From Achatina immaculata (Eukaryota; Mollusca; Gastropoda; Stylommatophora; Achatinidae): a DNA stretch of 64,000 nt. Numbering within the stretch: position 1 is the first letter of the stretch; every line of letters starts with the position of its first letter. The notes beneath the pieces were generated by a model, which was given only the letters and a program-made list of their open reading frames with translations, was not told the origin of the DNA and searched no databases. Position numbers and translations under genes: made by a program. Below, in pieces: positions 1 through 64,000 of this stretch. Location: assembly GCA_009760885.1 (NCBI GenBank), contig CM019701.1, positions 12,049,963 through 12,113,962 on the forward strand, in the 5' to 3' direction.

Positions 1-1135
1 CTGTGCGGTAGCGAGGCCGCGCACATAAGAGAACCATGCGGTGGAAAAATTAATAAATAAAATTTTCTGTTTTTATTTTTTTTTTATTTCCAGATGTTAC
101 TCTGTACTACAGCAGCGCCAAAGGAAAATAAACGTGACAAAGTTAAATGAATTTGTTCTTCACATTTTTTTTTTTTACTTTTCATATTTTTTGTATGAGA
201 ACTTTATACTTTGTATTCTGATGTTACGATTGCACGTGTTCGCGCGCGCGCACACCCACACACACATTCTTTTTTTTTTAGAAAATATTTGCATACGGGC
301 TGAAAATTTTGTCACAAACCACACAACTTTAGAAGGAACATTGATCAAAGCTTCTAACATTTAAGGCGAAACTACAAAACAGTTTTGGTTACACTCATCT
401 ATTGGGTTCCTATTTTTTTAAAAAATCTACTGCAAACAATATTAAAATCTAATATTTCTGCTTTCTGAAAAAAAGAAAATAATTCACTTTTGATAAGTAC
501 ATGTTTCAAATATTTAAACAATTTATTTTACAAGAAAACTATAGATCACTATCCCTGACAGTTCCACGAGTGCTGTATACCAGTTTGTACAATTTAGTTA
601 TAAGAAAAAAAATTCACCACACAGATTCAACACTGCTTCCAACTTTAAAATAAAACAAAATCTAAAACTTTAAAATAAAACAAAATCTAAGATCACTTAA
701 AAACAATAGTTTGCGTTTTATAAGGAAGCAGCACACAATTGATATGCGTGTTCAACACATATACGTTTCGCTCGTTCGAGGCTCGTGGGCATCGATGAAA
801 CAGAAATTTCAAGCGTATAAACCAGAGTTCTTGAAAAACGTCCCACTTATTCATATGCAAATGAGGGCAGCCCCAGGTTAAGCACAAAATATGCTAATAA
901 GTGACAATCACTCGGGTCGAACATATGAACTCTAATAATAAATACAGATGTAATGTTTCAAACTAATACTTCAGCAGGTACGTTCAAAGTATGAATAAAC
1001 AGTTCTTGGTGAACGTCTGAGCGCTTTATTATTACAGCCCGTTGTGATCTCTTGTATTCTGTTTCTCTCGTAGTTTCTAGGTTTAAAATGTGTGACACAC
1101 ATATCAAAGCACTAAACAATGTTTTGCACAATAAG
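1..1135. other. AT-rich sequence, no recognised gene
   Basis: Homopolymer-rich A/T sequence with a short CG/CA microsatellite around 240-266. Small open frames exist but show no domain, codon pattern or splice context. Nothing else recognisable. Confidence 0.5.
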
Positions 1136-1890
1136 GTGACTGAAAAGAAAATTAGACAAAGCGTTTTAGACGTGTAAGAACAAAAAATAAACAACCCGTT
1201 TTGGACTTCAGTGAGAGGGGAAAAAAGTAAACAAAACGTTTTAGACTTGAGTGAGAAAAAGTAAATAGGCAAAACATTTTAGACTTGAGTGAGAAAAGGT
1301 AAATAGACGAAATGTTTTAGACTTGAGTGAGGAAAAAAAACAGACAAAACGTTTTATAGACTTTAGTGAGAAAAAGTAAATAGACGAAACGTTTTAGACT
1401 TGAGTGAGGAAAAAAAACAGACAAAACGTTTTAGACTTGAGTGAGGAAAAAAAACAGACAAAACGTTTTAGACTTGAGTGAGGAAAAAAAACCAGACAAA
1501 ACGTTTTAGACTTGAGTGAGGAAAAAAAACAGACAAAACGTTTTAGACTTGAGTGAGGAAAAAAAAACAGATAAAACGTTTTAGACTTGAGTGAGGGAAA
1601 AAAAAACGGACAAAACGTTTTAGACTTGAGTGAGGGAACAAAAAACAGACAAAACGTTTTAGACTTGAGAGTGAGGAAAAAAAAAACAGACAAAACGTTT
1701 TATAGACTTGAATGAGAAAAAAAAAAGAATAGACGAAGCTTGACTGAGAAAAAAGTATAGACAAAGCCTTTCAGACTTGACTGAGAAAAAAAAAAAGAAT
1801 CCACAACGCGTTTTAGATTTGAGTGAAAAAAAAATTAGACGATACAATTTAGACTTGAGTTGGGAAAAAAAAAGACAAATCGTTTTAGAC
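1136..1890. repeat. Minisatellite, ~36-bp unit
   Basis: About 20 head-to-tail copies of a unit containing AAACGTTTTAGACTTGAGTG followed by a run of A. Copies at 1390-1700 are nearly identical apart from A-run length; the edges are more diverged. The A-rich units give Lys/Phe-rich open frames on the minus strand that are not genes. Confidence 0.95.
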
Positions 1891-2516
1891 TTGAGTGAGG
1901 GGGATGGGGGATAGTAGGAAAAGATTGTGACTCGAACCCCCCAGTTCTCGTGGGCTGAACAGCCACTTGGTCTTAAGAGAACAACGATAAGGCCACCACT
2001 ATTTCTCTCAAATCTCAAGTTCTCTGTGTACAGTTTTGTTTTTTTTTAAGCCAATCACACACACTTTGATCTACACCTGGAAATCGATTCCATTTCTCTA
2101 TGAGATGATACATCCACCGTGGACTAGGGATACACTAGAGGGCAACGGACTGTCAGCTTGGCCGCGAAGTACCTCTTAAATCGGCCCGATTCTTGTCGTC
2201 GTGCATTCTTTGTTAGCAAATCGCCTCCCAATTTAACTGTAAAATCCACTGTCTTGTGGGTTTTTACTAATAAGATGCCTGAATAACTGATAGAAAGTTC
2301 TAAAGATATGAACTCTTTATGTCGGTATTCCTGCCCGCCCAAGTACGAAAGTCTTGTTGCTTCCAGCTCGCTAAAGTGAACACAATGTTCTGGAATGTAC
2401 AGACTCCGGCACAGGTGAGTGCGCTACAACTGTGATAACAGCTGACAGTGATCAAATCCCCCCCCCCCACACACACACACACTTTCAGTAAAAGCAAAAA
2501 AAAAAAAAAAGGTAAT
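1891..2516. other. Intergenic, possible degenerate tRNA-like B box
   Basis: No gene seen. On the minus strand near 1935, GGGTTCGAGTCAC resembles a tRNA B box and lies near a weak A-box-like stretch, so a tRNA-derived fragment is possible but not supported further. C and A homopolymers and a CA run lie at 2456-2510. Confidence 0.3.
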
Positions 2517-2768
2517 CCTGTCATGCCTTAGAGGCACATGGCGATATGGAGTTAGTGGTTAGTGCCCATATTTTCCTTGACCTGTCAGCACACTAGAGGG
2601 TGATATGGTTAGTATCACGCCTGGCCGCCTTTCCTTCCCCAACTCCAGAAGAAGTCGGGTACCCATTTCAACAGCTGGGGGTGACTGGGGTGCCTCCAGT
2701 CGGATTAGAACCCCCGACCTTCGCCATGACGGACCAGTACTCTAACCACTCTGCCACTCAGACCCTTT
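2517..2768 (-). mobile_element. tRNA-derived SINE
   Basis: Read on the minus strand from 2768, it starts with a tRNA-like head (A box TGGCAGAGTGGTTAGAG, B box GGTTCTAATCC). It then has a body with the GCGGCCAGGCGTGATACT motif and a single copy of CTAACCATATCACCCTCTAG, followed by the tail GGTCAAGGAAAATATGGGCA. This copy is the unexpanded reference for the 24-bp minisatellite at 17.6-23.1 kb. Confidence 0.8.
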
Positions 2769-2911
2769 AGTCCAGAACTATAATTAACTGGAGATACTAG
2801 ATTGGGAGGGGAGGGGGGAGAGGGAGAGAGAAAGTAACAAACCATGATGATGGATGGAAAGTTTTAATTGCTGACTTATTTGATTCTGGAGATGATGATG
2901 ATAATGATGAT

Positions 2912-2943
<32 letters not shown>

Positions 2944-3790
2944 AAATTTGATGCAACTAATGAGTCTTGGACCTCATTTATCTTTCCTCATGTTGTGGTA
3001 TTTTCAAACCTTTTCATTATATGTGTACATGAACCTCATTCACAAAGAAATGTGTTCTATCAGCCAGACATTTCAAAAGCCAACCTTGCAGGAGTTCCAC
3101 TCACAAAAGCAAAACCAAGGTACACAGCCAAGAATTGTCACATTACATGGTACTATACACAGGACATTCATCCGCGACACTGATGTCTACAACACAAACA
3201 ATTCTGTAACAACACACACAGCATTATGTAATCAAAACAGTGTTCTTCACTGTCTGTGGCAGCAAACCAGGTCACAGAAACCCATTGTGTACATAAGTTA
3301 TCAAAACTTCTGTTGAGATGTGCACATGATTGATTAAATAACGGCTCTGATAAGAGATAACACATCTTTCTTTCTTATGTGTGTGATACTGTATTTAATC
3401 TGAGTATTACAGTACCTGACAGCTGTACTCTTATTGCCAGTATTCTCTGCTAGCTCCTCCAATAGGAGGAAAATACTGATCCCTGCCTGTTGAGATGCAT
3501 CAAGCCTGCTTGACTCTACTTCCCATAACACTGAACAAATGTAATTTGTTATAAACCATTTATGTACCTTTAATTAATATTTTTTCTGTGTTAAATGGTT
3601 GTTAAAAAAAGAACAAAAACATAGTGATCTATTAAGTCACCATGAAGAGCACCAGTTCACCAGAGCTTGCCAACCATGGCTGACCAAGACTATGAATTTT
3701 TCCAGATTCTTAACCTGGAAAGACTCTACTTCCAACCATAACCGGCCAAGATTATACCTTCAAATACAGACAGCCATGACTCCATTTCCA
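2769..3790. other. No gene recognised
   Basis: Contains GA-rich and GAT-rich simple sequence and a (GACA)n microsatellite at about 2911-2940. Open frames at 2948-3316 lack any recognised domain. Confidence 0.4.
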
Positions 3791-3794
3791 ACTT

Positions 3795-4560
3795 AGCTAG
3801 TTAAGATTCTACCTCTAACTAAAGACAGCCAAGATTCTACCTCTAACTAAAGGCGGCCAAGATTCTACATCTAACTAAAGACAGCCAAGATTCTACCTCC
3901 ACCTAGACTGTATAGTCTGCTGGTCAAGATTCTACCTCTAACTAAAGACAGCCAAGATTCTACATCTAACTAAAGACAGCCAAGATTCTACCTCCACCTA
4001 GACTGTATAGTCTGCTGGTCAAGATTCTACATCTAACTAAAGACAGCCAAGATTCTACCTCCACCTAGACTGTATAGTCTGCTGGTCAAGATTCTACCTC
4101 TAACTAAAGGCGGCCAAGATTCTACATCTAACTAAAGACAGCCAAGATTCTACCTCCGCCTAGACTGTATAGTCTGCTGGTCAAGATTCTACCTCTAACT
4201 AAAGGCGGCCAAGATTCTACATCTAACTAAAGACAGCCAAGATTCTACCTCCGCCTAGACTGTATAGTCTGCTGGTCAAGATTCTACCTCTAACTAAAGG
4301 CGGCCAAGATTCTACATCTAACTAAAGACAGCCAAGATTCTACCTCCACCTAGACTGTATAGTCTGCTGGTCAAGATTCTACCTCTAACTAAAGGCGGCC
4401 AAGATTCTACATCTAACTAAAGACAGCCAAGATTCTACCTCCGCCTAGACTGTATAGTCTGCTGGTCAAGATTCTACCTCTAACTAAAGGCGGCCAAGAT
4501 TCTACCTCTAACTAAAGACAGCCAAGATTCTACCTCCGCCTAGACTGTATAGTCTGTGTA
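3795..4560. repeat. Higher-order tandem repeat, 95-bp unit
   Basis: The 95-bp unit is made of three variants of a CAAGATTCTACCTCTAACTA subrepeat plus a TAGACTGTATAGTCT block, which is a short inverted repeat (AGACT/AGTCT). At least six full units run from about 3920 to 4550, with one shortened unit near 4020. Confidence 0.93.
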
Positions 4561-4775
4561 GACTGCCTCCACTGATCAAGATTCTACTTATATCAAAGAA
4601 GGGCTGCCAGAGACAAAAAAAAGAAAGAGACTATAGCACAAGAGACTGGCAAACAAGGAACAGACTGATTAGGTCTTTGCCACTATGGAGAATGCTAGCT
4701 TGTAAATGTACGAGGAGTTATTGATAAGTTCTCGGCATAAGGTACAACGGATTATTTGTGACCAACTTTTTTGGG

Positions 4776-6245
4776 TTATTTCTCAACATGTAAAATGTTT
4801 ATGCACTTAGTCCAGCGATCCTGGAGCATACGGATCAGTTCTTCTAAAAGTCAGCATCTTGTACCAGTAGAAAGTGGTCTACAGCATGAAGGACGTCATC
4901 ATATGAAGCAAATTTGCGACCACTGAGCTCCTTTTTGAGTTTGGTAAACAAGTAATAGTCCTACGGGGCCAACTCTGGGGAATAAGGAGGATGATCAAGA
5001 AGCTGGAAGCCACATTCATGAATGGCAGCCATTGCCACCACCAACTTGTGAACTGGAGCATTGTCTTGCTGAAAGATGACTCCTCTCGTCAATTTCCCTT
5101 GATGCTTCTCCTTCAGTTTGACCCACAGTTGCTTCACCAGATTAGCGTAACAGGCCCCGGTGACCGTTCTGCCCTTTTGAAGATAGTCTACCAATGGAAC
5201 ACCTTCTGAATCCCAAAAGATGGAGGCCATCACTTTGCCTGTAGACAGAACCACCCTTGCTTTCTTTGGAGGTGAGGATCCATGATGTTTCCACTGCTTT
5301 GACTGTTCTTTGGTTTCTGGTTGAAAATGATGAAACCAAGTCTCATCCATAGTCACAATTTGCTGAAGAAAATTTTCAGGATCTGCAGAAAAATGGCCAA
5401 GATTGTCTCTTGACATGTTCAGACGCTGTCGTTCATGATCAGCTCCAAGAAGTTTCGGGACCCACCGAGCATAGACCTTTGTCGTTTGAAGATCATTGTG
5501 AATAATGGCATGAACACATTCCTGGGAGATGCCCAATTCAGTAGCGATGTACTGCTGAGTTATTCGTCGATCTTCCATTATCATGTCATGGATTCTGCTG
5601 GTGGTTTCATCAGTGGTTACCATTCTTGATCTTGAGGATCATCTTCCAGACTCTCTCTTCCATGTTTGAAATGAGCTGCCCATTTCTTCACTGTGCTATA
5701 AGAAGGAGCGCTCTCCCCTAGAGTCTCTACCATACCCTCCCATCCTATATAAAAAATATAAATTATACTCCTTCCTACAACTACAAGCTTTCCCAATATC
5801 TATTTGATGTCGACTACATGCCTCCATGAATTATAAAACTTAAAAGTTATCTTAAGCTGCTCTTACAGACACCGAATACAATTAATTGTTTTCTGAATAG
5901 TCCCGAAAATGTTGTTTAGTAGATAGTCATTTATAATGTATGTAGTTACTTCTGTACTGAGTGAATGTTTAAGAGCGAAACGTAAATGTTATATTTTATT
6001 TTATGTCTCTCAGCTTCAATGTTAGTTATGTGTGTTATATGAACAGCATATTTGTAGAATGTCTGGAATAGAGTGAAAGATGTATGATAAAGGGCAGAAT
6101 GTCAGACGGGCCTGCGTGCCCAATTCTTAACCCTTTTGAAATAAAGATCAATCAATCAATCAATCAATCAATCATGGATCTCCTTCAATGATAAGCCCTT
6201 GATGCAGAGGTAGCGAATGACTGCTCAATGAGAAATTTTATCCAT
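4776..6245 (-). pseudogene. mariner transposase pseudogene (DD34D)
   Basis: Cut-and-paste transposase, inactive here. The N terminus starts at 6245 (MDKISH, in-frame TGA, then AVIRYLCIKGLSLKEIHD), is split by the insertion at 5735-6170, and resumes with MVETLGESAPSYSTVKKW. A frameshift near 5630 precedes the main open part (5623 to 4961). The first catalytic Asp is in MDETW and the second in QQDNAPVH. An in-frame TAG sits exactly one codon before the third Asp (P-stop-D-Y-Y-L-F), keeping the 34-residue spacing of DD34D. A second frameshift precedes the terminal RMLQDRWTKCINILHVEK and TAA at 4776. Confidence 0.93.
5735..6170 (+). mobile_element. Non-LTR retroelement 3' fragment inserted in the mariner
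   Basis: The mariner reading frame breaks between KEIHD (ends near 6171) and MVETLGESAP (resumes near 5734). The intervening ~436 bp is unrelated. It ends in TTTGAAATAAAGATCA followed by (ATCA)n next to the mariner sequence, which looks like a polyadenylation-type signal plus microsatellite tail of a 5'-truncated LINE or SINE. The element family is not identified. Confidence 0.75.
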
Positions 6246-6439
6246 TTTCTCAATTTCTGCCACCCCTTACCACTTCAGTAGCCTGTAAGAAAATTGGTTG
6301 CAGTTAATTTGTTGACACTTGATGTTTAATCTTACATTAACCTGATCTATAAATGGACCTAATATCAACTGTGCATTTCCAGTATTTGTATCTTATGCCG
6401 AGAACTTATCAATCACCCCTTGTATCTTACTCATCATCA

Positions 6440-6965
6440 ATCCATTTTCTACTCTATCATCATCATCATTGCCTTTCACTGCCTTGAGAGAATAGGCCAC
6501 AGATAAAGTCTCTCCATTCATCCCTGTTCTTGGAATTATTCTCTGCTTCCTTCAGTGTGCATCCCTTGTCTCTGAGCACTGTCACAATTTTTCTTCTCCA
6601 AGTAAGTCTAGGTCTTCCTCATGTTCTATTTCCTTGAGGATTCCATGTCAGTGCCTGTCTTGCTATGCTGGTGTCAGGTTACCTCAGAGTGTGGATAATC
6701 CACCTCCACTTTCTAGACATGGTTTGTAGGTTCATAGGTTCTTGTCCTGCCCTTTCCCAGACCTCTTCATTCCTGATTTTGTCCTGCCATTTAATGTTTA
6801 AAATCCTCCTGAAGCAGTAGTTCATGAATGTTTATATCCTCTGTTGTATTGTCTTAGTCATAACCCATGTCTCTGCACCATATAGTAGGACAGTCTTTAC
6901 GTTTGTATTAAAAAGCCTAAATTTGGTTCTTGTTTTTGTGTTCTTAGATGACCACATTTTGTTAA
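6440..6965 (-). pseudogene. LINE reverse-transcriptase C-terminal fragment
   Basis: On the minus strand from about 6960 the broken frame reads KTRTKFRLFNTNVKTVLLYG, AETWVMTKTI, WRWIIHTLR, ARQALTWNPQGN and GRPRLTWRRK. These are the usual 3' landmarks of endonuclease-type non-LTR retrotransposons (YG-CETW, GHxLR, WNPQGxRxxGRP). Stops interrupt it. Confidence 0.85.
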
Positions 6966-7379
6966 GTTGGATAAATTAAGTTTTATAAGTTAAGTTTTCT
7001 ACTCTATGCCCCCATAAAATTAGGAAAGCCATGGCAGCTTTTATCATAAAAATCATTACAATATGCAGACGCAGAGCTCCAAACCCAGTAGCATTCAGGA
7101 CACTACTGTTGCAAATTTGATGTGGTTACATTTAACTTTAAAGACACAACTCATAATTACATTAATTAACAACTACAGGGCCAGTCCTGAACATTAACTA
7201 GCAACAGCAACAGAGAAAAAAAAAACTTCAGAGATTTGCTCAGTCAGGCTCTATTGTGGTGGTGGTGGTGGGGTTGAGGTGTCTAGCTGGTGCATTGCTC
7301 TAGAGTCTGTAGGGTTTTCTCTGTTTAAGGGTGGGCCTAAATGGCTTCAGGGGACTGCAGGGGATGAAAAGAAATGAGC

Positions 7380-7520
7380 TGGGGAGGTGAAGTTTGCACC
7401 ATCTTAGAGATGAGCTGGGGAGGTGTAGTTTGCACCATCTTAGAGATGAGCTGGGGAGGTGTAGTTTGCACCAACTTAGAGATAAGCTGGGGAGGTGTAG
7501 TTTGCACCATCTTAGAAAAT
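7380..7520. repeat. 36-bp tandem repeat, 4 copies
   Basis: Four head-to-tail copies of a unit containing GAGCTGGGGAGGTGTAGTTT. The period is a multiple of three and stop-free, so it gives short repetitive open frames on both strands. Confidence 0.9.
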
Positions 7521-7699
7521 TTATCTCCAAGCTCCTGCTCAAAGCTTCTTCTACATGGGCTGAAATTGCTGAAGATTCCGAATCATGAAATACTAAGTGA
7601 GACAGGGAAAACATCTAAACACCGCGTGGCTAAACTTCACTATCTCATGGCATTCAAGAGCTGTAATAACAAATTATGCAGACAGACAAGTTAGATATG

Positions 7700-7830
7700 T
7701 TTTATCTGAATATTTTGAGGGGCAAGTAGGATATATTTATATTATACTTTTTCAGAACTTGGCTGACAATTATGCTGCCGGGGGTGTTCAGGTGGGGCCA
7801 TGATCCAATAAAAGGCTGGGAAACACTGAC
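7700..7830 (-). mobile_element. Possible hAT-type element terminus
   Basis: Read from 7830 on the minus strand, the sequence starts CAGTGTTTCCCAGCCTTTTA and continues with a GGCCCCACCTGAAC stretch, the usual look of hAT/Charlie-like ends. The opposite end was not found, so only one terminus is claimed. Confidence 0.5.
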
Positions 7831-7984
7831 TTAGATTCTGTGACACTGTTGTTGTGCTGTGTTGTTTTTCAAGCTCTAACCATACAGGGCTACATACTTT
7901 TATTTTTCAAGGTCTACATTACATCATCTAACACACAGCTCCATATTGGTGTGGTCTGAATGTTTTTTTTTCTTGTATTTGTTC

Positions 7985-8172
7985 CAGAATCTCAAGGAGC
8001 ATCTCATTTTAATTCTGATAATGCAGTGAGGACCAAGTTGAAGCTAGAGTTCCCCTGCACACCTCAGCCATTCTGTCATGGCCATAATAGGAATACAGTG
8101 GAGCAAAGTCTAAGTATGTGGACCATCGCATCAGATTACGTTGAGAAGTATTTGTGTGAAGGTGAAAAGTAA
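7985..8172 (+). CDS. Candidate 3'-terminal exon of an unidentified gene
   Basis: A strong polypyrimidine tract and CAG (ending about 7986) precede an open stretch. It encodes SQGASHFNSDNAVRTKLKLE, FPCTPQPFCHGHNRNTVEQS and WTIASDYVEKYLCEGEK, ending in TAA at 8170-8172. No family is recognised and no upstream partner exon was found. It could be chance or a repeat fragment. Confidence 0.2.
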
Positions 8173-8344
8173 AGCTCAGGATATTTATTACTTTATGTTT
8201 TCTTCAAATCAATGCACTAGTTTGAAGGGGAAAAAAAAAGGAGCCATTACTTTTCTGTATTAACTGATACACTAGCCGTGGCCATATACTAATGCTTAGA
8301 TGTCTTAGAAATTTTAATAGCACTGTTAGAAGAAAAAAAAAAAA

Positions 8345-8800
8345 AGTTCCATATTAAACATTAGAAAAAGAATGCTAAAAAGCTACTCTGAGCTCATCTT
8401 GCCATATGGAAGTGAGTTATGGTCAATGAACAGATCACTAGAGGAAACAGAAATGTGGTTTCTTACAGAAATGTTAAGAATATCATGGATGGATTAGATG
8501 ACAAACAGGGAAAGTCTAACAAAAAACAAATGAAAAAAGAAACCTAATTAAATCCATAGCAAAAAAAAAAACAGTCGTCATTCACTGGACATATAATGAA
8601 AAGGTTTGAAAATATCACAAGAGGAAAGATAAACAGGAAGAGACGCAGAGGAAGATCAAGAGGAAAAATCATGGACACTATAATGCAACAGCATAATAAA
8701 ATGTAACCAAATGAGCTAGCAGAAAATATCATGGATCAAGATCTGTACAGATCCCAATGCCTGCTAATGTGGCACCTAATATTAATAAAGATTAGGCAAA
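8345..8800 (+). pseudogene. LINE 3'-end fragment
   Basis: Broken frames resemble the C terminus of non-LTR retrotransposon ORFs: ATLSSSCHMEVSYGQ-like start, WMTNRES, NRKRRRGRSRGKIMDTIMQQ (the basic R-x-R-x-G-R-P-like block) and YRSQCLLMWHLI. It is interrupted by stops and A-runs and belongs to a different family from the fragment at 6440-6965. Confidence 0.65.
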
Positions 8801-8810
8801 ACACATGACT

Positions 8811-9880
8811 AGGCATCCAAACTAAGAGAAAAGACAGCACACAGCTTAACTACGCCAGATGGCAGACAAAAGCTAAAACTAAATGAAAATGCACAAGATC
8901 ATTGACATTAAATTTATCTATATGAAAAGCAAGTGGATACATTCTCCCAAATTAAACTGTAACATAACATATAATTCTGATCTTTCTGAATCTCGTCGAG
9001 GATAAATCTCGATTCTTCTACGACCATCTCAAGAACTTTGTTGGAAACGAACGAACGAGCTGTAGGAATGATGCGTCGTTCGAGGAGGAAACGAGGATTA
9101 AAACCGAAAGCAGAAACTGCTAAGCACAAGAGACTGGAACCTGTGCCACGGACAAAAGTTACTGCTACTATGGCCGATCATACTAAATGAAATATGAAAG
9201 AATTAGCTACGAACAAAGCTGATGTGCATGACAGTGATCCGCAACTTCTACGACCAGTTAGTACGAAAAAAGCCATTGTGACAATGTCGTCTACCGCGTG
9301 CTAAAAACGTCGGAGTTATATATCCTATGCATTTAAAATCTTCACGAAGGACAGAATTCTTACAACAGATCATTGTTTCAGCTTGAAGGAACGCATAAAT
9401 CATAAAAATCCCCCCTTCCCATTCACGAAACGAAGTTCTGAAGTGTAATCTCGCCGGTTTCATGGCCTGAAATTTGTGGGAGGTAAGCTCGCCGTCTTGT
9501 TGCGTACAAGCAGATTGGTTCTGTCGATAAGCGTCTTTCTTGCTTCGGATCGAGATCAAAACACCACCCGTAACAATTTAAACAAAACATTTGTCTAAAA
9601 CATGGGCATATCGTCCAGACTTAGACAAAATAACGAAGTTTTTCCACAAGTTTTGTACAAGTTTTTCCTTACCATGATCGAGTGTAGCCCAGCAGACGTG
9701 AAGAAACTTTTTTCCCAGTCACATGACGCTGCCACAAATATGACCCATGTAAACATTCGCAATGTCGTAAATGCTCGCTACTGTTCGGCTCTTACTATAC
9801 ACAGGTTTCATTCATTCGTTCAATGCTTAGCGTGCAGTAGTCGTTAGCGATCACGCTTCTCTATTTTGTGTGACCATTTG
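8811..9880. other. CpG-retaining segment without recognised gene
   Basis: Between about 8990 and 9850 CpG is noticeably more frequent than in the surrounding DNA (for example TCGTCGAG, CGAACGAACGAG, TGCGTCGTTCGAGG). A small basic open frame (MMRRSRRKRGLKPK, 9069-9188, plus) and other short frames lie here, but none has a recognised domain. It could be a promoter-like region or a young repeat. Confidence 0.35.
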
Positions 9881-9889
9881 TGCTTCTTT

Positions 9890-10095
9890 TGCCTGTGCTC
9901 TTTTGGGCAGTGGTGAGAAATAAGAGAAATGACAACTGCTGTAAAACTGGTTCAAATAATAAAGACGGACAGAGGCGTATGGTTTAGTTTTGGGAGTGCT
10001 TATCGGTAAGAAAGAGTGAGGAAAGTGAGCACAAACTGGAGTGCCAGAAAATAGAATGAGCGTGTGTAAACGAAGAAGGTACAACAATTCAATAT
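9890..10095 (+). repeat. Dispersed repeat shared with 41195-41370
   Basis: The run AGAAATGACAACTGCTGTAA, AACTGGTTC, AATAAAGACGGACAGAGGCG and GAGTGCCAGAAA matches the segment at 41225-41340 in order and spacing with scattered differences. Family unknown. A (AAAT)n run follows at about 10130-10155. Confidence 0.7.
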
Positions 10096-10282
10096 TTCCG
10101 CTAAAACCTTTTCAAGGATCACAAAAAAAAATAAATAAATAAATAAATAAAACAACAGATAAAAGCACGAAAAAATTTTTTAAATATTTCTTGGTATCCT
10201 TATTTTAAGAAAGACATGCACAAGATACTCATTTATACGTTTTCATATTGCACTCTGCAACTCATACTCTTGCCAACATTTC

Positions 10283-10345
10283 TCTGTCTTTTTGTAAAAC
10301 TTAACCATACACTTCTGTCTGCCCGTCTCAATCACTTTTTCTTTT
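10283..10345 (-). repeat. Inverted fragment of the same dispersed repeat
   Basis: The minus strand reads GGCAGACAGAAGTGTATGGT then TAAGTTTTACAA, matching the middle of the repeat at 41265-41300. This puts two oppositely oriented copies of the family within 300 bp. Confidence 0.6.
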
Positions 10346-10849
10346 CCTCGAGTTTTCCAATAAATGTCAATTTTCCCTATCATCTTATGACATGTTCCGG
10401 GAATTCTAATTACAAATTCGTTATTATTTTAATAAGTTTTCGCCGCTTTGCAACTTTCCGAGAAAGTTTTCTAGCCTACCGCGGCATATGTTACCACTTT
10501 CTAAAACTCATATCTCTCTTGCTTTTGGTTTCTATTTCTTATGTTAGTTCGTTGTTCGCATCTTGCATTCATAGTGCAGGATTAGTCTTGAAATCTGATG
10601 TACACCTAGAGACGTGAAAGAAAGAATAACAGCAATAGAATGTATACGAGTAGAAAAATAGATGTTCCATATCTTGTCCTACCATGGGCAGATAATTGTT
10701 GCTTGGTTCTATCCTTCCATCAGCATCACCGACAACCTTTAACCCAGTGATTCCCAACAAGGAAATAGTTGGCTCCCCAAACAGGAAATTCAAACACTTT
10801 CTTTTTCGGAGAGATGAAACATTTGAGTCTTATTGCATCTTACATCCAT

Positions 10850-11165
10850 TCCGTGCCGTTAAACATCACATAGGGCTACCATGATACTTTGCCAAGTTTT
10901 CCTGTTTTCGGTGAGCTTTTCTACCTCATCAAGCCTCTCTTTAGAGTTTCACGTGGTCGACCTCTTCTTCTTCGGCCTGTGTGTACCACTTGATAGTTTG
11001 TTTTGGGATTCTCTGATTCTTTCTTCTCATCACGTGACCGACGTATGTCCATTTTCTTTTTCTGGTCAACCATGAAACAGGTTACTGTTTGCCCATCTGT
11101 CTTATCTATGCATTGTTCTTGAATTTGTTCCACTTTATACCGAGTATTTTCCTTTAAGTATTTGT
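10850..11165 (-). pseudogene. LINE 3' end (family with 43580-45320)
   Basis: The minus strand reads [49 protein letters not shown], then a segment encoding L-DEVEKLTENRKTW and ending in the GTGCCGTTAAACATCACATA-complement terminus. It matches the 3' part of the longer element at 43580-45320. Confidence 0.8.
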
Positions 11166-11525
11166 TTTCAAAAGGATCTAATTTCGTGTCTATTTCTTTA
11201 GTTGTTTATTGTATGAGTAGAATGGCGAAAACCCTTCTCAGATGATGGCTAATATATAGGGAATGATTTGGCAGGGGGGGGGGGCAGTCTGGGTTGAAAA
11301 GGGAAGACTGGAATCTGTGTGGGAGGTAGACCTCCCTGCTGCTGTGAGCTAGAATCTCCTGACAGCTGATGTCATAGTGCAGAACTTGGTTGTCATTTGT
11401 TCTTTGAAATACAGGTGGTTGTCAGTTGTGTGGTATCTTAGAAGCAGTTTTATTAACATTTGATCTAGTCAGGTATTTGAGTGGGAAATGCTTAACTGTT
11501 TTCTCGTCATTATAACAGCGTCCTG
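11166..11525. other. No gene recognised
   Basis: Sequence between a LINE 3' end and RepA with a G-run at 11273-11284. No domain or splice structure is visible. Confidence 0.4.
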
Positions 11526-11527
11526 CT

Positions 11528-12935
11528 TCTATTCTTCTTCTTCTTCGTTCGCTTCTACCACCAAGACCGCCCCGTGATCCTACTGAAATTACTGCCGTGG
11601 TCCTCGGTAGGTCCCGTGGTCCCCGAAAGGACTACACGAGATCCTCGAGAGGACTACAAGAGGTTCAGAGCATCGCGGGGCTTGAGCCTGTATTCTTGGT
11701 GGGTCTCAGAAGCAGGATTGCGTGACACTATGGTTTTCGTTTCACCAGTTTAATCTAGAGTTGAACTTTCTCACTGGAAAACCTCGACGTGGTTTGGATA
11801 TGAGTATATCCCAGCTGGGTGAGAGGTGGTTGCCCACCTAGCCTGGAGTTGGACTTTCTCATCGGAAAACCTCGACGTGTTTTGGGATACCGTGTATCCC
11901 CGCCGGGTGAGAGGTGGTTGCCCAACCAGTCCAGCGTTGGGCTTTCTCACCGGAAAACATCAGCATGATTAGAATACGCATACATCCCCGTCGGGTGAGA
12001 GGTGGTTGCTTATCAGCATTTTGTAGTCGTGGCCGCTACCTTTCCTAGCTGTGACTAGGACGGAGCTTTTGTCCAGGAAGACGAATCCTCGCCACTAGTG
12101 ACTTCCACCCCTGGGTTAAGCCGGTTTAGGCATATTATCCCAGTATGGGCGTGTTTAGGACGTGACCGACCTCTAGAGCGGAGGTACCGTGACTTGAGTA
12201 GCCATCACGTTTCACCCCTGGTTTAAGCCGGTTTAGGCATATTTCACCGGTATGGGTGTAGAACGAACGTGGCCGGCCTCTAGAGCAGAGGCGCCATACT
12301 ATGGGTAGCTCTCGCCGCGAGACTACTGGACATACCAATTAAGCTTCACTTTATCATTTCCATCACCTTCTCACATCGGCGCCGCAGGGCAACCCTGATT
12401 GCTTTTCCTCATTTTCTTCATTGGCCGGGAAGAGTTTCACTCCACGCGCGGCATCCGAAGAGTCTCGCCAGCAGCGTCTTAACCCCTGGGTTAAGCCGGT
12501 TCAGACAATTCGCCCGGTATGAGTGTACAAGGTACGTGGCCAACCTCCAGAGCAGAGGTGCCGTGATTTGAGCAGTCCTGACCTCGAGTCTACTGATTAC
12601 TTCACTTACTCCTTTCTTTCACCTTTTCCACAGTGCCGCAAGGCAACCCATAATCGCACCTTTCTTCACTGGTCGGGAGGAGCCCCACTCCACGCACGGC
12701 AGCTGAAGAATCTCGCCACCAGCGGTAGATGAGCTACCAAATATGACTCTCATCTACCCGAAAATTCTGGTTTTCAGGCGCCAGATATTCGTCTTCGCCC
12801 CTTCTCCTGTCAGTTTAAACAGTTCTGCCACGAGAAGGCCAGGAGCTGGACTTGACTGTCTATTTGAGACGCACGCCACTGGAGTGGAGACCATATCCTC
12901 CACCCCACATCCGGCATTACCAGTCCTTAGAACCA
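11528..12935 (-). mobile_element. Unclassified dispersed repeat 'RepA', copy 1
   Basis: About 1.4 kb matching the reverse complement of 55689-57003. Read on the minus strand it starts GGTTCTAAGGACTG and ends with GAACGAAGAAGAAGAAG, a (GAA)n tail suggesting a retroelement 3' end. The body has two sets of internal direct repeats: a ~60-80-bp block with GGCAACCACCTCTCACC and GGTGAGAAAGTCCAAC, and a block with TAAACCGGCTTAACCCAGGG. I could not find coding motifs. Confidence 0.75.
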
Positions 12936-12959
12936 CAGCGTTCTGCAATTTGGAGTGTA

Positions 12960-13776
12960 GTTTTTATTGATTTTGCTTAAGTGTCTGTTTAGGGTGATAT
13001 GGTTAGGTGTCTGCTCAAGGTGATATGGTTAGGTGTCTGTTTAGGGTTATGTGGTTAAGTGTCTGCTTAAGTGCTTAAGGTGATATGATTGGGTGTCTGT
13101 TTAGGGTGATATGGTTAGGTGTCTGCTTAAGGTGATATGATTAGGTGTCTGCTTAAGGTGATATGATTAGGTGTCTGCTTAAGGTGATATGATTAGGTGT
13201 CTGCTTAAGGTGATATGATTAGGTGTCTGTTTAGGGTGATATGGTTAAGTGTCTGCTTAAGGTGATATGATTAAGTATCTGTTTAGGGTGATATTGTTCA
13301 GTGTCTGTTTAAGGTGATATGATTAGGTGTCTGCTTAAGGTGATATGATTAGGTGTCTGTTTAGGGTGATATGGTTAAGTGTCTGCTTAAGGTGATATGA
13401 TTAGGTGTCTGCTTAAGGTGATATGATTAGGTGTCTGTTTAGGGTGACATGGTTAGATGTCTTCTTAAGGTTATATGATTAGGTGCCTGTTTAGGGTGAT
13501 ATTGTTAGGTGTCTGCTTAAGGTTGATATGATTGGTTGTCTGTTTAGGGTGATATTGTTAGGTGTCTGCTTAAGGTGATATGATTAGGTGTCTGTTTAGG
13601 GTGATATGGTTAAGTGTCTGCTTAAGGTGATATGATTAGGTGTCTGTTTAGGGTGATATTGTTCAGTGTCTGTTTAAGGTGATATGATTAGGTGTCTGCT
13701 TAAGGTGATATGATTAGGTGTCTGTTTAGGGTGATATGGTTAGGTGTCTGCTTAGGGTGAAATGATTATCTGTCTG
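12960..13776. repeat. 26-bp minisatellite, block 1
   Basis: Head-to-tail copies of a 26-bp unit centred on GGTGATATGATTAGGTGTCT with CTTAA/TTTAG variants. The core AGGGTGATATGGTTAG is identical to a 16-bp stretch of the SINE at 2517-2768. Confidence 0.95.
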
Positions 13777-14644
13777 TTTGTCCAGGAAGACGAATCCTCG
13801 CCACTAGTGACTTCCACCCCTGGGTTAAGCCGGTTTAGGCATATTATCCCAGTATGGGCGTGTTTAGGACGTGACCGACCTCTAGAGCGGAGGTACCGTG
13901 ACTTGAGTAGCCATCACGTTTCACCCCTGGTTTAAGCCGGTTTAGGCATATTTCACCGGTATGGGTGTAGAACGAACGTGGCCGGCCTCTAGAGCAGAGG
14001 CGCCATACTATGGGTAGCTCTCGCCGCGAGACTACTGGACATACCAATTAAGCTTCACTTTATCATTTCCATCACCTTCTCACATCGGCGCCGCAGGGCA
14101 ACCCTGATTGCTTTTCCTCATTTTCTTCATTGGCCGGGAAGAGTTTCACTCCACGCGCGGCATCCGAAGAGTCTCGCCAGCAGCGTCTTAACCCCTGGGT
14201 TAAGCCGGTTCAGACAATTCGCCCGGTATGAGTGTACAAGGTACGTGGCCAACCTCCAGAGCAGAGGTGCCGTGATTTGAGCAGTCCTGACCTCGAGTCT
14301 ACTGATTACTTCACTTACTCCTTTCTTTCACCTTTTCCACAGTGCCGCAAGGCAACCCATAATCGCACCTTTCTTCACTGGTCGGGAGGAGCCCCACTCC
14401 ACGCACGGCAGCTGAAGAATCTCGCCACCAGCGGTAGATGAGCTACCAAATATGACTCTCATCTACCCGAAAATTCTGGTTTTCAGGCGCCAGATATTCG
14501 TCTTCGCCCCTTCTCCTGTCAGTTTAAACAGTTCTGCCACGAGAAGGCCAGGAGCTGGACTTGACTGTCTATTTGAGACGCACGCCACTGGAGTGGAGAC
14601 CATATCCTCCACCCCACATCCGGCATTACCAGTCCTTAGAACCA
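13777..14644 (-). mobile_element. RepA partial copy from duplication A
   Basis: The second copy of the RepA segment, truncated at the (GAA)n-proximal side because the duplication breakpoint (GTCCAGGAAG at 13780) lies inside RepA. Its sequence equals 12068-12935. Confidence 0.9.
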
Positions 14645-14668
14645 CAGCGTTCTGCAATTTGGAGTGTA

Positions 14669-16380
14669 GTTTTTATTGATTTTGCTTAAGTGTCTGTTTA
14701 GGGTGATATGGTTAGGTGTCTGCTCAAGGTGATATGGTTAGGTGTCTGTTTAGGGTTATGTGGTTAAGTGTCTGCTTAAGTGCTTAAGGTGATATGATTG
14801 GGTGTCTGTTTAGGGTGATATGGTTAGGTGTCTGCTTAAGGTGATATGATTAGGTGTCTGCTTAAGGTGATATGATTAGGTGTCTGCTTAAGGTGATATG
14901 ATTAGGTGTCTGCTTAAGGTGATATGATTAGGTGTCTGTTTAGGGTGATATGGTTAAGTGTCTGCTTAAGGTGATATGATTAAGTATCTGTTTAGGGTGA
15001 TATTGTTCAGTGTCTGTTTAAGGTGATATGATTAGGTGTCTGCTTAAGGTGATATGATTAGGTGTCTGTTTAGGGTGATATGGTTAAGTGTCTGCTTAAG
15101 GTGATATGATTAGGTGTCTGCTTAAGGTGATATGATTAGGTGTCTGTTTAGGGTGACATGGTTAGATGTCTTCTTAAGGTTATATGATTAGGTGCCTGTT
15201 TAGGGTGATATTGTTAGGTGTCTGCTTAAGGTTGATATGATTGGTTGTCTGTTTAGGGTGATATTGTTAGGTGTCTGCTTAAGGTGATATGATTAGGTGT
15301 CTGTTTAGGGTGATATGGTTAAGTGTCTGCTTAAGGTGATATGATTAGGTGTCTGTTTAGGGTGATATTGTTCAGTGTCTGTTTAAGGTGATATGATTAG
15401 GTGTCTGCTTAAGGTGATATGATTAGGTGTCTGTTTAGGGTGATATGGTTAGGTGTCTGCTTAGGGTGAAATGATTATCTGTCTGTTTAGGGTGATATGG
15501 TTAGTTGTCTGCTTAAAGTGATATGATTTAGTGCCTGTTTAGGGTGATATGGTTAGACGTCTGCTGAAGGTGATATCATTGTGTGTCTATTTGGGTTGAT
15601 ATGGTTAGATGTTTGCTGAAGGTGATATGATTGGGTGTCTGTTTAGAGTGATATGGTTAGGTGTATGTTTAAATTGATATAATTGGGAGTCTGTTTAGGG
15701 TGATATGGTTAGGTGTCTGCTTAAGGTGATATGATTAGGTGTCTGTTTAGGTTGATATGGTTAGGCGTCACTTAGGGTGATATGATTAGGTGTCTGTTTA
15801 GGGTGATATGGTTAGGTGTCTGCTTAAGGTGATATGATCGAGTGTCTGTTTAGAATGCTAGGTGTGTGCTGAAGGTGATATGATTAGGTGTTTGTTTATG
15901 GGATATGTTTAGGTGCATGTTTAAGTTAATATGATTAGGTGTCTGTTTAGGGTGATATGGTTAGACGTCTTCTGAACGTTATATGATTTAGTGTCTGTTT
16001 AGGGTAATATGATTAGACGTCTGCTGAAGGTGATATGACTGGGAGTCTGTTTAGGGTGATATGGTTAGGCGTCGTGTAAGGTGATAAGATTGGGTGTCTG
16101 TTTAGGTTGATATGGTTAGGTGTCTGCTTAAGTTGATATGATTAGGTGTGTGTTTAGGTGATACGGTTAGGTGTCTGTCTGCTTGAGGTAATATGATTGG
16201 GTGTCTGTTTAGGGTGATATGGTTAGGCCTCTGCTTAAGGTGATATGATTGAGTGTCTGATTAGGGTGTTATGGTTAGGCGTCTGCTGAAGGTGATATGA
16301 TTGAGTGTCTGATTAGGGTGTTATGGTTAGGTGTATGTTTAAGTTGATATAACTGGGTGTCTGTTTAGAGTGATATGGTT
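14669..16380. repeat. 26-bp minisatellite, block 2
   Basis: The first ~810 bp duplicates block 1 through duplication A. From 15486 onward the units are more diverged (GACGTCTGCTGAAGG, GGTGTATGTTTAA variants), suggesting the older part of the array. Confidence 0.95.
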
Positions 16381-17439
16381 TGTTGGTAGCCAGAAACTGA
16401 TGAGACCTTGGACACTGAGATCTGCACTTTCACCCATGAACATTTAGTTACACTATCTTGTGCCACTTCCACATGGGAGATTAGCTGCAGTACACCTCCA
16501 GCCTTTTCTGTCTCTCTTGCTCCCATAGTACACACAGTGGACTTCTGTCAAACTCTTGATGTTGTCCACCAGTATGTATTGTTGTTTTGCCTTTTCTCTT
16601 TTTTTTTCATAAATTTTTCCTTCAAGTTCTGTCTTCATTGTAATTTGTCATGGCAGAATATTTTAGCTAGGGTGTTCTTATATGGCATTATTTCTCTTCT
16701 AAGTTTCAATATTTTAGCTAGGGTGTTCTTATATGGCATTATTTCTCTTCTAAACTTCAAATGATTTAGTATTTCCTTGTTTACTTATAACATTTCTCTC
16801 TCTCCCTATTTTTGGATCTGAATAAGACATGAACTGAAATATTACACTGTTTGTTAATGCAGATCACACTTGGCCATATCATAGTTTGAGGTGAAATTTT
16901 TAACATACTCACAAATGTCTGTTTTGACTCACTTTACAAATATTTTCTGTTTTCCAAAAATTGATATCCAAACATGTTGTTATATATGGATGGATGGATG
17001 GAAGAAAGAAAGGAAAGAAAAATAAAAGGTCAGAATACTACTAAGGGATCCATGGACTCTTGAAAGAAAAAAAGAACTTAGCCAACAACCTGAAAAACTT
17101 GAACCAAAGACCTCTTATGTATAAATAACACCCTGCTAATCAGACTCATATAGGTATAAAAACACTAGATGATGTATAGTTATGCAGTTTAATATAATTC
17201 TCTCCAAGTTTCAAAATTCAGTTACAAATGTATACTATACTGGTTGATACACTGAAATACTCCAAGAGTTAACTTTGTTCATAACAAAGTGGACACATTT
17301 TCTAAACATAATATGTAAGGAACAACTGTCCATGTTTTTATCTGTGTTGCTGGAACTAAAAAACAAATTGTCTGCAGACTTGTCTCACTGTATTTCATGT
17401 TAAAGAAGTTACAACAACACATTTAAAGTTGTTCATTCA
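16381..17439. other. Unique-looking segment inside duplication B, copy 1
   Basis: Contains a 54-bp internal duplication (ATATTTTAGCTAGGGTGTTC at 16659 and 16710), a (GGAT)n run near 16990 and no recognised gene. The open frame at 16408-16764 lacks domains and is shortened by a one-base indel in the second copy, which argues against coding. Confidence 0.6.
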
Positions 17440-17580
17440 TGACACAGAGCATCAAGTGGCAAACTGGCAAGGGCACTAGTTTCTCACTGCAAAGGTCAGT
17501 GGTTTGAATCTGACTGGAGGCGACCTGTAGACATAGGTAGCTGGCTTCATCTGGAGCTGGAGAAGGAGTGGCAGCCTGAT
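17440..17580 (+). mobile_element. SINE head, copy 1 (5' part of an expanded SINE)
   Basis: Sequence with a tRNA-like B box (GTGGTTTGAATCTGACTGG) followed by the SINE body motif GGAGGCGACC...GGTAGCTGGC and AGTGGCAGCCTGATGTGATG. In the other SINE copies (for example 47648-48000) the same head leads to one copy of CTGACCACAGCACCCTCT. Here it leads directly into the 24-bp array. Confidence 0.75.
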
Positions 17581-18435
17581 GTGATGCTGACCACATCAGC
17601 CTCTAGTGCAGTGACCACATCACCCTCTAGTGCCACATCAGCCTCTAGTGTGCTGACCACATCAGCCTCTAGTGCAGTGACCACATCAGCCTCTAGTGTG
17701 CTGACCACATCAGCCTCTAGTGCTGTGACCACATCACCCTCTAGTGCCACATCAGCATCTAATGTGCTGACCAAATCACACTCTAGTGTGCTGACCACAT
17801 CACCCTCTGGTGTGCTGATCACATCACCCTCTAGTGCTGTGACCACATCATCTTCTAGTGTGCTGACCACATCATCCTCTAGTGCTGTGATCATATCAGC
17901 CTCTAGTGTGCTGACCACATCACCCTCTAGTGCTGTGACCACATCAGCCTCTAGTGTGGTGACCACATCACCCTCTAGTGCTGTGACCACATCAGCCTCT
18001 ACTGTGCTGACCACATCACCCTCTAGTGTGCTGACCACATCACCCTCTATTGTGCTGACCACATCATCCTCTAGTGCTGTGACCACATCAGCCTCTAGTG
18101 CTGTGACCACATCAGCCTCTACTGTGCTGACCACATCAGTCTCTAGTGCTATGACCACATCAGCCTCTATTGCTGTGACCACATCACCCTCTAGTGTGCT
18201 GACCACATCACCCTCTAGTGTGCTGACCACATCACCCTCTAGTACTGTGACCACATCACCCTCTAGTGTGTTGACCACATCACCCTCTAGTGTGTTGACC
18301 ACATCAGCCTCTAGTGTGCTGACCACATCACCCTCTAGTGTGCTGACCACATCACCCTCTAGTGTGCTGATAAAATCAACCTCTAGTGCTGTGATCACAT
18401 CACCCTCTAGTGTTCTGACCACATCACCCTCTGTT
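17581..18435. repeat. 24-bp minisatellite, block 1
   Basis: About 35 head-to-tail copies of CTGACCACATCACCCTCTAG plus TGTG/TGCT, with CACC/CAGC and GTGCTG/GCTGTG variants and a few shortened units. The period is eight codons and stop-free, so the plus strand reads as TTSPSSVL repeats and the minus strand as EGDVVSTL repeats. Confidence 0.97.
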
Positions 18436-18922
18436 TAGGGTGATATGGTTAGGTGTCTGCTTAAGGTGATATGATTAGGTGTCTGTTTAGGGTGATATGG
18501 TTAGACGTCTTCTGAACGTTATATGATTTAGTGTCTGTTTAGGGTAATATGATTAGACGTCTGCTGAAGGTGATATGACTGGGAGTCTGTTTAGGGTGAT
18601 ATGGTTAGGTGTCTGCTTAAGGTGATATGATTGGGTGTCTGTTTAGGTTGATATGGTTAGGTGTCTGCTTAAGTTGATATGATTAGGTGTCTGTTTAGGG
18701 TGATATGGTTAGGTGTCTGTCTGCTTGAGGTAATATGATTGGGTGTCTGTTTAGGGTGATATGGTTAGGCCTCTGCTTAAGGTGATATGATTGGGTGTCT
18801 GTTTAGGGTGATATGGTTAGACGTCTGCTGAAGGTGATATGATTGAGTGTCTGATTAGGGTGTTATGGTTAGGTGTCTGCTTAAGGTGATATGATTGGGT
18901 GTCTGTTTAGAGTGATATGGTT
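18436..18922. repeat. 26-bp minisatellite, block 3
   Basis: The duplicated distal portion of block 2, abutting the 24-bp array at ACCCTCTGTTTAGGGTGAT, the duplication B junction. The match is to 15895-16380 with scattered unit differences. Confidence 0.93.
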
Positions 18923-19980
18923 TGTTGGTAGCCAGAAACTGATGAGACCTTGGACACTGAGATCTGCACTTTCACCCATGAACATTTAGTTACACTATCT
19001 TGTGCCACTTCCACATGGGAGATTAGCTGCAGTACACCTCCAGCCTTTTCTGTCTCTCTTGCTCCCATAGTACACACAGTGGACTTCTGTCAAACTCTTG
19101 ATGTTGTCCACCAGTATGTATTGTTGTTTTGCCTTTTCTCTTTTTTTTCATAAATTTTTCCTTCAAGTTCTGTCTTCATTGTAATTTGTCATGGCAGAAT
19201 ATTTTAGCTAGGGTGTTCTTATATGGCATTATTTCTCTTCTAAGTTTCAATATTTTAGCTAGGGTGTTCTTATATGGCATTATTTCTCTTCTAAACTTCA
19301 AATGATTTAGTATTTCCTTGTTTACTTATAACATTTCTCTCTCTCCCTATTTTTGGATCTGAATAAGACATGAACTGAAATATTACACTGTTTGTTAATG
19401 CAGATCACACTTGGCCATATCATAGTTTGAGGTGAAATTTTTAACATACTCACAAATGTCTGTTTTGACTCACTTTACAAATATTTTCTGTTTTCCAAAA
19501 ATTGATATCCAAACATGTTGTTATATATGGATGGATGGATGGAAGAAAGAAAGGAAAGAAAAATAAAAGGTCAGAATACTACTAAGGGATCCATGGACTC
19601 TTGAAAGAAAAAAAGAACTTAGCCAACAACCTGAAAAACTTGAACCAAAGACCTCTTATGTATAAATAACACCCTGCTAATCAGACTCATATAGGTATAA
19701 AAACACTAGATGATGTATAGTTATGCAGTTTAATATAATTCTCTCCAAGTTTCAAAATTCAGTTACAAATGTATACTATACTGGTTGATACACTGAAATA
19801 CTCCAAGAGTTAACTTTGTTCATAACAAAGTGGACACATTTTCTAAACATAATATGTAAGGAACAACTGTCCATGTTTTTATCTGTGTTGCTGGAACTAA
19901 AAAACAAATTGTCTGCAGACTTGTCTCACTGTATTTCATGTTAAAGAAGTTACAACAACACATTTAAAGTTGTTCATTCA
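18923..19980. other. Unique-looking segment inside duplication B, copy 2
   Basis: A near-identical copy of 16381-17439. No gene recognised. Confidence 0.6.
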
Positions 19981-20121
19981 TGACACAGAGCATCAAGTGG
20001 CAAACTGGCAAGGGCACTAGTTTCTCACTGCAAAGGTCAGTGGTTTGAATCTGACTGGAGGCGACCTGTAGACATAGGTAGCTGGCTTCATCTGGAGCTG
20101 GAGAAGGAGTGGCAGCCTGAT
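19981..20121 (+). mobile_element. SINE head, copy 2
   Basis: A duplicate of the SINE head at 17440-17580, again leading straight into 24-bp units. Confidence 0.75.
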
Positions 20122-23090
20122 GTGATGCTGACCACATCAGCCTCTAGTGCAGTGACCACATCACCCTCTAGTGTGCTGACCACATCAGCCTCTAGTGTGC
20201 TGACCACATCAGCCTCTAGTGCAGTGACCACATCAGCCTCTAGTGTGCTGACCACATCAGCCTCTAGTGCTGTGACCACATCACCCTCTAGTGCCACATC
20301 AGCATCTAATGTGCTGACCAAATCACACTCTAGTGTGCTGACCACATCACCCTCTAGTGTGCTGACCACATCACCTCTAGTGCTGTGACCACATCATCTT
20401 CTAGTGTGCTGACCACATCACCCTCTACTGCTGTGATCACATCACCCTCTAGTGTGCTGACCACATCAGCCTCTAGTGTGCTGACCACATCACCCTCTAG
20501 TGCACTGACATCAGCCTCTAGTGCTGTGACCACATCAGCCTCTAGTGTGCTGACCACATCAGCCTCTAGTGTGCTGACCACATCAGCCTCTAGTGTGCTG
20601 ACCACATCAGCCTCTAGTGTGCTGACCACATCAGCCTCTAGTGTGCTGATCACATCAGCCTCTAGTGTGCAGTGACCACATCACCCTCTAGTGCTGTGAC
20701 CATATCACCCTCTAGTGCTGTGACCACATCACCTCTAGTGCTGTGACCACATCACCCTCTAGTGTGCTGACCACATCAGCCTCTAGTGCTGTGACCACAT
20801 CAGCCTCTAGTGTGCTGACCACATCAGCCTCTAGTGCTGTGACCACATCACCCTCTAGTGTGCTGACCACATCACCCTCTAGTGTGCTGACCACATCACC
20901 CTCTAGTGTGCTGACCACATCACCCTATAGTGTGCTGACCACATCACCCTCTAGTGCTGTGACCACATCAGCCTCTAGTGTGGTGACCACATCACCCTCT
21001 AGTGCTGTGACCACATCAGCCTCTACTGTGCTGACCACATCACCCTCTAGTGTGCTGACCACATCACCCTCTATTGTGCTGACCACATCAGCCTCTAGTG
21101 CTGTGACCACATCAGCCTCTAGTGCTATGACCACATCAGCCTCTACTGTGCTGACCACATCAGCCTCTAGTGTGCTGACCACATCACCCTCTAGTGCTGT
21201 GACCACATCAGCCTCTAGTGTGCTGACCACATCAGCCTTTAGTGTGCTGACCACATCAGTCTCTAGTGTGCTGACCACATCACCCTCTAGTGTGCTGACC
21301 ACATCACCCTCTACTGCTGTGATCACATCACCCTCTAGTGTGCTGACCACATCACCCTCTAGTGTGCTGACCACATCACCCTCTAGTGCTGTGACGACAT
21401 CAGCCTCTAGTGCTGTGACCACATCAACCTCTAGTGCTGTGACCACATCAGCCTCTAGTGTGCTGACTACATCACCCTCTAGTGCGCTGACCACATCATC
21501 CTCTAGTGTGCTGACCACATCAGCCTCTAGTGTGCTGACCACATCAGCCTCTAGTGTGCTGGCCACATAACCCTCTAGTGCTGTGACCATATCACCCACT
21601 AGTGCTGTGATCACATCACCCTCTAGTGCTGTGACCACATCACCCTCTAGTGTGGTGACCACATCAGCATCTAGTGCTGTGACCACATCAGCCTCTAGTG
21701 TGCTGACCACATCACCCTCTAGTGCTGTGACCACATCAGCCTCTAGTGTGCTGACCACATCACCCTCTAGTGCGCTGACCACATCAGCCTCTAGTGTGCT
21801 GACCACATCAGCCTCTAGTGTGCTGACCACATCAGCCTCTAGTGTGCTGACCACATCACCCTCTAGTGCTGTGACCATATCACCCTCTAGTGCTGTGATC
21901 ACATCACCCTCTAGTGCTGTGACCACATCACCCTCTAGTGTGGTGACCACATCAGCATCTAGTGCTGTGACCACATCACCCTCTAGTGTGCTGACCACAT
22001 CACCCTCTACTGCTGTGATCACATCACCCTCTAGTGTGCTGACCACATCACCCTCTAGTGTGCTGACCACATCACCCTCTAGTGCTGTGACGACATCAGC
22101 CTCTAGTGCTGTGACCACATCAACCTCTAGTGCTGTGACCACATCAGCCTCTAGTGTGCTGACTACATCACCCTCTAGTGCGCTGACCACATCATCCTCT
22201 AGTGTGCTGACCACATCAGCCTCTAGTGTGCTGACCACATCAGCCTCTAGTGTGCTGGCCACATAACCCTCTAGTGCTGTGACCATATCACCCACTAGTG
22301 CTGTGATCACATCACCCTCTAGTGCTGTGACCACATCACCCTCTAGTGTGGTGACCACATCAGCATCTAGTGCTGTGACCACATCAGCCTCTAGTGTGCT
22401 GAACACATCAGCCTCTAGTGCTGTGACCACATCAGCCTCTAGTGTGCTGACCACATCACCCTCTAGTGTTCTGACCACATCAGCCTCTATTGTGCTGACC
22501 ACATCAGCTTCTAGTGTGCTGACCACATCACCCTCTAGTGCTGTGACCACATCAGCCTCTAGTGTGCTGATCACATCACCCTCTAGTGTTCTGACCACAT
22601 CAGCCTCTAATGCTGTGACCACATCACCCTCTAGTGTGCTGACCACATCAGCCTCTAGTGTGCACATCACCCTCTAGTGTGGTGACCACATCACCCTCTA
22701 GTGCTGTGATCACATCACCCTCTAGTGCTGTGACCACATCAGCCTCTAGTGCAGTGACCACATCACCCTCTAGTGCTGTGATCACATCACCCTCTAGTGC
22801 TGTGACCACATCAGCCTCTAGTGTGCTGACCACATCAGCCTCTAGTGTGCTGACCACATCAGCCTCTAGTGCTGTGACCACATCAGCCTCTAGTGTGCTG
22901 ACCACATCAGCCTCTAGTGCTGTGACCACATCAGCCTCTAGTGCTGTGACCACATCACCCTCTAGTGCCACATCAGCCTCTAGTGCACTGACATCACCCT
23001 CTAGTGTGCTGACTACATCACCCTCTAATGCGGTGACCACATCACCCTCTAGTGCACTGACCACATCCCCCTCTAGTGTGCCAACGAATC
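20122..23090. repeat. 24-bp minisatellite, block 2 (~3 kb)
   Basis: More than 120 units. It contains higher-order duplication: roughly 21300-21580 repeats at 21996-22276 with an offset of 696 bp (29 x 24), including a shared GGCCACATAACC variant. Single-unit deletions at 20376, 20510, 20668 and 20730 shift the frame. The array ends at GTGTGCCAACGAATCAAGG, where SINE tail sequence begins. Confidence 0.97.
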
Positions 23091-23160
23091 AAGGAAAATA
23101 TGGGCACTATCACCATGTCCCCTAGGTGCCTCCATCAAACCACAGGGATAACTTTACCCA
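23085..23160 (+). mobile_element. SINE tail after the 24-bp array
   Basis: ATCAAGGAAAATATGGGCAC, TATCACCATGTCCCC and GGTGCCTCCAT match the tail of the SINEs at 2517-2768 (GGTCAAGGAAAATATGGGCA) and 47930-47990. This places the whole array inside one SINE-derived locus. Confidence 0.75.
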
Positions 23161-23870
23161 CCTTTACCTACTCATGCTGCAAACATTTAAGAATTTGCTG
23201 TCCACAAAACATTTATATTTTTCACTCCTGCTTCTGAAACTTTCCCAGGTGGAACGTATCTATGATGAACAACAACAACAGAAACAATATCGCAACTGTG
23301 AAATCATGCAAAAGCAAATTTTGTTGTCACTTTTTATCCAAAATATTAAAACAGACAACACAGTACCACAACAGAATACTGACAATGAAGTAAATATTTT
23401 AATAGCTCTGACAACATAACAAAGCAGATTTTTCCTGCTTCACCTGAATGTGTACACTGCACGTGTACAGAAAATCATGGAAGATGTCATTCTGTATCAA
23501 TGATAGAACTATAAAGAACACAAATATCTGGCAATGCCTGCTTGCCATTTTATAAATTACATTATAATTTGTAATATCACCAAGCTGTCCAACAATGAAA
23601 CATATGAACATGTCTGTTTCTCAAGATAACCATTTTAATATGTAATAAGGTGTACTTGATATGAAAAATAACAGTGTACCTCAGGAACTGTTAGCCATAT
23701 TAGAGAATTTGATTGACAGTGGATGAAAGTGTGTAGTGTTATTTTGTAAAAACAGGAAAATTGGAGATGAAAGAAGGAAAAAAAAAAAAAAAGGTAAATG
23801 TAAATACTTTCTTCAAAAGGCCACTATTTGTAGCTTCACCTTCTTTGTTTAAGAAAGACTGATATTTTCT
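23161..23870. other. No gene recognised
   Basis: AT-rich unique-looking sequence, present again at 25204-25912. Short frames of 70-97 residues have no recognised domain, and one is altered by the single-base difference between copies. Confidence 0.5.
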
Positions 23871-23874
23871 TTAT

Positions 23875-24175
23875 TGCATTACTTCCAACTTCTTCAGCAG
23901 TTTTATCCTACTGTCTCCACCTTGGTAAGTATGCAGGAAACTACAGTAGAAAGCAGAACAACAACACAACTCCCTAGATCATCAGAGGAAGTACCCCCCT
24001 CCCCAGACAAGTGTTTCAGCCCTATTAAACTCCTGACACTCGGGGGTGGGGGGGTGGGGAGGAGTTGTGACTCTCAGGGGTCTGTGAGTTTTTTTTTTTT
24101 TCATCCCGTTCCAGGATAGAATCACCTAGAAATGCATTTAAGCCTTTCTGCCATGGGGGAGCGGTATTAGATGTG
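23875..24175 (+). repeat. Dispersed repeat shared (inverted) with 45870-46080
   Basis: CCTAGATCATCAGAGGAAGT, CCCCAGACAAGTGTTTC and the nearby G-rich run are matched in reverse complement at 45910-45975 (AGTTCTCTGATGATCT-type sequence next to TTGTCTGGGGTGGG). Family unknown. The copy at 25917-26217 arises from duplication C. Confidence 0.55.
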
Positions 24176-24179
24176 ATAA

Positions 24180-24295
24180 TTTTATGTATAAACTATATAT
24201 AATGTATAATATATATAGTGTATATATAATGTATAATATATATATATATATAATGTATAATGTATGTATAAGTTATAATATATAATGTGTATATC
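24180..24295. repeat. TA-rich microsatellite
   Basis: Alternating TATATA and TATAATG runs. Repeated at about 26222-26335 in duplication C with a small length change. Confidence 0.9.
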
Positions 24296-24296
24296 T

Positions 24297-24757
24297 TAAC
24301 CAAGTTAAGATTATTCAATTCAAATATGATATCCACCCTCATTTATGCATGTGAAAGCTGGAAAACAACTAAAGAAATAGACAAGAAATTAGAGACTCTT
24401 TCTAAAACAAATGCCTAAGGAAAATACTTGGTATAAAGTGGAGCGAATTCAAGAATGCAGAGATAAGACAGATGAGCAAACAACAACCTGTCTCATGGGT
24501 GATCAGAAAAAAGAAGATGGACATATGTAGGTCATACAATGAGAAGAAACAGTCAGAGAATACCAAAACAAGCTATCAAGTGGAGTACAACGGGTCGAAG
24601 AAAAAGAGGTCAACCGAGTGAAACTCTAAAGAGGACAGTTTAGTTTTTTAACATCCCTCGATGAGGTTGAAAGCTCGCTGAAAATAGGAAATCTTGGCAA
24701 GCTACCATGCAAGCCCTATGTGACGTTTAGCGGCACAGGAAGGATATAAGAAGATAT
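24297..24757 (+). pseudogene. LINE 3' end, copy 1
   Basis: Matches 44840-45310: frames read LRLFNSNMISTLIYACESWK, MGDQKKEDGHM, and a segment like SLDEVESSLKIGNLGK in broken frames. It ends at CGGCACAGGAAGGATATAAG, the same terminus as the other family members. Several stops and frame changes are present. Confidence 0.85.
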
Positions 24758-26338
24758 TAGAACAATTATCATTTCATTCATTGCCCAACAGAAATAACAA
24801 TTTATGGAGTTAAAAAACTGATAGAATATTTAGTGAACAGACATATCAAAATTTGTTATGTCTGCTAACCTGCCATGATTTTAGCAGCATAATGTGTGAC
24901 ACATGAAGTACAAGTGTACTATGGAATCAAAACATGTCACACACAGTCTGCTATAGTTGTAAAAGTACAGTTTGTCACAGTGTGCTCTTGTCAAAATGCA
25001 CCCTCTAGTGCCACATCAGCCTCTAGTGCACTGACATCACCCTCTAGTGTGCTGACTACATCACCCTCTAATGCGGTGACCACATCACCCTCTAGTGCAC
25101 TGACCACATCCCCCTCTAGTGTGCCAACGAATCAAGGAAAATATGGGCACTATCACCATGTCCCCTAGGTGCCTCCATCAAACCACAGGGATAACTTTAC
25201 CCACCTTTACCTACTCATGCTGCAAACATTTAAGAATTTGCTGTCCACAAAACATTTATATTTTTCACTCCTGCTTCTGAAACTTTCCCAGGTGGAACGT
25301 ATCTATGATGAACAACAACAACAGAAACAATATCGCAACTGTGAAATCATGCAAAAGCAAATTTTGTTGTCACTTTTTATCCAAAATATTAAAACAGACA
25401 ACACAGTACCACAACAGAATACTGACAATGAAGTAAATATTTAATAGCTCTGACAACATAACAAAGCAGATTTTTCCTGCTTCACCTGAATGTGTACACT
25501 GCACGTGTACAGAAAATCATGGAAGATGTCATTCTGTATCAATGATAGAACTATAAAGAACACAAATATCTGGCAATGCCTGCTTGCCATTTTATAAATT
25601 ACATTATAATTTGTAATATCACCAAGCTGTCCAACAATGAAACATATGAACATGTCTGTTTCTCAAGATAACCATTTTAATATGTAATAAGGTGTACTTG
25701 ATATGAAAAATAACAGTGTACCTCAGGAACTGTTAGCCATATTAGAGAATTTGATTGACAGTGGATGAAAGTGTGTAGTGTTATTTTGTAAAAACAGGAA
25801 AATTGGAGATGAAAGAAGGAAAAAAAAAAAAAAAGGTAAATGTAAATACTTTCTTCAAAAGGCCACTATTTGTAGCTTCACCTTCTTTGTTTAAGAAAGA
25901 CTGATATTTTCTTTATTGCATTACTTCCAACTTCTTCAGCAGTTTTATCCTACTGTCTCCACCTTGGTAAGTATGCAGGAAACTACAGTAGAAAGCAGAA
26001 CAACAACACAACTCCCTAGATCATCAGAGGAAGTACCCCCCTCCCCAGACAAGTGTTTCAGCCCTATTAAACTCCTGACACTCGGGGGTGGGGGGGTGGG
26101 GAGGAGTTGTGACTCTCAGGGGTCTGTGAGTTTTTTTTTTTTTCATCCCGTTCCAGGATAGAATCACCTAGAAATGCATTTAAGCCTTTCTGCCATGGGG
26201 GAGCGGTATTAGATGTGATAATTTTATGTATAAACTATATAATGTATAATATATATAGTGTATATATAATGTATAATATATATATATATATAATGTATAA
26301 TGTATGTATAAGTTATAATATATAATGTGTATATCTTA

Positions 26339-26798
26339 ACCAAGTTAAGATTATTCAATTCAAATATGATATCCACCCTCATTTATGCATGTGAAAGCTG
26401 GAAAACAACTAAAGAAATAGACAAGAAATTAGAGACTCTTTCTAAAACAAATGCCTAAGGAAAATACTTGGTATAAAGTGGAGCGAATTCAAGAATGCAG
26501 AGATAAGACAGATGAGCAAACAACAACCTGTCTCATGGGTGATCAGAAAAAAGAAGATGGACATATGTAGGTCATACAATGAGAAGAAACAGTCAGAGAA
26601 TACCAAAACAAGCTATCAAGTGGAGTACAACGGGTCGAAGAAAAAGAGGTCAACCGAGTGAAACTCTAAAGAGGACAGTTTAGTTTTTTTAACATCCCTC
26701 GATGAGGTTGAAAGCTCGCTGAAAATAGGAAATCTTGGCAAGCTACCATGCAAGCCCTATGTGACGTTTAGCGGCACAGGAAGGATATAAGAAGATAT
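26339..26798 (+). pseudogene. LINE 3' end, copy 2 (duplication C)
   Basis: A near-identical copy of 24297-24757, with one extra T in the T-run near 26690. Confidence 0.85.
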
Positions 26799-27041
26799 TA
26801 GAACAATTATCATTTCATTCATTGCCCAACAGAAATAACAATTTATGGAGTTAAAAAACTGATAGAATATTTAGTGAACAGACATATCAAAATTTGTTAT
26901 GTCTGCTAACCTGCCATGATTTTAGCAGCATAATGTGTGACACATGAAGTACAAGTGTACTATGGAATCAAAACATGTCACACACAGTCTGCTATAGTTG
27001 TAAAAGTACAGTTTGTCACAGTGTGCTCTTGTCAAAATGCA

Positions 27042-28036
27042 ACATCTTGTGAAATTTTGCAGATGTTAAGAACGTGTGAAACAGTGTGCATGGAATGATT
27101 TAAAATACATGATATGCCAGTCTATTCTCAATCAAGCAACAGTATAATTATAAATAGTGTAATTATTTACAAAATGTAAAACTGTACAACTGACAGTTTT
27201 TATGAAAATAATCATTATAAATCAGTACATTTTTTTTATACATGTAGGACTGTATGTTTAATATAATTTTAATACATTCTTCTTCCTCTACTTTGTTGTT
27301 TACCTTCAAAAGGGTGCTGGCTGCATTGTGTTACAGTTATGTGCCTTTAGACTCAACTTATATGACTTTGGCTTGTAATATTTTCAGGATGCGTTTATCT
27401 TCCCACTGTGATTCTTATTCACTTGGCCATGTTATCTTTCTGTTTCTAGAAGGACCGCTGGGAGGCAGAATAGGGTCTTGGCCAGTTATATAACATTATT
27501 TATATTCTCCACTTTCTACTGTTGCTATTTTAGTTGTACTATTTCAGTTATTGTGGTGCAAGTGCTAGAGTGATTATTGTGGTGCATGTGCTATAGTGAT
27601 TATTGTGGTGCACGTGCTACAGTGATCATTGTGGTGCATGTGTTGAGTGTTACTTTTCAGTATCACGTACATAAATCTCTCAGCAGTTCTAACGTGTCCC
27701 ATGCTGCAGACAAATGGCTGCAGAATGACGGCCTTTGAAGAGCTTACTTCACTACAGTACACTATATCAAACTGCTGACAAGCTATTTTGAACTCCATGC
27801 AAGTCTGATTAATCTGTGTGATACACATTGAGTCATCACTGTCTAGTGGTGGCACCAGCCCTTATATACCTGTCTATCACTTTATCAATTTTAATATTTT
27901 AGCATTCATTCCACTGTGCTGTTTCAAGAATACAGAATATGACAAAATAAGCTTATCAAACTATCAGTTCTATAAAATTTCAATATGCGAAAACTGGTCC
28001 AGCAGACCAATCTGTGACAAAATCAGAGCTCACGTG
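27042..28036. other. No gene recognised; 26-bp x 4 repeat at 27545-27640
   Basis: AT-rich DNA with a small tandem repeat (ATTGTGGTGCATGTGCTATA unit). Short frames on both strands have no domains. Duplicated as 28540-29536. Confidence 0.5.
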
Positions 28037-28040
28037 AACC

Positions 28041-28292
28041 AGAAAAAAGAAGATGGACATATGTAGGTCATACAATGAGAAGAAACAGTCAGAGAATACC
28101 AAAACAAGCTATCAAGTGGAGTACAACGGGTCGAAGAAAAAGAGGTCAACCGAGTGAAACTCTAAAGAGGACAGTTTAGTTTTTTTAACATCCCTCGATG
28201 AGGTTGAAAGCTCGCTGAAAATAGGAAATCTTGGCAAGCTACCATGCAAGCCCTATGTGACGTTTAGCGGCACAGGAAGGATATAAGAAGAT
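28041..28292 (+). pseudogene. LINE 3' end, copy 3 (clipped by duplication D)
   Basis: The same sequence as 26545-26796, with its 5' side lost at the duplication D junction. Confidence 0.85.
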
Positions 28293-29569
28293 ATTAGAAC
28301 AATTATCATTTCATTCATTGCCCAACAGAAATAACAATTTATGGAGTTAAAAAACTGATAGAATATTTAGTGAACAGACATATCAAAATTTGTTATGTCT
28401 GCTAACCTGCCATGATTTTAGCAGCATAATGTGTGACACATGAAGTACAAGTGTACTATGGAATCAAAACATGTCACACACAGTCTGCTATAGTTGTAAA
28501 AGTACAGTTTGTCACAGTGTGCTCTTGTCAAAATGCAACATCTTGTGAAATTTTGCAGATGTTAAGAACGTGTGAAACAGTGTGCATGGAATGATTTAAA
28601 ATACATGATATGCCAGTCTATTCTCAATCAAGCAACAGTATAATTATAAATAGTGTAATTATTTACAAAATGTAAAACTGTACAACTGACAGTTTTTATG
28701 AAAATAATCATTATAAATCAGTACATTTTTTTTATACATGTAGGACTGTATGTTTAATATAATTTTAATACATTCTTCTTCCTCTACTTTGTTGTTTACC
28801 TTCAAAAGGGTGCTGGCTGCATTGTGTTACAGTTATGTGCCTTTAGACTCAACTTATATGACTTTGGCTTGTAATATTTTCAGGATGCGTTTATCTTCCC
28901 ACTGTGATTCTTATTCACTTGGCCATGTTATCTTTCTGTTTCTAGAAGGACCGCTGGGAGGCAGAATAGGGTCTTGGCCAGTTATATAACATTATTTATA
29001 TTCTCCACTTTCTACTGTTGCTATTTTAGTTGTACTATTTCAGTTATTGTGGTGCAAGTGCTAGAGTGATTATTGTGGTGCATGTGCTATAGTGATTATT
29101 GTGGTGCACGTGCTACAGTGATCATTGTGGTGCATGTGTTGAGTGTTACTTTTCAGTATCACGTACATAAATCTCTCAGCAGTTCTAACGTGTCCCATGC
29201 TGCAGACAAATGGCTGCAGAATGACGGCCTTTGAAGAGCTTACTTCACTACAGTACACTATATCAAACTGCTGACAAGCTATTTTGAACTCCATGCAAGT
29301 CTGATTAATCTGTGTGATACACATTGAGTCATCACTGTCTAGTGGTGGCACCAGCCCTTATATACCTGTCTATCACTTTATCAATTTTAATATTTTAGCA
29401 TTCATTCCACTGTGCTGTTTCAAGAATACAGAATATGACAAAATAAGCTTATCAAACTATCAGTTCTATAAAATTTCAATATGCGAAAACTGGTCCAGCA
29501 GACCAATCTGTGACAAAATCAGAGCTCACGTGAACCAAAAAAAAAAAAAAATGTGTTAAACAGAACAGT

Positions 29570-29910
29570 TAAGCATTTCATCAACAGATATCATTATGCG
29601 GTACCGGGTTCAAGGAATAAAATTCATAAGCAGCATTTATTTACACAGCACTGTGACTGCTTCAGTGGTACCAGTTCCAGTCCCGGCAGCGGGTTTTTTT
29701 TTCTGGTGCACACCGAAAAGGCCTCGGGGTTCACCCAGCCTCTAGAAACGGGCGCCAGGGAAATCTTGGAAGGTAAAGCAGCCAGGTGTGATACTGACCA
29801 CATCACACTTTCATGTGCAGAAGGTCATGGAAAATACAGGCCTAACACCGTATTCCCCAACATGCCTTAATGGAATGGAAACGGGAATTTTACCTTTAAC
29901 CTTTACCTGT
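29570..29910 (+). mobile_element. tRNA-derived SINE
   Basis: Contains CCAGTTCCAGTCCCGG (B-box-like), the body motif GCAGCCAGGTGTGATACTGA followed by CCACATCACACTTTCATGTG, and the tail TAATGGAATGGAAACGGG then ACCTTTAACCTTTACC. It is related to the 62840-63115 copy. It has one unexpanded copy of the ACTGACCACATCAC motif. Confidence 0.7.
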
Positions 29911-30155
29911 GATTGCTTCAATATGGTATAAGCCATCATTAGATTGTCATGTTATTATTTATTACATGTAAACTTGCAAGACAATGATGGGGAAAATAAA
30001 CAAAAATTTTAATTTTATTCTCATCTAATTAGTGACATATAGGACTCAAGAAAATAAATACTTCTCCTCCTCAATATTCTCAAGTAAATCTAAACCTGTA
30101 TATCAACATTTTTTTCTGCTTTTGTGAACATTGTTTTTTTTAAATGCCCTCTTAA
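29911..30155. other. AT-rich spacer
   Basis: Nothing recognisable. Confidence 0.4.
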
Positions 30156-30157
30156 AC

Positions 30158-31968
30158 ACACAGACACAAGTGTACACACATCTGACCAGAACAGAGACAT
30201 GCAGACACAAGTGTACACACATCTGACCACAACAGAGACATGCAGGCACAAGTGTACATGCATCTGACCAGAACAGAGACACGCAGACACAAGTGTACAC
30301 ACATCTGACCACAACAGAGACATGCAGACACAAGTGTACACACATCTGACCACAACAGAGACACGCAGACACAAGTGTACACACATCTGACCAGAACAGA
30401 GACACGCAGACACAAGTGTACACACATCTGACCACAACAGAGACACGCAGACACAAGTGTACACACATCTGACCAGAACAGAGACACACAGGCACAAGTG
30501 TACACACATCTGACCAGAACAGAGACATGCAGACACAAGTGTACACACATCTGACCACAACAGAGACACGCAGACACAAGTGTACACACATCTGACCAGA
30601 ACAGAGACACGCAGACACAAGTGTACACACATCTGACCACAACAGAGACACGCAGACACAAGTGTACACACATCTGACCACAACAGAGACATGCAGGCAC
30701 AAGTGTACACACATCTGACCAGAACAGAGACATGCAGACACAAGTGTACACACATCTGACCAGAACAGAGACATGCAGACACAAGTGTACACACATCTGA
30801 CCAGAACAGAGACATGCAGACACAAGTGTACACACATCTGACCAGAACAGAGACATGCAGACACAAGTGTACACACATCTGACCAGAACAGAGACACACA
30901 GACACAAGTGTACACACATCTGACCAGAACAGAGACACGCAGACACAAGTGTACACACATCTGACCAGAACAGAGACACGCAGGCACAAGTGTACACACA
31001 TCTGACCACAACAGAGACATGCAGACACAAGTGTACATGCATCTGACCAGAACAGAGACACGCAGGCACAAGTGTACACACATCTGACCAGAACAGAGAC
31101 ATGCAGACACAAGTGTACACACATCTGACCACAACAGAGACATGCAGGCACAAGTGTACACACATCTGACCAGAACAGAGACATGCAGACACAAGTGTAC
31201 ACACATCTGACCAGAACAGAGACACACAGGCACAAGTGTACACACATCTGACCAGAACAGAGACATGCAGACACAAGTGTACACACATCTGACCACAACA
31301 GAGACATGCAGGCACAAGTGTACACACATCTGACCACAACAGAGACATGCAGACACAAGTGTACACACATCTGACCAGAACAGAGACATGCAGGCACAAG
31401 TGTACACACATCTGACCAGAACAGAGACACACAGACACAAGCGTACACACATCTGACCAGAACAGAGACATGCAGGCACAAGTGTACACACATCTGACCA
31501 GAACAGAGACACACAGACACAAGTGTACACACATCTGACCAGAACAGAGACATGCAGACACAAGTGTACACACATCTGACCACAACAGAGACATGCAGGC
31601 ACAAGTGTACACACATCTGACCAGAACAGAGACATGCAGGCACAAGTGTACACACATCTGACCACAACAGAGACATGCAGGCACAAGTGTACACACATCT
31701 GACCAGAACAGAGACATGCAGGCACAAGTGTACACACATCTGACCAGAACAGAGACACGCAGGCACAAGTGTACACACATCTGACCACAACAGAGACACG
31801 CAGGCACAAGTGTACACGCATCTGACCAGAACAGAGACATGCAGACACAAGTGTACACACATCTGACCAGAACAGAGACACGCACACACAAGTGTACACA
31901 CATCTGACCAGAACAGAGACACGCAGACACAAGTGTACACACATCTGACCACAACAGAGACAAGTCTG
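30158..31968. repeat. 41-bp minisatellite (~44 copies)
   Basis: Very regular head-to-tail copies of a unit with ACACAAGTGTACACACATCT and GACCAGAACAGAGACATGCA, differing at a few fixed positions (CACAACAG/CAGAACAG, ATGCAG/ACGCAG/ACACAG, GACAC/GGCAC). The minus strand of the unit has no stop in any frame and 41 is not a multiple of three. All three minus frames therefore stay open for 600-637 codons, and this is not a gene. Confidence 0.97.
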
Positions 31969-31969
31969 C

Positions 31970-32620
31970 TCCTGGCTAAGAGTGAGAATACTGATGCTGG
32001 GAATGCCAGTCATCAAACACAGGATATGATGTGTAATTTTTGACTGAAAAATTATGAATGAAATGTGACAAATGAAAATACTTATATTTATATTCCAGGA
32101 GGTCTTTATGCAAAATGCAATACCCTTTCTTGCTCTGATGGCTTCTGTATTGTCTGTCTTAGTGCTGTAAATATTTCATTATTGATGCTTCTAAAACTAC
32201 CTAAAAATCACATACTTGTGAATTACAAATTATCTGTTGTTTTTTTTTTATATCCGTTGCCTTTGATAAATCCATTTTGCTGAAATACTGAGTTGTTTTG
32301 TTATATTTTAATACTATTTTTCCCATTTTCCCTTTAATAAACTACTTAGACCTCTACTGAACTCTATCCTCAAGTACTTGTTTCACTGTAGTCATCTTTA
32401 CATTCATCTCTAGCAGGTCATATTACAAAATACAGACGAAGCACGGAGAAGAAAGATGAGAAAACCTGAGAGTTGAAACTCATACTTGAGAAAGATGAGA
32501 AACTCTCTAACCACCAGCTCTCGAGTTATCCATAAAATAAGGCTATAACTAGTCACAAGTACAGGACATCATGACAGCTTCTTTTCAAGAAGATTCCTCA
32601 TCTACAATTTGAAGCCTTGA
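31970..32620. other. Downstream/3'UTR region of the OATP gene
   Basis: Moderately AT-rich unique-looking sequence between the 41-bp minisatellite and the OATP stop codon. It probably holds the 3'UTR. I see no open frame or repeat of note. Confidence 0.4.
32307..32338 (-). other. Possible polyadenylation signals for the OATP gene
   Basis: On the minus strand, ATTAAA hexamers occur at 32338-32333 and 32312-32307, about 285-315 bases past the stop codon. No AATAAA is seen between the stop and these positions. Such hexamers are common in AT-rich DNA, so this is only a candidate 3' end. Confidence 0.25.
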
Positions 32621-32788
32621 TCACAAATTAGTCCCTGTATACTCTTTCTCATTAACCATGCCATTTTCTTTATATCTTTCCTTGTGTTGTTGATCATGTG
32701 GGTCACCACTGACTGAGTCTAGACCATCCTGGGAAGACTGTGATGATGATTCTTTCACAGTGATGAGGTTCTCATCCAAGTCTTTAAC
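32621..32788 (-). CDS. OATP terminal exon: cytoplasmic C-terminal tail and stop
   Basis: The acceptor ctttggcag is followed in phase 0 by [20 protein letters not shown], then a charged, Ser-rich tail of 55 residues ending EYTGTNL and TGA at 32621-32623. It has no hydrophobic segment, as expected for an OATP cytoplasmic tail. The last residues T-N-L fit a class I PDZ-ligand pattern. The exon is placed by splice signals, phase and absence of stops rather than by sequence conservation, so it is slightly less certain than the others. Confidence 0.82.
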   Translation of the reverse strand, partial: VKDLDENLITVKESSSQSSQDGLDSVSGDPHDQQHKERYKENGMVNEKEYTGTNL

Positions 32789-35700
32789 CTGCCAAAGTAT
32801 GAAAACAGAAAGTTATAGTTATTTTTACTCTATTTCTTGTTTCCTCATCTGCCATTTTTATATCAAGCTAAATTTCCTGCCCTGTCTGCACTTTTCTCCA
32901 AATTCTGAGATGCTTGCAACTTCTAACCCAGGTTCAATTTTTCCATCAAGGTTTGGTGACATGTAACAACATAGGTTTTCTCTTCTTGTGCACAGGGCTG
33001 GTTTAATGTTATTGTAAAACTCATAAACACAGGTGGGCCCCTGAGTGTGTATGTGTGTGTGTGTCCAGTGTGTATGAATTAAGGGACAATAGAGTAATAA
33101 CATCTTGCTGGCAGAAATGCAGATGAAGCCACTGACAGCAATTACTGAGGAATGATGCTGGTGATGGTTGGGACATGTGCTCCGGATGACTGACAACTCA
33201 CTACCAAAAATAGCACTAAGATGGACACCACAGGGGAACAGAAGTAAGGGTAGACCAAAAGAGACATGGAGAAGAACAACAGAAAGGATGTTGAGCAATA
33301 GAGGGCTCACCTGGGCAAGAGCAGAAAAAAAGGCAAAGGACAGGCATTTGTGGAAAACCCTTGCGGAAGCCCCATGTGCCCTGGGCACTTAAGATTCAAA
33401 GAGAGAGGAGAGGATAATGATAATATTCAATATATAAATTACAACATTTTTCTTATAAATGATATCACTCATCTTAAATGTAGAATATTTGCCTTATAAA
33501 TTAATGTATATATCTATAAATGACATTAAATAATTATAAATATTATAATTTTATATTTATACAACACATATTATAAATAATAAACGCCCAAGTTTGAATC
33601 ATGGCTTGAATGTCTAGGGTTTATTCTGTTGGGGAAAAAGTAAAAACCCAGCCTGGACATGCACTCTAGGTCAGCCTGGACATGCACTCTAGGTCAGCCT
33701 GGACATGCACTCTAGGTCAGCCTCGACATGAACTCTACGTCAATCTGGACATGCACTCTAGGTTATGGACATGAACTCTAGGTCAGCCTGGACACACACT
33801 CTAAGCAAGTGGCCATTAATCTCTCAGCCTCAAAGTATTCCACAGCGGACACTTAAACTGGCATGGGTTTTTTTTTCATATTTTAAATGATAAGACTTAT
33901 CTTATACTTGATGATACATTTCCTGTAAATGATAATGCTCGCCTTATACATACCAAACCTTTACAGAAAACTAGCTGAGTACCCGACGTTGTCTGGGTAT
34001 TTATTTCTTCCACTCAACAAAGTTCTTTTCATTTCCACAACCTTCTAGATGGTTCTACAAAGTTCTATTCACTGCCGCAACCATCTAGAACATTCTACAG
34101 AGGTCTATTCAGTTCCACAATCTTCTAGAAGGTTCTACAATGTTCAATTCATTTCCACAACCTTCTAGACAGTTCTCCAGGGTCTAGACGGTTTGATTAT
34201 AAATCTTTTTTAGTTTCACCTCCAGGAGCAAGAAGAAATAATTCTTGGGTGAACCCACCTTCGAGCAAGCAACATAAAGGTGTCCGTGGGAGAAACATGG
34301 CGATCTCAGATCTGTCTCTCTCCCTCTCTCTCTGTCCCTATCTCTCTCTCCTTCTCTACCTTTCTCTCCTTCTCTCTCTCTGTCTCTATCTCTCTCTCTC
34401 TCTCCCTTGAGCAAGCAACATAAAGGTGTCCGTGGGAGAAACACGGCGATCTCAGATCTGTCTCTCTCCCTCTCTCTCTGTCCCTATCTCCGTCCCTCTC
34501 TCTCCTTCTCTACCTTTCTCTCCCTCTCTCTCTCTGTCCCTATCTCTCTCTCCCTCTCTCTCTCCCTTGAGCAAGCAACATAAAGGTGTCCGTGGGAGAA
34601 ACATGGCGATCTCAGATCTGTCTCTCTCCCTCTCTCTCTGTCCCTATCTCTCTCTCCTTCTCTACCTTTCTCTCCCTCTCTCTCTCTGTCCCTATCTCTC
34701 TCTCCCTCTCTCTCTCTCCCTTGAGCAAACAACATAAAGGTGTCCGTGGGAGAAACATGGCGATCTCAGATCTGTCTCTCTCCCTCTCTCTCTGTCCCTA
34801 TCTCTCTCTCCTTCTCTACCTTTCTCTCCCTCTCTCTCTCTCTGTCCCTATCTCTCTGTCCCTCTCTCTCTCTCCCTTGAGCAAACAACATAAAGTTGTT
34901 CGTGGGAGAAACATGGCAATCTCAAATCTATCTCTCTCCCTCTCTCTCTCTGTCTCTATCTCTCTCTCCTTCTCTACCTTTCTCTCCCTCTCTCTCTCTG
35001 TCTCTATCTCTCTCTCCCTCTCTCTCTCCCTTGAGCATGCAACATAAAGTTGTCCATGGGAGAAATATGGGATCTCAAATCTATCTCTCTCCCTCTCTGT
35101 CCCTATCTCTCTTTTTCTCTCTCTCCCTCTCTATCTCTCTCCCTTTCTCTACCTCTCTCTCTCCCTCTCTTTCCCTCTCTCTCTCCCTAATTTGAAAAGC
35201 TAATTTGAAAAAAAATAAGAAAACGGCACACTGTCAAAGAGCAATGAAATCTACTATAGAATACAATAAAAAGCTAATATAAACATAAGGAGAAAACAAA
35301 GTTAAAATTTATTTTTACAAATATAATTAACTGTTTCCACTCGCGCGAGCTCCATATGGACCTTTGCAGTATGTGCTATCCCACCCCCGAGAGCCCTATA
35401 AGGCTTTGGAGTTTCTTTCACTGAAAACATGATGTTACCTTTCATTTAACCAGTTAGAACTCTTCTGAATTCAAAGTTAAACTAGTGTTCTAAGCATGAG
35501 GGATGAGGAAGCCATTTTGGATGTTTAGATAGGGGGGTAAAATTCAAGTTTATTTTGAGACTGAGTGGTAGAATGGTCACACCGACCGACTAGACCTAGC
35601 TTACTATATGTATTTCTTGTAGCTGTAGATCTGTTAGATTTACTGGATGTCACAAACATCCATAAATATTGATTTTTCTGTGTTGAAATTTGAATGACTA

Positions 35701-38700
35701 CGTATTCTATACTGGATTATGACACAGTTAAGGTAAGTATAAAGTAGATTTTATTGCTCAGCCCTAAAATTTTTTAGTGCCAAAAAATTGTTCCATCGTT
35801 TCATACCAGTTTTTTTTTCTTTTCTTTGTTTTTTAAAATGACAAATAACTTAATTTATGGAATCTTCATTCAATTCCACTTATTTTAATGTGTGATACAC
35901 ACATAGTGTTCAAGGAATTAAGTTGGTACAATAACTTTTACACAGGGACCCCCTCCCCCCTCCCCAAAATGTCTGCGTCATAGGGAACATAAGGAACGTT
36001 TTTGACATAACACAAACGGAAAGAGTTAAAACAAAAAAGAGACCATCGACTAAAAGAGCGACATGACACTGTCACATTCCCTGACAGATGATAAACTGGA
36101 AGACTTGCTGAATTAGCTTACCTAATATTAGACCATCTAAGATTCAGGTGGGTGCTGAAAGTTTCTCGAACATCATGAGTCCAAGACCACAGTCATATCC
36201 ACAACCTTCTAGAAGATCCTACCCCCACCCCTATGCCACCCCCCCATGCGGTTGGTAGCTGATCAACCACTGTATGGGCGCTCTCTGGTATGAAATAAAC
36301 ACTCTGACCATTTTATAAATGGACGTTGAGGTGAAAAACAGTAGGGTGTCTGTCATGAATCAGAAATCTACTCTGTTGATCATGTGTTTCGTTATCACAT
36401 TTGTTAAAACGTTCAGGAAGTCAGCAGATAAAACATCATCGATTTGGGTGGGCTGACCTCTGTCCGCTGTGGCTGACAACCTGATCATATCACGGGAGTT
36501 ACTTCCCATCGTTCAGTGGGGTACTGTTTGTATCAATCGACCCCCAAAACCCAGGCCCCCCCCAGGGGCCCTAGGGATGATCTAACCCATAAGGTGCACT
36601 GTCCAGATTGTAAGTCATCTGTGTGCCAAGTTTGGTTGAAATTGCTCCAGGCGTTCCAGCGTGATGCTCTAACACACATATTTACACACACATGTTAATT
36701 TATATATATATATATAGATTACACCTACCTTATAACAGCAGTTTGCCAGCAGAAACAACAAAGCAACTGCCATAGTAAATGACATGGACAGAGCCAGAAG
36801 ATTAATGCTCAGCTCTTTATTATTGTAAAAGAAACATGAGCCATCTCCAGTGCATCGTTTCTGCCACAACAAGCATGCAAAGTCAAACATTTTTCCAAAC
36901 AGGATTGGACCTGGAATTGATCCTGCAGTCAGACAAAAATCATCTCATTTGAGCTAGGGAAAATGGTGAAAATTGGGGACTAATTATTGTGTAGTTTTTG
37001 AGGATCTGAATGGTGAAATGGTTAGTTCAAGTCATCTTACAAGATGAAGATCTGTTGTTCAGTCCCAGCAGGAGGTGGCTAAATATCTAATTAACCGAAG
37101 AAATAAGTTGTTGGCCCCTCCTTGGGTTGGGAAGGAAAGACAGCCAGAAGTGATACTGACAGCACTGCCTTCTGTGTAATAAGTCCAGGAAAACATCTGC
37201 TCATACACCATACCTCCCTCCTGCCTCAAATGCATGGAATAAAATCAAATAAATTATGGGCACTAACATCCATTTTCCTATATTCCTCATTAGTATGCAA
37301 CAGTCCAGTGAAAAAATGAGCCAAAACACAATATCTCCCATATGTATCATTAGCATATCGTAGTGTCACCTTTACTTTCACCTTGCACATTCTACTGTAA
37401 TGACTCATAAGATAGGCTAATATTTATTACAAATGGGAAGACTCTGATAGGCTAATATTCATCACAAGTGGGAAGACTCTGATAGGCTAATATTCATTAC
37501 AAGTGGGAAGACTCTGATAGGCTAATATTCATCATAAGTGGGAAGACTGACAGGCTAATATTCATATAAGTGGGAAGACTCCGATAGGCTAATATTCATC
37601 ACAAGTGGGAAGACTCTGATAGGCTAATATTCATTACAAGTTGAAAGAGTCTGATAGGCTAATATTCATTACAAGTTGAAAGAGTCTGATAGGCTAATAT
37701 TCATTACAAGTTGAAAGAGTCTGATAGGCTAATATTCATCACAAGTGGGAAGACTCCGATAGGCTAATATTCATCATAAGTGGGAAGACTCTGATAGGCT
37801 AATATTCATTACAAGTTGAAAGAGTCTGATAGGCTAATATTCATTACAAGTGGGAAGACTCTGATAGGCTAATATTCATACAAGTGGGAAGACTCTGATA
37901 GGCTAATATTCATACAAGTGGGAAGACTCTGATAGGCTAATATAAGTGGGAAGACTCTGATAGGCTAATATTCATCACAAGTGGGAAGACTCTGATAGGC
38001 TAATATTCATAGAAATGGGAAGACTCTGATAGGCTAATATAAGTGGGAAGACTCTGATAGGCTAATATTCATATAAGTGGGAAGACTCTGATAGGCTAAT
38101 ATAAGTGGGAAGACTCTGATAGGCTAATATTCATATAAGTGTGAAGACTCTGATAGGCTAATATTCATCACAAGTGGGAAGACTCTGACAGGCTAATATT
38201 CATATAAGTGGGAAGACTCCGATAGGCTAATATTCATCACAAGTGGGAAGACTCTGATAGGCTAATATTCATTACAAGTTGAAAGAGTCTGATAGGCTAA
38301 TATTCATTACAAGTTGAAAGAGTCTGATAGGCTAATATTCATTACAAGTTGAAAGAGTCTGATAGGCTAATATTCATCACAAGTGGGAAGACTCCGATAG
38401 GCTAATATTCATCATAAGTGGGAAGACTCTGATAGGCTAATATTCATTACAAGTTGAAAGAGTCTGATAGGCTAATATTCATTACAAGTGGGAAGACTCT
38501 GATAGGCTAATATTCATACAAGTGGGAAGACTCTGATAGGCTAATATTCATACAAGTGGGAAGACTCTGATAGGCTAATATAAGTGGGAAGACTCTGATA
38601 GGCTAATATTCATCACAAGTGGGAAGACTCTGATAGGCTAATATTCATAGAAATGGGAAGACTCTGATAGGCTAATATAAGTGGGAAGACTCTGATAGGC

Positions 38701-41700
38701 TAATATTCATATAAGTGGGAAGACTCTGATAGGCTAATATAAGTGGGAAGACTCTGATAGGCTAATATTCATATAAGTGTGAAGACTCTGATAGGCTAAT
38801 ATTCATCACAAGTGGGAAGACTCTGACAGGCTAATATTCATAGAAATGGGAAGACTCTGATAGGCTAATATTCATTACAAGTGGGAAGACTCTGATAGGC
38901 TAATATTCATATAAGTGGGAAGACTCTGATAGGCTAATATTCATCACAAGTGTGAAGACTCTGATAGGCTAATATTCATACAAGTGGGAAGTCTCTGATA
39001 GGCTAATATTCATACAAGTGGGAAGACTCTGATAGGCTAATATTCATACAAGTGGGAAGACTCTGATAGGCTAATATTCATACAAGTGGGAAGACTCTGA
39101 TAGGCTAATATTCATACAAGTGGGAAGACTCTGATAGGCTAATATTCATTACAAGTGGGAAGACTCTGATAGGCTAATATTCATACAAGTGGGAAGACTC
39201 TGATAGGCTAATATTCATTACAAGTGGGAAGACTCTGATAGGCTAATATTCATACAAGTGGGAAGACTCTGATAGGCTAATATTCATACAAGTGTGAAGA
39301 CTCTGATAGGCTAATATTCATACAAGTGGGAAGAATCTGAGACTAAGTGATCAAATATCATCATTTGCAAAATATAAAAGAATATATGAGACAGACTGAA
39401 ACAGAGGTGACAAGGGTAGCCTTTCCTGACAAGATGAGGAACTTATCAAATAATAAATAATAATAATAATAATAATAATGTTCAGATACTGTGGAAATGA
39501 GTGCTAAACATTATGTTGTTCTACATTTGCGAAATGAGATCATCATCCTGTGCTGCATTATTTGGGAAGATAAACTGTCTCTTATTTTCATGATGCCTTA
39601 GACCATGTTATTCCTGTCCATCTCTTGATCTTGTCCAGATATTAACCAAGATCATTCTGGTTCATCTCTTGATAGTGTCCAGATATTAACCTAGATCACT
39701 CCTGTCCATTTCTTGATATTGTCCACATATTGACCTAGATCATTCCTGACCATCTCTTGACATTCATCCTCTTGCTATTTCCATTTAAGTATGAAGTGAA
39801 CAAGCAGAGAAAATGCAAAGCTGAAGAAACAAAGATGCAGTTTTGCAGACGACGCAATATATACTCAAGACAGCCATGAAAAAAAAAACAAATGACATAC
39901 AAATAAAGTAACACCACACATTAAAAGTTACAGATTCTGACAATAAAGTAATATTGCACAATAATATCTACAGATTCTACCAATAAAGTAATACCACACA
40001 ATAAAATCTATAGATTCTGACGATAACGTAATACTGCACAACAAAATCTATTGATCTGATTAGAGACACAAAGGACAATACAGAATCAAGAAAATTATTG
40101 CATGTGTCTTTCATAGTACATGACCTAATAATGATATTGAAGTGTATATTAAAGATACTTACACCACACAGTCTACACAGAAATAATGATAACAAAAAAA
40201 GTTGGAACTTGGCCAGCATAAAATCGGAAATAGGAGATGTTTAAAAGAAATTTTAAAAATGAGAGAAAATGGAAGTTTGACAATGTATATCAAAAATATT
40301 TCAGGGCTTTCTTAGGAAACAAAACAACAATAAAATAAAAGAATAACACTGTTGCAGTTTGTTCTCTTAAAAAGTCTTCGTTAACATTTTCTTGTGTTTG
40401 ATTTCCTGTTGGATCAAAGACGGCTGTGTTTGTGTGGATCCCAGAAACAGGCTTACTGTGGTTCCCCTGTGGTAGTGCTCACATTTTGGGTCCACTCTGG
40501 ATCGTCAAATAAGTCATTGTATGTGACACTTGGGTTCATACGACTCTTGTGCATCAACATTTCACTGTGCCATCTGAAAAGAGCATTCTGCTTGCAGTTC
40601 AGGTGAGACAGAAAAACAACTACACATCACTGAAAACAAACATGTGACTGCTAATTCAAGTTCTTGACTTACCCAAACATCTGGCAACAATCCATTGTAT
40701 CCCCAACGCAAAAGATCTCTGGTGATCCGGTACACATCTAAAAAAACACATGTTGGATATGAAACTGACAGTTTGGTCTTACAGAAAGTCTAAGAAAACA
40801 GCTTCTATTGTGCTTAAACTGGACAAATGTAAAGGGCCTAGCTTAAATGCTGGTAATGGGGAACAGCCCCATCACACTTGAGGCATGCCCATATGTGTTT
40901 GGCCTTTGACATCAGGATGTTCTTCAATGTTTGTAGAGAAATTATTCCAATGTTATGTTGGTTGTGTATTGCACTTGATTCTGTTGTAGTTATCTTTTGA
41001 CACAAGCTGATGCAGGTGACTGGAGACAGTTAAGCGTTGTTTCACTAAACCGTGGCTGAGTCTACCAATGGTCGATCTAGCATAGTAGGTCACAGCAGCG
41101 TCAGACACGTATGTTTTCTTGATGTCATCTCTTTTCACTTGTGTCTTCCATCTTAAAGTGTGGCCTTCACTTCTTCCTCAAATGACACAGTGGACACTTC
41201 TATCTCTCCAAAAGGAGATAAAAGAAATAACAACTGTGGTGAAGCTGGTTCTACTAATAAAGGCAGACAGAAGTGTATGTTTCAGCTTTACAAAGACGAC
41301 AGAAGGCACCAGGAAAAGAACAAGAGTGCCAGAAAGTAAAGATGAGTACATATAAATGAAGAACATACAACAATCCAATAAGCCTTTTCCCAAGATGACA
41401 TACATAAACAACACAAAACTGTTCTGTTGTTTTTGTATGTGACATCTGACAAAGGCTTTCTCCAAGAGGAGTGATGTTGTGCCTGTTTTTCCCAACCTTC
41501 ATGACTGATGGGAAGTAATCTCTCTTGAGTGTCTTACAAGTATACTGGTACTAAGTCTGAATTTATCTCATGGTTATCTTCCCTCTAGATAGTTGTCACA
41601 TAATAAATTATTTATATCCTTTCATCTTTTCCTCTTTTTCTTTGTCCTGTATGTTTTTGTATGATTAAGGTGTGAACTGAAATGTTACAACTACGTGCTC

Positions 41701-44700
41701 ATTAATTAATAAAGCTGCTCCCACTTTTGTTTTAAATCTTAACATTTTGTTATCATATCTTTACTACAGTGGCTTAGTATGCATTTGTATATTTAGTTTT
41801 ATATCTCAATCGCTGTGAAGTCACCATTTATGGCTACTGGCTCAGGTTCCCTATGGTCAAAATGTTTAATTCATTTTGTTTTGTTAAAGAAACGATGCTA
41901 ATTTTTATTTAATCCATCACTGTGCATGTAATTTGAAAGTAGAAACTTCTTATTTTATGTTTCTATTGTGGAGATTACAATTGTAAAGCACTTTTTTAAG
42001 ATTTAATCATTTTTAATTGAGATCAGTATAAGTTTTTCTGCTCATATTTTTTTCTTTTTTTGTGATATTGACTGTCCGTTGCAGACATTGTAATAAAATG
42101 CTTTATTTGTGAGAAAGCATTAGAAATGGTCACAAAAAGTATAAATATGTGTAGAGAGAAATTCTAAATGACGAAACATAACAGCCTAAGGGGATTTACA
42201 AGAAATGATGATAATTTGAGCATAATTTTATCTTTTGCCCAAAACTTTGCTAATCTTACATCTTCATTTTACATTTTCTCACCAGTTTTTTTTTCTATTA
42301 AAAAAGTTTATTTGTGGAATCTTCCTTCATTTACAAGTACTTTCATATATGATAAGCATTGTGTTCAGTCACAACTGCTTTGTTACAATGATTTACAACT
42401 AGGCCCCATAAATGTAACAACTTATCCTTCCAGTGCCATTAAATGTCACATAAGGCTTGCAAGTTAGTTCTCCAATTTATCCTGTTTTCAGCGAGCTTTT
42501 CAACCTCATCAGGGAATTTTATGCCTATTATTTGGCCTCTCTTAACAACGTCCTCTTTAGAGTTTCACGTGGTCTGCCTCTTTTTCTTTGGCCTGTTGTG
42601 TAACAACACAAGCACCACATAAACCACTTAATCGATTTTTTTTTCTCCAGCAGCAGAAGAGACATATACTCAGAATTTTTATTTAGTTTTATATAAACTT
42701 ATACCCAGAATTTTGTTTATTTAGTTTTATATAAACTTATACCTAGAATTTTGTTTATTTAGTTTTATATATACTTATACCCAGAATTTTGTTTATTTAT
42801 CTGAATATTTTATTGGGGATACAGTAGTCACCCATCACTGTGATTTGCCCCAGTCACCTTCTTACATCTTACATCCTTACCATTCTTACATCTTACATCC
42901 TTACCATTCTTACATCTTACGTCCTTACCATTCTTACATCTTACATCCTTACCATTCTTACATCTTACAACCTTACCATTCTTACATCTTACATCCTTAC
43001 CATTCTTACATCTTACATCCTTACCATTCTTACATCTTACGTCCTTACCATTCTTACATCTTACATCCTTACCATTCTTACATCCTTACCATTCTTACAT
43101 CTTACATCCTTACCATTCTTACATCTTACATCCTTACCATTCCATCAGATGTCACATGGGACTCGCAGTGTGTCTCATCATGCCACCTTTAATAATTATT
43201 GGCCTATATTAATGAAGGCCTTTAATAAATATTAATTACTGCGTGACAGTTACCTGAGAGTAGCAGTCAGTGAAGGCATCGACGTGATGAATGTAAACAC
43301 AATCATCACAGAAAAGATAACGAGGAACACGGGTAGCCACTGGCATTTGATCTCACACTGCCCAAACTCTCCCATGTAAGTTTTCTGACTGGCATAGTCA
43401 GAAGCAGTCAAGTTGTAGTTTACGCATGTGCAGTTTCCGTACCTCTGTTCAAAATACAGTTTATTAAGATGTTATATAGTATTCACACTAGTAAATGAAA
43501 ATGCTGCTTAAAATTATGTGGGATTTTCAAAGTAACAGTTTTTAAATTAAAAAGTCTTTTGTTGGTAACATGCAAAACTCTATGTAACATACAGAAGAAG
43601 CTAACAAGTGCTATTACCTCCAGAGAAAGACCAGTCTTTAGCAAAAAACAGGCAACCTATTAACATCAAGTAAAGACCAAAAGCAAAGATGGGCTGAATA
43701 CTTCCAAGAAATACTTAATCGACCACATCAAAATGAATTAATAAACCTCGAAACCGATTTACCAGTCCCACAACTAAATGTCAACTTAAATAAAGTTACA
43801 CTGAATGAAACTGAGACAGCAGTGAATCTAATGGCTAACAATAAAGCTGCAGGTGAAGATGAAATAAGTCAAAATGTTAAAAGTTATTAACAGTGACAAC
43901 ATGAGCCAACTATAAAGAATGTTTAATAAAGTTTGGAAAGAAGAAAAAATCCCTTCTAAATGGAAAAAGGGAATTATTGTTAAAATACCCAAAAAAGGCA
44001 GCCTCAGTGACTGCAATAACTGGAGAGATGTAACCTTACTATCAGTTGTTTCAAAGGTGTTTTGTAAAGTGATTCTGAATAGAAAAAGGATGAAGTGGAT
44101 ACTGCAATGAGAGAAGAACAGGCAGGATTTCGAAAAGGGAGAAGCTGTCTCAACCAGATCTTTACTCTAAAAATAATACTTGAAGAACATATTGAAAAGC
44201 AGAAACCATTAATCCTGAACTTCATAGACTTTAAAAAATCATTTGATAGCATACACAGAGAATCACTCTGGAGCATTTTAAGACTATATGGAATACTATC
44301 TAAAATTGTCAACATCATTAGAGATCTCTACAAAGGATATGTTTGTGCAGTCAACACAGAAGAGGGAATGAGCAAATGATTTCAGACTGAAATGGGTGTG
44401 AAACAAGAATGTATATTATCTCCATTGCTTTTTGGAATTGCCATAGACTTTATAATGAAAAGATGATGTACTAGTAAAATCAGTATTGACTGGATACATG
44501 GGACCCAAATAGAAGATCTTGATTCTGCAGATGACATAACTCTTATCAGTAACAATGTGAAATCGATGCAGTAAAAAACAGATTCCCTGTCTTCCTTGGC
44601 TAGCAAAGTAGGTCTTGAAATTAATGAAAATAAACAAAAATAATGAAACTTCTCATTAATCAAGAAGTAAAATTATATGTAGAAGGAACAGTTGTTGATG

Positions 44701-47700
44701 AAGTAAACCAATTTGCATACCTTGGCTGCTACATAGACTAGGATGGTGAAACTAGGAAGGAAGTTAGAATTAGAATTGTGAAGGCAGCACTGTCCTTCAA
44801 AAATCTTGAGAACATATAGAATTCAAAAGTTATAAGCACACAAACTAAGTTAAGATTATTCAATTCAAATGTGATATCCACTCTCATTTTTGCAAGCGAA
44901 AATTTTAAAAAACTAAAGAAATAGACAAGAAATTAGATTCTTTTTAAAACAAATGCCTCAGGAAAATACTTGGTATAAAGCAGAATGAAATCAAGAACAA
45001 CACAGAGATAAGACAGATGAGCAAACAACAACCTGTCTCATGGGTGATCAGAAAAAGATGATGAACATCTGTAGGCAATGTGATGAGAATAAACAATCAG
45101 AGAATCCCAAAACATGCTATCAAGTGGAGCACAACAGGCCGAACAAAAAGAGGTTGACCACATGAAACTCTAAAGAAGACATTGTTAAGGGAAGTCAGTT
45201 TAGTGGGCATAACATCCCTTGATGAAGTTGAAAGACTTGCAGAGAACAAGAAATCTTGGCAAACAACTATGTAGGCACTATGTGACGTTTAACAGCAAGG
45301 GAAGGATGTAAGATGTAAAGTAACATGACATAAGATGAAGGTGTTTCCTGCTCTGTCTATGCATATGATGGCCAAATCCTTGTTTTTTTTTCTTCATAGT
45401 GTACCAAGTAAAACACTTACTGTCATTCTTCTTCCAGGTAGTGAAGTTTGTCATGAAGCTGATTTTTTTTTTCAGCTCATTTTAAGTCTTCAAACTAGCC
45501 ATCATAATGTACTCTCCATCTGACACAATTCCTGCAGTTTTCTTATAAACTCACGATAACCTCACCACAATACCGTAACAATGGTCAAGGCAATATAACA
45601 GAAGATAACTTCTTGTACTGTCTCAAAGGGCAGCAGCAAGAGTGGCTCCTGTTTCTGTCATCAATTGTGACACATGACACACTGGACAAGCAAGTGCACC
45701 AAACCTAAAGCACAGTCAAGGACTTAGTCATATTAATATAAGAAAGGATATTGAATCTACTGAACAAATAGCAAGGAACATTGGTAAGTTATGGACATGA
45801 ACCCTTGAGTAGCAGCTTCAAGCTCGTTGAAGCGGTCGTAAACTAACAACTCACAGACCTCTGGGAGGCATGGTTGAGGCCCCCCCCCCCATCCAGAGCA
45901 CCAGAAGTTTAAAGAGCCAAAATGTTTGTCTGGGGTGGGGGTGGGGTAACTTCTCTGATGATCTGAGGAGTTATACTATTTTTTTGCTCTCCACAACAGA
46001 GATTTTCCTGCATGTGATTCAGCATCAGCTACAAGGAACTACATTTCACATTTCCAGAGAGCTTTGAACAAGAACTTTTTGGCCTTTGGTTCTACCTAAT
46101 TCCAATTGTTGTCACATAGCAGCAGACAAAACTGACTTTTACAGGATCAAATAACCATCATAAAATGATGCTTTGGCTTCAAGAAGTTATAGGAGAAATT
46201 ATTCATTTCTTTTTATAAGAAAACTTATCTATGCTTGCTTATATTTTTTAATGTTGGATGAGTATAAAAGATGTAAAAATTTTATGAAACAACAAATCTT
46301 TAATAAATAAATGTTATGGTTTTTATGATGAAAATGTAAGAAACAATATACTTTCACTTGGCCATCATATGACACATCCGTACAGCCAGCATAACAAGGG
46401 GAGAAGTACATAACTCCATCTCTGCCACATATCGGGAAGAACTCTTCTTCAGCACAAAAACAGTTGCTGTTGCAGGAATCTACCAATTTCTTACCAAGGA
46501 ATGTTGCAGCACTGTAGAAGATATCAAAATATGAAAGTAAGTATAACAAATGACCAGATATTTAAAAGCGAGATATCAGAAAAAAATACTTCAAACATGC
46601 AGATTTTGATGATTATAACAAAAACACATAAACCATATGGATTTTGATGATTACAACAAAGATAAATTTAATGTCAAATTTTATTTGTTTTTTAAATTTT
46701 CATCCCTGGGTAAGTCTTGGGTATTGCCTCATATTTTGTGAGGCTGACTTACCACGACATCTTAGTTTTCTCTTCGTCTACTGACAGTTGGGGGGGGGGG
46801 GGGTGGTGGGGGTGTGTGTGTGTGTGTAGGTATGTCTGTCTGTCTGTCTGTGCAGTGAAATCAGTGATGGATTAACCACCACCCGAACCCCCAAAGGCTA
46901 AACACTGTAAGGGTTCCCAACCCCCTTTGATCTATATCTATCTATCTCCTGATAACCGTCTGATTTCCCTCTGGTTATGACATCTATTATTCCTATATGA
47001 CTGTATTACACAGACAAAACACAACAGATATGTCAGCATCATCTGGATAACATGATGTGCTGGTAGCAGGGTAATAATTCTAAATGACTGTTACATGAAA
47101 CAAGACCCTGTATTGGCAGTTTTTTGCCTCGACACTGGGCCCCCAGTCCTTTTGGGTTCCTGTGCTTAAGCCTGTTCAGCCTAATGGGTAATGTGCCACT
47201 GAGTGTAATCTAGTATGCCTCATTGTGTAGGTAGGCATTTCTCTTCCTGATAGGCAACTTCTCCTCAACAAAGAGGAGTCCTCATCACACACATAAAGCT
47301 GGGTTGACTAGACAATGATGGCAGTGGAAGATGATCCTTCTACACTCAGTCTGAGATCCTTCTACACTCAGTCTGAGATCTTATTACAATCAGTCTGAGA
47401 TCTTATTACACTCAGTCTGAGATCCTTCTACACTCAGTCTGAGATCTTATTACACTCAGTCTGAGATCTTATTACACTCAGTCTGAGATCCTTCTACACT
47501 CAGTCTGAGATCTTATTACACTCAGTCTGAGAAATTATTACACTCAGTCTGAGATCTTATTACACTCAGTCTGAGATCTTATTACACTCAGTCTGAGATC
47601 CTTCTACTCAACCTGAGAGACCATGTCACTACTGATTCAACCTAATACTACTTTTGGTTCCTGAGTAGCAAAGTGGTTAGTGCACTAGTTTCTCACAGTC

Positions 47701-50700
47701 AGGTCAGCAGTTCAGCTCTGACTGCAGTTTCTTACAGTGAGGTCAGCAGTTCAGCTCTGACTGCAGTTTCTTACAGTGAGGTCAGCAGTTCAACTATGAC
47801 TTGTGTACCTAGTTACCCAGCAGCAGAAATAGCTACCTGGCCTCTCTTTGAGGCAGGAATAAAAAAAAACTTTATGAATGGGAAATAAGACAACTTGACT
47901 TGACACTGACCACAGCACCCTCTGGCATGCTGACAGGTCAAGGGAAAATGGGCATCAAGACCATATCACCTGTGAGCCTCTATGGTAAGATAGGGTTGTC
48001 TTCACTTTGCCTAATCCTACTTTCATGAGGTGTTTATACAAACACAAAAACATTCAGATCAAATCAGATCAGATAGTGCCAGTACGCGTAGGTAGTCATC
48101 TATCTACATCTCACTTCAGCCTCCATGTCTCGAATCAAGTCAGCTGCTGTTTTTCTGATAAACCATGCAGTCAGTCCATCCAGGTATTTCGGTCTTCATC
48201 CTCTCTATCTTTCTTCCGTTTATCTTTCCACTCATGACCAATTTTTCTAGACTTCATGTCTGCTGTTGTGTCCTGCAAACTCTGATTTTCTTTTTCTTGT
48301 GTCTCTAGTCTGACATGTTCCTTTGCCTGTTGCAATACTTCTTCATTTGTCTTTCTGGCTGTCCATGGTATGTGAAGCTACTGAAATGTGATTCTTAAGA
48401 AGGATGCTTCACATACCATGGACAGCCAGAAAGACATTACAAAAAACAAAAAAACGTCTTCAAACCACGGCTAAAGACAATGTTAAAAAAAGGAAAAAAG
48501 ACAACGAAAAGGGAAAATAAAATGATGACGAAAATTAAGAAATGAAGAGAAGCATAAAAAAAATGTAAATAAAAATGGAAGGATGGAAGCTACAAGATTA
48601 TGGAAATGAATTAAAACACTCACTTAACATCTGTCTGCCCATATGGCAGTGTAATTCCAGCAAAGGGCATGGTTTCACAATCCATCAACAGAGCAACTGT
48701 TGCCACACTCAGAAGGAAGGATACTATGGTACATAACCGCAGAATGCCACGCACTTTCAAACCAAAGTACTTCACTATCAGTCCACCAGCAAAAGTAGCT
48801 CCACCACCAGCTGGCACAACAGCAAAGCCTAAACAATACAGTATTAAAATTTAGCAGTTTGGTCAATGAAGTTTTGTTAAAAAACCCCCCAAAACTGACT
48901 GATATTTTATTTTTTTCATGAAGAAAACAAAATTATAAGACGGTGACTTTATATAACGGATCTTGGGCAGGAAGTTCTTCCCCACCCCTTAATCTTGTGT
49001 ATACTATGTATATCATGCAACTTAATCTTGTGTATACAACTTAATTTTGTATATACTATTTATATCATGCAACTTAATCTTGTGTATACAACTTAATTTT
49101 GTATATACTATTTATATCATGCAACTTAATCTTGTGTATACAACTTAATTTTGTATATACTATTTATATCATGCAACTTAATCTTGTGTATACAACTTAA
49201 TGTTGTATATACTATTTATATCATGCAACTTAATCTTGTGTATACAACTTAATGTTGTGTATACTATTTATATCATGCAACTTAATCTTGTGTATACTAT
49301 GTATATCATGCAACTTAATCTTGTGTATATTATGTATGTCATGCAACTTAATTTTGTGTATACTATGTATATCATGCAACTTAATCTTGTGTATACTATG
49401 TATATCATGCAACTTAATCTTGTGTATACTATGTATATCATGCAACTTAATCTTGTGTATATTATGTATGCCATGCAACTTAATTTTGTGTATACTATGT
49501 ATATCATGCAACTTAATCTTGTGTATACTATGTATATCATGCAACTTAATTTTGTGTATACCATGTATCTCTCTCTCTCTCTCTCTGAACCTTAAGTGCC
49601 TAGGGCACATGGGGCTTCCGCAAGGGTTTTCCACAAATGCCTGTCCTTTGTCTTTTTTTCCGCTCTTGCCCAGGTGAGCCCTCTATTGCTTAACATCCTC
49701 TCTGTTGTTCTTCTCCATGTCTCTTTTGGTCTACCCTTACTTCTGTTCCCCTGTGGTGTCCATATACTATGTATATAATGCAACTTAATCTAGTCACACA
49801 GGCATGAAGCTGGATCTGGAGTGGGTTATATTAGGTTTTTTTATTTTTTTGTTTTTTTTTTCCATTAAAATTTCCCAGTGCTGGAGTACAGAAGAGATTT
49901 CTTCATCATGAAATGTTTGATCCACAGTTTGGCAGCCATCTTGAAAGGAAGCATTAACTTAGAGTAGCAACAGGATGTTCTTGTTCTTATTCTGATCTAC
50001 CTGGAACTGTGAACTGTTTTCTGCTGTTAATGGCATGAAGATGTTGAAGCATAGGTAAGATGTTAGATGAAGAGTTGATTATGGTGAAGTTTAAAAGTGG
50101 ATCCAACCCTATGATGAACCATGGTCTATTCAATATAAATATTACTAGGAGCAGCATGAAGAGGTGGGATACATTTTTTGCTAACTTTGGTTCACAGACC
50201 TTAATAACTTTTTCCCAGCCACTTTATCAGAGGCATCTATGTTCAACCACACTCATCTATTCTCTGCCACAGTAATCTATTCTCTGCCAGTATCTATGTT
50301 CAACCACAGTAATCTATTCTCTGCCAGTATCTATGCTCTAACACACTCATCTATTCTCTGCCACAGTAATCTATTCTCTGCCAGTATCTATGCTCTATCA
50401 CACTCATCTATTCTCTGCCACAGTAATCTATTCTCTGCCAGTATCTATGTTCAACCACACTCATCTATTCTCTGCCAGTATCTATGCTCTAACACACTCA
50501 TCTATTCTCTGCCACAGTAATCTATTTTCTGCCAGTATCTATGTTCAACCACACTCATCTATTCTCTGCCAGTATCTATGCTCTAACACACTCATCTATT
50601 CTCTGCCACAGTAATCTATTCTCTGCCAGTATCTATGCTCTACCACACTCATCTATTCTCTGCCAGTATCTATGCTCTACCACACTCATCTATTCTTTGC

Positions 50701-53700
50701 CAGTATCTATGCTCTACCACACTCATCTATTCTCTGCCAGTATCTATGATCTAACACACTCATCTATTCTCTGCCAGTATCTATGCTCTACCATAGTCAT
50801 CTATTCTCTGTCAGTATCTATGCTCTAACACACTCATCGATTCTCTGCCAGTATCTATGCTCTAACACACTCATCTATTCTCTGCCAGTATCTATGCTCT
50901 AACACACTCATCTATTCTCTGCCAGTATCTATGCTCTAACACAGTCATCTATTCTCTCCTAGTATCTATGCTCTACCACAGTCATCTATTCTCTGCCAGT
51001 ATCTATGCTCTAACACACTCATCTATTCTCTGTCAGTATCTATGCTCTACCACACTCATCTATTCTCTGCCAGTATCTATGCTCTACCACACTCATCTAT
51101 TCTTTGCCAGTATCTATGCTCTACCACACTCATCTATTCTCTGCCAGTATCTATGATCTAACACACTCATCTATTCTCTGCCAGTATCTATGCTCTACCA
51201 TAGTCATCTATTCTCTGTCAGTATCTATGCTCTAACACACTCATCGATTCTCTGCCAGTATCTATGCTCTAACACACTCATCTATTCTCTGCCAGTATCT
51301 ATGCTCTAACACACTCATCTATTCTCTGCCAGTATCTATGCTCTAACACAGTCATCTATTCTCTCCTAGTATCTATGCTCTACCACAGTCATCTATTCTC
51401 TGCCAGTATCTATGCTCTAACACACTCATCTATTCTCTGTCAGTATCTATACTCTACCACAGTCATCTATTCTCTGCCAGTATCTATGCTCTACCACACT
51501 CATCTATTCTATGCTCTACCACAATCACCTCTCTTTTACCACTATGTTAGCACAGTCATCTGTGTTCCTGCACTGCTAGCAACAATATTTTTTAAAACAT
51601 ACGAGGGTGAGTCAAAAAGTAACCTCAAATTTTTTATTTGAATAAAATGTACAAGTACTGTATAACTGAAAACTCCTCATGTGCAAGTACTGTATGACTT
51701 AAAACTCCTCATCACTTTTCAACATAGTAGTCTCTACATTCAGTGCTGGTCTGCCACCATTTCACTTATGCCTGGATTCGTGAAGAAACAAAAAAAGATT
51801 CTGACTGACCTAGTAGCCAACTATGCACAGCTTCTTTAATCTCTTCACTTGTACTGAACTTCTTCCCACCTAGAACCTTCCTGAGGAGTCTAAATACATG
51901 ACAGTCACATGGTGTGAGGTCAGGTGAGTATGTAGCATATGGAAGACACTCCAAACACACATTCATAATTTGATGAGCTGTTGTACATGCTGTGTGAGGC
52001 CACACATTATCATGTTGTAACAAACACTAGAACTGAGCAAACCATGATGTTCTGATATGATTACAGGTTTCAAGTGGTTCTTAAGCACATCACAATATGC
52101 TATGTTGTTGACAGTGGTTCCTCTGTGCATGCAATGTTCCAGGAATGAGTCTGTACAGTCCCACAAGACCATCAATTTTCTGGCTGACAAAGCAGTTTTG
52201 GTGAGAAGAACGTCACCACTCCCAGCTGGCTCACTTTGTAACTGGCTGGAAGCAATGTGCCAAGCATTCATCTGCAGTGACTAAACATCATGGAAAGTCA
52301 TTTATTTCAACTTCAGAAAGTCATAAAAGTCACAAACATCCTCACAAACTTTCTTTCAAATAGGATGTGAGTTGTTCTGGCATCCATCTGGTGACAATTT
52401 TTCAAAACTGCAGCACTTCATGAATGATGTGGTCCACCAAGCCATGACTAATCTTCAATCATTCAGCCATCTCAGTGATTGTTACTTACTGGTTTATCAT
52501 TCATTCCACTTCAGCATTAGCATCAGGCCTATTTGCAGTGTAAGACAGCCAAAGCTAGCTGTATCTGCCAAAATCTGACACCCCATTTTTAAACTCCCTG
52601 TGCCATTCATATACTTGCTGAAGCAACACACACATCCACATACTGCATCTTCGTTATGTGATGAATATCTACATGTTTCTCACCTTCACTACCAAAGAAA
52701 CGAATAACTATATGGTGTTCTTCTCTCATGCATGCTTCCATAGGGATGGCCATTCTTGATCTGGTCTACTGACATCATATTTCCCAAATGACTTATATGC
52801 CTCCACACACTTACATCTAGAGAGGGGTGGCATAACATATCTGTAATGTAACTGCATACTACTACATTTAGTTGCTTGGATTCTTTTAGAGCAAAATTAA
52901 GATCATTTTTTGACTCACTCTTGTATAAATGAACAACTCATGACATGCCTGAAAGATTTAATAAGCAAAACTGATAATAAAACTCTCAAAGCACAGTCAT
53001 AATTTTTCAAACTATTGCAGTCAATCTAAAACTGGTATATTTCTCTATAATTTATACTTACCAACATACAAGGCTGCTGTACCAGCAGACATACCAAATT
53101 TATATTCTATAAATTTTGGCATAAATGTGGAAAACCCACTTACTAGAATACCTGTAAAAATGAAAAATAAGGAAATAAACAATTTACAACATTTTCAAAG
53201 GGCCCACATACATAAATACATGTCAAGCTTTACACAGAAAAAACAAAAGAAAAGAAAAAAGTCTAAAAAACAAAGAATTCACATTTCATCCAAAAGAATC
53301 ACAAGGAATATTTTTTTTTAAAAGTTAAAAAGTGGACATACAAAGACATACCAAAAAATCATGATATATATAAATTATGATGTAAACAAATTATGACATT
53401 TTGAAGTGATACTGCCAAAGCTGGTCAAAACTCAACAAGTGGCTAATCAGGCTGTTGCACTGCAAAAATATGACCACACATGTAAGGGCCTGCTGGAAAT
53501 CTTCACAAATTAAAAGTCCACTGTCTTACACCTTCCATCTGAAGTGATGCCTTATTTCAAGGTCTTTTATTGAACTCTTAAACCCACTGACTTACACATG
53601 GAGATCCTCTAGAGATGATACCAAATATTCTGACATAATCAAATTACAACACATATAAAATATGACAAACTGTCTCAGAAATAATATGCTTTTCTTATCG

Positions 53701-56700
53701 TATGCTTTTTCTTATCGTATGCTCTTTCTTATCGTATGCTTTTTCTTATCATATGCTCTTTCTTATCATATGCTTTTTCTTATCGTATGCTTTTTCTTAT
53801 CATATGCTTTTTCTTATCATATGCTCTTTCTTATCATATGCTTTTTTTTATCGTATGCTCTTTCTTATCATATGCTTTTTCTTATCTATGCTCTTTCTTA
53901 TCATATGCTTTTTCTTATCATATGCTCTTTCTTATCATATGCTTTTTCTTATCGTATGCTCTTTCTTATCATATGCTTTTTCTTATCATATGCTCTTTCT
54001 TATCATATGCTTTTTCTTATCGTATGCTTTTTCTTATCATATGCTTTTTCTTATCATATGCTCTTTCTTATCATATGCTTTTTTTTATCGTATGCTCTTT
54101 CTTATCATATGCTTTTTCTTATCTATGCTCTTTCTTATCATATGCTTTTTCTTATCATATGCTCTTTCTTATCATATGCTTTTTCTTATCGTATGCTCTT
54201 TCTTATCATATGCTTTTTCTTATCGTATGGTCTTTCTTATCGTATGCTCTTTCTTATCATATGCTTTTTCTTATCGTATGGTCTTTCTTATCGTATGCTT
54301 TTTCTTATCATATGCTCTTTCTTATCACTTACCATGACAAGCTGCTGCCAGGTTGATTAGCATAAACGGAACATTTGTGAACAAATATTTCAAGGACAAT
54401 AAAATGTCCTTAAAGCCATGCTGCTGCCCAGTTTTATCTATGCTTTTAGATGCTTGAGTTTCCCTCCCTCGCTCAAGGGCATATTTCCGGGATCCTAGAC
54501 AAAATTTTTGGAAGGAAAAGTAGCATTTCATTACTAGTGCTATTCTCATGACATTTTCAGAGTTAATTAAATTTTTTTTTTTTGTTGGTGTCCTCTGACA
54601 GACTCACATCAAAGGTAAAATTATGATTAGGCAGATGGAGCATATGCCCTGGCATCAAATCTGGAAAGGGCTGGAGGGTTGGGACCATTTTTAAGGTTAA
54701 ATATGAGAATCTCCACCTTTATGTAAAGTAGAATTTCTTGTGTTTCATAGTTTTCAAGGAGCACCATATTTTGTCCCTGGATGCCATTAACCCTACTTAT
54801 ACTTCTTATATGGGTGGAGCACATGACCTGGATACAGTCAATCTTCTGTGACCTTTACACAGGTAGGACACCAGCCCTGGGCATGATTAGCTCTAGTTAC
54901 ACCTCTACCTCTGACCCATTTACAAGTGGGACATATGTTCTCTCTCTCTCTGAACCTTAAGTGCCCAGGGCACATGGGGGTTCTGCAAGGGTTTTCCACA
55001 AATGCCTGTCCTTCGCCTTTTTTTCTGCTCTTGCCCAGGTGAGCCCTCTATTGCTCAACATCCTTTCTGTTGTTCTTCTCCATGACATATGTTCTAGGCA
55101 CCATTAAATCTCTAGCTGCACCTAAGATCCATATGCAGACTTGGCACATGCCCTCAGCATGCTCAACTCTAATTACGCTTCTGACACATAAACAAGTCAG
55201 ACGCATGCCCTGGGTATCATAAACCCTAGTTATACCTCTGACCCATATACAAGAGGACTAATTCTTACATGAACATCTGTTCATTCTTTAATGTCTAACA
55301 CAGTATGTGCTGAGTAATCTGGTGCATCTCATCCTGCAGGCAAACAATCTCTGATTTGTATGTTTCATTTTCACAAGCGTGTCAGGCATCCATTTTTTAT
55401 TTGTAGACTGATGAGATAGAATACCACAACAACAGAGGAAAGGTCACTGATGGAACCTGAGAATGGTTTATTTTTTAAATATTTATAACAATAACGATGT
55501 TAGACACATCATGATGTGTTCAGAAGTTATGCAAGGTAATTAAAAAGTTATGCAAGTTAATTAAGATTTTATGCAAGGTAATTAAGAAGTTATGCAAGGT
55601 AATTAAAAAGTCATGCAAGGTAATTAAAAAGTCATGCAAGGTAATTAAGAAAGTATGCAAGGTAAATAAGAAGTTATTCAAGGTAATGGTTCTAAGGACT
55701 GTTACTGCCATAGGTGGGGTCGAGAATCCGATCTCCATTACAACGGCATGCGTCTCAAACAGCCTCTGGCAGTCAAGTCCAGCTCCTGGCCTTCCCGTGG
55801 CAGAACTGTTTAAACTGACAGGAGAAGGGGTGAAGGTGAATATCTGGCGCCTGAAAACTAGACACTTAGGGTAGATGAGTGGCATGTTTGGTAGCTCATC
55901 TACCGCTGCTGGCGAGATTCTTCAGCTGCCGTGCATGGAGCAGTGCTCCTCCTAGCCAATGAAGAAAGGTGCAAATGGGGTTGCCGCGCGCCACCACTGC
56001 GGAAAAGGTGGTAGAAAGGATAAAGCGAAGCAAACAGTCAAATCACGGCACCTCTGGTCTGGAGGTCGGCCACGTCCTAAGTGCACTCATATCAGGTGAA
56101 ATGCATGAACCGGCTTAACCCAGAAGTTAAGACATTGCTGGCGAGACTCTTCGAATGCCGCACGTGGAGTGAAGCTCCTCCCGGTCAAGGAAGAAATGCA
56201 GAAAAGAAATAAGGGTTGCTGTGCAGCGCCGATGTGAAAAGGTGAAGGAAAGGATAAAGTGAAATTTAATCGGTATGTCCAGTAGTATCGCTGCGAGAGC
56301 TACACATACCACGGCGCCTCTGCTCTAGAGGCCGGCCACGTCCGAAATACACCTACACTGGTGAAATATGCCTAAACCGGCTCATACCAGGGGTGAATCT
56401 TGAAGGCTATGCATGCCGTGGTACCTCTGCTCTAGAGGTCGGTCACATCCCAAACACACCCATACTGGGATAATATGCCTAAACTGGCTCAACCCAGGGG
56501 TGGAAGTCACTACTGGCAAGGATTCGTCCTCCTGGACGAAAGCTCCATCCTGGTCACAACTAGGAAGGGTAGCAGCCATGACCACAAAATGCTGAAGTCG
56601 GAGACACCGGACCAGGGCAGTCTAGATAGGCAACCACCTCTCACCTGGCGGGGATGTATGCATATCCTAATCACACTGAGGTTTTCCGGTGAGAAAGTCC

Positions 56701-59700
56701 AACACTGGACTGGATGGGCAACCACCTCTCACCCGGCGGGTATCCAAAACACGTCGAGGTCTTCCGGTGAGAAAGTCCAACTCCAGACTAAACTGGTGCA
56801 ACGAAAACCACGGTGTCAAGCAATCCCGCTTCTGAGACCCACCAAGAATACAAGCTCAAGCCCTGAGATACTCTGAACCTCTTGTGGTCCTCTCGGGGAC
56901 CACACGGGGGACCACGGGACTTAACGAGGACCACAGGTTTAAATTCAGTAGGATCACAGGGTGGTCTTGGTGGTAGAAGCGAACGAAGAAGAAGAAGAAG
57001 ATTCAAGGTTATTAAGAAGGTATGCAAGATAATTAAGAAGTTATGCAAGGTAATTAAAAAGGTATGCAAGGTAATTAAGAAGGTGTGCAAGGCATTTAAG
57101 AAGTTATACAAGGCATTTAAGAAGGTATGCAAGGCATTTAAGAAGTTATGCAAGATAATTAAGAAGTTATGTAAGATAATTAAGAAGTGATGCAAGGTAA
57201 TTAAGTAGTTATGTAAGATAATTAAGAAGTTATGCAATGTAATTAAGTAGTTATGTAAGATAATTAAGAAGTTATGTAAGATAATTAAGAAGTTATGTAA
57301 GATAATTAAGAAGTTATGTAAGATAATTAAGAAGTTATGCAAGGGAACTAAAAATCACCTGCAGTGCCAGAATCAAAACTGTGCTGTTTCATTTCTCTCA
57401 TTCTCTCACACACATATCATGAGCGAAGCATAACTTCATATTAAATGAAGCAAAGCATGACTTCATATTAAACTCACTATAAACCCTTCTTCACTTATTC
57501 AGTATACAATCTCACCTACAAGAAATGAAAATGGTGGTTTGTGATATTAAAAAAAGATAAATAAAAGAATACTGACCTAAAAATGGTGATGTGTGATATA
57601 TGGAAGTGGAAGAATATTGCCCCAGAGAAATGATAATATATATGACACGAGAAATTGCAAGGGAAACAGTGATGTGTGATGCAAGAAAGGTTAAAAAAAG
57701 ACTGCCATAGCCAGAGATAAGCTCTCCACTCACAGTTAAATGTCTTCAAGGTGTGTGTCTCAAACAGTCTCCGACAGTCAACCCCGTCTCGTGATGGAAC
57801 TGTTTAAACAAACAGGAGAAGGGTGGAAGGCAAGTAACTGGCACCTGAAAACCAGGTGCTTGAGGCAGATGGGACTTGATGACCCAGGAGGGAAGCTCAT
57901 GTAGGAGAAGGAAAGCTCTGATTTCAAACCATTGCTGACTTGCAGGGCAGTCTCTGGAGTCTAATGGAGTAAACCAGGTACTTCTTCTTCTTCTTCATAC
58001 GCACATTGGTGATGATGTGTGGTACCCTGATTTTTGTGATGCACCTTTTGGCTGGGTACCTCTGACTTCAGCACCTTCCCTTGGTGTGGTCTTGCTCGGA
58101 CTGCCATGAAGACAGTGATGTAGGCTGGCCTGGCCAAAACTTTATTTTCCAGCCTCTCGTGGCTGTATTTAAGCCCCTTCTCCGCGTCAGATCCAGCGTG
58201 CAATGCTGGCTGCCCAAATGGCTTTGAGACAGTTCCACAGAGATTGCTCTGACTTTGGGATGAGGAATCTGATGTGTGCCTCAACGATATCCATTCCCCG
58301 CCACCTATAGTCTACTGGCTCTGTTTTGTTTACATCATTCTGATAGCCATTGTTGTAAAGACCAATAGGCTTGTCATGTCCTGGATTCATTGGTTTCACA
58401 TCAGATTTTCCTCATCCCCGCCAGTGATCTCCATGTCCCCATCTGACTTAATATTTTACAAAAATAACAATTACAATTAGTACTGATTGCTACAGGTTTC
58501 TGGGCTACAGAAGCAGGTCAGAGTTTTTAAGCAAACAGATCTATGTTCCCTGTCTCACAAAGACTATGTTAAGATAAGTGTGCTCTTAACACAGTTCTTC
58601 CCAGGGCCTAAACCAGATACAAATCTGATTGTAGGCAACAGGAAACTACCACTATACTTCCCAGTAATTTATCATGGACACAACAATCCAAATCTGTATG
58701 GAGGAGAGGTGGGCTACAGCAACTAATGGCAACAGGGAAGATCAAAAGTAGAAGAGACAGAGGAAGACAGAGAGAGAAGATGTTTGATGGTTTGTTATCC
58801 TAGCATGGAAAGTGCTCTGTGACAAGCCTGATGAGATGTACAAGGCATCAAGGGTTGTGGAAGGACATGATATCTTATGCCTGTTGGCAGGGACCTTGAC
58901 AGAGAGAAAGAGATGTCTTAGAGAGAGAAAGAGAGAGATGCTTTGAGAGAGAGAGAGAGAGAGAGAGATGCCTTGAGAGAGAGAGAGAAATGCAAGAAAA
59001 TAGAAAACTACTAACACATAACAATCATGATGTTTGAGGTAAGAAAATAGAAGACTACTAACACATAATAAAGATAATGTTTGAGGTAAGAAAAGGGAAG
59101 ACTACTGATATGGGTGATGTATAATATAAGAAAAATGACTACAAACCTGGCAACTCTTTTGGGAAAGCTAGTAGTGGCAAAGACAGAAAGATGGCGATTG
59201 TTCCGCTGATAAGAAATCCAATCCACCAGGCACCCACCCACTTTGGGTTCTCCGTGTCCAAACCCAGGCTGTTATGAGCCAGAAGGTAAATGAAGTTTAC
59301 AAGTGATAATGACTTTGTTGTTTGTATTTTTTCATGAGAGTGCTTCTACATGTTCATCATCATCATCATCATCATTATTTTGTGGATGTATGTTGGAACA
59401 GAAGATAACATCCAAAATGTTATTACACTTATTCAGACAAAAAAAAACCTTCAACTTTTCTTTCTAGGGTACTGACTGATAAGAAAACCATAAACTAACT
59501 ATGGTATGGACTCATAAGAAAACTCTAAACTAACTATTGTATGGATTCATAAGAAAACTCTAAACTAACTATTGTATGGATTCATAAGAAAACTCTAAAC
59601 TAACTATGGTATGGATTCATAAGAAAACCCTAAACTAATATGGTATGGATTCATAAGAAAACTCTAAACTAACTATGGTATGGATTCATAAGAAAACCCT

Positions 59701-62700
59701 AAACTAACTATGGTATGGACTAATAAGGAAACCCTAAACTAACTATGGTATGGATTCATAAGAAAACCCTAAACTAACTATGGTATGGACTAATAAGGAA
59801 ACCCTAAACTAACTATGGTATGGATTCATAAGAAAACCCTAAACTAACTATGGTATGGACTAATATGAAAACCCTAAACTAACTATGGTATGGACTAATT
59901 AGAAAACCCTAAACTATGGTATGGACTGATAAAAAAACTCTAAACTAACCATGGTATGGACTGATAAGAAAACCCTAAACTATGGTATGAACTGATAAGA
60001 AAACCCTAAACTAACTATGGTATGGACTGATAAGAAAATCTTAAACTATGGTATGGACTGATAAGAAAATCCTTCACTGCCTGTTAATAGAGTGGACTGA
60101 AACCCTTTCCTTGTTTGGGTTTTTATGGATAAGAACAGTCTACCCTGTCTGTCTACAGCAATTAAGGATAAAAAAACAGCCCCATACTTAAGGCAAGGAT
60201 AGATAAAATTTCATCCATCTGCCAGAGTGTGGACAGATAAGAAAACCTGCTATGTCCCTTAAAGGGAAAAAAAAGTTCACTACAGTGTAAAGAAGATATA
60301 CACCAGCTGGTGAAGTACAGATGACCAAGACCCTTCCTTTGCTTCCTTAAAGTGCAATCTGAAAGCAGGTTGTATAATAACAGAATGAAGCAGTAACTGG
60401 TGTGATCAGTGTCATCACGGAGGTTTGTGAGAGGTCATTAATATATTCCTTACATCCATTAAGTGCCCTGCCTACAGACATTAGCAATCATGATTCTACT
60501 CTTTGTGCAGTTCTTGGTGTTCTGAATCAGATCTGTTGTCTTTCCTTTCTGAAGCCACCTTACCGGGACAATCAGGTAATGTTTTCTTAACCCCTTACTC
60601 CACTTCTTTTTCCTGTGAGTTTTCTAGTGATTATTATGGTCTATAATTTCCATCTTCTTTTGATATGGCTAAAGAATTTTCATTGCTTTCTTCTTATGGT
60701 TTTTCTTAGTAATTTGGTTTTGTTGTGTGATTTCTCCGAGAAATGTTTTTATCTGTAACTGTAAAAAAAAGGAGCCTAGCTCTGCCGCTGGTCCTGGAAA
60801 GCAGCTTCATTACACTCAGGGCATGCACACATGTGTCTGGCCTTTGACATCAGGATTTCTTTCAGGTGTTTTCAGGGAGATGACTCCAATGTTGTGTTGA
60901 CTGTGTGTTGCCTGTGATCTAGCATTTAGTTGGGATTTGCAGCCACTGCCCTTGGCTACATGTAATGCACTGAGTCCTATGTGTTAGGTACTTTGGAGGA
61001 AGCCGCTTTGCATTTGTTCATCAAGGTGTTGCTTGATGGATTTGTACAGGTCTGATTTGTCCATTTTGATGAGGCCCTCTGGTTCGAGCCTTGCTGCTAG
61101 CTGGTCCACTTTGTTGTTTCCGTCAACTCTGGCATGGCCTGGACAGTATGTCTATGTGATGTTTTTGATGTGGGATTTTTAAATTATTTGCCATTCACTT
61201 CTAATGGGCTTTTTTTTTACACTTTCCTTAAATTTTAGGGTGTTTCTGGGTTTTTATCTGAATTCCATGATTTCAGCTGAAGTTGCTTACAGTGACAAAA
61301 ATCATTTACTGATTAGAAGAGAATAAACCAGTCAGTTTCATACCACTTGCATCTAATAAAGAATAAAATTTATAAGAAATATTTTCATAACCCACTTATA
61401 AGAAAGGCAAAGTATATATGCTGGACTGATGACATGGTTTCATATTCAGAGCTTAACACTCCACTTCTTCAAGGGGATCCCATGAATAAGTTAATTTGTG
61501 TCCTAAACTGTTTTGGGTGGGCTATCTATAGTCCTCATGAATGGCTCTCAACTTTCCCTAACTGAAGGTTTTAACTGGTCCATATGGAAGTTTTTCAGAG
61601 AAGATCATTGCATACTATGCAGTTTACCACAATCCAGTGGTTCTCAACCTTCTTCTTCTTGTGTACCCTTTGGCAGCCTATTTTTATAAACTGTACCCCT
61701 TCATTTCAGCATAATTGTTTATTACTATTGTAGTTGCTGCTACTTATCTGTTTTGCCCATTATCCAACTTCTTGCATATATGTCCTGTCATGTATTCTTG
61801 GGGATAAACATAGCCCAAGTTGGGAACCACTGCCATAATCCACCGGCAGAATCCGCATGCTTCAACGGCATCACATCACTTCTGCAGCAACAAGATATTC
61901 TACTTACTATAAAAACAAAAGATTCTTTTGTCTTCAGTGAAAGTTTGCCTGTACTGACACCAGAGATAATCTAAGGAATGCCTCACAAACATGCTAAAGC
62001 CATTTACCTTTTCGGGTCTACTCCTATCTCAGTATAGATGTCAAGAAACTTTGCTCCTACCATGTAGCCAATAGCAGGTCCTATGATGGCACCAGTGTAA
62101 AATATACCTGAAATTAAAATAAGAATAAATATTTATTTACTGGACAGAATAAATTCATGATCAATGCAGAGATAAGACAGATGAGCAAACAACAACCTGT
62201 CTCATCAGTGATCAAAAAAAAAAAAAGTAGAGGGACACATATCAGCCATGTGAAGAAAAGAAACAACCAAAGAATCCCAGAACAAATTATCAAGTAGGAC
62301 ACAACAAGCCCCCCCCCCAAAAAAAAAAGAAGTCAACCACACACAACTCTAAAGAGAACATTGTTGACAGAGGCTAAATCAGTGGGCATAAAATCCCTTG
62401 ATGAGGTTGAAAAACTTGTTGAAAACAGAAAAATCTGGTGAACCACCATGCATGCCATGCGCGATATTTAGCGGCACTGTAAGGATGCAAGATTGGACAG
62501 AATAAATGAATATTTATACTTTTTGAGAGATCTGATAAAAAGTTAGCTTTTAAAGAATACAAAGATATTTAAAGATGTAGAGAGAAAACATATCTGCATA
62601 TGTTCTTTGGTGAGTAGTCACTATTAACAGTTATTAAGAGAATTCATAAATATCTGTAATTAACATGAGAATATACAAATATGTGTAATTAATGTGAGAA

Positions 62701-63452
62701 TATACTTGTATAAATATGTGTAATTAATGTGAGAATATACTTGTACAAATATTTGTAATTATTGTGAGAATATACTTGTATATATATATATTTCTAGTTA
62801 TTGAGAGGTTTTGTAGATATTTATCATTACTGAGATAAAAAGTTAAAGGTAAAATCCCCATTTCCATGCCATTAAGGCATATGGGAGGTACCTTGTTAGG
62901 CCTGTATTTCCAAGGCCCTCCAGCACATTAATCTGTGATGTGGTCAGTATCACGCCTGGCCGCATTTATCTCCCCAGATTTTTCTGGTACCCATTCTTAG
63001 AGGCTGGGTGGACCCCAGGGCCTTTCTGATGTGTCCCAGAGATTCACTGTTGGTACTTGAACCGGGTACCACCGGATTAGTGAAAAGAGTGCCTAACCAC
63101 TTAGCTAACCAGGCTGAGATAACATAAATATTTATGTCTACTGGCAGAACAGAAAATTAAAATCACCAACCATTGTAGAATGATGAGGACCTCTGAGGGA
63201 CATTCTCATCCAGGTATGTGACTCCCAAGGTGTACAGTGGGGTCCCACCAGCCCCATGTAACAGCTGCCCTAGATAGAAGATGTATTTATAGTTGCTCAG
63301 GCTTGATGAGTCACCTGTCCCACAATGGCTGGTGCTGTTTGATTCGGGCCTGCAAACTGTCTCGTCAGCTCTCCCCACGTAGTACGGGTCAGTCAGAAAA
63401 TGAGGTAAAGAAAACACGAAGGATCCAATGCCAAGGACAAAAAAGCCAATGC
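32621..63452 (-). CDS. OATP/SLCO-family organic anion transporter, 11 coding exons, 5'-incomplete
   Basis: A multi-exon minus-strand gene for a 12-TM solute carrier that moves amphipathic organic anions across the plasma membrane (family knowledge). Joined exons (minus order): 63452-63171, 62107-62008, 59268-59147, 54494-54333, 53151-53062, 48828-48624, 46511-46352, 43444-43254, 40737-40673, 36922-36729, 32788-32621. All introns are GT..AG, all phases fit and no internal stop appears over 1739 coding bases, giving about 578 residues. Family marks include [20 protein letters not shown] (TM3), [11 protein letters not shown] (superfamily signature), a Kazal-like loop with CGRDG and [17 protein letters not shown] and IPGPILFGK. 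OATPs are usually about 640-720 residues, so roughly the first 70-130 (TM1 and part of TM2) lie beyond position 64000. The subfamily (for example SLCO3/4/5) cannot be fixed by eye, so no symbol is given. Confidence 0.95.
33110..33405 (+). pseudogene. LINE 3' end with GA-rich tail
   Basis: Frame [40 protein letters not shown] and [20 protein letters not shown] ends CALGT-stop. This is the classic C-terminal region of an endonuclease-type LINE ORF2. The element ends about 15 bases after the stop in AGATTCAAAGAGAGAGG. Copies of the same family lie at 49569-49762 and 54943-55083 on the minus strand. Confidence 0.9.
33640..33800. repeat. 23-bp tandem repeat
   Basis: About six copies of CAGCCTGGACATGCACTCTA plus GGT, the last ones diverged. 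Lies in the last OATP intron. Confidence 0.9.
34184..34315 (-). pseudogene. Helitron RepHel helicase C-terminal remnant
   Basis: The minus strand encodes [20 protein letters not shown] and [20 protein letters not shown]. The order C-F-S-H-G-x-L-Y-V-A-x-S-x-V-G-S-P-x-N is the conserved last motif of the Pif1-like helicase of Helitrons. The upstream helicase and Rep domains are absent. Confidence 0.85.
34255..35190. repeat. 154-160-bp tandem repeat of helicase fragment plus CT-rich block
   Basis: Six copies (starting about 34260, 34407, 34567, 34721, 34877, 35031) each carry GAGCAAGCAACATAAAGGTG and the [15 protein letters not shown] stretch (minus strand). A ~90-bp TCTC/CCCTCTC-rich run follows each. 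Low-complexity ORFs of Ser/Leu repeats (plus) and Glu/Arg repeats (minus) result from it. Confidence 0.92.
35195..36480. other. Helitron interior, no recognised coding sequence
   Basis: AT-rich, with C-runs near 35949-35965 and 36237-36245. No frame with domains. Confidence 0.45.
36729..36922 (-). CDS. OATP exon: TM11-TM12
   Basis: A 194-bp exon (acceptor tgactgcag, donor gtaggt) encoding [38 protein letters not shown] and the TM12 helix [20 protein letters not shown], ending CCYK on a codon boundary. A Helitron starts only ten bases past this donor (see 33971-36718). Confidence 0.95.
36995..37275 (+). mobile_element. tRNA-derived SINE
   Basis: Head with CTGAATGGTGAAATGGTTAG (A-box-like) and GTTGTTCAGTCCCAGC (B-box-like). 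The body has AGACAGCCAGAAGTGATACT and GACAGCACTGCCTTCTGTGT, the counterpart of the 24-bp motif, in single copy. Lies in an OATP intron, opposite strand. Confidence 0.65.
37420..39345. repeat. 35-bp minisatellite (~55 copies)
   Basis: Unit contains GATAGGCTAATATTCATTAC and AAGTGGGAAGACTCT, with shortened units missing the ATTCAT part. A higher-order duplication of about 640 bp is visible: the run with AAGTTGAAAGAGT variants at 37630-37830 recurs at 38270-38470. Inside an OATP intron. Confidence 0.96.
39600..40045. repeat. Two short tandem repeats (~56 bp and ~41 bp)
   Basis: 39600-39765 has four diverged copies with CTCTTGATATTGTCCAGATA. 39905-40045 has about four copies with CAATAAAGTAATACC and ACAGATTCTGAC. 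Both are short and degenerate. Confidence 0.75.
40673..40737 (-). CDS. OATP exon: short TM11 lead-in
   Basis: A 65-bp exon between ttttttag and gtaagt. In the phase carried over from the previous exon it reads [22 protein letters not shown], the conserved OATP segment before TM11. The other two frames do not fit the flanking phases. It is too short to show up as an open frame by itself. Confidence 0.93.
40835..41145 (-). pseudogene. LINE 3' fragment (family with 60775-61175)
   Basis: The minus strand reads [40 protein letters not shown] and then NTQPT-stop. It continues into a segment with CATCCTGATGTCAAAGGCCA that matches 60840-60870 (CCTTTGACATCAGGAT on plus). It is the less complete copy. 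Confidence 0.6.
41195..41375 (+). repeat. Dispersed repeat shared with 9890-10095
   Basis: Reads AGAAATAACAACTGTGGTGA, AGCTGGTTCTACTAATAAAG, GCAGACAGAAGTGTATG and GAGTGCCAGAAAGT, in the same order as at 9930-10060. Confidence 0.7.
42405..42600 (-). pseudogene. LINE 3' terminus
   Basis: The plus strand reads GTGCCATTAAATGTCACATA, CCTGTTTTCAGCGAGC, TTTCAACCTCATCAGGGA, TAGAGTTTCACGTGGTC. This is the reverse complement of the last ~190 bp of the family at 43580-45320. Confidence 0.8.
42655..42805. repeat. ~39-bp tandem repeat, 3-4 copies
   Basis: Copies of AGTTTTATATAAACTTATAC followed by CCAGAATTTTGTTTATTT. Confidence 0.85.
42855..43145. repeat. 24-bp minisatellite (~12 copies)
   Basis: Unit CTTACCATTCTTACATCTTA plus CATC, one unit shortened. 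It lies about 110 bp downstream of the OATP donor at 43253 on the minus strand. Confidence 0.93.
43254..43444 (-). CDS. OATP exon: end of cysteine-rich loop and TM10
   Basis: A 191-bp exon (acceptor ttgaacag, donor gtaact). It encodes [20 protein letters not shown], with four more loop cysteines and two sequons (NCT, NLT). QCEIKCQW and the TM10 stretch [20 protein letters not shown] follow. It ends with two bases of an Arg codon that the next exon completes. Confidence 0.95.
43580..45325 (+). pseudogene. Non-LTR retrotransposon, reverse transcriptase and 3' end
   Basis: The longest LINE in the window, 5'-truncated. Broken frames in order: [131 protein letters not shown] (the F/Y-A-D-D catalytic box reads S-A-D-D), [26 protein letters not shown], then the G-R-x-K-R-x-x and LDEVERL-type 3' segment. 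Internal stops and frameshifts make it inactive. It sits in an OATP intron on the opposite strand. Other 3' ends of this family are at 10850, 24297, 26339, 28041, 42405 and 62155. Confidence 0.92.
45865..46085 (-). repeat. Dispersed repeat, inverted relative to 23875-24175
   Basis: TTTGTCTGGGGTGGGGGTGG and AACTTCTCTGATGATCTGAG correspond to the reverse complement of 23975-24020. Family unknown. Confidence 0.5.
46352..46511 (-). CDS. OATP exon: Kazal-like domain of extracellular loop 5
   Basis: A 160-bp exon with a tctacag acceptor and gtatat donor, ending on a codon boundary. It encodes the cysteine-rich Kazal-type module [43 protein letters not shown]. It holds six of the ten cysteines expected in the OATP TM9-TM10 loop. 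Kazal modules in other proteins are serine protease inhibitors; in OATPs the loop is needed for folding and surface expression (family knowledge). Confidence 0.97.
46785..46855. repeat. Compound microsatellite
   Basis: G-run, GGT/GT run and (CTGT)n in succession. Confidence 0.9.
47335..47620. repeat. 22-bp minisatellite (~13 copies)
   Basis: Unit ATTACACTCAGTCTGAGATC plus TT, with CTTCTACACTC variants. In an OATP intron. Confidence 0.93.
47648..48000 (+). mobile_element. tRNA-derived SINE with triplicated head
   Basis: A box TAGCAAAGTGGTTAGTGCA at about 47667. The B-box segment GTCAGCAGTTCAGCTCTGAC is present three times in a ~39-bp tandem repeat (47695-47800). The body has TACCCAGCAGCAGAAATAGC, one copy of CTGACCACAGCACCCTCTGG, and the tail GACAGGTCAAGGGAAAATGG. 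It is the plus-strand relative of the 17.4-23.1 kb locus. Confidence 0.8.
48348..48436. repeat. Perfect 31-bp inverted repeat with 27-nt loop
   Basis: The arm at 48348-48378 (starts TGTCTTTCTGGCTGTCC) is exactly complementary to 48406-48436. The loop is 48379-48405. RNA from either strand would form a long uninterrupted hairpin. It lies in an OATP intron with no recognised flanking element. Confidence 0.9.
48624..48828 (-). CDS. OATP exon: TM8 end to TM9
   Basis: A 205-bp exon (acceptor gtttag, donor gtgagt). It encodes [20 protein letters not shown] then [13 protein letters not shown] and the TM9 stretch [18 protein letters not shown]. The remaining residues ([16 protein letters not shown]) lead into the big extracellular loop. 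Confidence 0.95.
48985..49565. repeat. 33-bp minisatellite
   Basis: Unit CATGCAACTTAATCTTGTGT plus ATACTATGTATAT, with longer ~56-bp composite units at the left (48985-49260). The period is 11 codons, so open frames appear on both strands. The array resumes at 49763-49795 after a LINE insertion. Confidence 0.95.
49569..49762 (-). mobile_element. 5'-truncated LINE inserted in the 33-bp array
   Basis: The minus strand encodes [40 protein letters not shown] and [14 protein letters not shown], then a (GA)n tail at 49569-49586. Flanks TATACCATGTAT (49557-49568) and TATACTATGTAT (49763-49774) look like a target-site duplication, though both are also array sequence. Confidence 0.9.
50228..51525. 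repeat. 37-bp minisatellite (~34 copies)
   Basis: Unit CATCTATTCTCTGCCAGTAT plus CTATGCTCTACCACACT, with longer variants carrying CCACAGTAATCTATTCTCTG. A ~407-bp higher-order duplication is visible (the TTCTTTGCC variant at 50694 and 51101, then the GATCTAAC, CCATAGTC and CATCGATT variants in the same order). Confidence 0.95.
51602..52923 (-). mobile_element. mariner-type transposon, degenerate
   Basis: Ends CGAGGGTGAGTCAAAAAGTA (51602) and, on the minus strand from 52923, CAAGAGTGAGTCAAAAAATG are imperfect inverted repeats. TA dinucleotides flank both sides (51600-51601, 52924-52925). The length of 1322 bp is normal for mariner. Confidence 0.9.
51780..52790 (-). pseudogene. mariner transposase pseudogene
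   Basis: Minus-strand fragments in two frames: [40 protein letters not shown], then after a frameshift [20 protein letters not shown] and [20 protein letters not shown]. The second and third catalytic Asp (QHD and PCD) are 34 residues apart, so the DD34D spacing is kept. The N-terminal helix-turn-helix half (52300-52790) is too degraded to read through. Confidence 0.85.
53062..53151 (-). CDS. OATP exon: TM8
   Basis: A 90-bp exon (acceptor tttacag, donor gtaagt) encoding [20 protein letters not shown] then [11 protein letters not shown]. The F-x-x-F-x-P-K-F-I-E pattern is typical of OATPs at the start of TM8. Confidence 0.95.
53152..53687. other. OATP intron sequence, nothing recognised
   Basis: AT-rich intron DNA between the TM8 exon and the 17-bp array. 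Confidence 0.5.
53688..54326. repeat. 17-bp minisatellite adjoining an OATP splice donor
   Basis: About 37 copies of ATGCTTTTTCTTATCAT and ATGCTCTTTCTTATCGT variants. A ~237-bp higher-order duplication is shown by the shortened unit CTTATCTATGCTC at 53881 and 54118. The array reaches within about six bases of the donor at 54331-54332. It gives Leu/Phe/Ser/Tyr-rich frames in all three plus frames, which are not genes. Confidence 0.95.
54333..54494 (-). CDS. OATP exon: central intracellular loop and TM7
   Basis: A 162-bp exon with a tttgtctag acceptor and gtaagt donor. The basic, polar segment [18 protein letters not shown] is the cytoplasmic loop between TM6 and TM7. It is followed by [18 protein letters not shown] and the start of TM7 (LINLAAACH). 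A 17-bp minisatellite begins about six bases inside the intron after this donor. Confidence 0.94.
54630..55260. repeat. Diverged ~70-bp tandem repeat
   Basis: Recurring blocks with CATGCCCTGGGTATC, CCCTAGTTATACCTCTGACC and CATATACAAG, at least six times, well diverged from one another. Interrupted by the LINE insertion at 54943-55083. Confidence 0.7.
54943..55083 (-). mobile_element. 5'-truncated LINE with 12-bp target-site duplication
   Basis: The minus strand carries the last ~130 bp of the CALGT-stop LINE family plus a (GA)n tail. GACATATGTTCT flanks both sides (54930-54941 and 55084-55095), a clean target duplication. Confidence 0.9.
55520..55685. repeat. 21-bp minisatellite, left part
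   Basis: About eight copies of AAGTTATGCAAGGTAATTAA-type units. The same array continues at 57003-57350 beyond RepA. Confidence 0.93.
55689..57003 (+). mobile_element. RepA, copy 2, inserted in the 21-bp array
   Basis: The reverse-oriented counterpart of 11528-12935. It starts GGTTCTAAGGACTG at 55689 and ends GAACGAAGAAGAAGAAGAAG at about 57002. Internal direct repeats: TAAACCGGCTCATACC / TAAACTGGCTCAACCC blocks, and GGCAACCACCTCTCACC twice with GGTGAGAAAGTCCAAC twice. No coding motif recognised. It is moderately diverged from copy 1. Confidence 0.8.
57003..57350. repeat. 21-bp minisatellite, right part
   Basis: About 16 copies, with GCAAGGCATTTAAG and GTAAGATAATTAAG variants. The period is seven codons (plus strand reads KKLCKVI repeats). 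Confidence 0.95.
57755..57925 (+). mobile_element. RepA fragment
   Basis: GTGTCTCAAACAGTCTCCGA, CTGTTTAAACAAACAGGAGA, AACTGGCACCTGAAAACCAG and AGGCAGATGGGACTTGATGA match 55745-55905 of RepA copy 2 with substitutions and small deletions. Confidence 0.75.
57975..58440 (-). mobile_element. Unclassified retroelement-like repeat with (GAA)n tail
   Basis: The minus strand ends in GAAGAAGAAGAAG at 57978-57990, like RepA. It encodes, in broken frames, [40 protein letters not shown] and [20 protein letters not shown]. No standard domain is recognised. The tail and the frame decay suggest a retroelement 3' end. Confidence 0.5.
58675..58910 (+). pseudogene. LINE 3' end with GA-rich tail
   Basis: The frame reads [20 protein letters not shown] then, after stops, [18 protein letters not shown]. 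This corresponds to the G-R-x-R-G-R-Q...W-R-x-M-I end of another LINE family. It runs into a long (GA)n tract (58905-58990). Confidence 0.65.
58905..58992. repeat. GA microsatellite
   Basis: (GA)n with ATGCCTTGAGAGA interruptions. Confidence 0.92.
59147..59268 (-). CDS. OATP exon: superfamily signature and TM6
   Basis: A 122-bp exon between a cataacag acceptor and a gtttgt donor. It encodes [20 protein letters not shown], which carries the OATP superfamily signature (W-V-G-A-W-W-x-G-F-L at the extracellular loop 3/TM6 border). It continues through the TM6 hydrophobic stretch to FPKELP. This exon is the strongest single diagnostic of the family. Confidence 0.96.
59480..60085. repeat. 35-bp minisatellite (~17 copies)
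   Basis: Unit AACTATGGTATGGATTCATA plus AGAAAACCCTAAACT, with GGACTAAT and GGACTGAT variants and shortened units at the right. In an OATP intron. Confidence 0.94.
60086..60770. other. OATP intron sequence, nothing recognised
   Basis: No repeat family or open frame with a domain. Confidence 0.4.
60775..61175 (-). pseudogene. LINE RNase H domain and 3' end
   Basis: The minus strand from about 61165 reads [50 protein letters not shown] and, after frame changes, [25 protein letters not shown]. The [17 protein letters not shown] stretch is the catalytic H/D end of a retrotransposon RNase H (as in I/Ingi/R1-like clades), followed by a C-x-C-x-x-C-type tail. Confidence 0.85.
61635..61832. mobile_element. 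hAT-type MITE
   Basis: A 198-bp element with inverted ends CAGTGGTTCTCAAC (left) and CAGTGGTTCCCAAC (right, minus strand). It is flanked by an 8-bp target duplication with one mismatch: CCACAATC (61627-61634) and CCATAATC (61833-61840). No transposase. Confidence 0.85.
62008..62107 (-). CDS. OATP exon: TM4
   Basis: A 100-bp exon with acceptor ...tttcag and donor gtaaat. The frame carries over from the previous exon (split Gly). It encodes [20 protein letters not shown] followed by [13 protein letters not shown], the usual OATP TM4 region with its GPAIGY motif. It ends with two bases of a codon. Confidence 0.94.
62155..62495 (+). pseudogene. LINE 3' end (family with 43580-45320)
   Basis: AATGCAGAGATAAGACAGAT, GAGCAAACAACAACCTGTCT and AATCCCTTGATGAGGTTGAA match 45000-45240. 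It ends at GCGGCACTGTAAGGATGCAA. Confidence 0.82.
62635..62800. repeat. ~35-bp tandem repeat (4-5 copies)
   Basis: Copies of TGTGTAATTAATGTGAGAAT plus ATACTTGTATAAATA. In the first visible OATP intron. Confidence 0.88.
62840..63118 (-). mobile_element. tRNA-derived SINE
   Basis: Read on the minus strand from 63118: head TTAGCTAAGTGGTTAGGCAC (A box) and CCCGGTTCAAGTACC (B box). The body has GCGGCCAGGCGTGATACTGA then CCACATCACAGATTAATGTG, and the tail GGAAATGGGGATTTTACC. It ends about 50 bp from the OATP exon at 63171. Confidence 0.82.
63171..63452 (-). CDS. OATP exon: end of TM2, first large loop, TM3
   Basis: The first visible coding exon. It starts after an acatttcag acceptor with two bases completing a split codon. 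It reads [20 protein letters not shown] (TM2), then a polar loop with an NST glycosylation sequon, then [18 protein letters not shown] (TM3), and ends in SSSFYN plus one base before a gttggt donor. The upstream exon is not in the remaining 550 bases. Confidence 0.95.
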
Positions 63453-63957
63453 CTGAAATGTAGACAGTAGAGCATTCTTCAGGATTCTTACAGACTACAT
63501 ATTAAATTCTGGTTGTTAGTTGTGCCCATCTTCATGGATTCACATGTAATCCAGTACACCTCATTAAGCAAGCAGACACTGTCTATGTTCAGAGACACAC
63601 TATACTGTCTATGTTCAGAGAGAGATTATACTGAGTTCAGCAACACACTATACTGTCTGTGTTCAGAAAGAGATTATGCTATGTCCAGTGACATACTATA
63701 CTGTTTATGATTCGAGACACTTTACTTTGTCTGTGCTCAGAAACAGATTATACCGTCTATTGTTTAGTGACACAGCATACTATGTTCATACACAGATTAT
63801 ACCGTCTATTGTTTAGTGACAATAGTGTTTTAAGGACATATTTTTTAGCTAGTAAATTAGTGCAAAACTTTTTAGTCTTTACTCTGCTCCAAACTACAAC
63901 AAAGTTTCTAAAACTTCTTATGAATATGACCTCTCTTTTAATAGCTAAATAAATTAG
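63453..63957. other. OATP intron sequence with short tandem repeat
   Basis: 63570-63800 holds about six diverged ~35-40-bp copies of ACTATACTGTCTATGTTCAG and AGAGATTATAC. No upstream OATP exon could be found here. Confidence 0.6.
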
Positions 63958-64000
63958 ATCAAGGTTTCTCAATCTTTTTCTGCTTGTGATACAACTTTTT
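63958..64000 (+). mobile_element. Possible hAT-type element start, cut by window end
   Basis: CAAGGTTTCTCAATCTTTTT and CTGCTTGTGATAC resemble the left end of the MITE at 61635 (CAGTGGTTCTCAACCTTC, CTTGTGTACC). The right end is outside. Confidence 0.35.

Follow-up and report, generated by a model that had tools for sequence, protein, structure and literature searches.

A 24-bp tandem array lies in register within a SINE in the 64-kb stretch of DNA analysed here (the window), with the SINE head followed by the 24-bp units and these in turn by the SINE tail. We consider growth of the array in place from the interior of a SINE copy to be the best explanation of this arrangement and very probably the correct one. 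Read in this way, the locus is a clear example of a known route by which new repeat arrays arise, with a 24-bp piece of the interior of one SINE copy repeated more than 100 times. It is also unusually legible, because array-free copies, array, head, and tail all lie within the 64-kb window and the founding piece can therefore be read base for base. The original prediction spoke of satellite birth, which is stronger than the data warrant because the array occupies one locus of the window and the spread over several loci that would make it a satellite was not seen there; it is a minisatellite at that locus and not a demonstrated satellite. The array is non-coding and we imply no function for it.

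Anatomy of the array locus

The locus comprises the following features, all on the plus strand.

17440-17586, first copy of the SINE head, with the body as far as the array (nhmmer profile match 17441-17608)
17457-17467 and 17501-17511, A box-like and B box-like sequences of the first head, 33 bases between them, three mismatches to the box consensus
17587-18432, block 1 of the 24-bp array, 36 units, the final one partial (TRF 17585-18432, 35.8 copies; unit table)
18430-18922, 26-bp array of 18.7 copies directly after block 1 (TRF; junction)
19981-20127, second copy of the SINE head, with the body as far as the array (100% identical to the first head, 151 bases)
20128-23080, block 2 of the 24-bp array, 124 units (TRF 20126-23081, 124.1 copies)
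23081-23169, SINE tail, first copy (nhmmer match 23056-23169)
24999-25122, piece 3 of the 24-bp array, about five units, a copy of 22956-23079 (TRF 24999-25121, 4.8 copies)
25123-25212, SINE tail, second copy

The SINE head on the left (17440-17586) and the SINE tail on the right (23081-23169), both proposed originally, are supported by profile matches and by alignment scores above those of all shuffles. Specifically, when the array was collapsed to one unit, the locus gave local alignment scores of 124, 62, 40, and 49 against four array-free copies, compared with shuffle maxima of 27, 25, 25, and 24 (200 shuffles each). The first tail starts with CCAACGAATCAAGG at 23081, and the array-free copies at 2507-2772 and 47648-48006 have CTGACAGGTCAAGG at that place. 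The stretch 17440-23160 does hold 24-bp units between a SINE head and a SINE tail, but it is not a single array with one head and one tail as had been described, and that description also omitted the third array piece at 24999-25121 (TRF) and the second tail at 25123. Block 1 runs at 18432 straight into the 26-bp array, without a SINE tail; the 26-bp array shows no sign of SINE derivation and has no single copies elsewhere in the 64-kb window.

Parsing of blocks 1 and 2 gave 36 + 124 = 160 units with a spacing of 24 bp in 148 of the 158 intervals and a mean pairwise identity among units of 0.924. In block 2, 17 consecutive units (51-67) are repeated exactly, 29 units further on, and block 2 is 20 units longer than block 1, with collinear runs of 15 and of 9 units on either side of the excess. 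Both features point to block-wise growth.

Dispersed copies of the SINE

Six loci spread over both strands of the 64 kb carry the SINE family, as expected of a short element with several dispersed copies. Away from the array locus these are the following.

2507-2772, minus strand, array-free SINE copy with one motif (2589-2612)
29690-29908, plus strand, array-free SINE copy, body and tail only, with one motif (29794-29817)
37002-37270, plus strand, array-free SINE copy, motif diverged and shortened
47648-48006, plus strand, SINE copy with one motif (47906-47929)
47687-47801, plus strand, 39-bp tandem repeat of 2.9 copies in the head of the preceding copy (TRF)
62838-63059, minus strand, array-free SINE copy with one diverged motif (62924-62947)

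A profile search recovered the copies at 37002-37270 (plus strand) and 62838-63059 (minus strand), which were missing from the original list. The statement that the listed copies share the head held only in part: the copy given as 29570-29910 is without it, with similarity starting near 29690, and the head of the copy given as 47648-48000 has its own tandem repeat. The further statement that every other copy contains exactly one internal motif is borne out by four of the five array-free copies, the one at 37002-37270 being too diverged to score (≤6 mismatches). A SINE consensus lacking the 24-bp motif would speak against an origin within the SINE; checked in the window, the motif is present in these same four copies.

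The first motif consensus was made from three array-free copies, and their majority bases match the majority unit of the array (160 units) at 24 of 24 positions. Later addition of the copy at 62838-63059 introduced three ties, so that comparison with four copies gave agreement at 21 of 24 positions, three ties, and no contradictions; the copy at 37002-37270 was excluded from both counts because its motif stretch is shortened. Outside the SINE loci, the 24-mer had no match in the 64 kb at ≤6 mismatches. The array edges in register, the shared consensus, and the restriction of the unit to SINE loci in the window uphold the proposal that the unit is an interior SINE piece expanded in place. Intermediates with two or three units were not seen in the window.

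Putative A and B boxes lie exactly 33 bases apart at 17457 (plus strand), 2756 (minus strand), and 63107 (minus strand), with three, one, and two mismatches, respectively. At two further loci the gaps are 34 and 32 bases with four mismatches each, a level also reached by chance: with the box consensus used, 20 simulations gave means of 0, 0.1, 1.4, and 16.45 pairs at ≤1, 2, 3, and 4 mismatches. No boxes were found in the SINE copy at 29690. Because ARAGORN detected no tRNA genes in the window and Rfam at E ≤ 1 gave no match for the two heads tested (2660-2800 and 17430-17560), we assign tRNA-like promoter boxes to the SINE but do not regard a tRNA ancestor as proven. The best candidate for a target-site duplication (12 bases, one mismatch) lies in AT-rich flank outside the element ends and is not convincing. 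A literature search by SINE sequence strings found no paper.

We note that minisatellites are abundant here, with 30 arrays making up 29.6% of the window, and that four array-free SINE copies sit 48-620 bases from the nearest array. We claim no link between SINEs and arrays by proximity, as random placement gave the same result in 13% of 20,000 trials (the fifth copy was excluded from this test).

Tandem duplications and the length of the array

Four near-identical tandem duplications of 1.5-2.5 kb each lie within 17.5 kb (the 12-29.5 kb region), with identities of 1712/1712; 1060/1060 (the second, unique flank); 99.8% over 2046 (no mismatches, three gaps); and two mismatches in 1508. Their junctions lie at 13777, 18432, 24999, and 28040, and two of the duplications involve the array.

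15893-18431 and 18432-20976, duplication 2, a segment of ~2.54 kb (identity of 1060/1060 in the unique flank and of 91.7% and 95.3% in the array parts)
22956-24998 and 24999-27041, duplication 3 (99.8% identical)

Because these segments are tandem copies, a second head appears at 19981 and a second tail at 25123. For the same reason, the earlier count of well over 150 units in two blocks misleads: each block lies in one of two copies of a segment that was either duplicated or assembled twice, so that part of one array may enter the sum of 160 twice.

The complete identity of the unique flank (1060/1060) makes unmerged contig overlaps a serious alternative to real duplication. We lean slightly toward this reading of the two-block layout, in which contigs ending in repeats were joined with their overlap left unmerged and the real locus has one head, one array, and one tail. 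It is favored by how little the four tandem duplications (1.5-2.5 kb each, all within 17.5 kb) have diverged and by the presence of an array at the junction in three of them, where contigs tend to break; moreover, false duplications beside assembly or depth gaps have been documented (PMC9516828). Against it, the window contains no run of N, and block 2 departs from block 1 by 20 units as well as by substitutions, so that plain doubling fails for block 1, although two alleles would fit. The three junctions examined share 3, 0, and 2 bp, with which true non-homologous junctions are also compatible. The true locus may thus consist of one head, ~124 units, and one tail, and it serves as a caution that copy number is not trustworthy until near-identical tandem duplications have been checked with reads.

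Origin of the array and its counterparts

Our working model begins with the insertion at this locus of a SINE copy with tRNA-like promoter boxes. The 24-bp interior stretch CTGACCACATCACCCTCTAGTGTG has a second CTGAC after it in the family consensus. It would then have been duplicated in place, and the simplest route is slippage or unequal exchange involving this pair of CTGAC pentamers, which are 24 bp apart. Once tandem, the stretch could have been extended to ~124 units by further slippage, by conversion, and by duplication of whole blocks, with the SINE head and tail remaining at the array edges, where the anatomy places them; tandem duplication of surrounding segments, real or made in assembly, would account for the second head, the second tail, and the extra array pieces. 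By analogy, an origin from flanking CTGAC has a precedent in the Haber-Louis flanking-repeat model (PMC3389668, PMC6947457). The pair is 24 bp apart in the majority consensus; both members are intact in one of the five array-free copies, and at the array locus the right-hand member reads CCAAC. Shuffled cores had a repeat of at least 5 bp at spacing 24 somewhere in 9.45% of cases, and the core holds two such repeats, fewer than the shuffle average of 4.0.

Alternatively, the array might have lengthened elsewhere, the SINE having been retroposed with many units inside or having recombined with a pre-existing array. The absence of intermediates from the window would fit this, and the evidence is confined to these 64 kb; however, we regard it as unlikely, because four of the five array-free copies have one unit, no array or single unit lies away from the SINE loci in the 64 kb, and the array edges coincide with the position of the single unit. 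That an independent minisatellite resembles the SINE by chance, as the wealth of arrays in this minisatellite-rich genome (30 arrays, 29.6% of the window) might suggest, is extremely improbable given that head, register, unit consensus, and tail all match and that none of the 200 shuffles run for each of four copies scored as high as the real alignment.

The unit length of 3 x 8 and a sense frame open throughout block 1 (331 residues) could indicate a coding exon of a Ser/Thr-rich, mucin-like protein with an eight-residue repeat (e.g., LTTSPSSV). We consider this highly improbable and rejected it: intervals of 19, 23, and 26 bp break the frame in block 2, 22 of the 49 possible non-synonymous variant states are present, compared with 9 of the 23 synonymous ones, giving no sign of constraint, the two array ORFs tested matched no Pfam family, and the frame continues through the SINE head.

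SINE-derived minisatellites are already documented (PMC10702118, PMC3389668, PMC6947457), and the present array, which very probably grew within a SINE, adds a new case. The SINE-derived satellites (sSats) of squamates (Vassetzky et al. 2023) have units of ~70-290 nt, many loci, and a subtelomeric preference; in cobra loci the units are 89% alike and the SINE copies 64% alike. They have in common with the array described here tandem units from the interior of a SINE (theirs tRNA-related) and longer terminal units reaching the SINE end. Retention of both SINE ends, the case here, is rare among them. As in cobra, the units are much more alike (92%) than the SINE copies, which are much more diverged. 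The present array differs from sSats in its one locus in the window, its SINE (as far as can be told), and its 24-bp unit, which lies outside the sSat range, and we therefore do not file it as an sSat (PMC10702118). In humans, according to Ahmed and Liang (2012), 7,276 minisatellites (23%) are derived from transposable elements (TEs), 300 are flanked by direct repeats of 5-20 bp, and flanking repeats with slippage account for only 6% of the TE-derived cases. These resemble the present locus as single-locus arrays grown locally from a TE interior; in contrast, that collection was restricted to arrays with ≥95% unit identity, and its mean unit number for Alu is near 2.3-2.4, whereas the array here has more than 100 units at 92% (PMC3389668). 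The mouse B1-derived VNTR family and human Alu-derived minisatellites (Bois 1998; Jurka and Gentles 2006), compared here by their survey entries (PMC9659126, PMC6947457), are likewise founded on a short SINE piece, but differ in SINE, unit, and position. The central tandem repeats of DINE/Helitron and Pearl also show a TE interior holding or feeding tandem repeats; those hosts are DNA transposons, whereas the element here has pol III-like boxes (PMC9659126). Genome-wide counts of copies with one, two, and three or more units would show in numbers how minisatellite growth begins and what short flanking repeats contribute to it.

The unrelated 39-bp repeat in the copy at 47648-48006 indicates that internal duplication of this SINE is not unique. 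More broadly, the family might be a recurrent minisatellite nursery by virtue of built-in short repeats (two of six loci in 64 kb: the 24-bp unit in the body at 17-25 kb and the 39-bp unit in the head at 47.7 kb), with the 24-bp array perhaps presenting dozens of weak CTCF-like sites, a combination that we consider doubtful.

Neither a 22-base pattern of the unit nor a degenerate pattern of its core had a match in a viral contig collection. The single match of the degenerate core in a genome contig collection (L001, a Desulfoluna MAG) was rejected, as similarity stops after 20-24 bases. Relative to shuffles, four units folded better on the minus strand (z -2.48; 3 of 200 shuffles did as well) but less well on the plus strand (z 1.15; 178 of 200 did as well), a signal of DNA secondary structure too weak to build on. 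Scored against a 13-base core at ≤2 mismatches, the CTCF-like motif had 78 matches in the window compared with a shuffle mean of 13.7 (largest 23). Of these matches, 69 fall within a single array family (blocks 1 and 2 hold 65), each with two mismatches, so that they amount to about one event.

The 24-bp array in the SINE

Searching the window with a profile made from its SINE loci gave eight high-scoring segments. They represent six loci, five of them array-free, when the array locus (the SINE copy with 24-bp arrays inside) is counted once despite its duplicated heads and tails.

SINE copies (profile matches) and 24-bp array blocks (TRF)
2507-2772, minus strand, SINE copy
29690-29908, plus strand, SINE copy
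37002-37270, plus strand, SINE copy
47648-48006, plus strand, SINE copy, match split in two
62838-63059, minus strand, SINE copy
Heads at 17441 and 19982, tails 23056-23169 and 25099-25212, array locus
17585-18432, block 1, 35.8 copies
20126-23081, block 2, 124.1 copies
25011-25121, piece 3, 4.8 copies, reported separately

At three SINE loci, an A box-like and a B box-like motif are separated by exactly 33 bases; because neither ARAGORN nor Rfam called a tRNA in the SINE, we regard its tRNA derivation only as likely. The copy at 47648-48006 has its own tandem repeat in the promoter region (47687-47801, 39 bp x 2.9; TRF), unrelated to the 24-bp unit.

The original prediction of a 24-bp array inside a SINE agrees with the TRF arrays and the head and tail profile matches, but not with the tandemly duplicated surroundings. 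Its two-block unit count is overstated, as blocks 1 and 2 are part of the duplicated segments 15893-18431/18432-20976. Parsing gave 36, 124 and about 5 units in block 1, block 2 and piece 3, with a short extra lead-in row in every block and a partial final unit in block 1. In blocks 1 and 2, 148 of 158 intervals are 24 bp, the others being 18 bp (four), 23 bp (two), 21 bp (two), 26 bp (one) and 19 bp (one). Mean pairwise identity between units is 0.924, and there are two main variants: position 13 (C in 77 and G in 72 of 158 units read) and the unit border (GTGCTG or GCTGTG). Adjoining the SINE array is a 26-bp array with units like TTAGGTGTCTGCTTAAGGTGATATGA (12977-13776, 14686-16380 and 18430-18922); with up to 7 mismatches allowed, a lone copy of this unit was found nowhere else in the window.

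Origin and growth of the array

Of the five array-free loci, four have a single occurrence of the 24-bp stretch; in the fifth it has diverged too far for scoring. The majority of 160 array units, CTGACCACATCACCCTCTAGTGTG, matches the four copies at 22, 20, 20 and 19 of 24 positions; it is identical to the majority sequence of the first three (24/24), and with the fourth included 21 positions agree and three are ties. A search of the window that tolerated up to 6 mismatches found no occurrence of the 24-mer outside SINE loci. Cut to one unit, the array locus aligns with each of the four copies well above 200 shuffles. Both array edges correspond to the flanks of the single unit (left, GTGATG-CTGACC versus GTGATA-CTGACC in other SINE copies; right, GTGTG-CCAACGAATCAAGG versus GTGTG-CTGACAGGTCAAGG) and, therefore, the array begins and stops at the single-unit place. 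We conclude that the predicted origin of the unit in the SINE interior is well supported, and it is the same whether the surrounding duplications are real or artefactual.

A study of 56 squamate genomes reports arrays of tandem units taken from the interior of SINEs, with SINE ends retained at the array edge (PMC10702118); 7,276 human minisatellites, 23% of those examined, are given as TE-derived in PMC3389668, and minisatellites from mouse B1 and human Alu are listed in PMC9659126 and PMC6947457. Thus, SINE-born minisatellites are already known; the novelty lies in this particular instance, with a different SINE, a different unit and very clear array-free copies alongside. The predicted "satellite birth" overstates the case.

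In the majority core of five loci, CTGAC recurs at exactly 24 bp, one unit length, and the array may have started by slippage or exchange between these pentamers, as in the Haber-Louis model for such short repeats (PMC6947457 and PMC3389668). This starting point is suggestive only, because both pentamers are intact in just one of five array-free copies, the right-hand one reads CCAAC at the array locus, and 9.45% of 2,000 shuffles contain some repeat of at least 5 bp at spacing 24.

Blocks 1 and 2 begin with the same series of 15 units, 13 differences being counted between them. Block 2 continues with 20 additional units and then nine that match block 1 units 16-24, past which the match is weaker. 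Within block 2, units 80-96 exactly repeat units 51-67. We conclude that the array grew by many-unit blocks as well as single steps.

The array is not coding. One frame is open throughout block 1 (331 residues, starting inside the SINE head). Block 2 contains unit intervals that break the frame, variant states are about equally often non-synonymous (22 of 49 possible) and synonymous (9 of 23), and no Pfam family was found in the two array ORFs tested. On the minus strand, the array (17585-25122) resembles a CTCF core, ACACTAGAGGGTG, with 2 mismatches to a CTCF consensus; the three array pieces contain 69 such matches, and a better, single one (1 mismatch) lies at 2132-2144.

Duplicated surroundings

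Within 17.5 kb (12-29.5 kb) there are four tandem duplications, each of 1.5-2.5 kb, whose copies are almost identical; an array lies at three of the four junctions.

Tandem duplications
12068-13776/13777-15485, 1712/1712 identical, match extending 3 bases beyond the unit
15893-18431/18432-20976, unique flank 1060/1060 identical, one extra base on one side
22956-24998/24999-27041, 99.8%, 0 mismatches, 3 gaps
26544-28039/28040-29547, 2 mismatches in 1508

In the second, BLAST found the 24-bp parts 91.7% and the 26-bp parts 95.3% alike. The duplications may reflect genuine instability, as very recent events beside fast-changing arrays; we lean slightly towards an artefact in which contig ends, perhaps of two alleles, were joined without merging their overlap. 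In the false duplications of this sort described in PMC9516828, the two copies are usually separated by a gap or a depth gap; the window contains no N. If the duplications are artefactual, the locus is simpler than assembled, with one head, one array of ~124 units and one tail, and nearer to the picture originally predicted.

Genes and other repeats

36672-63501, minus strand, organic anion transporter exons (two stretches by Pfam, two by motifs)

Stretches 63163-63501 (OATP, 9.1e-25) and 46229-46561 (Kazal_2, 3.1e-08) of this gene match Pfam families; by their motifs, we take 59142-59345 and 36672-36944 (minus strand) to be exon-like stretches of it. These exons mark the window as animal DNA. 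The 24-bp array lies >11 kb past the last of the exon-like stretches. Tandem arrays (period at least 12, at least 3 copies, TRF score at least 100) number 30 and cover 18,928 of the 64,000 bases (29.6%). A Mariner-like transposase ORF of 225 residues (Pfam Transposase_1, 4.4e-21) lies at 4961-5638 on the minus strand. Inverted repeats of ~1.1 kb at 11839-12935 and 55687-56790 are 81% similar and contain shorter repeats of 88 and 107 bp; they probably represent another mobile element family.
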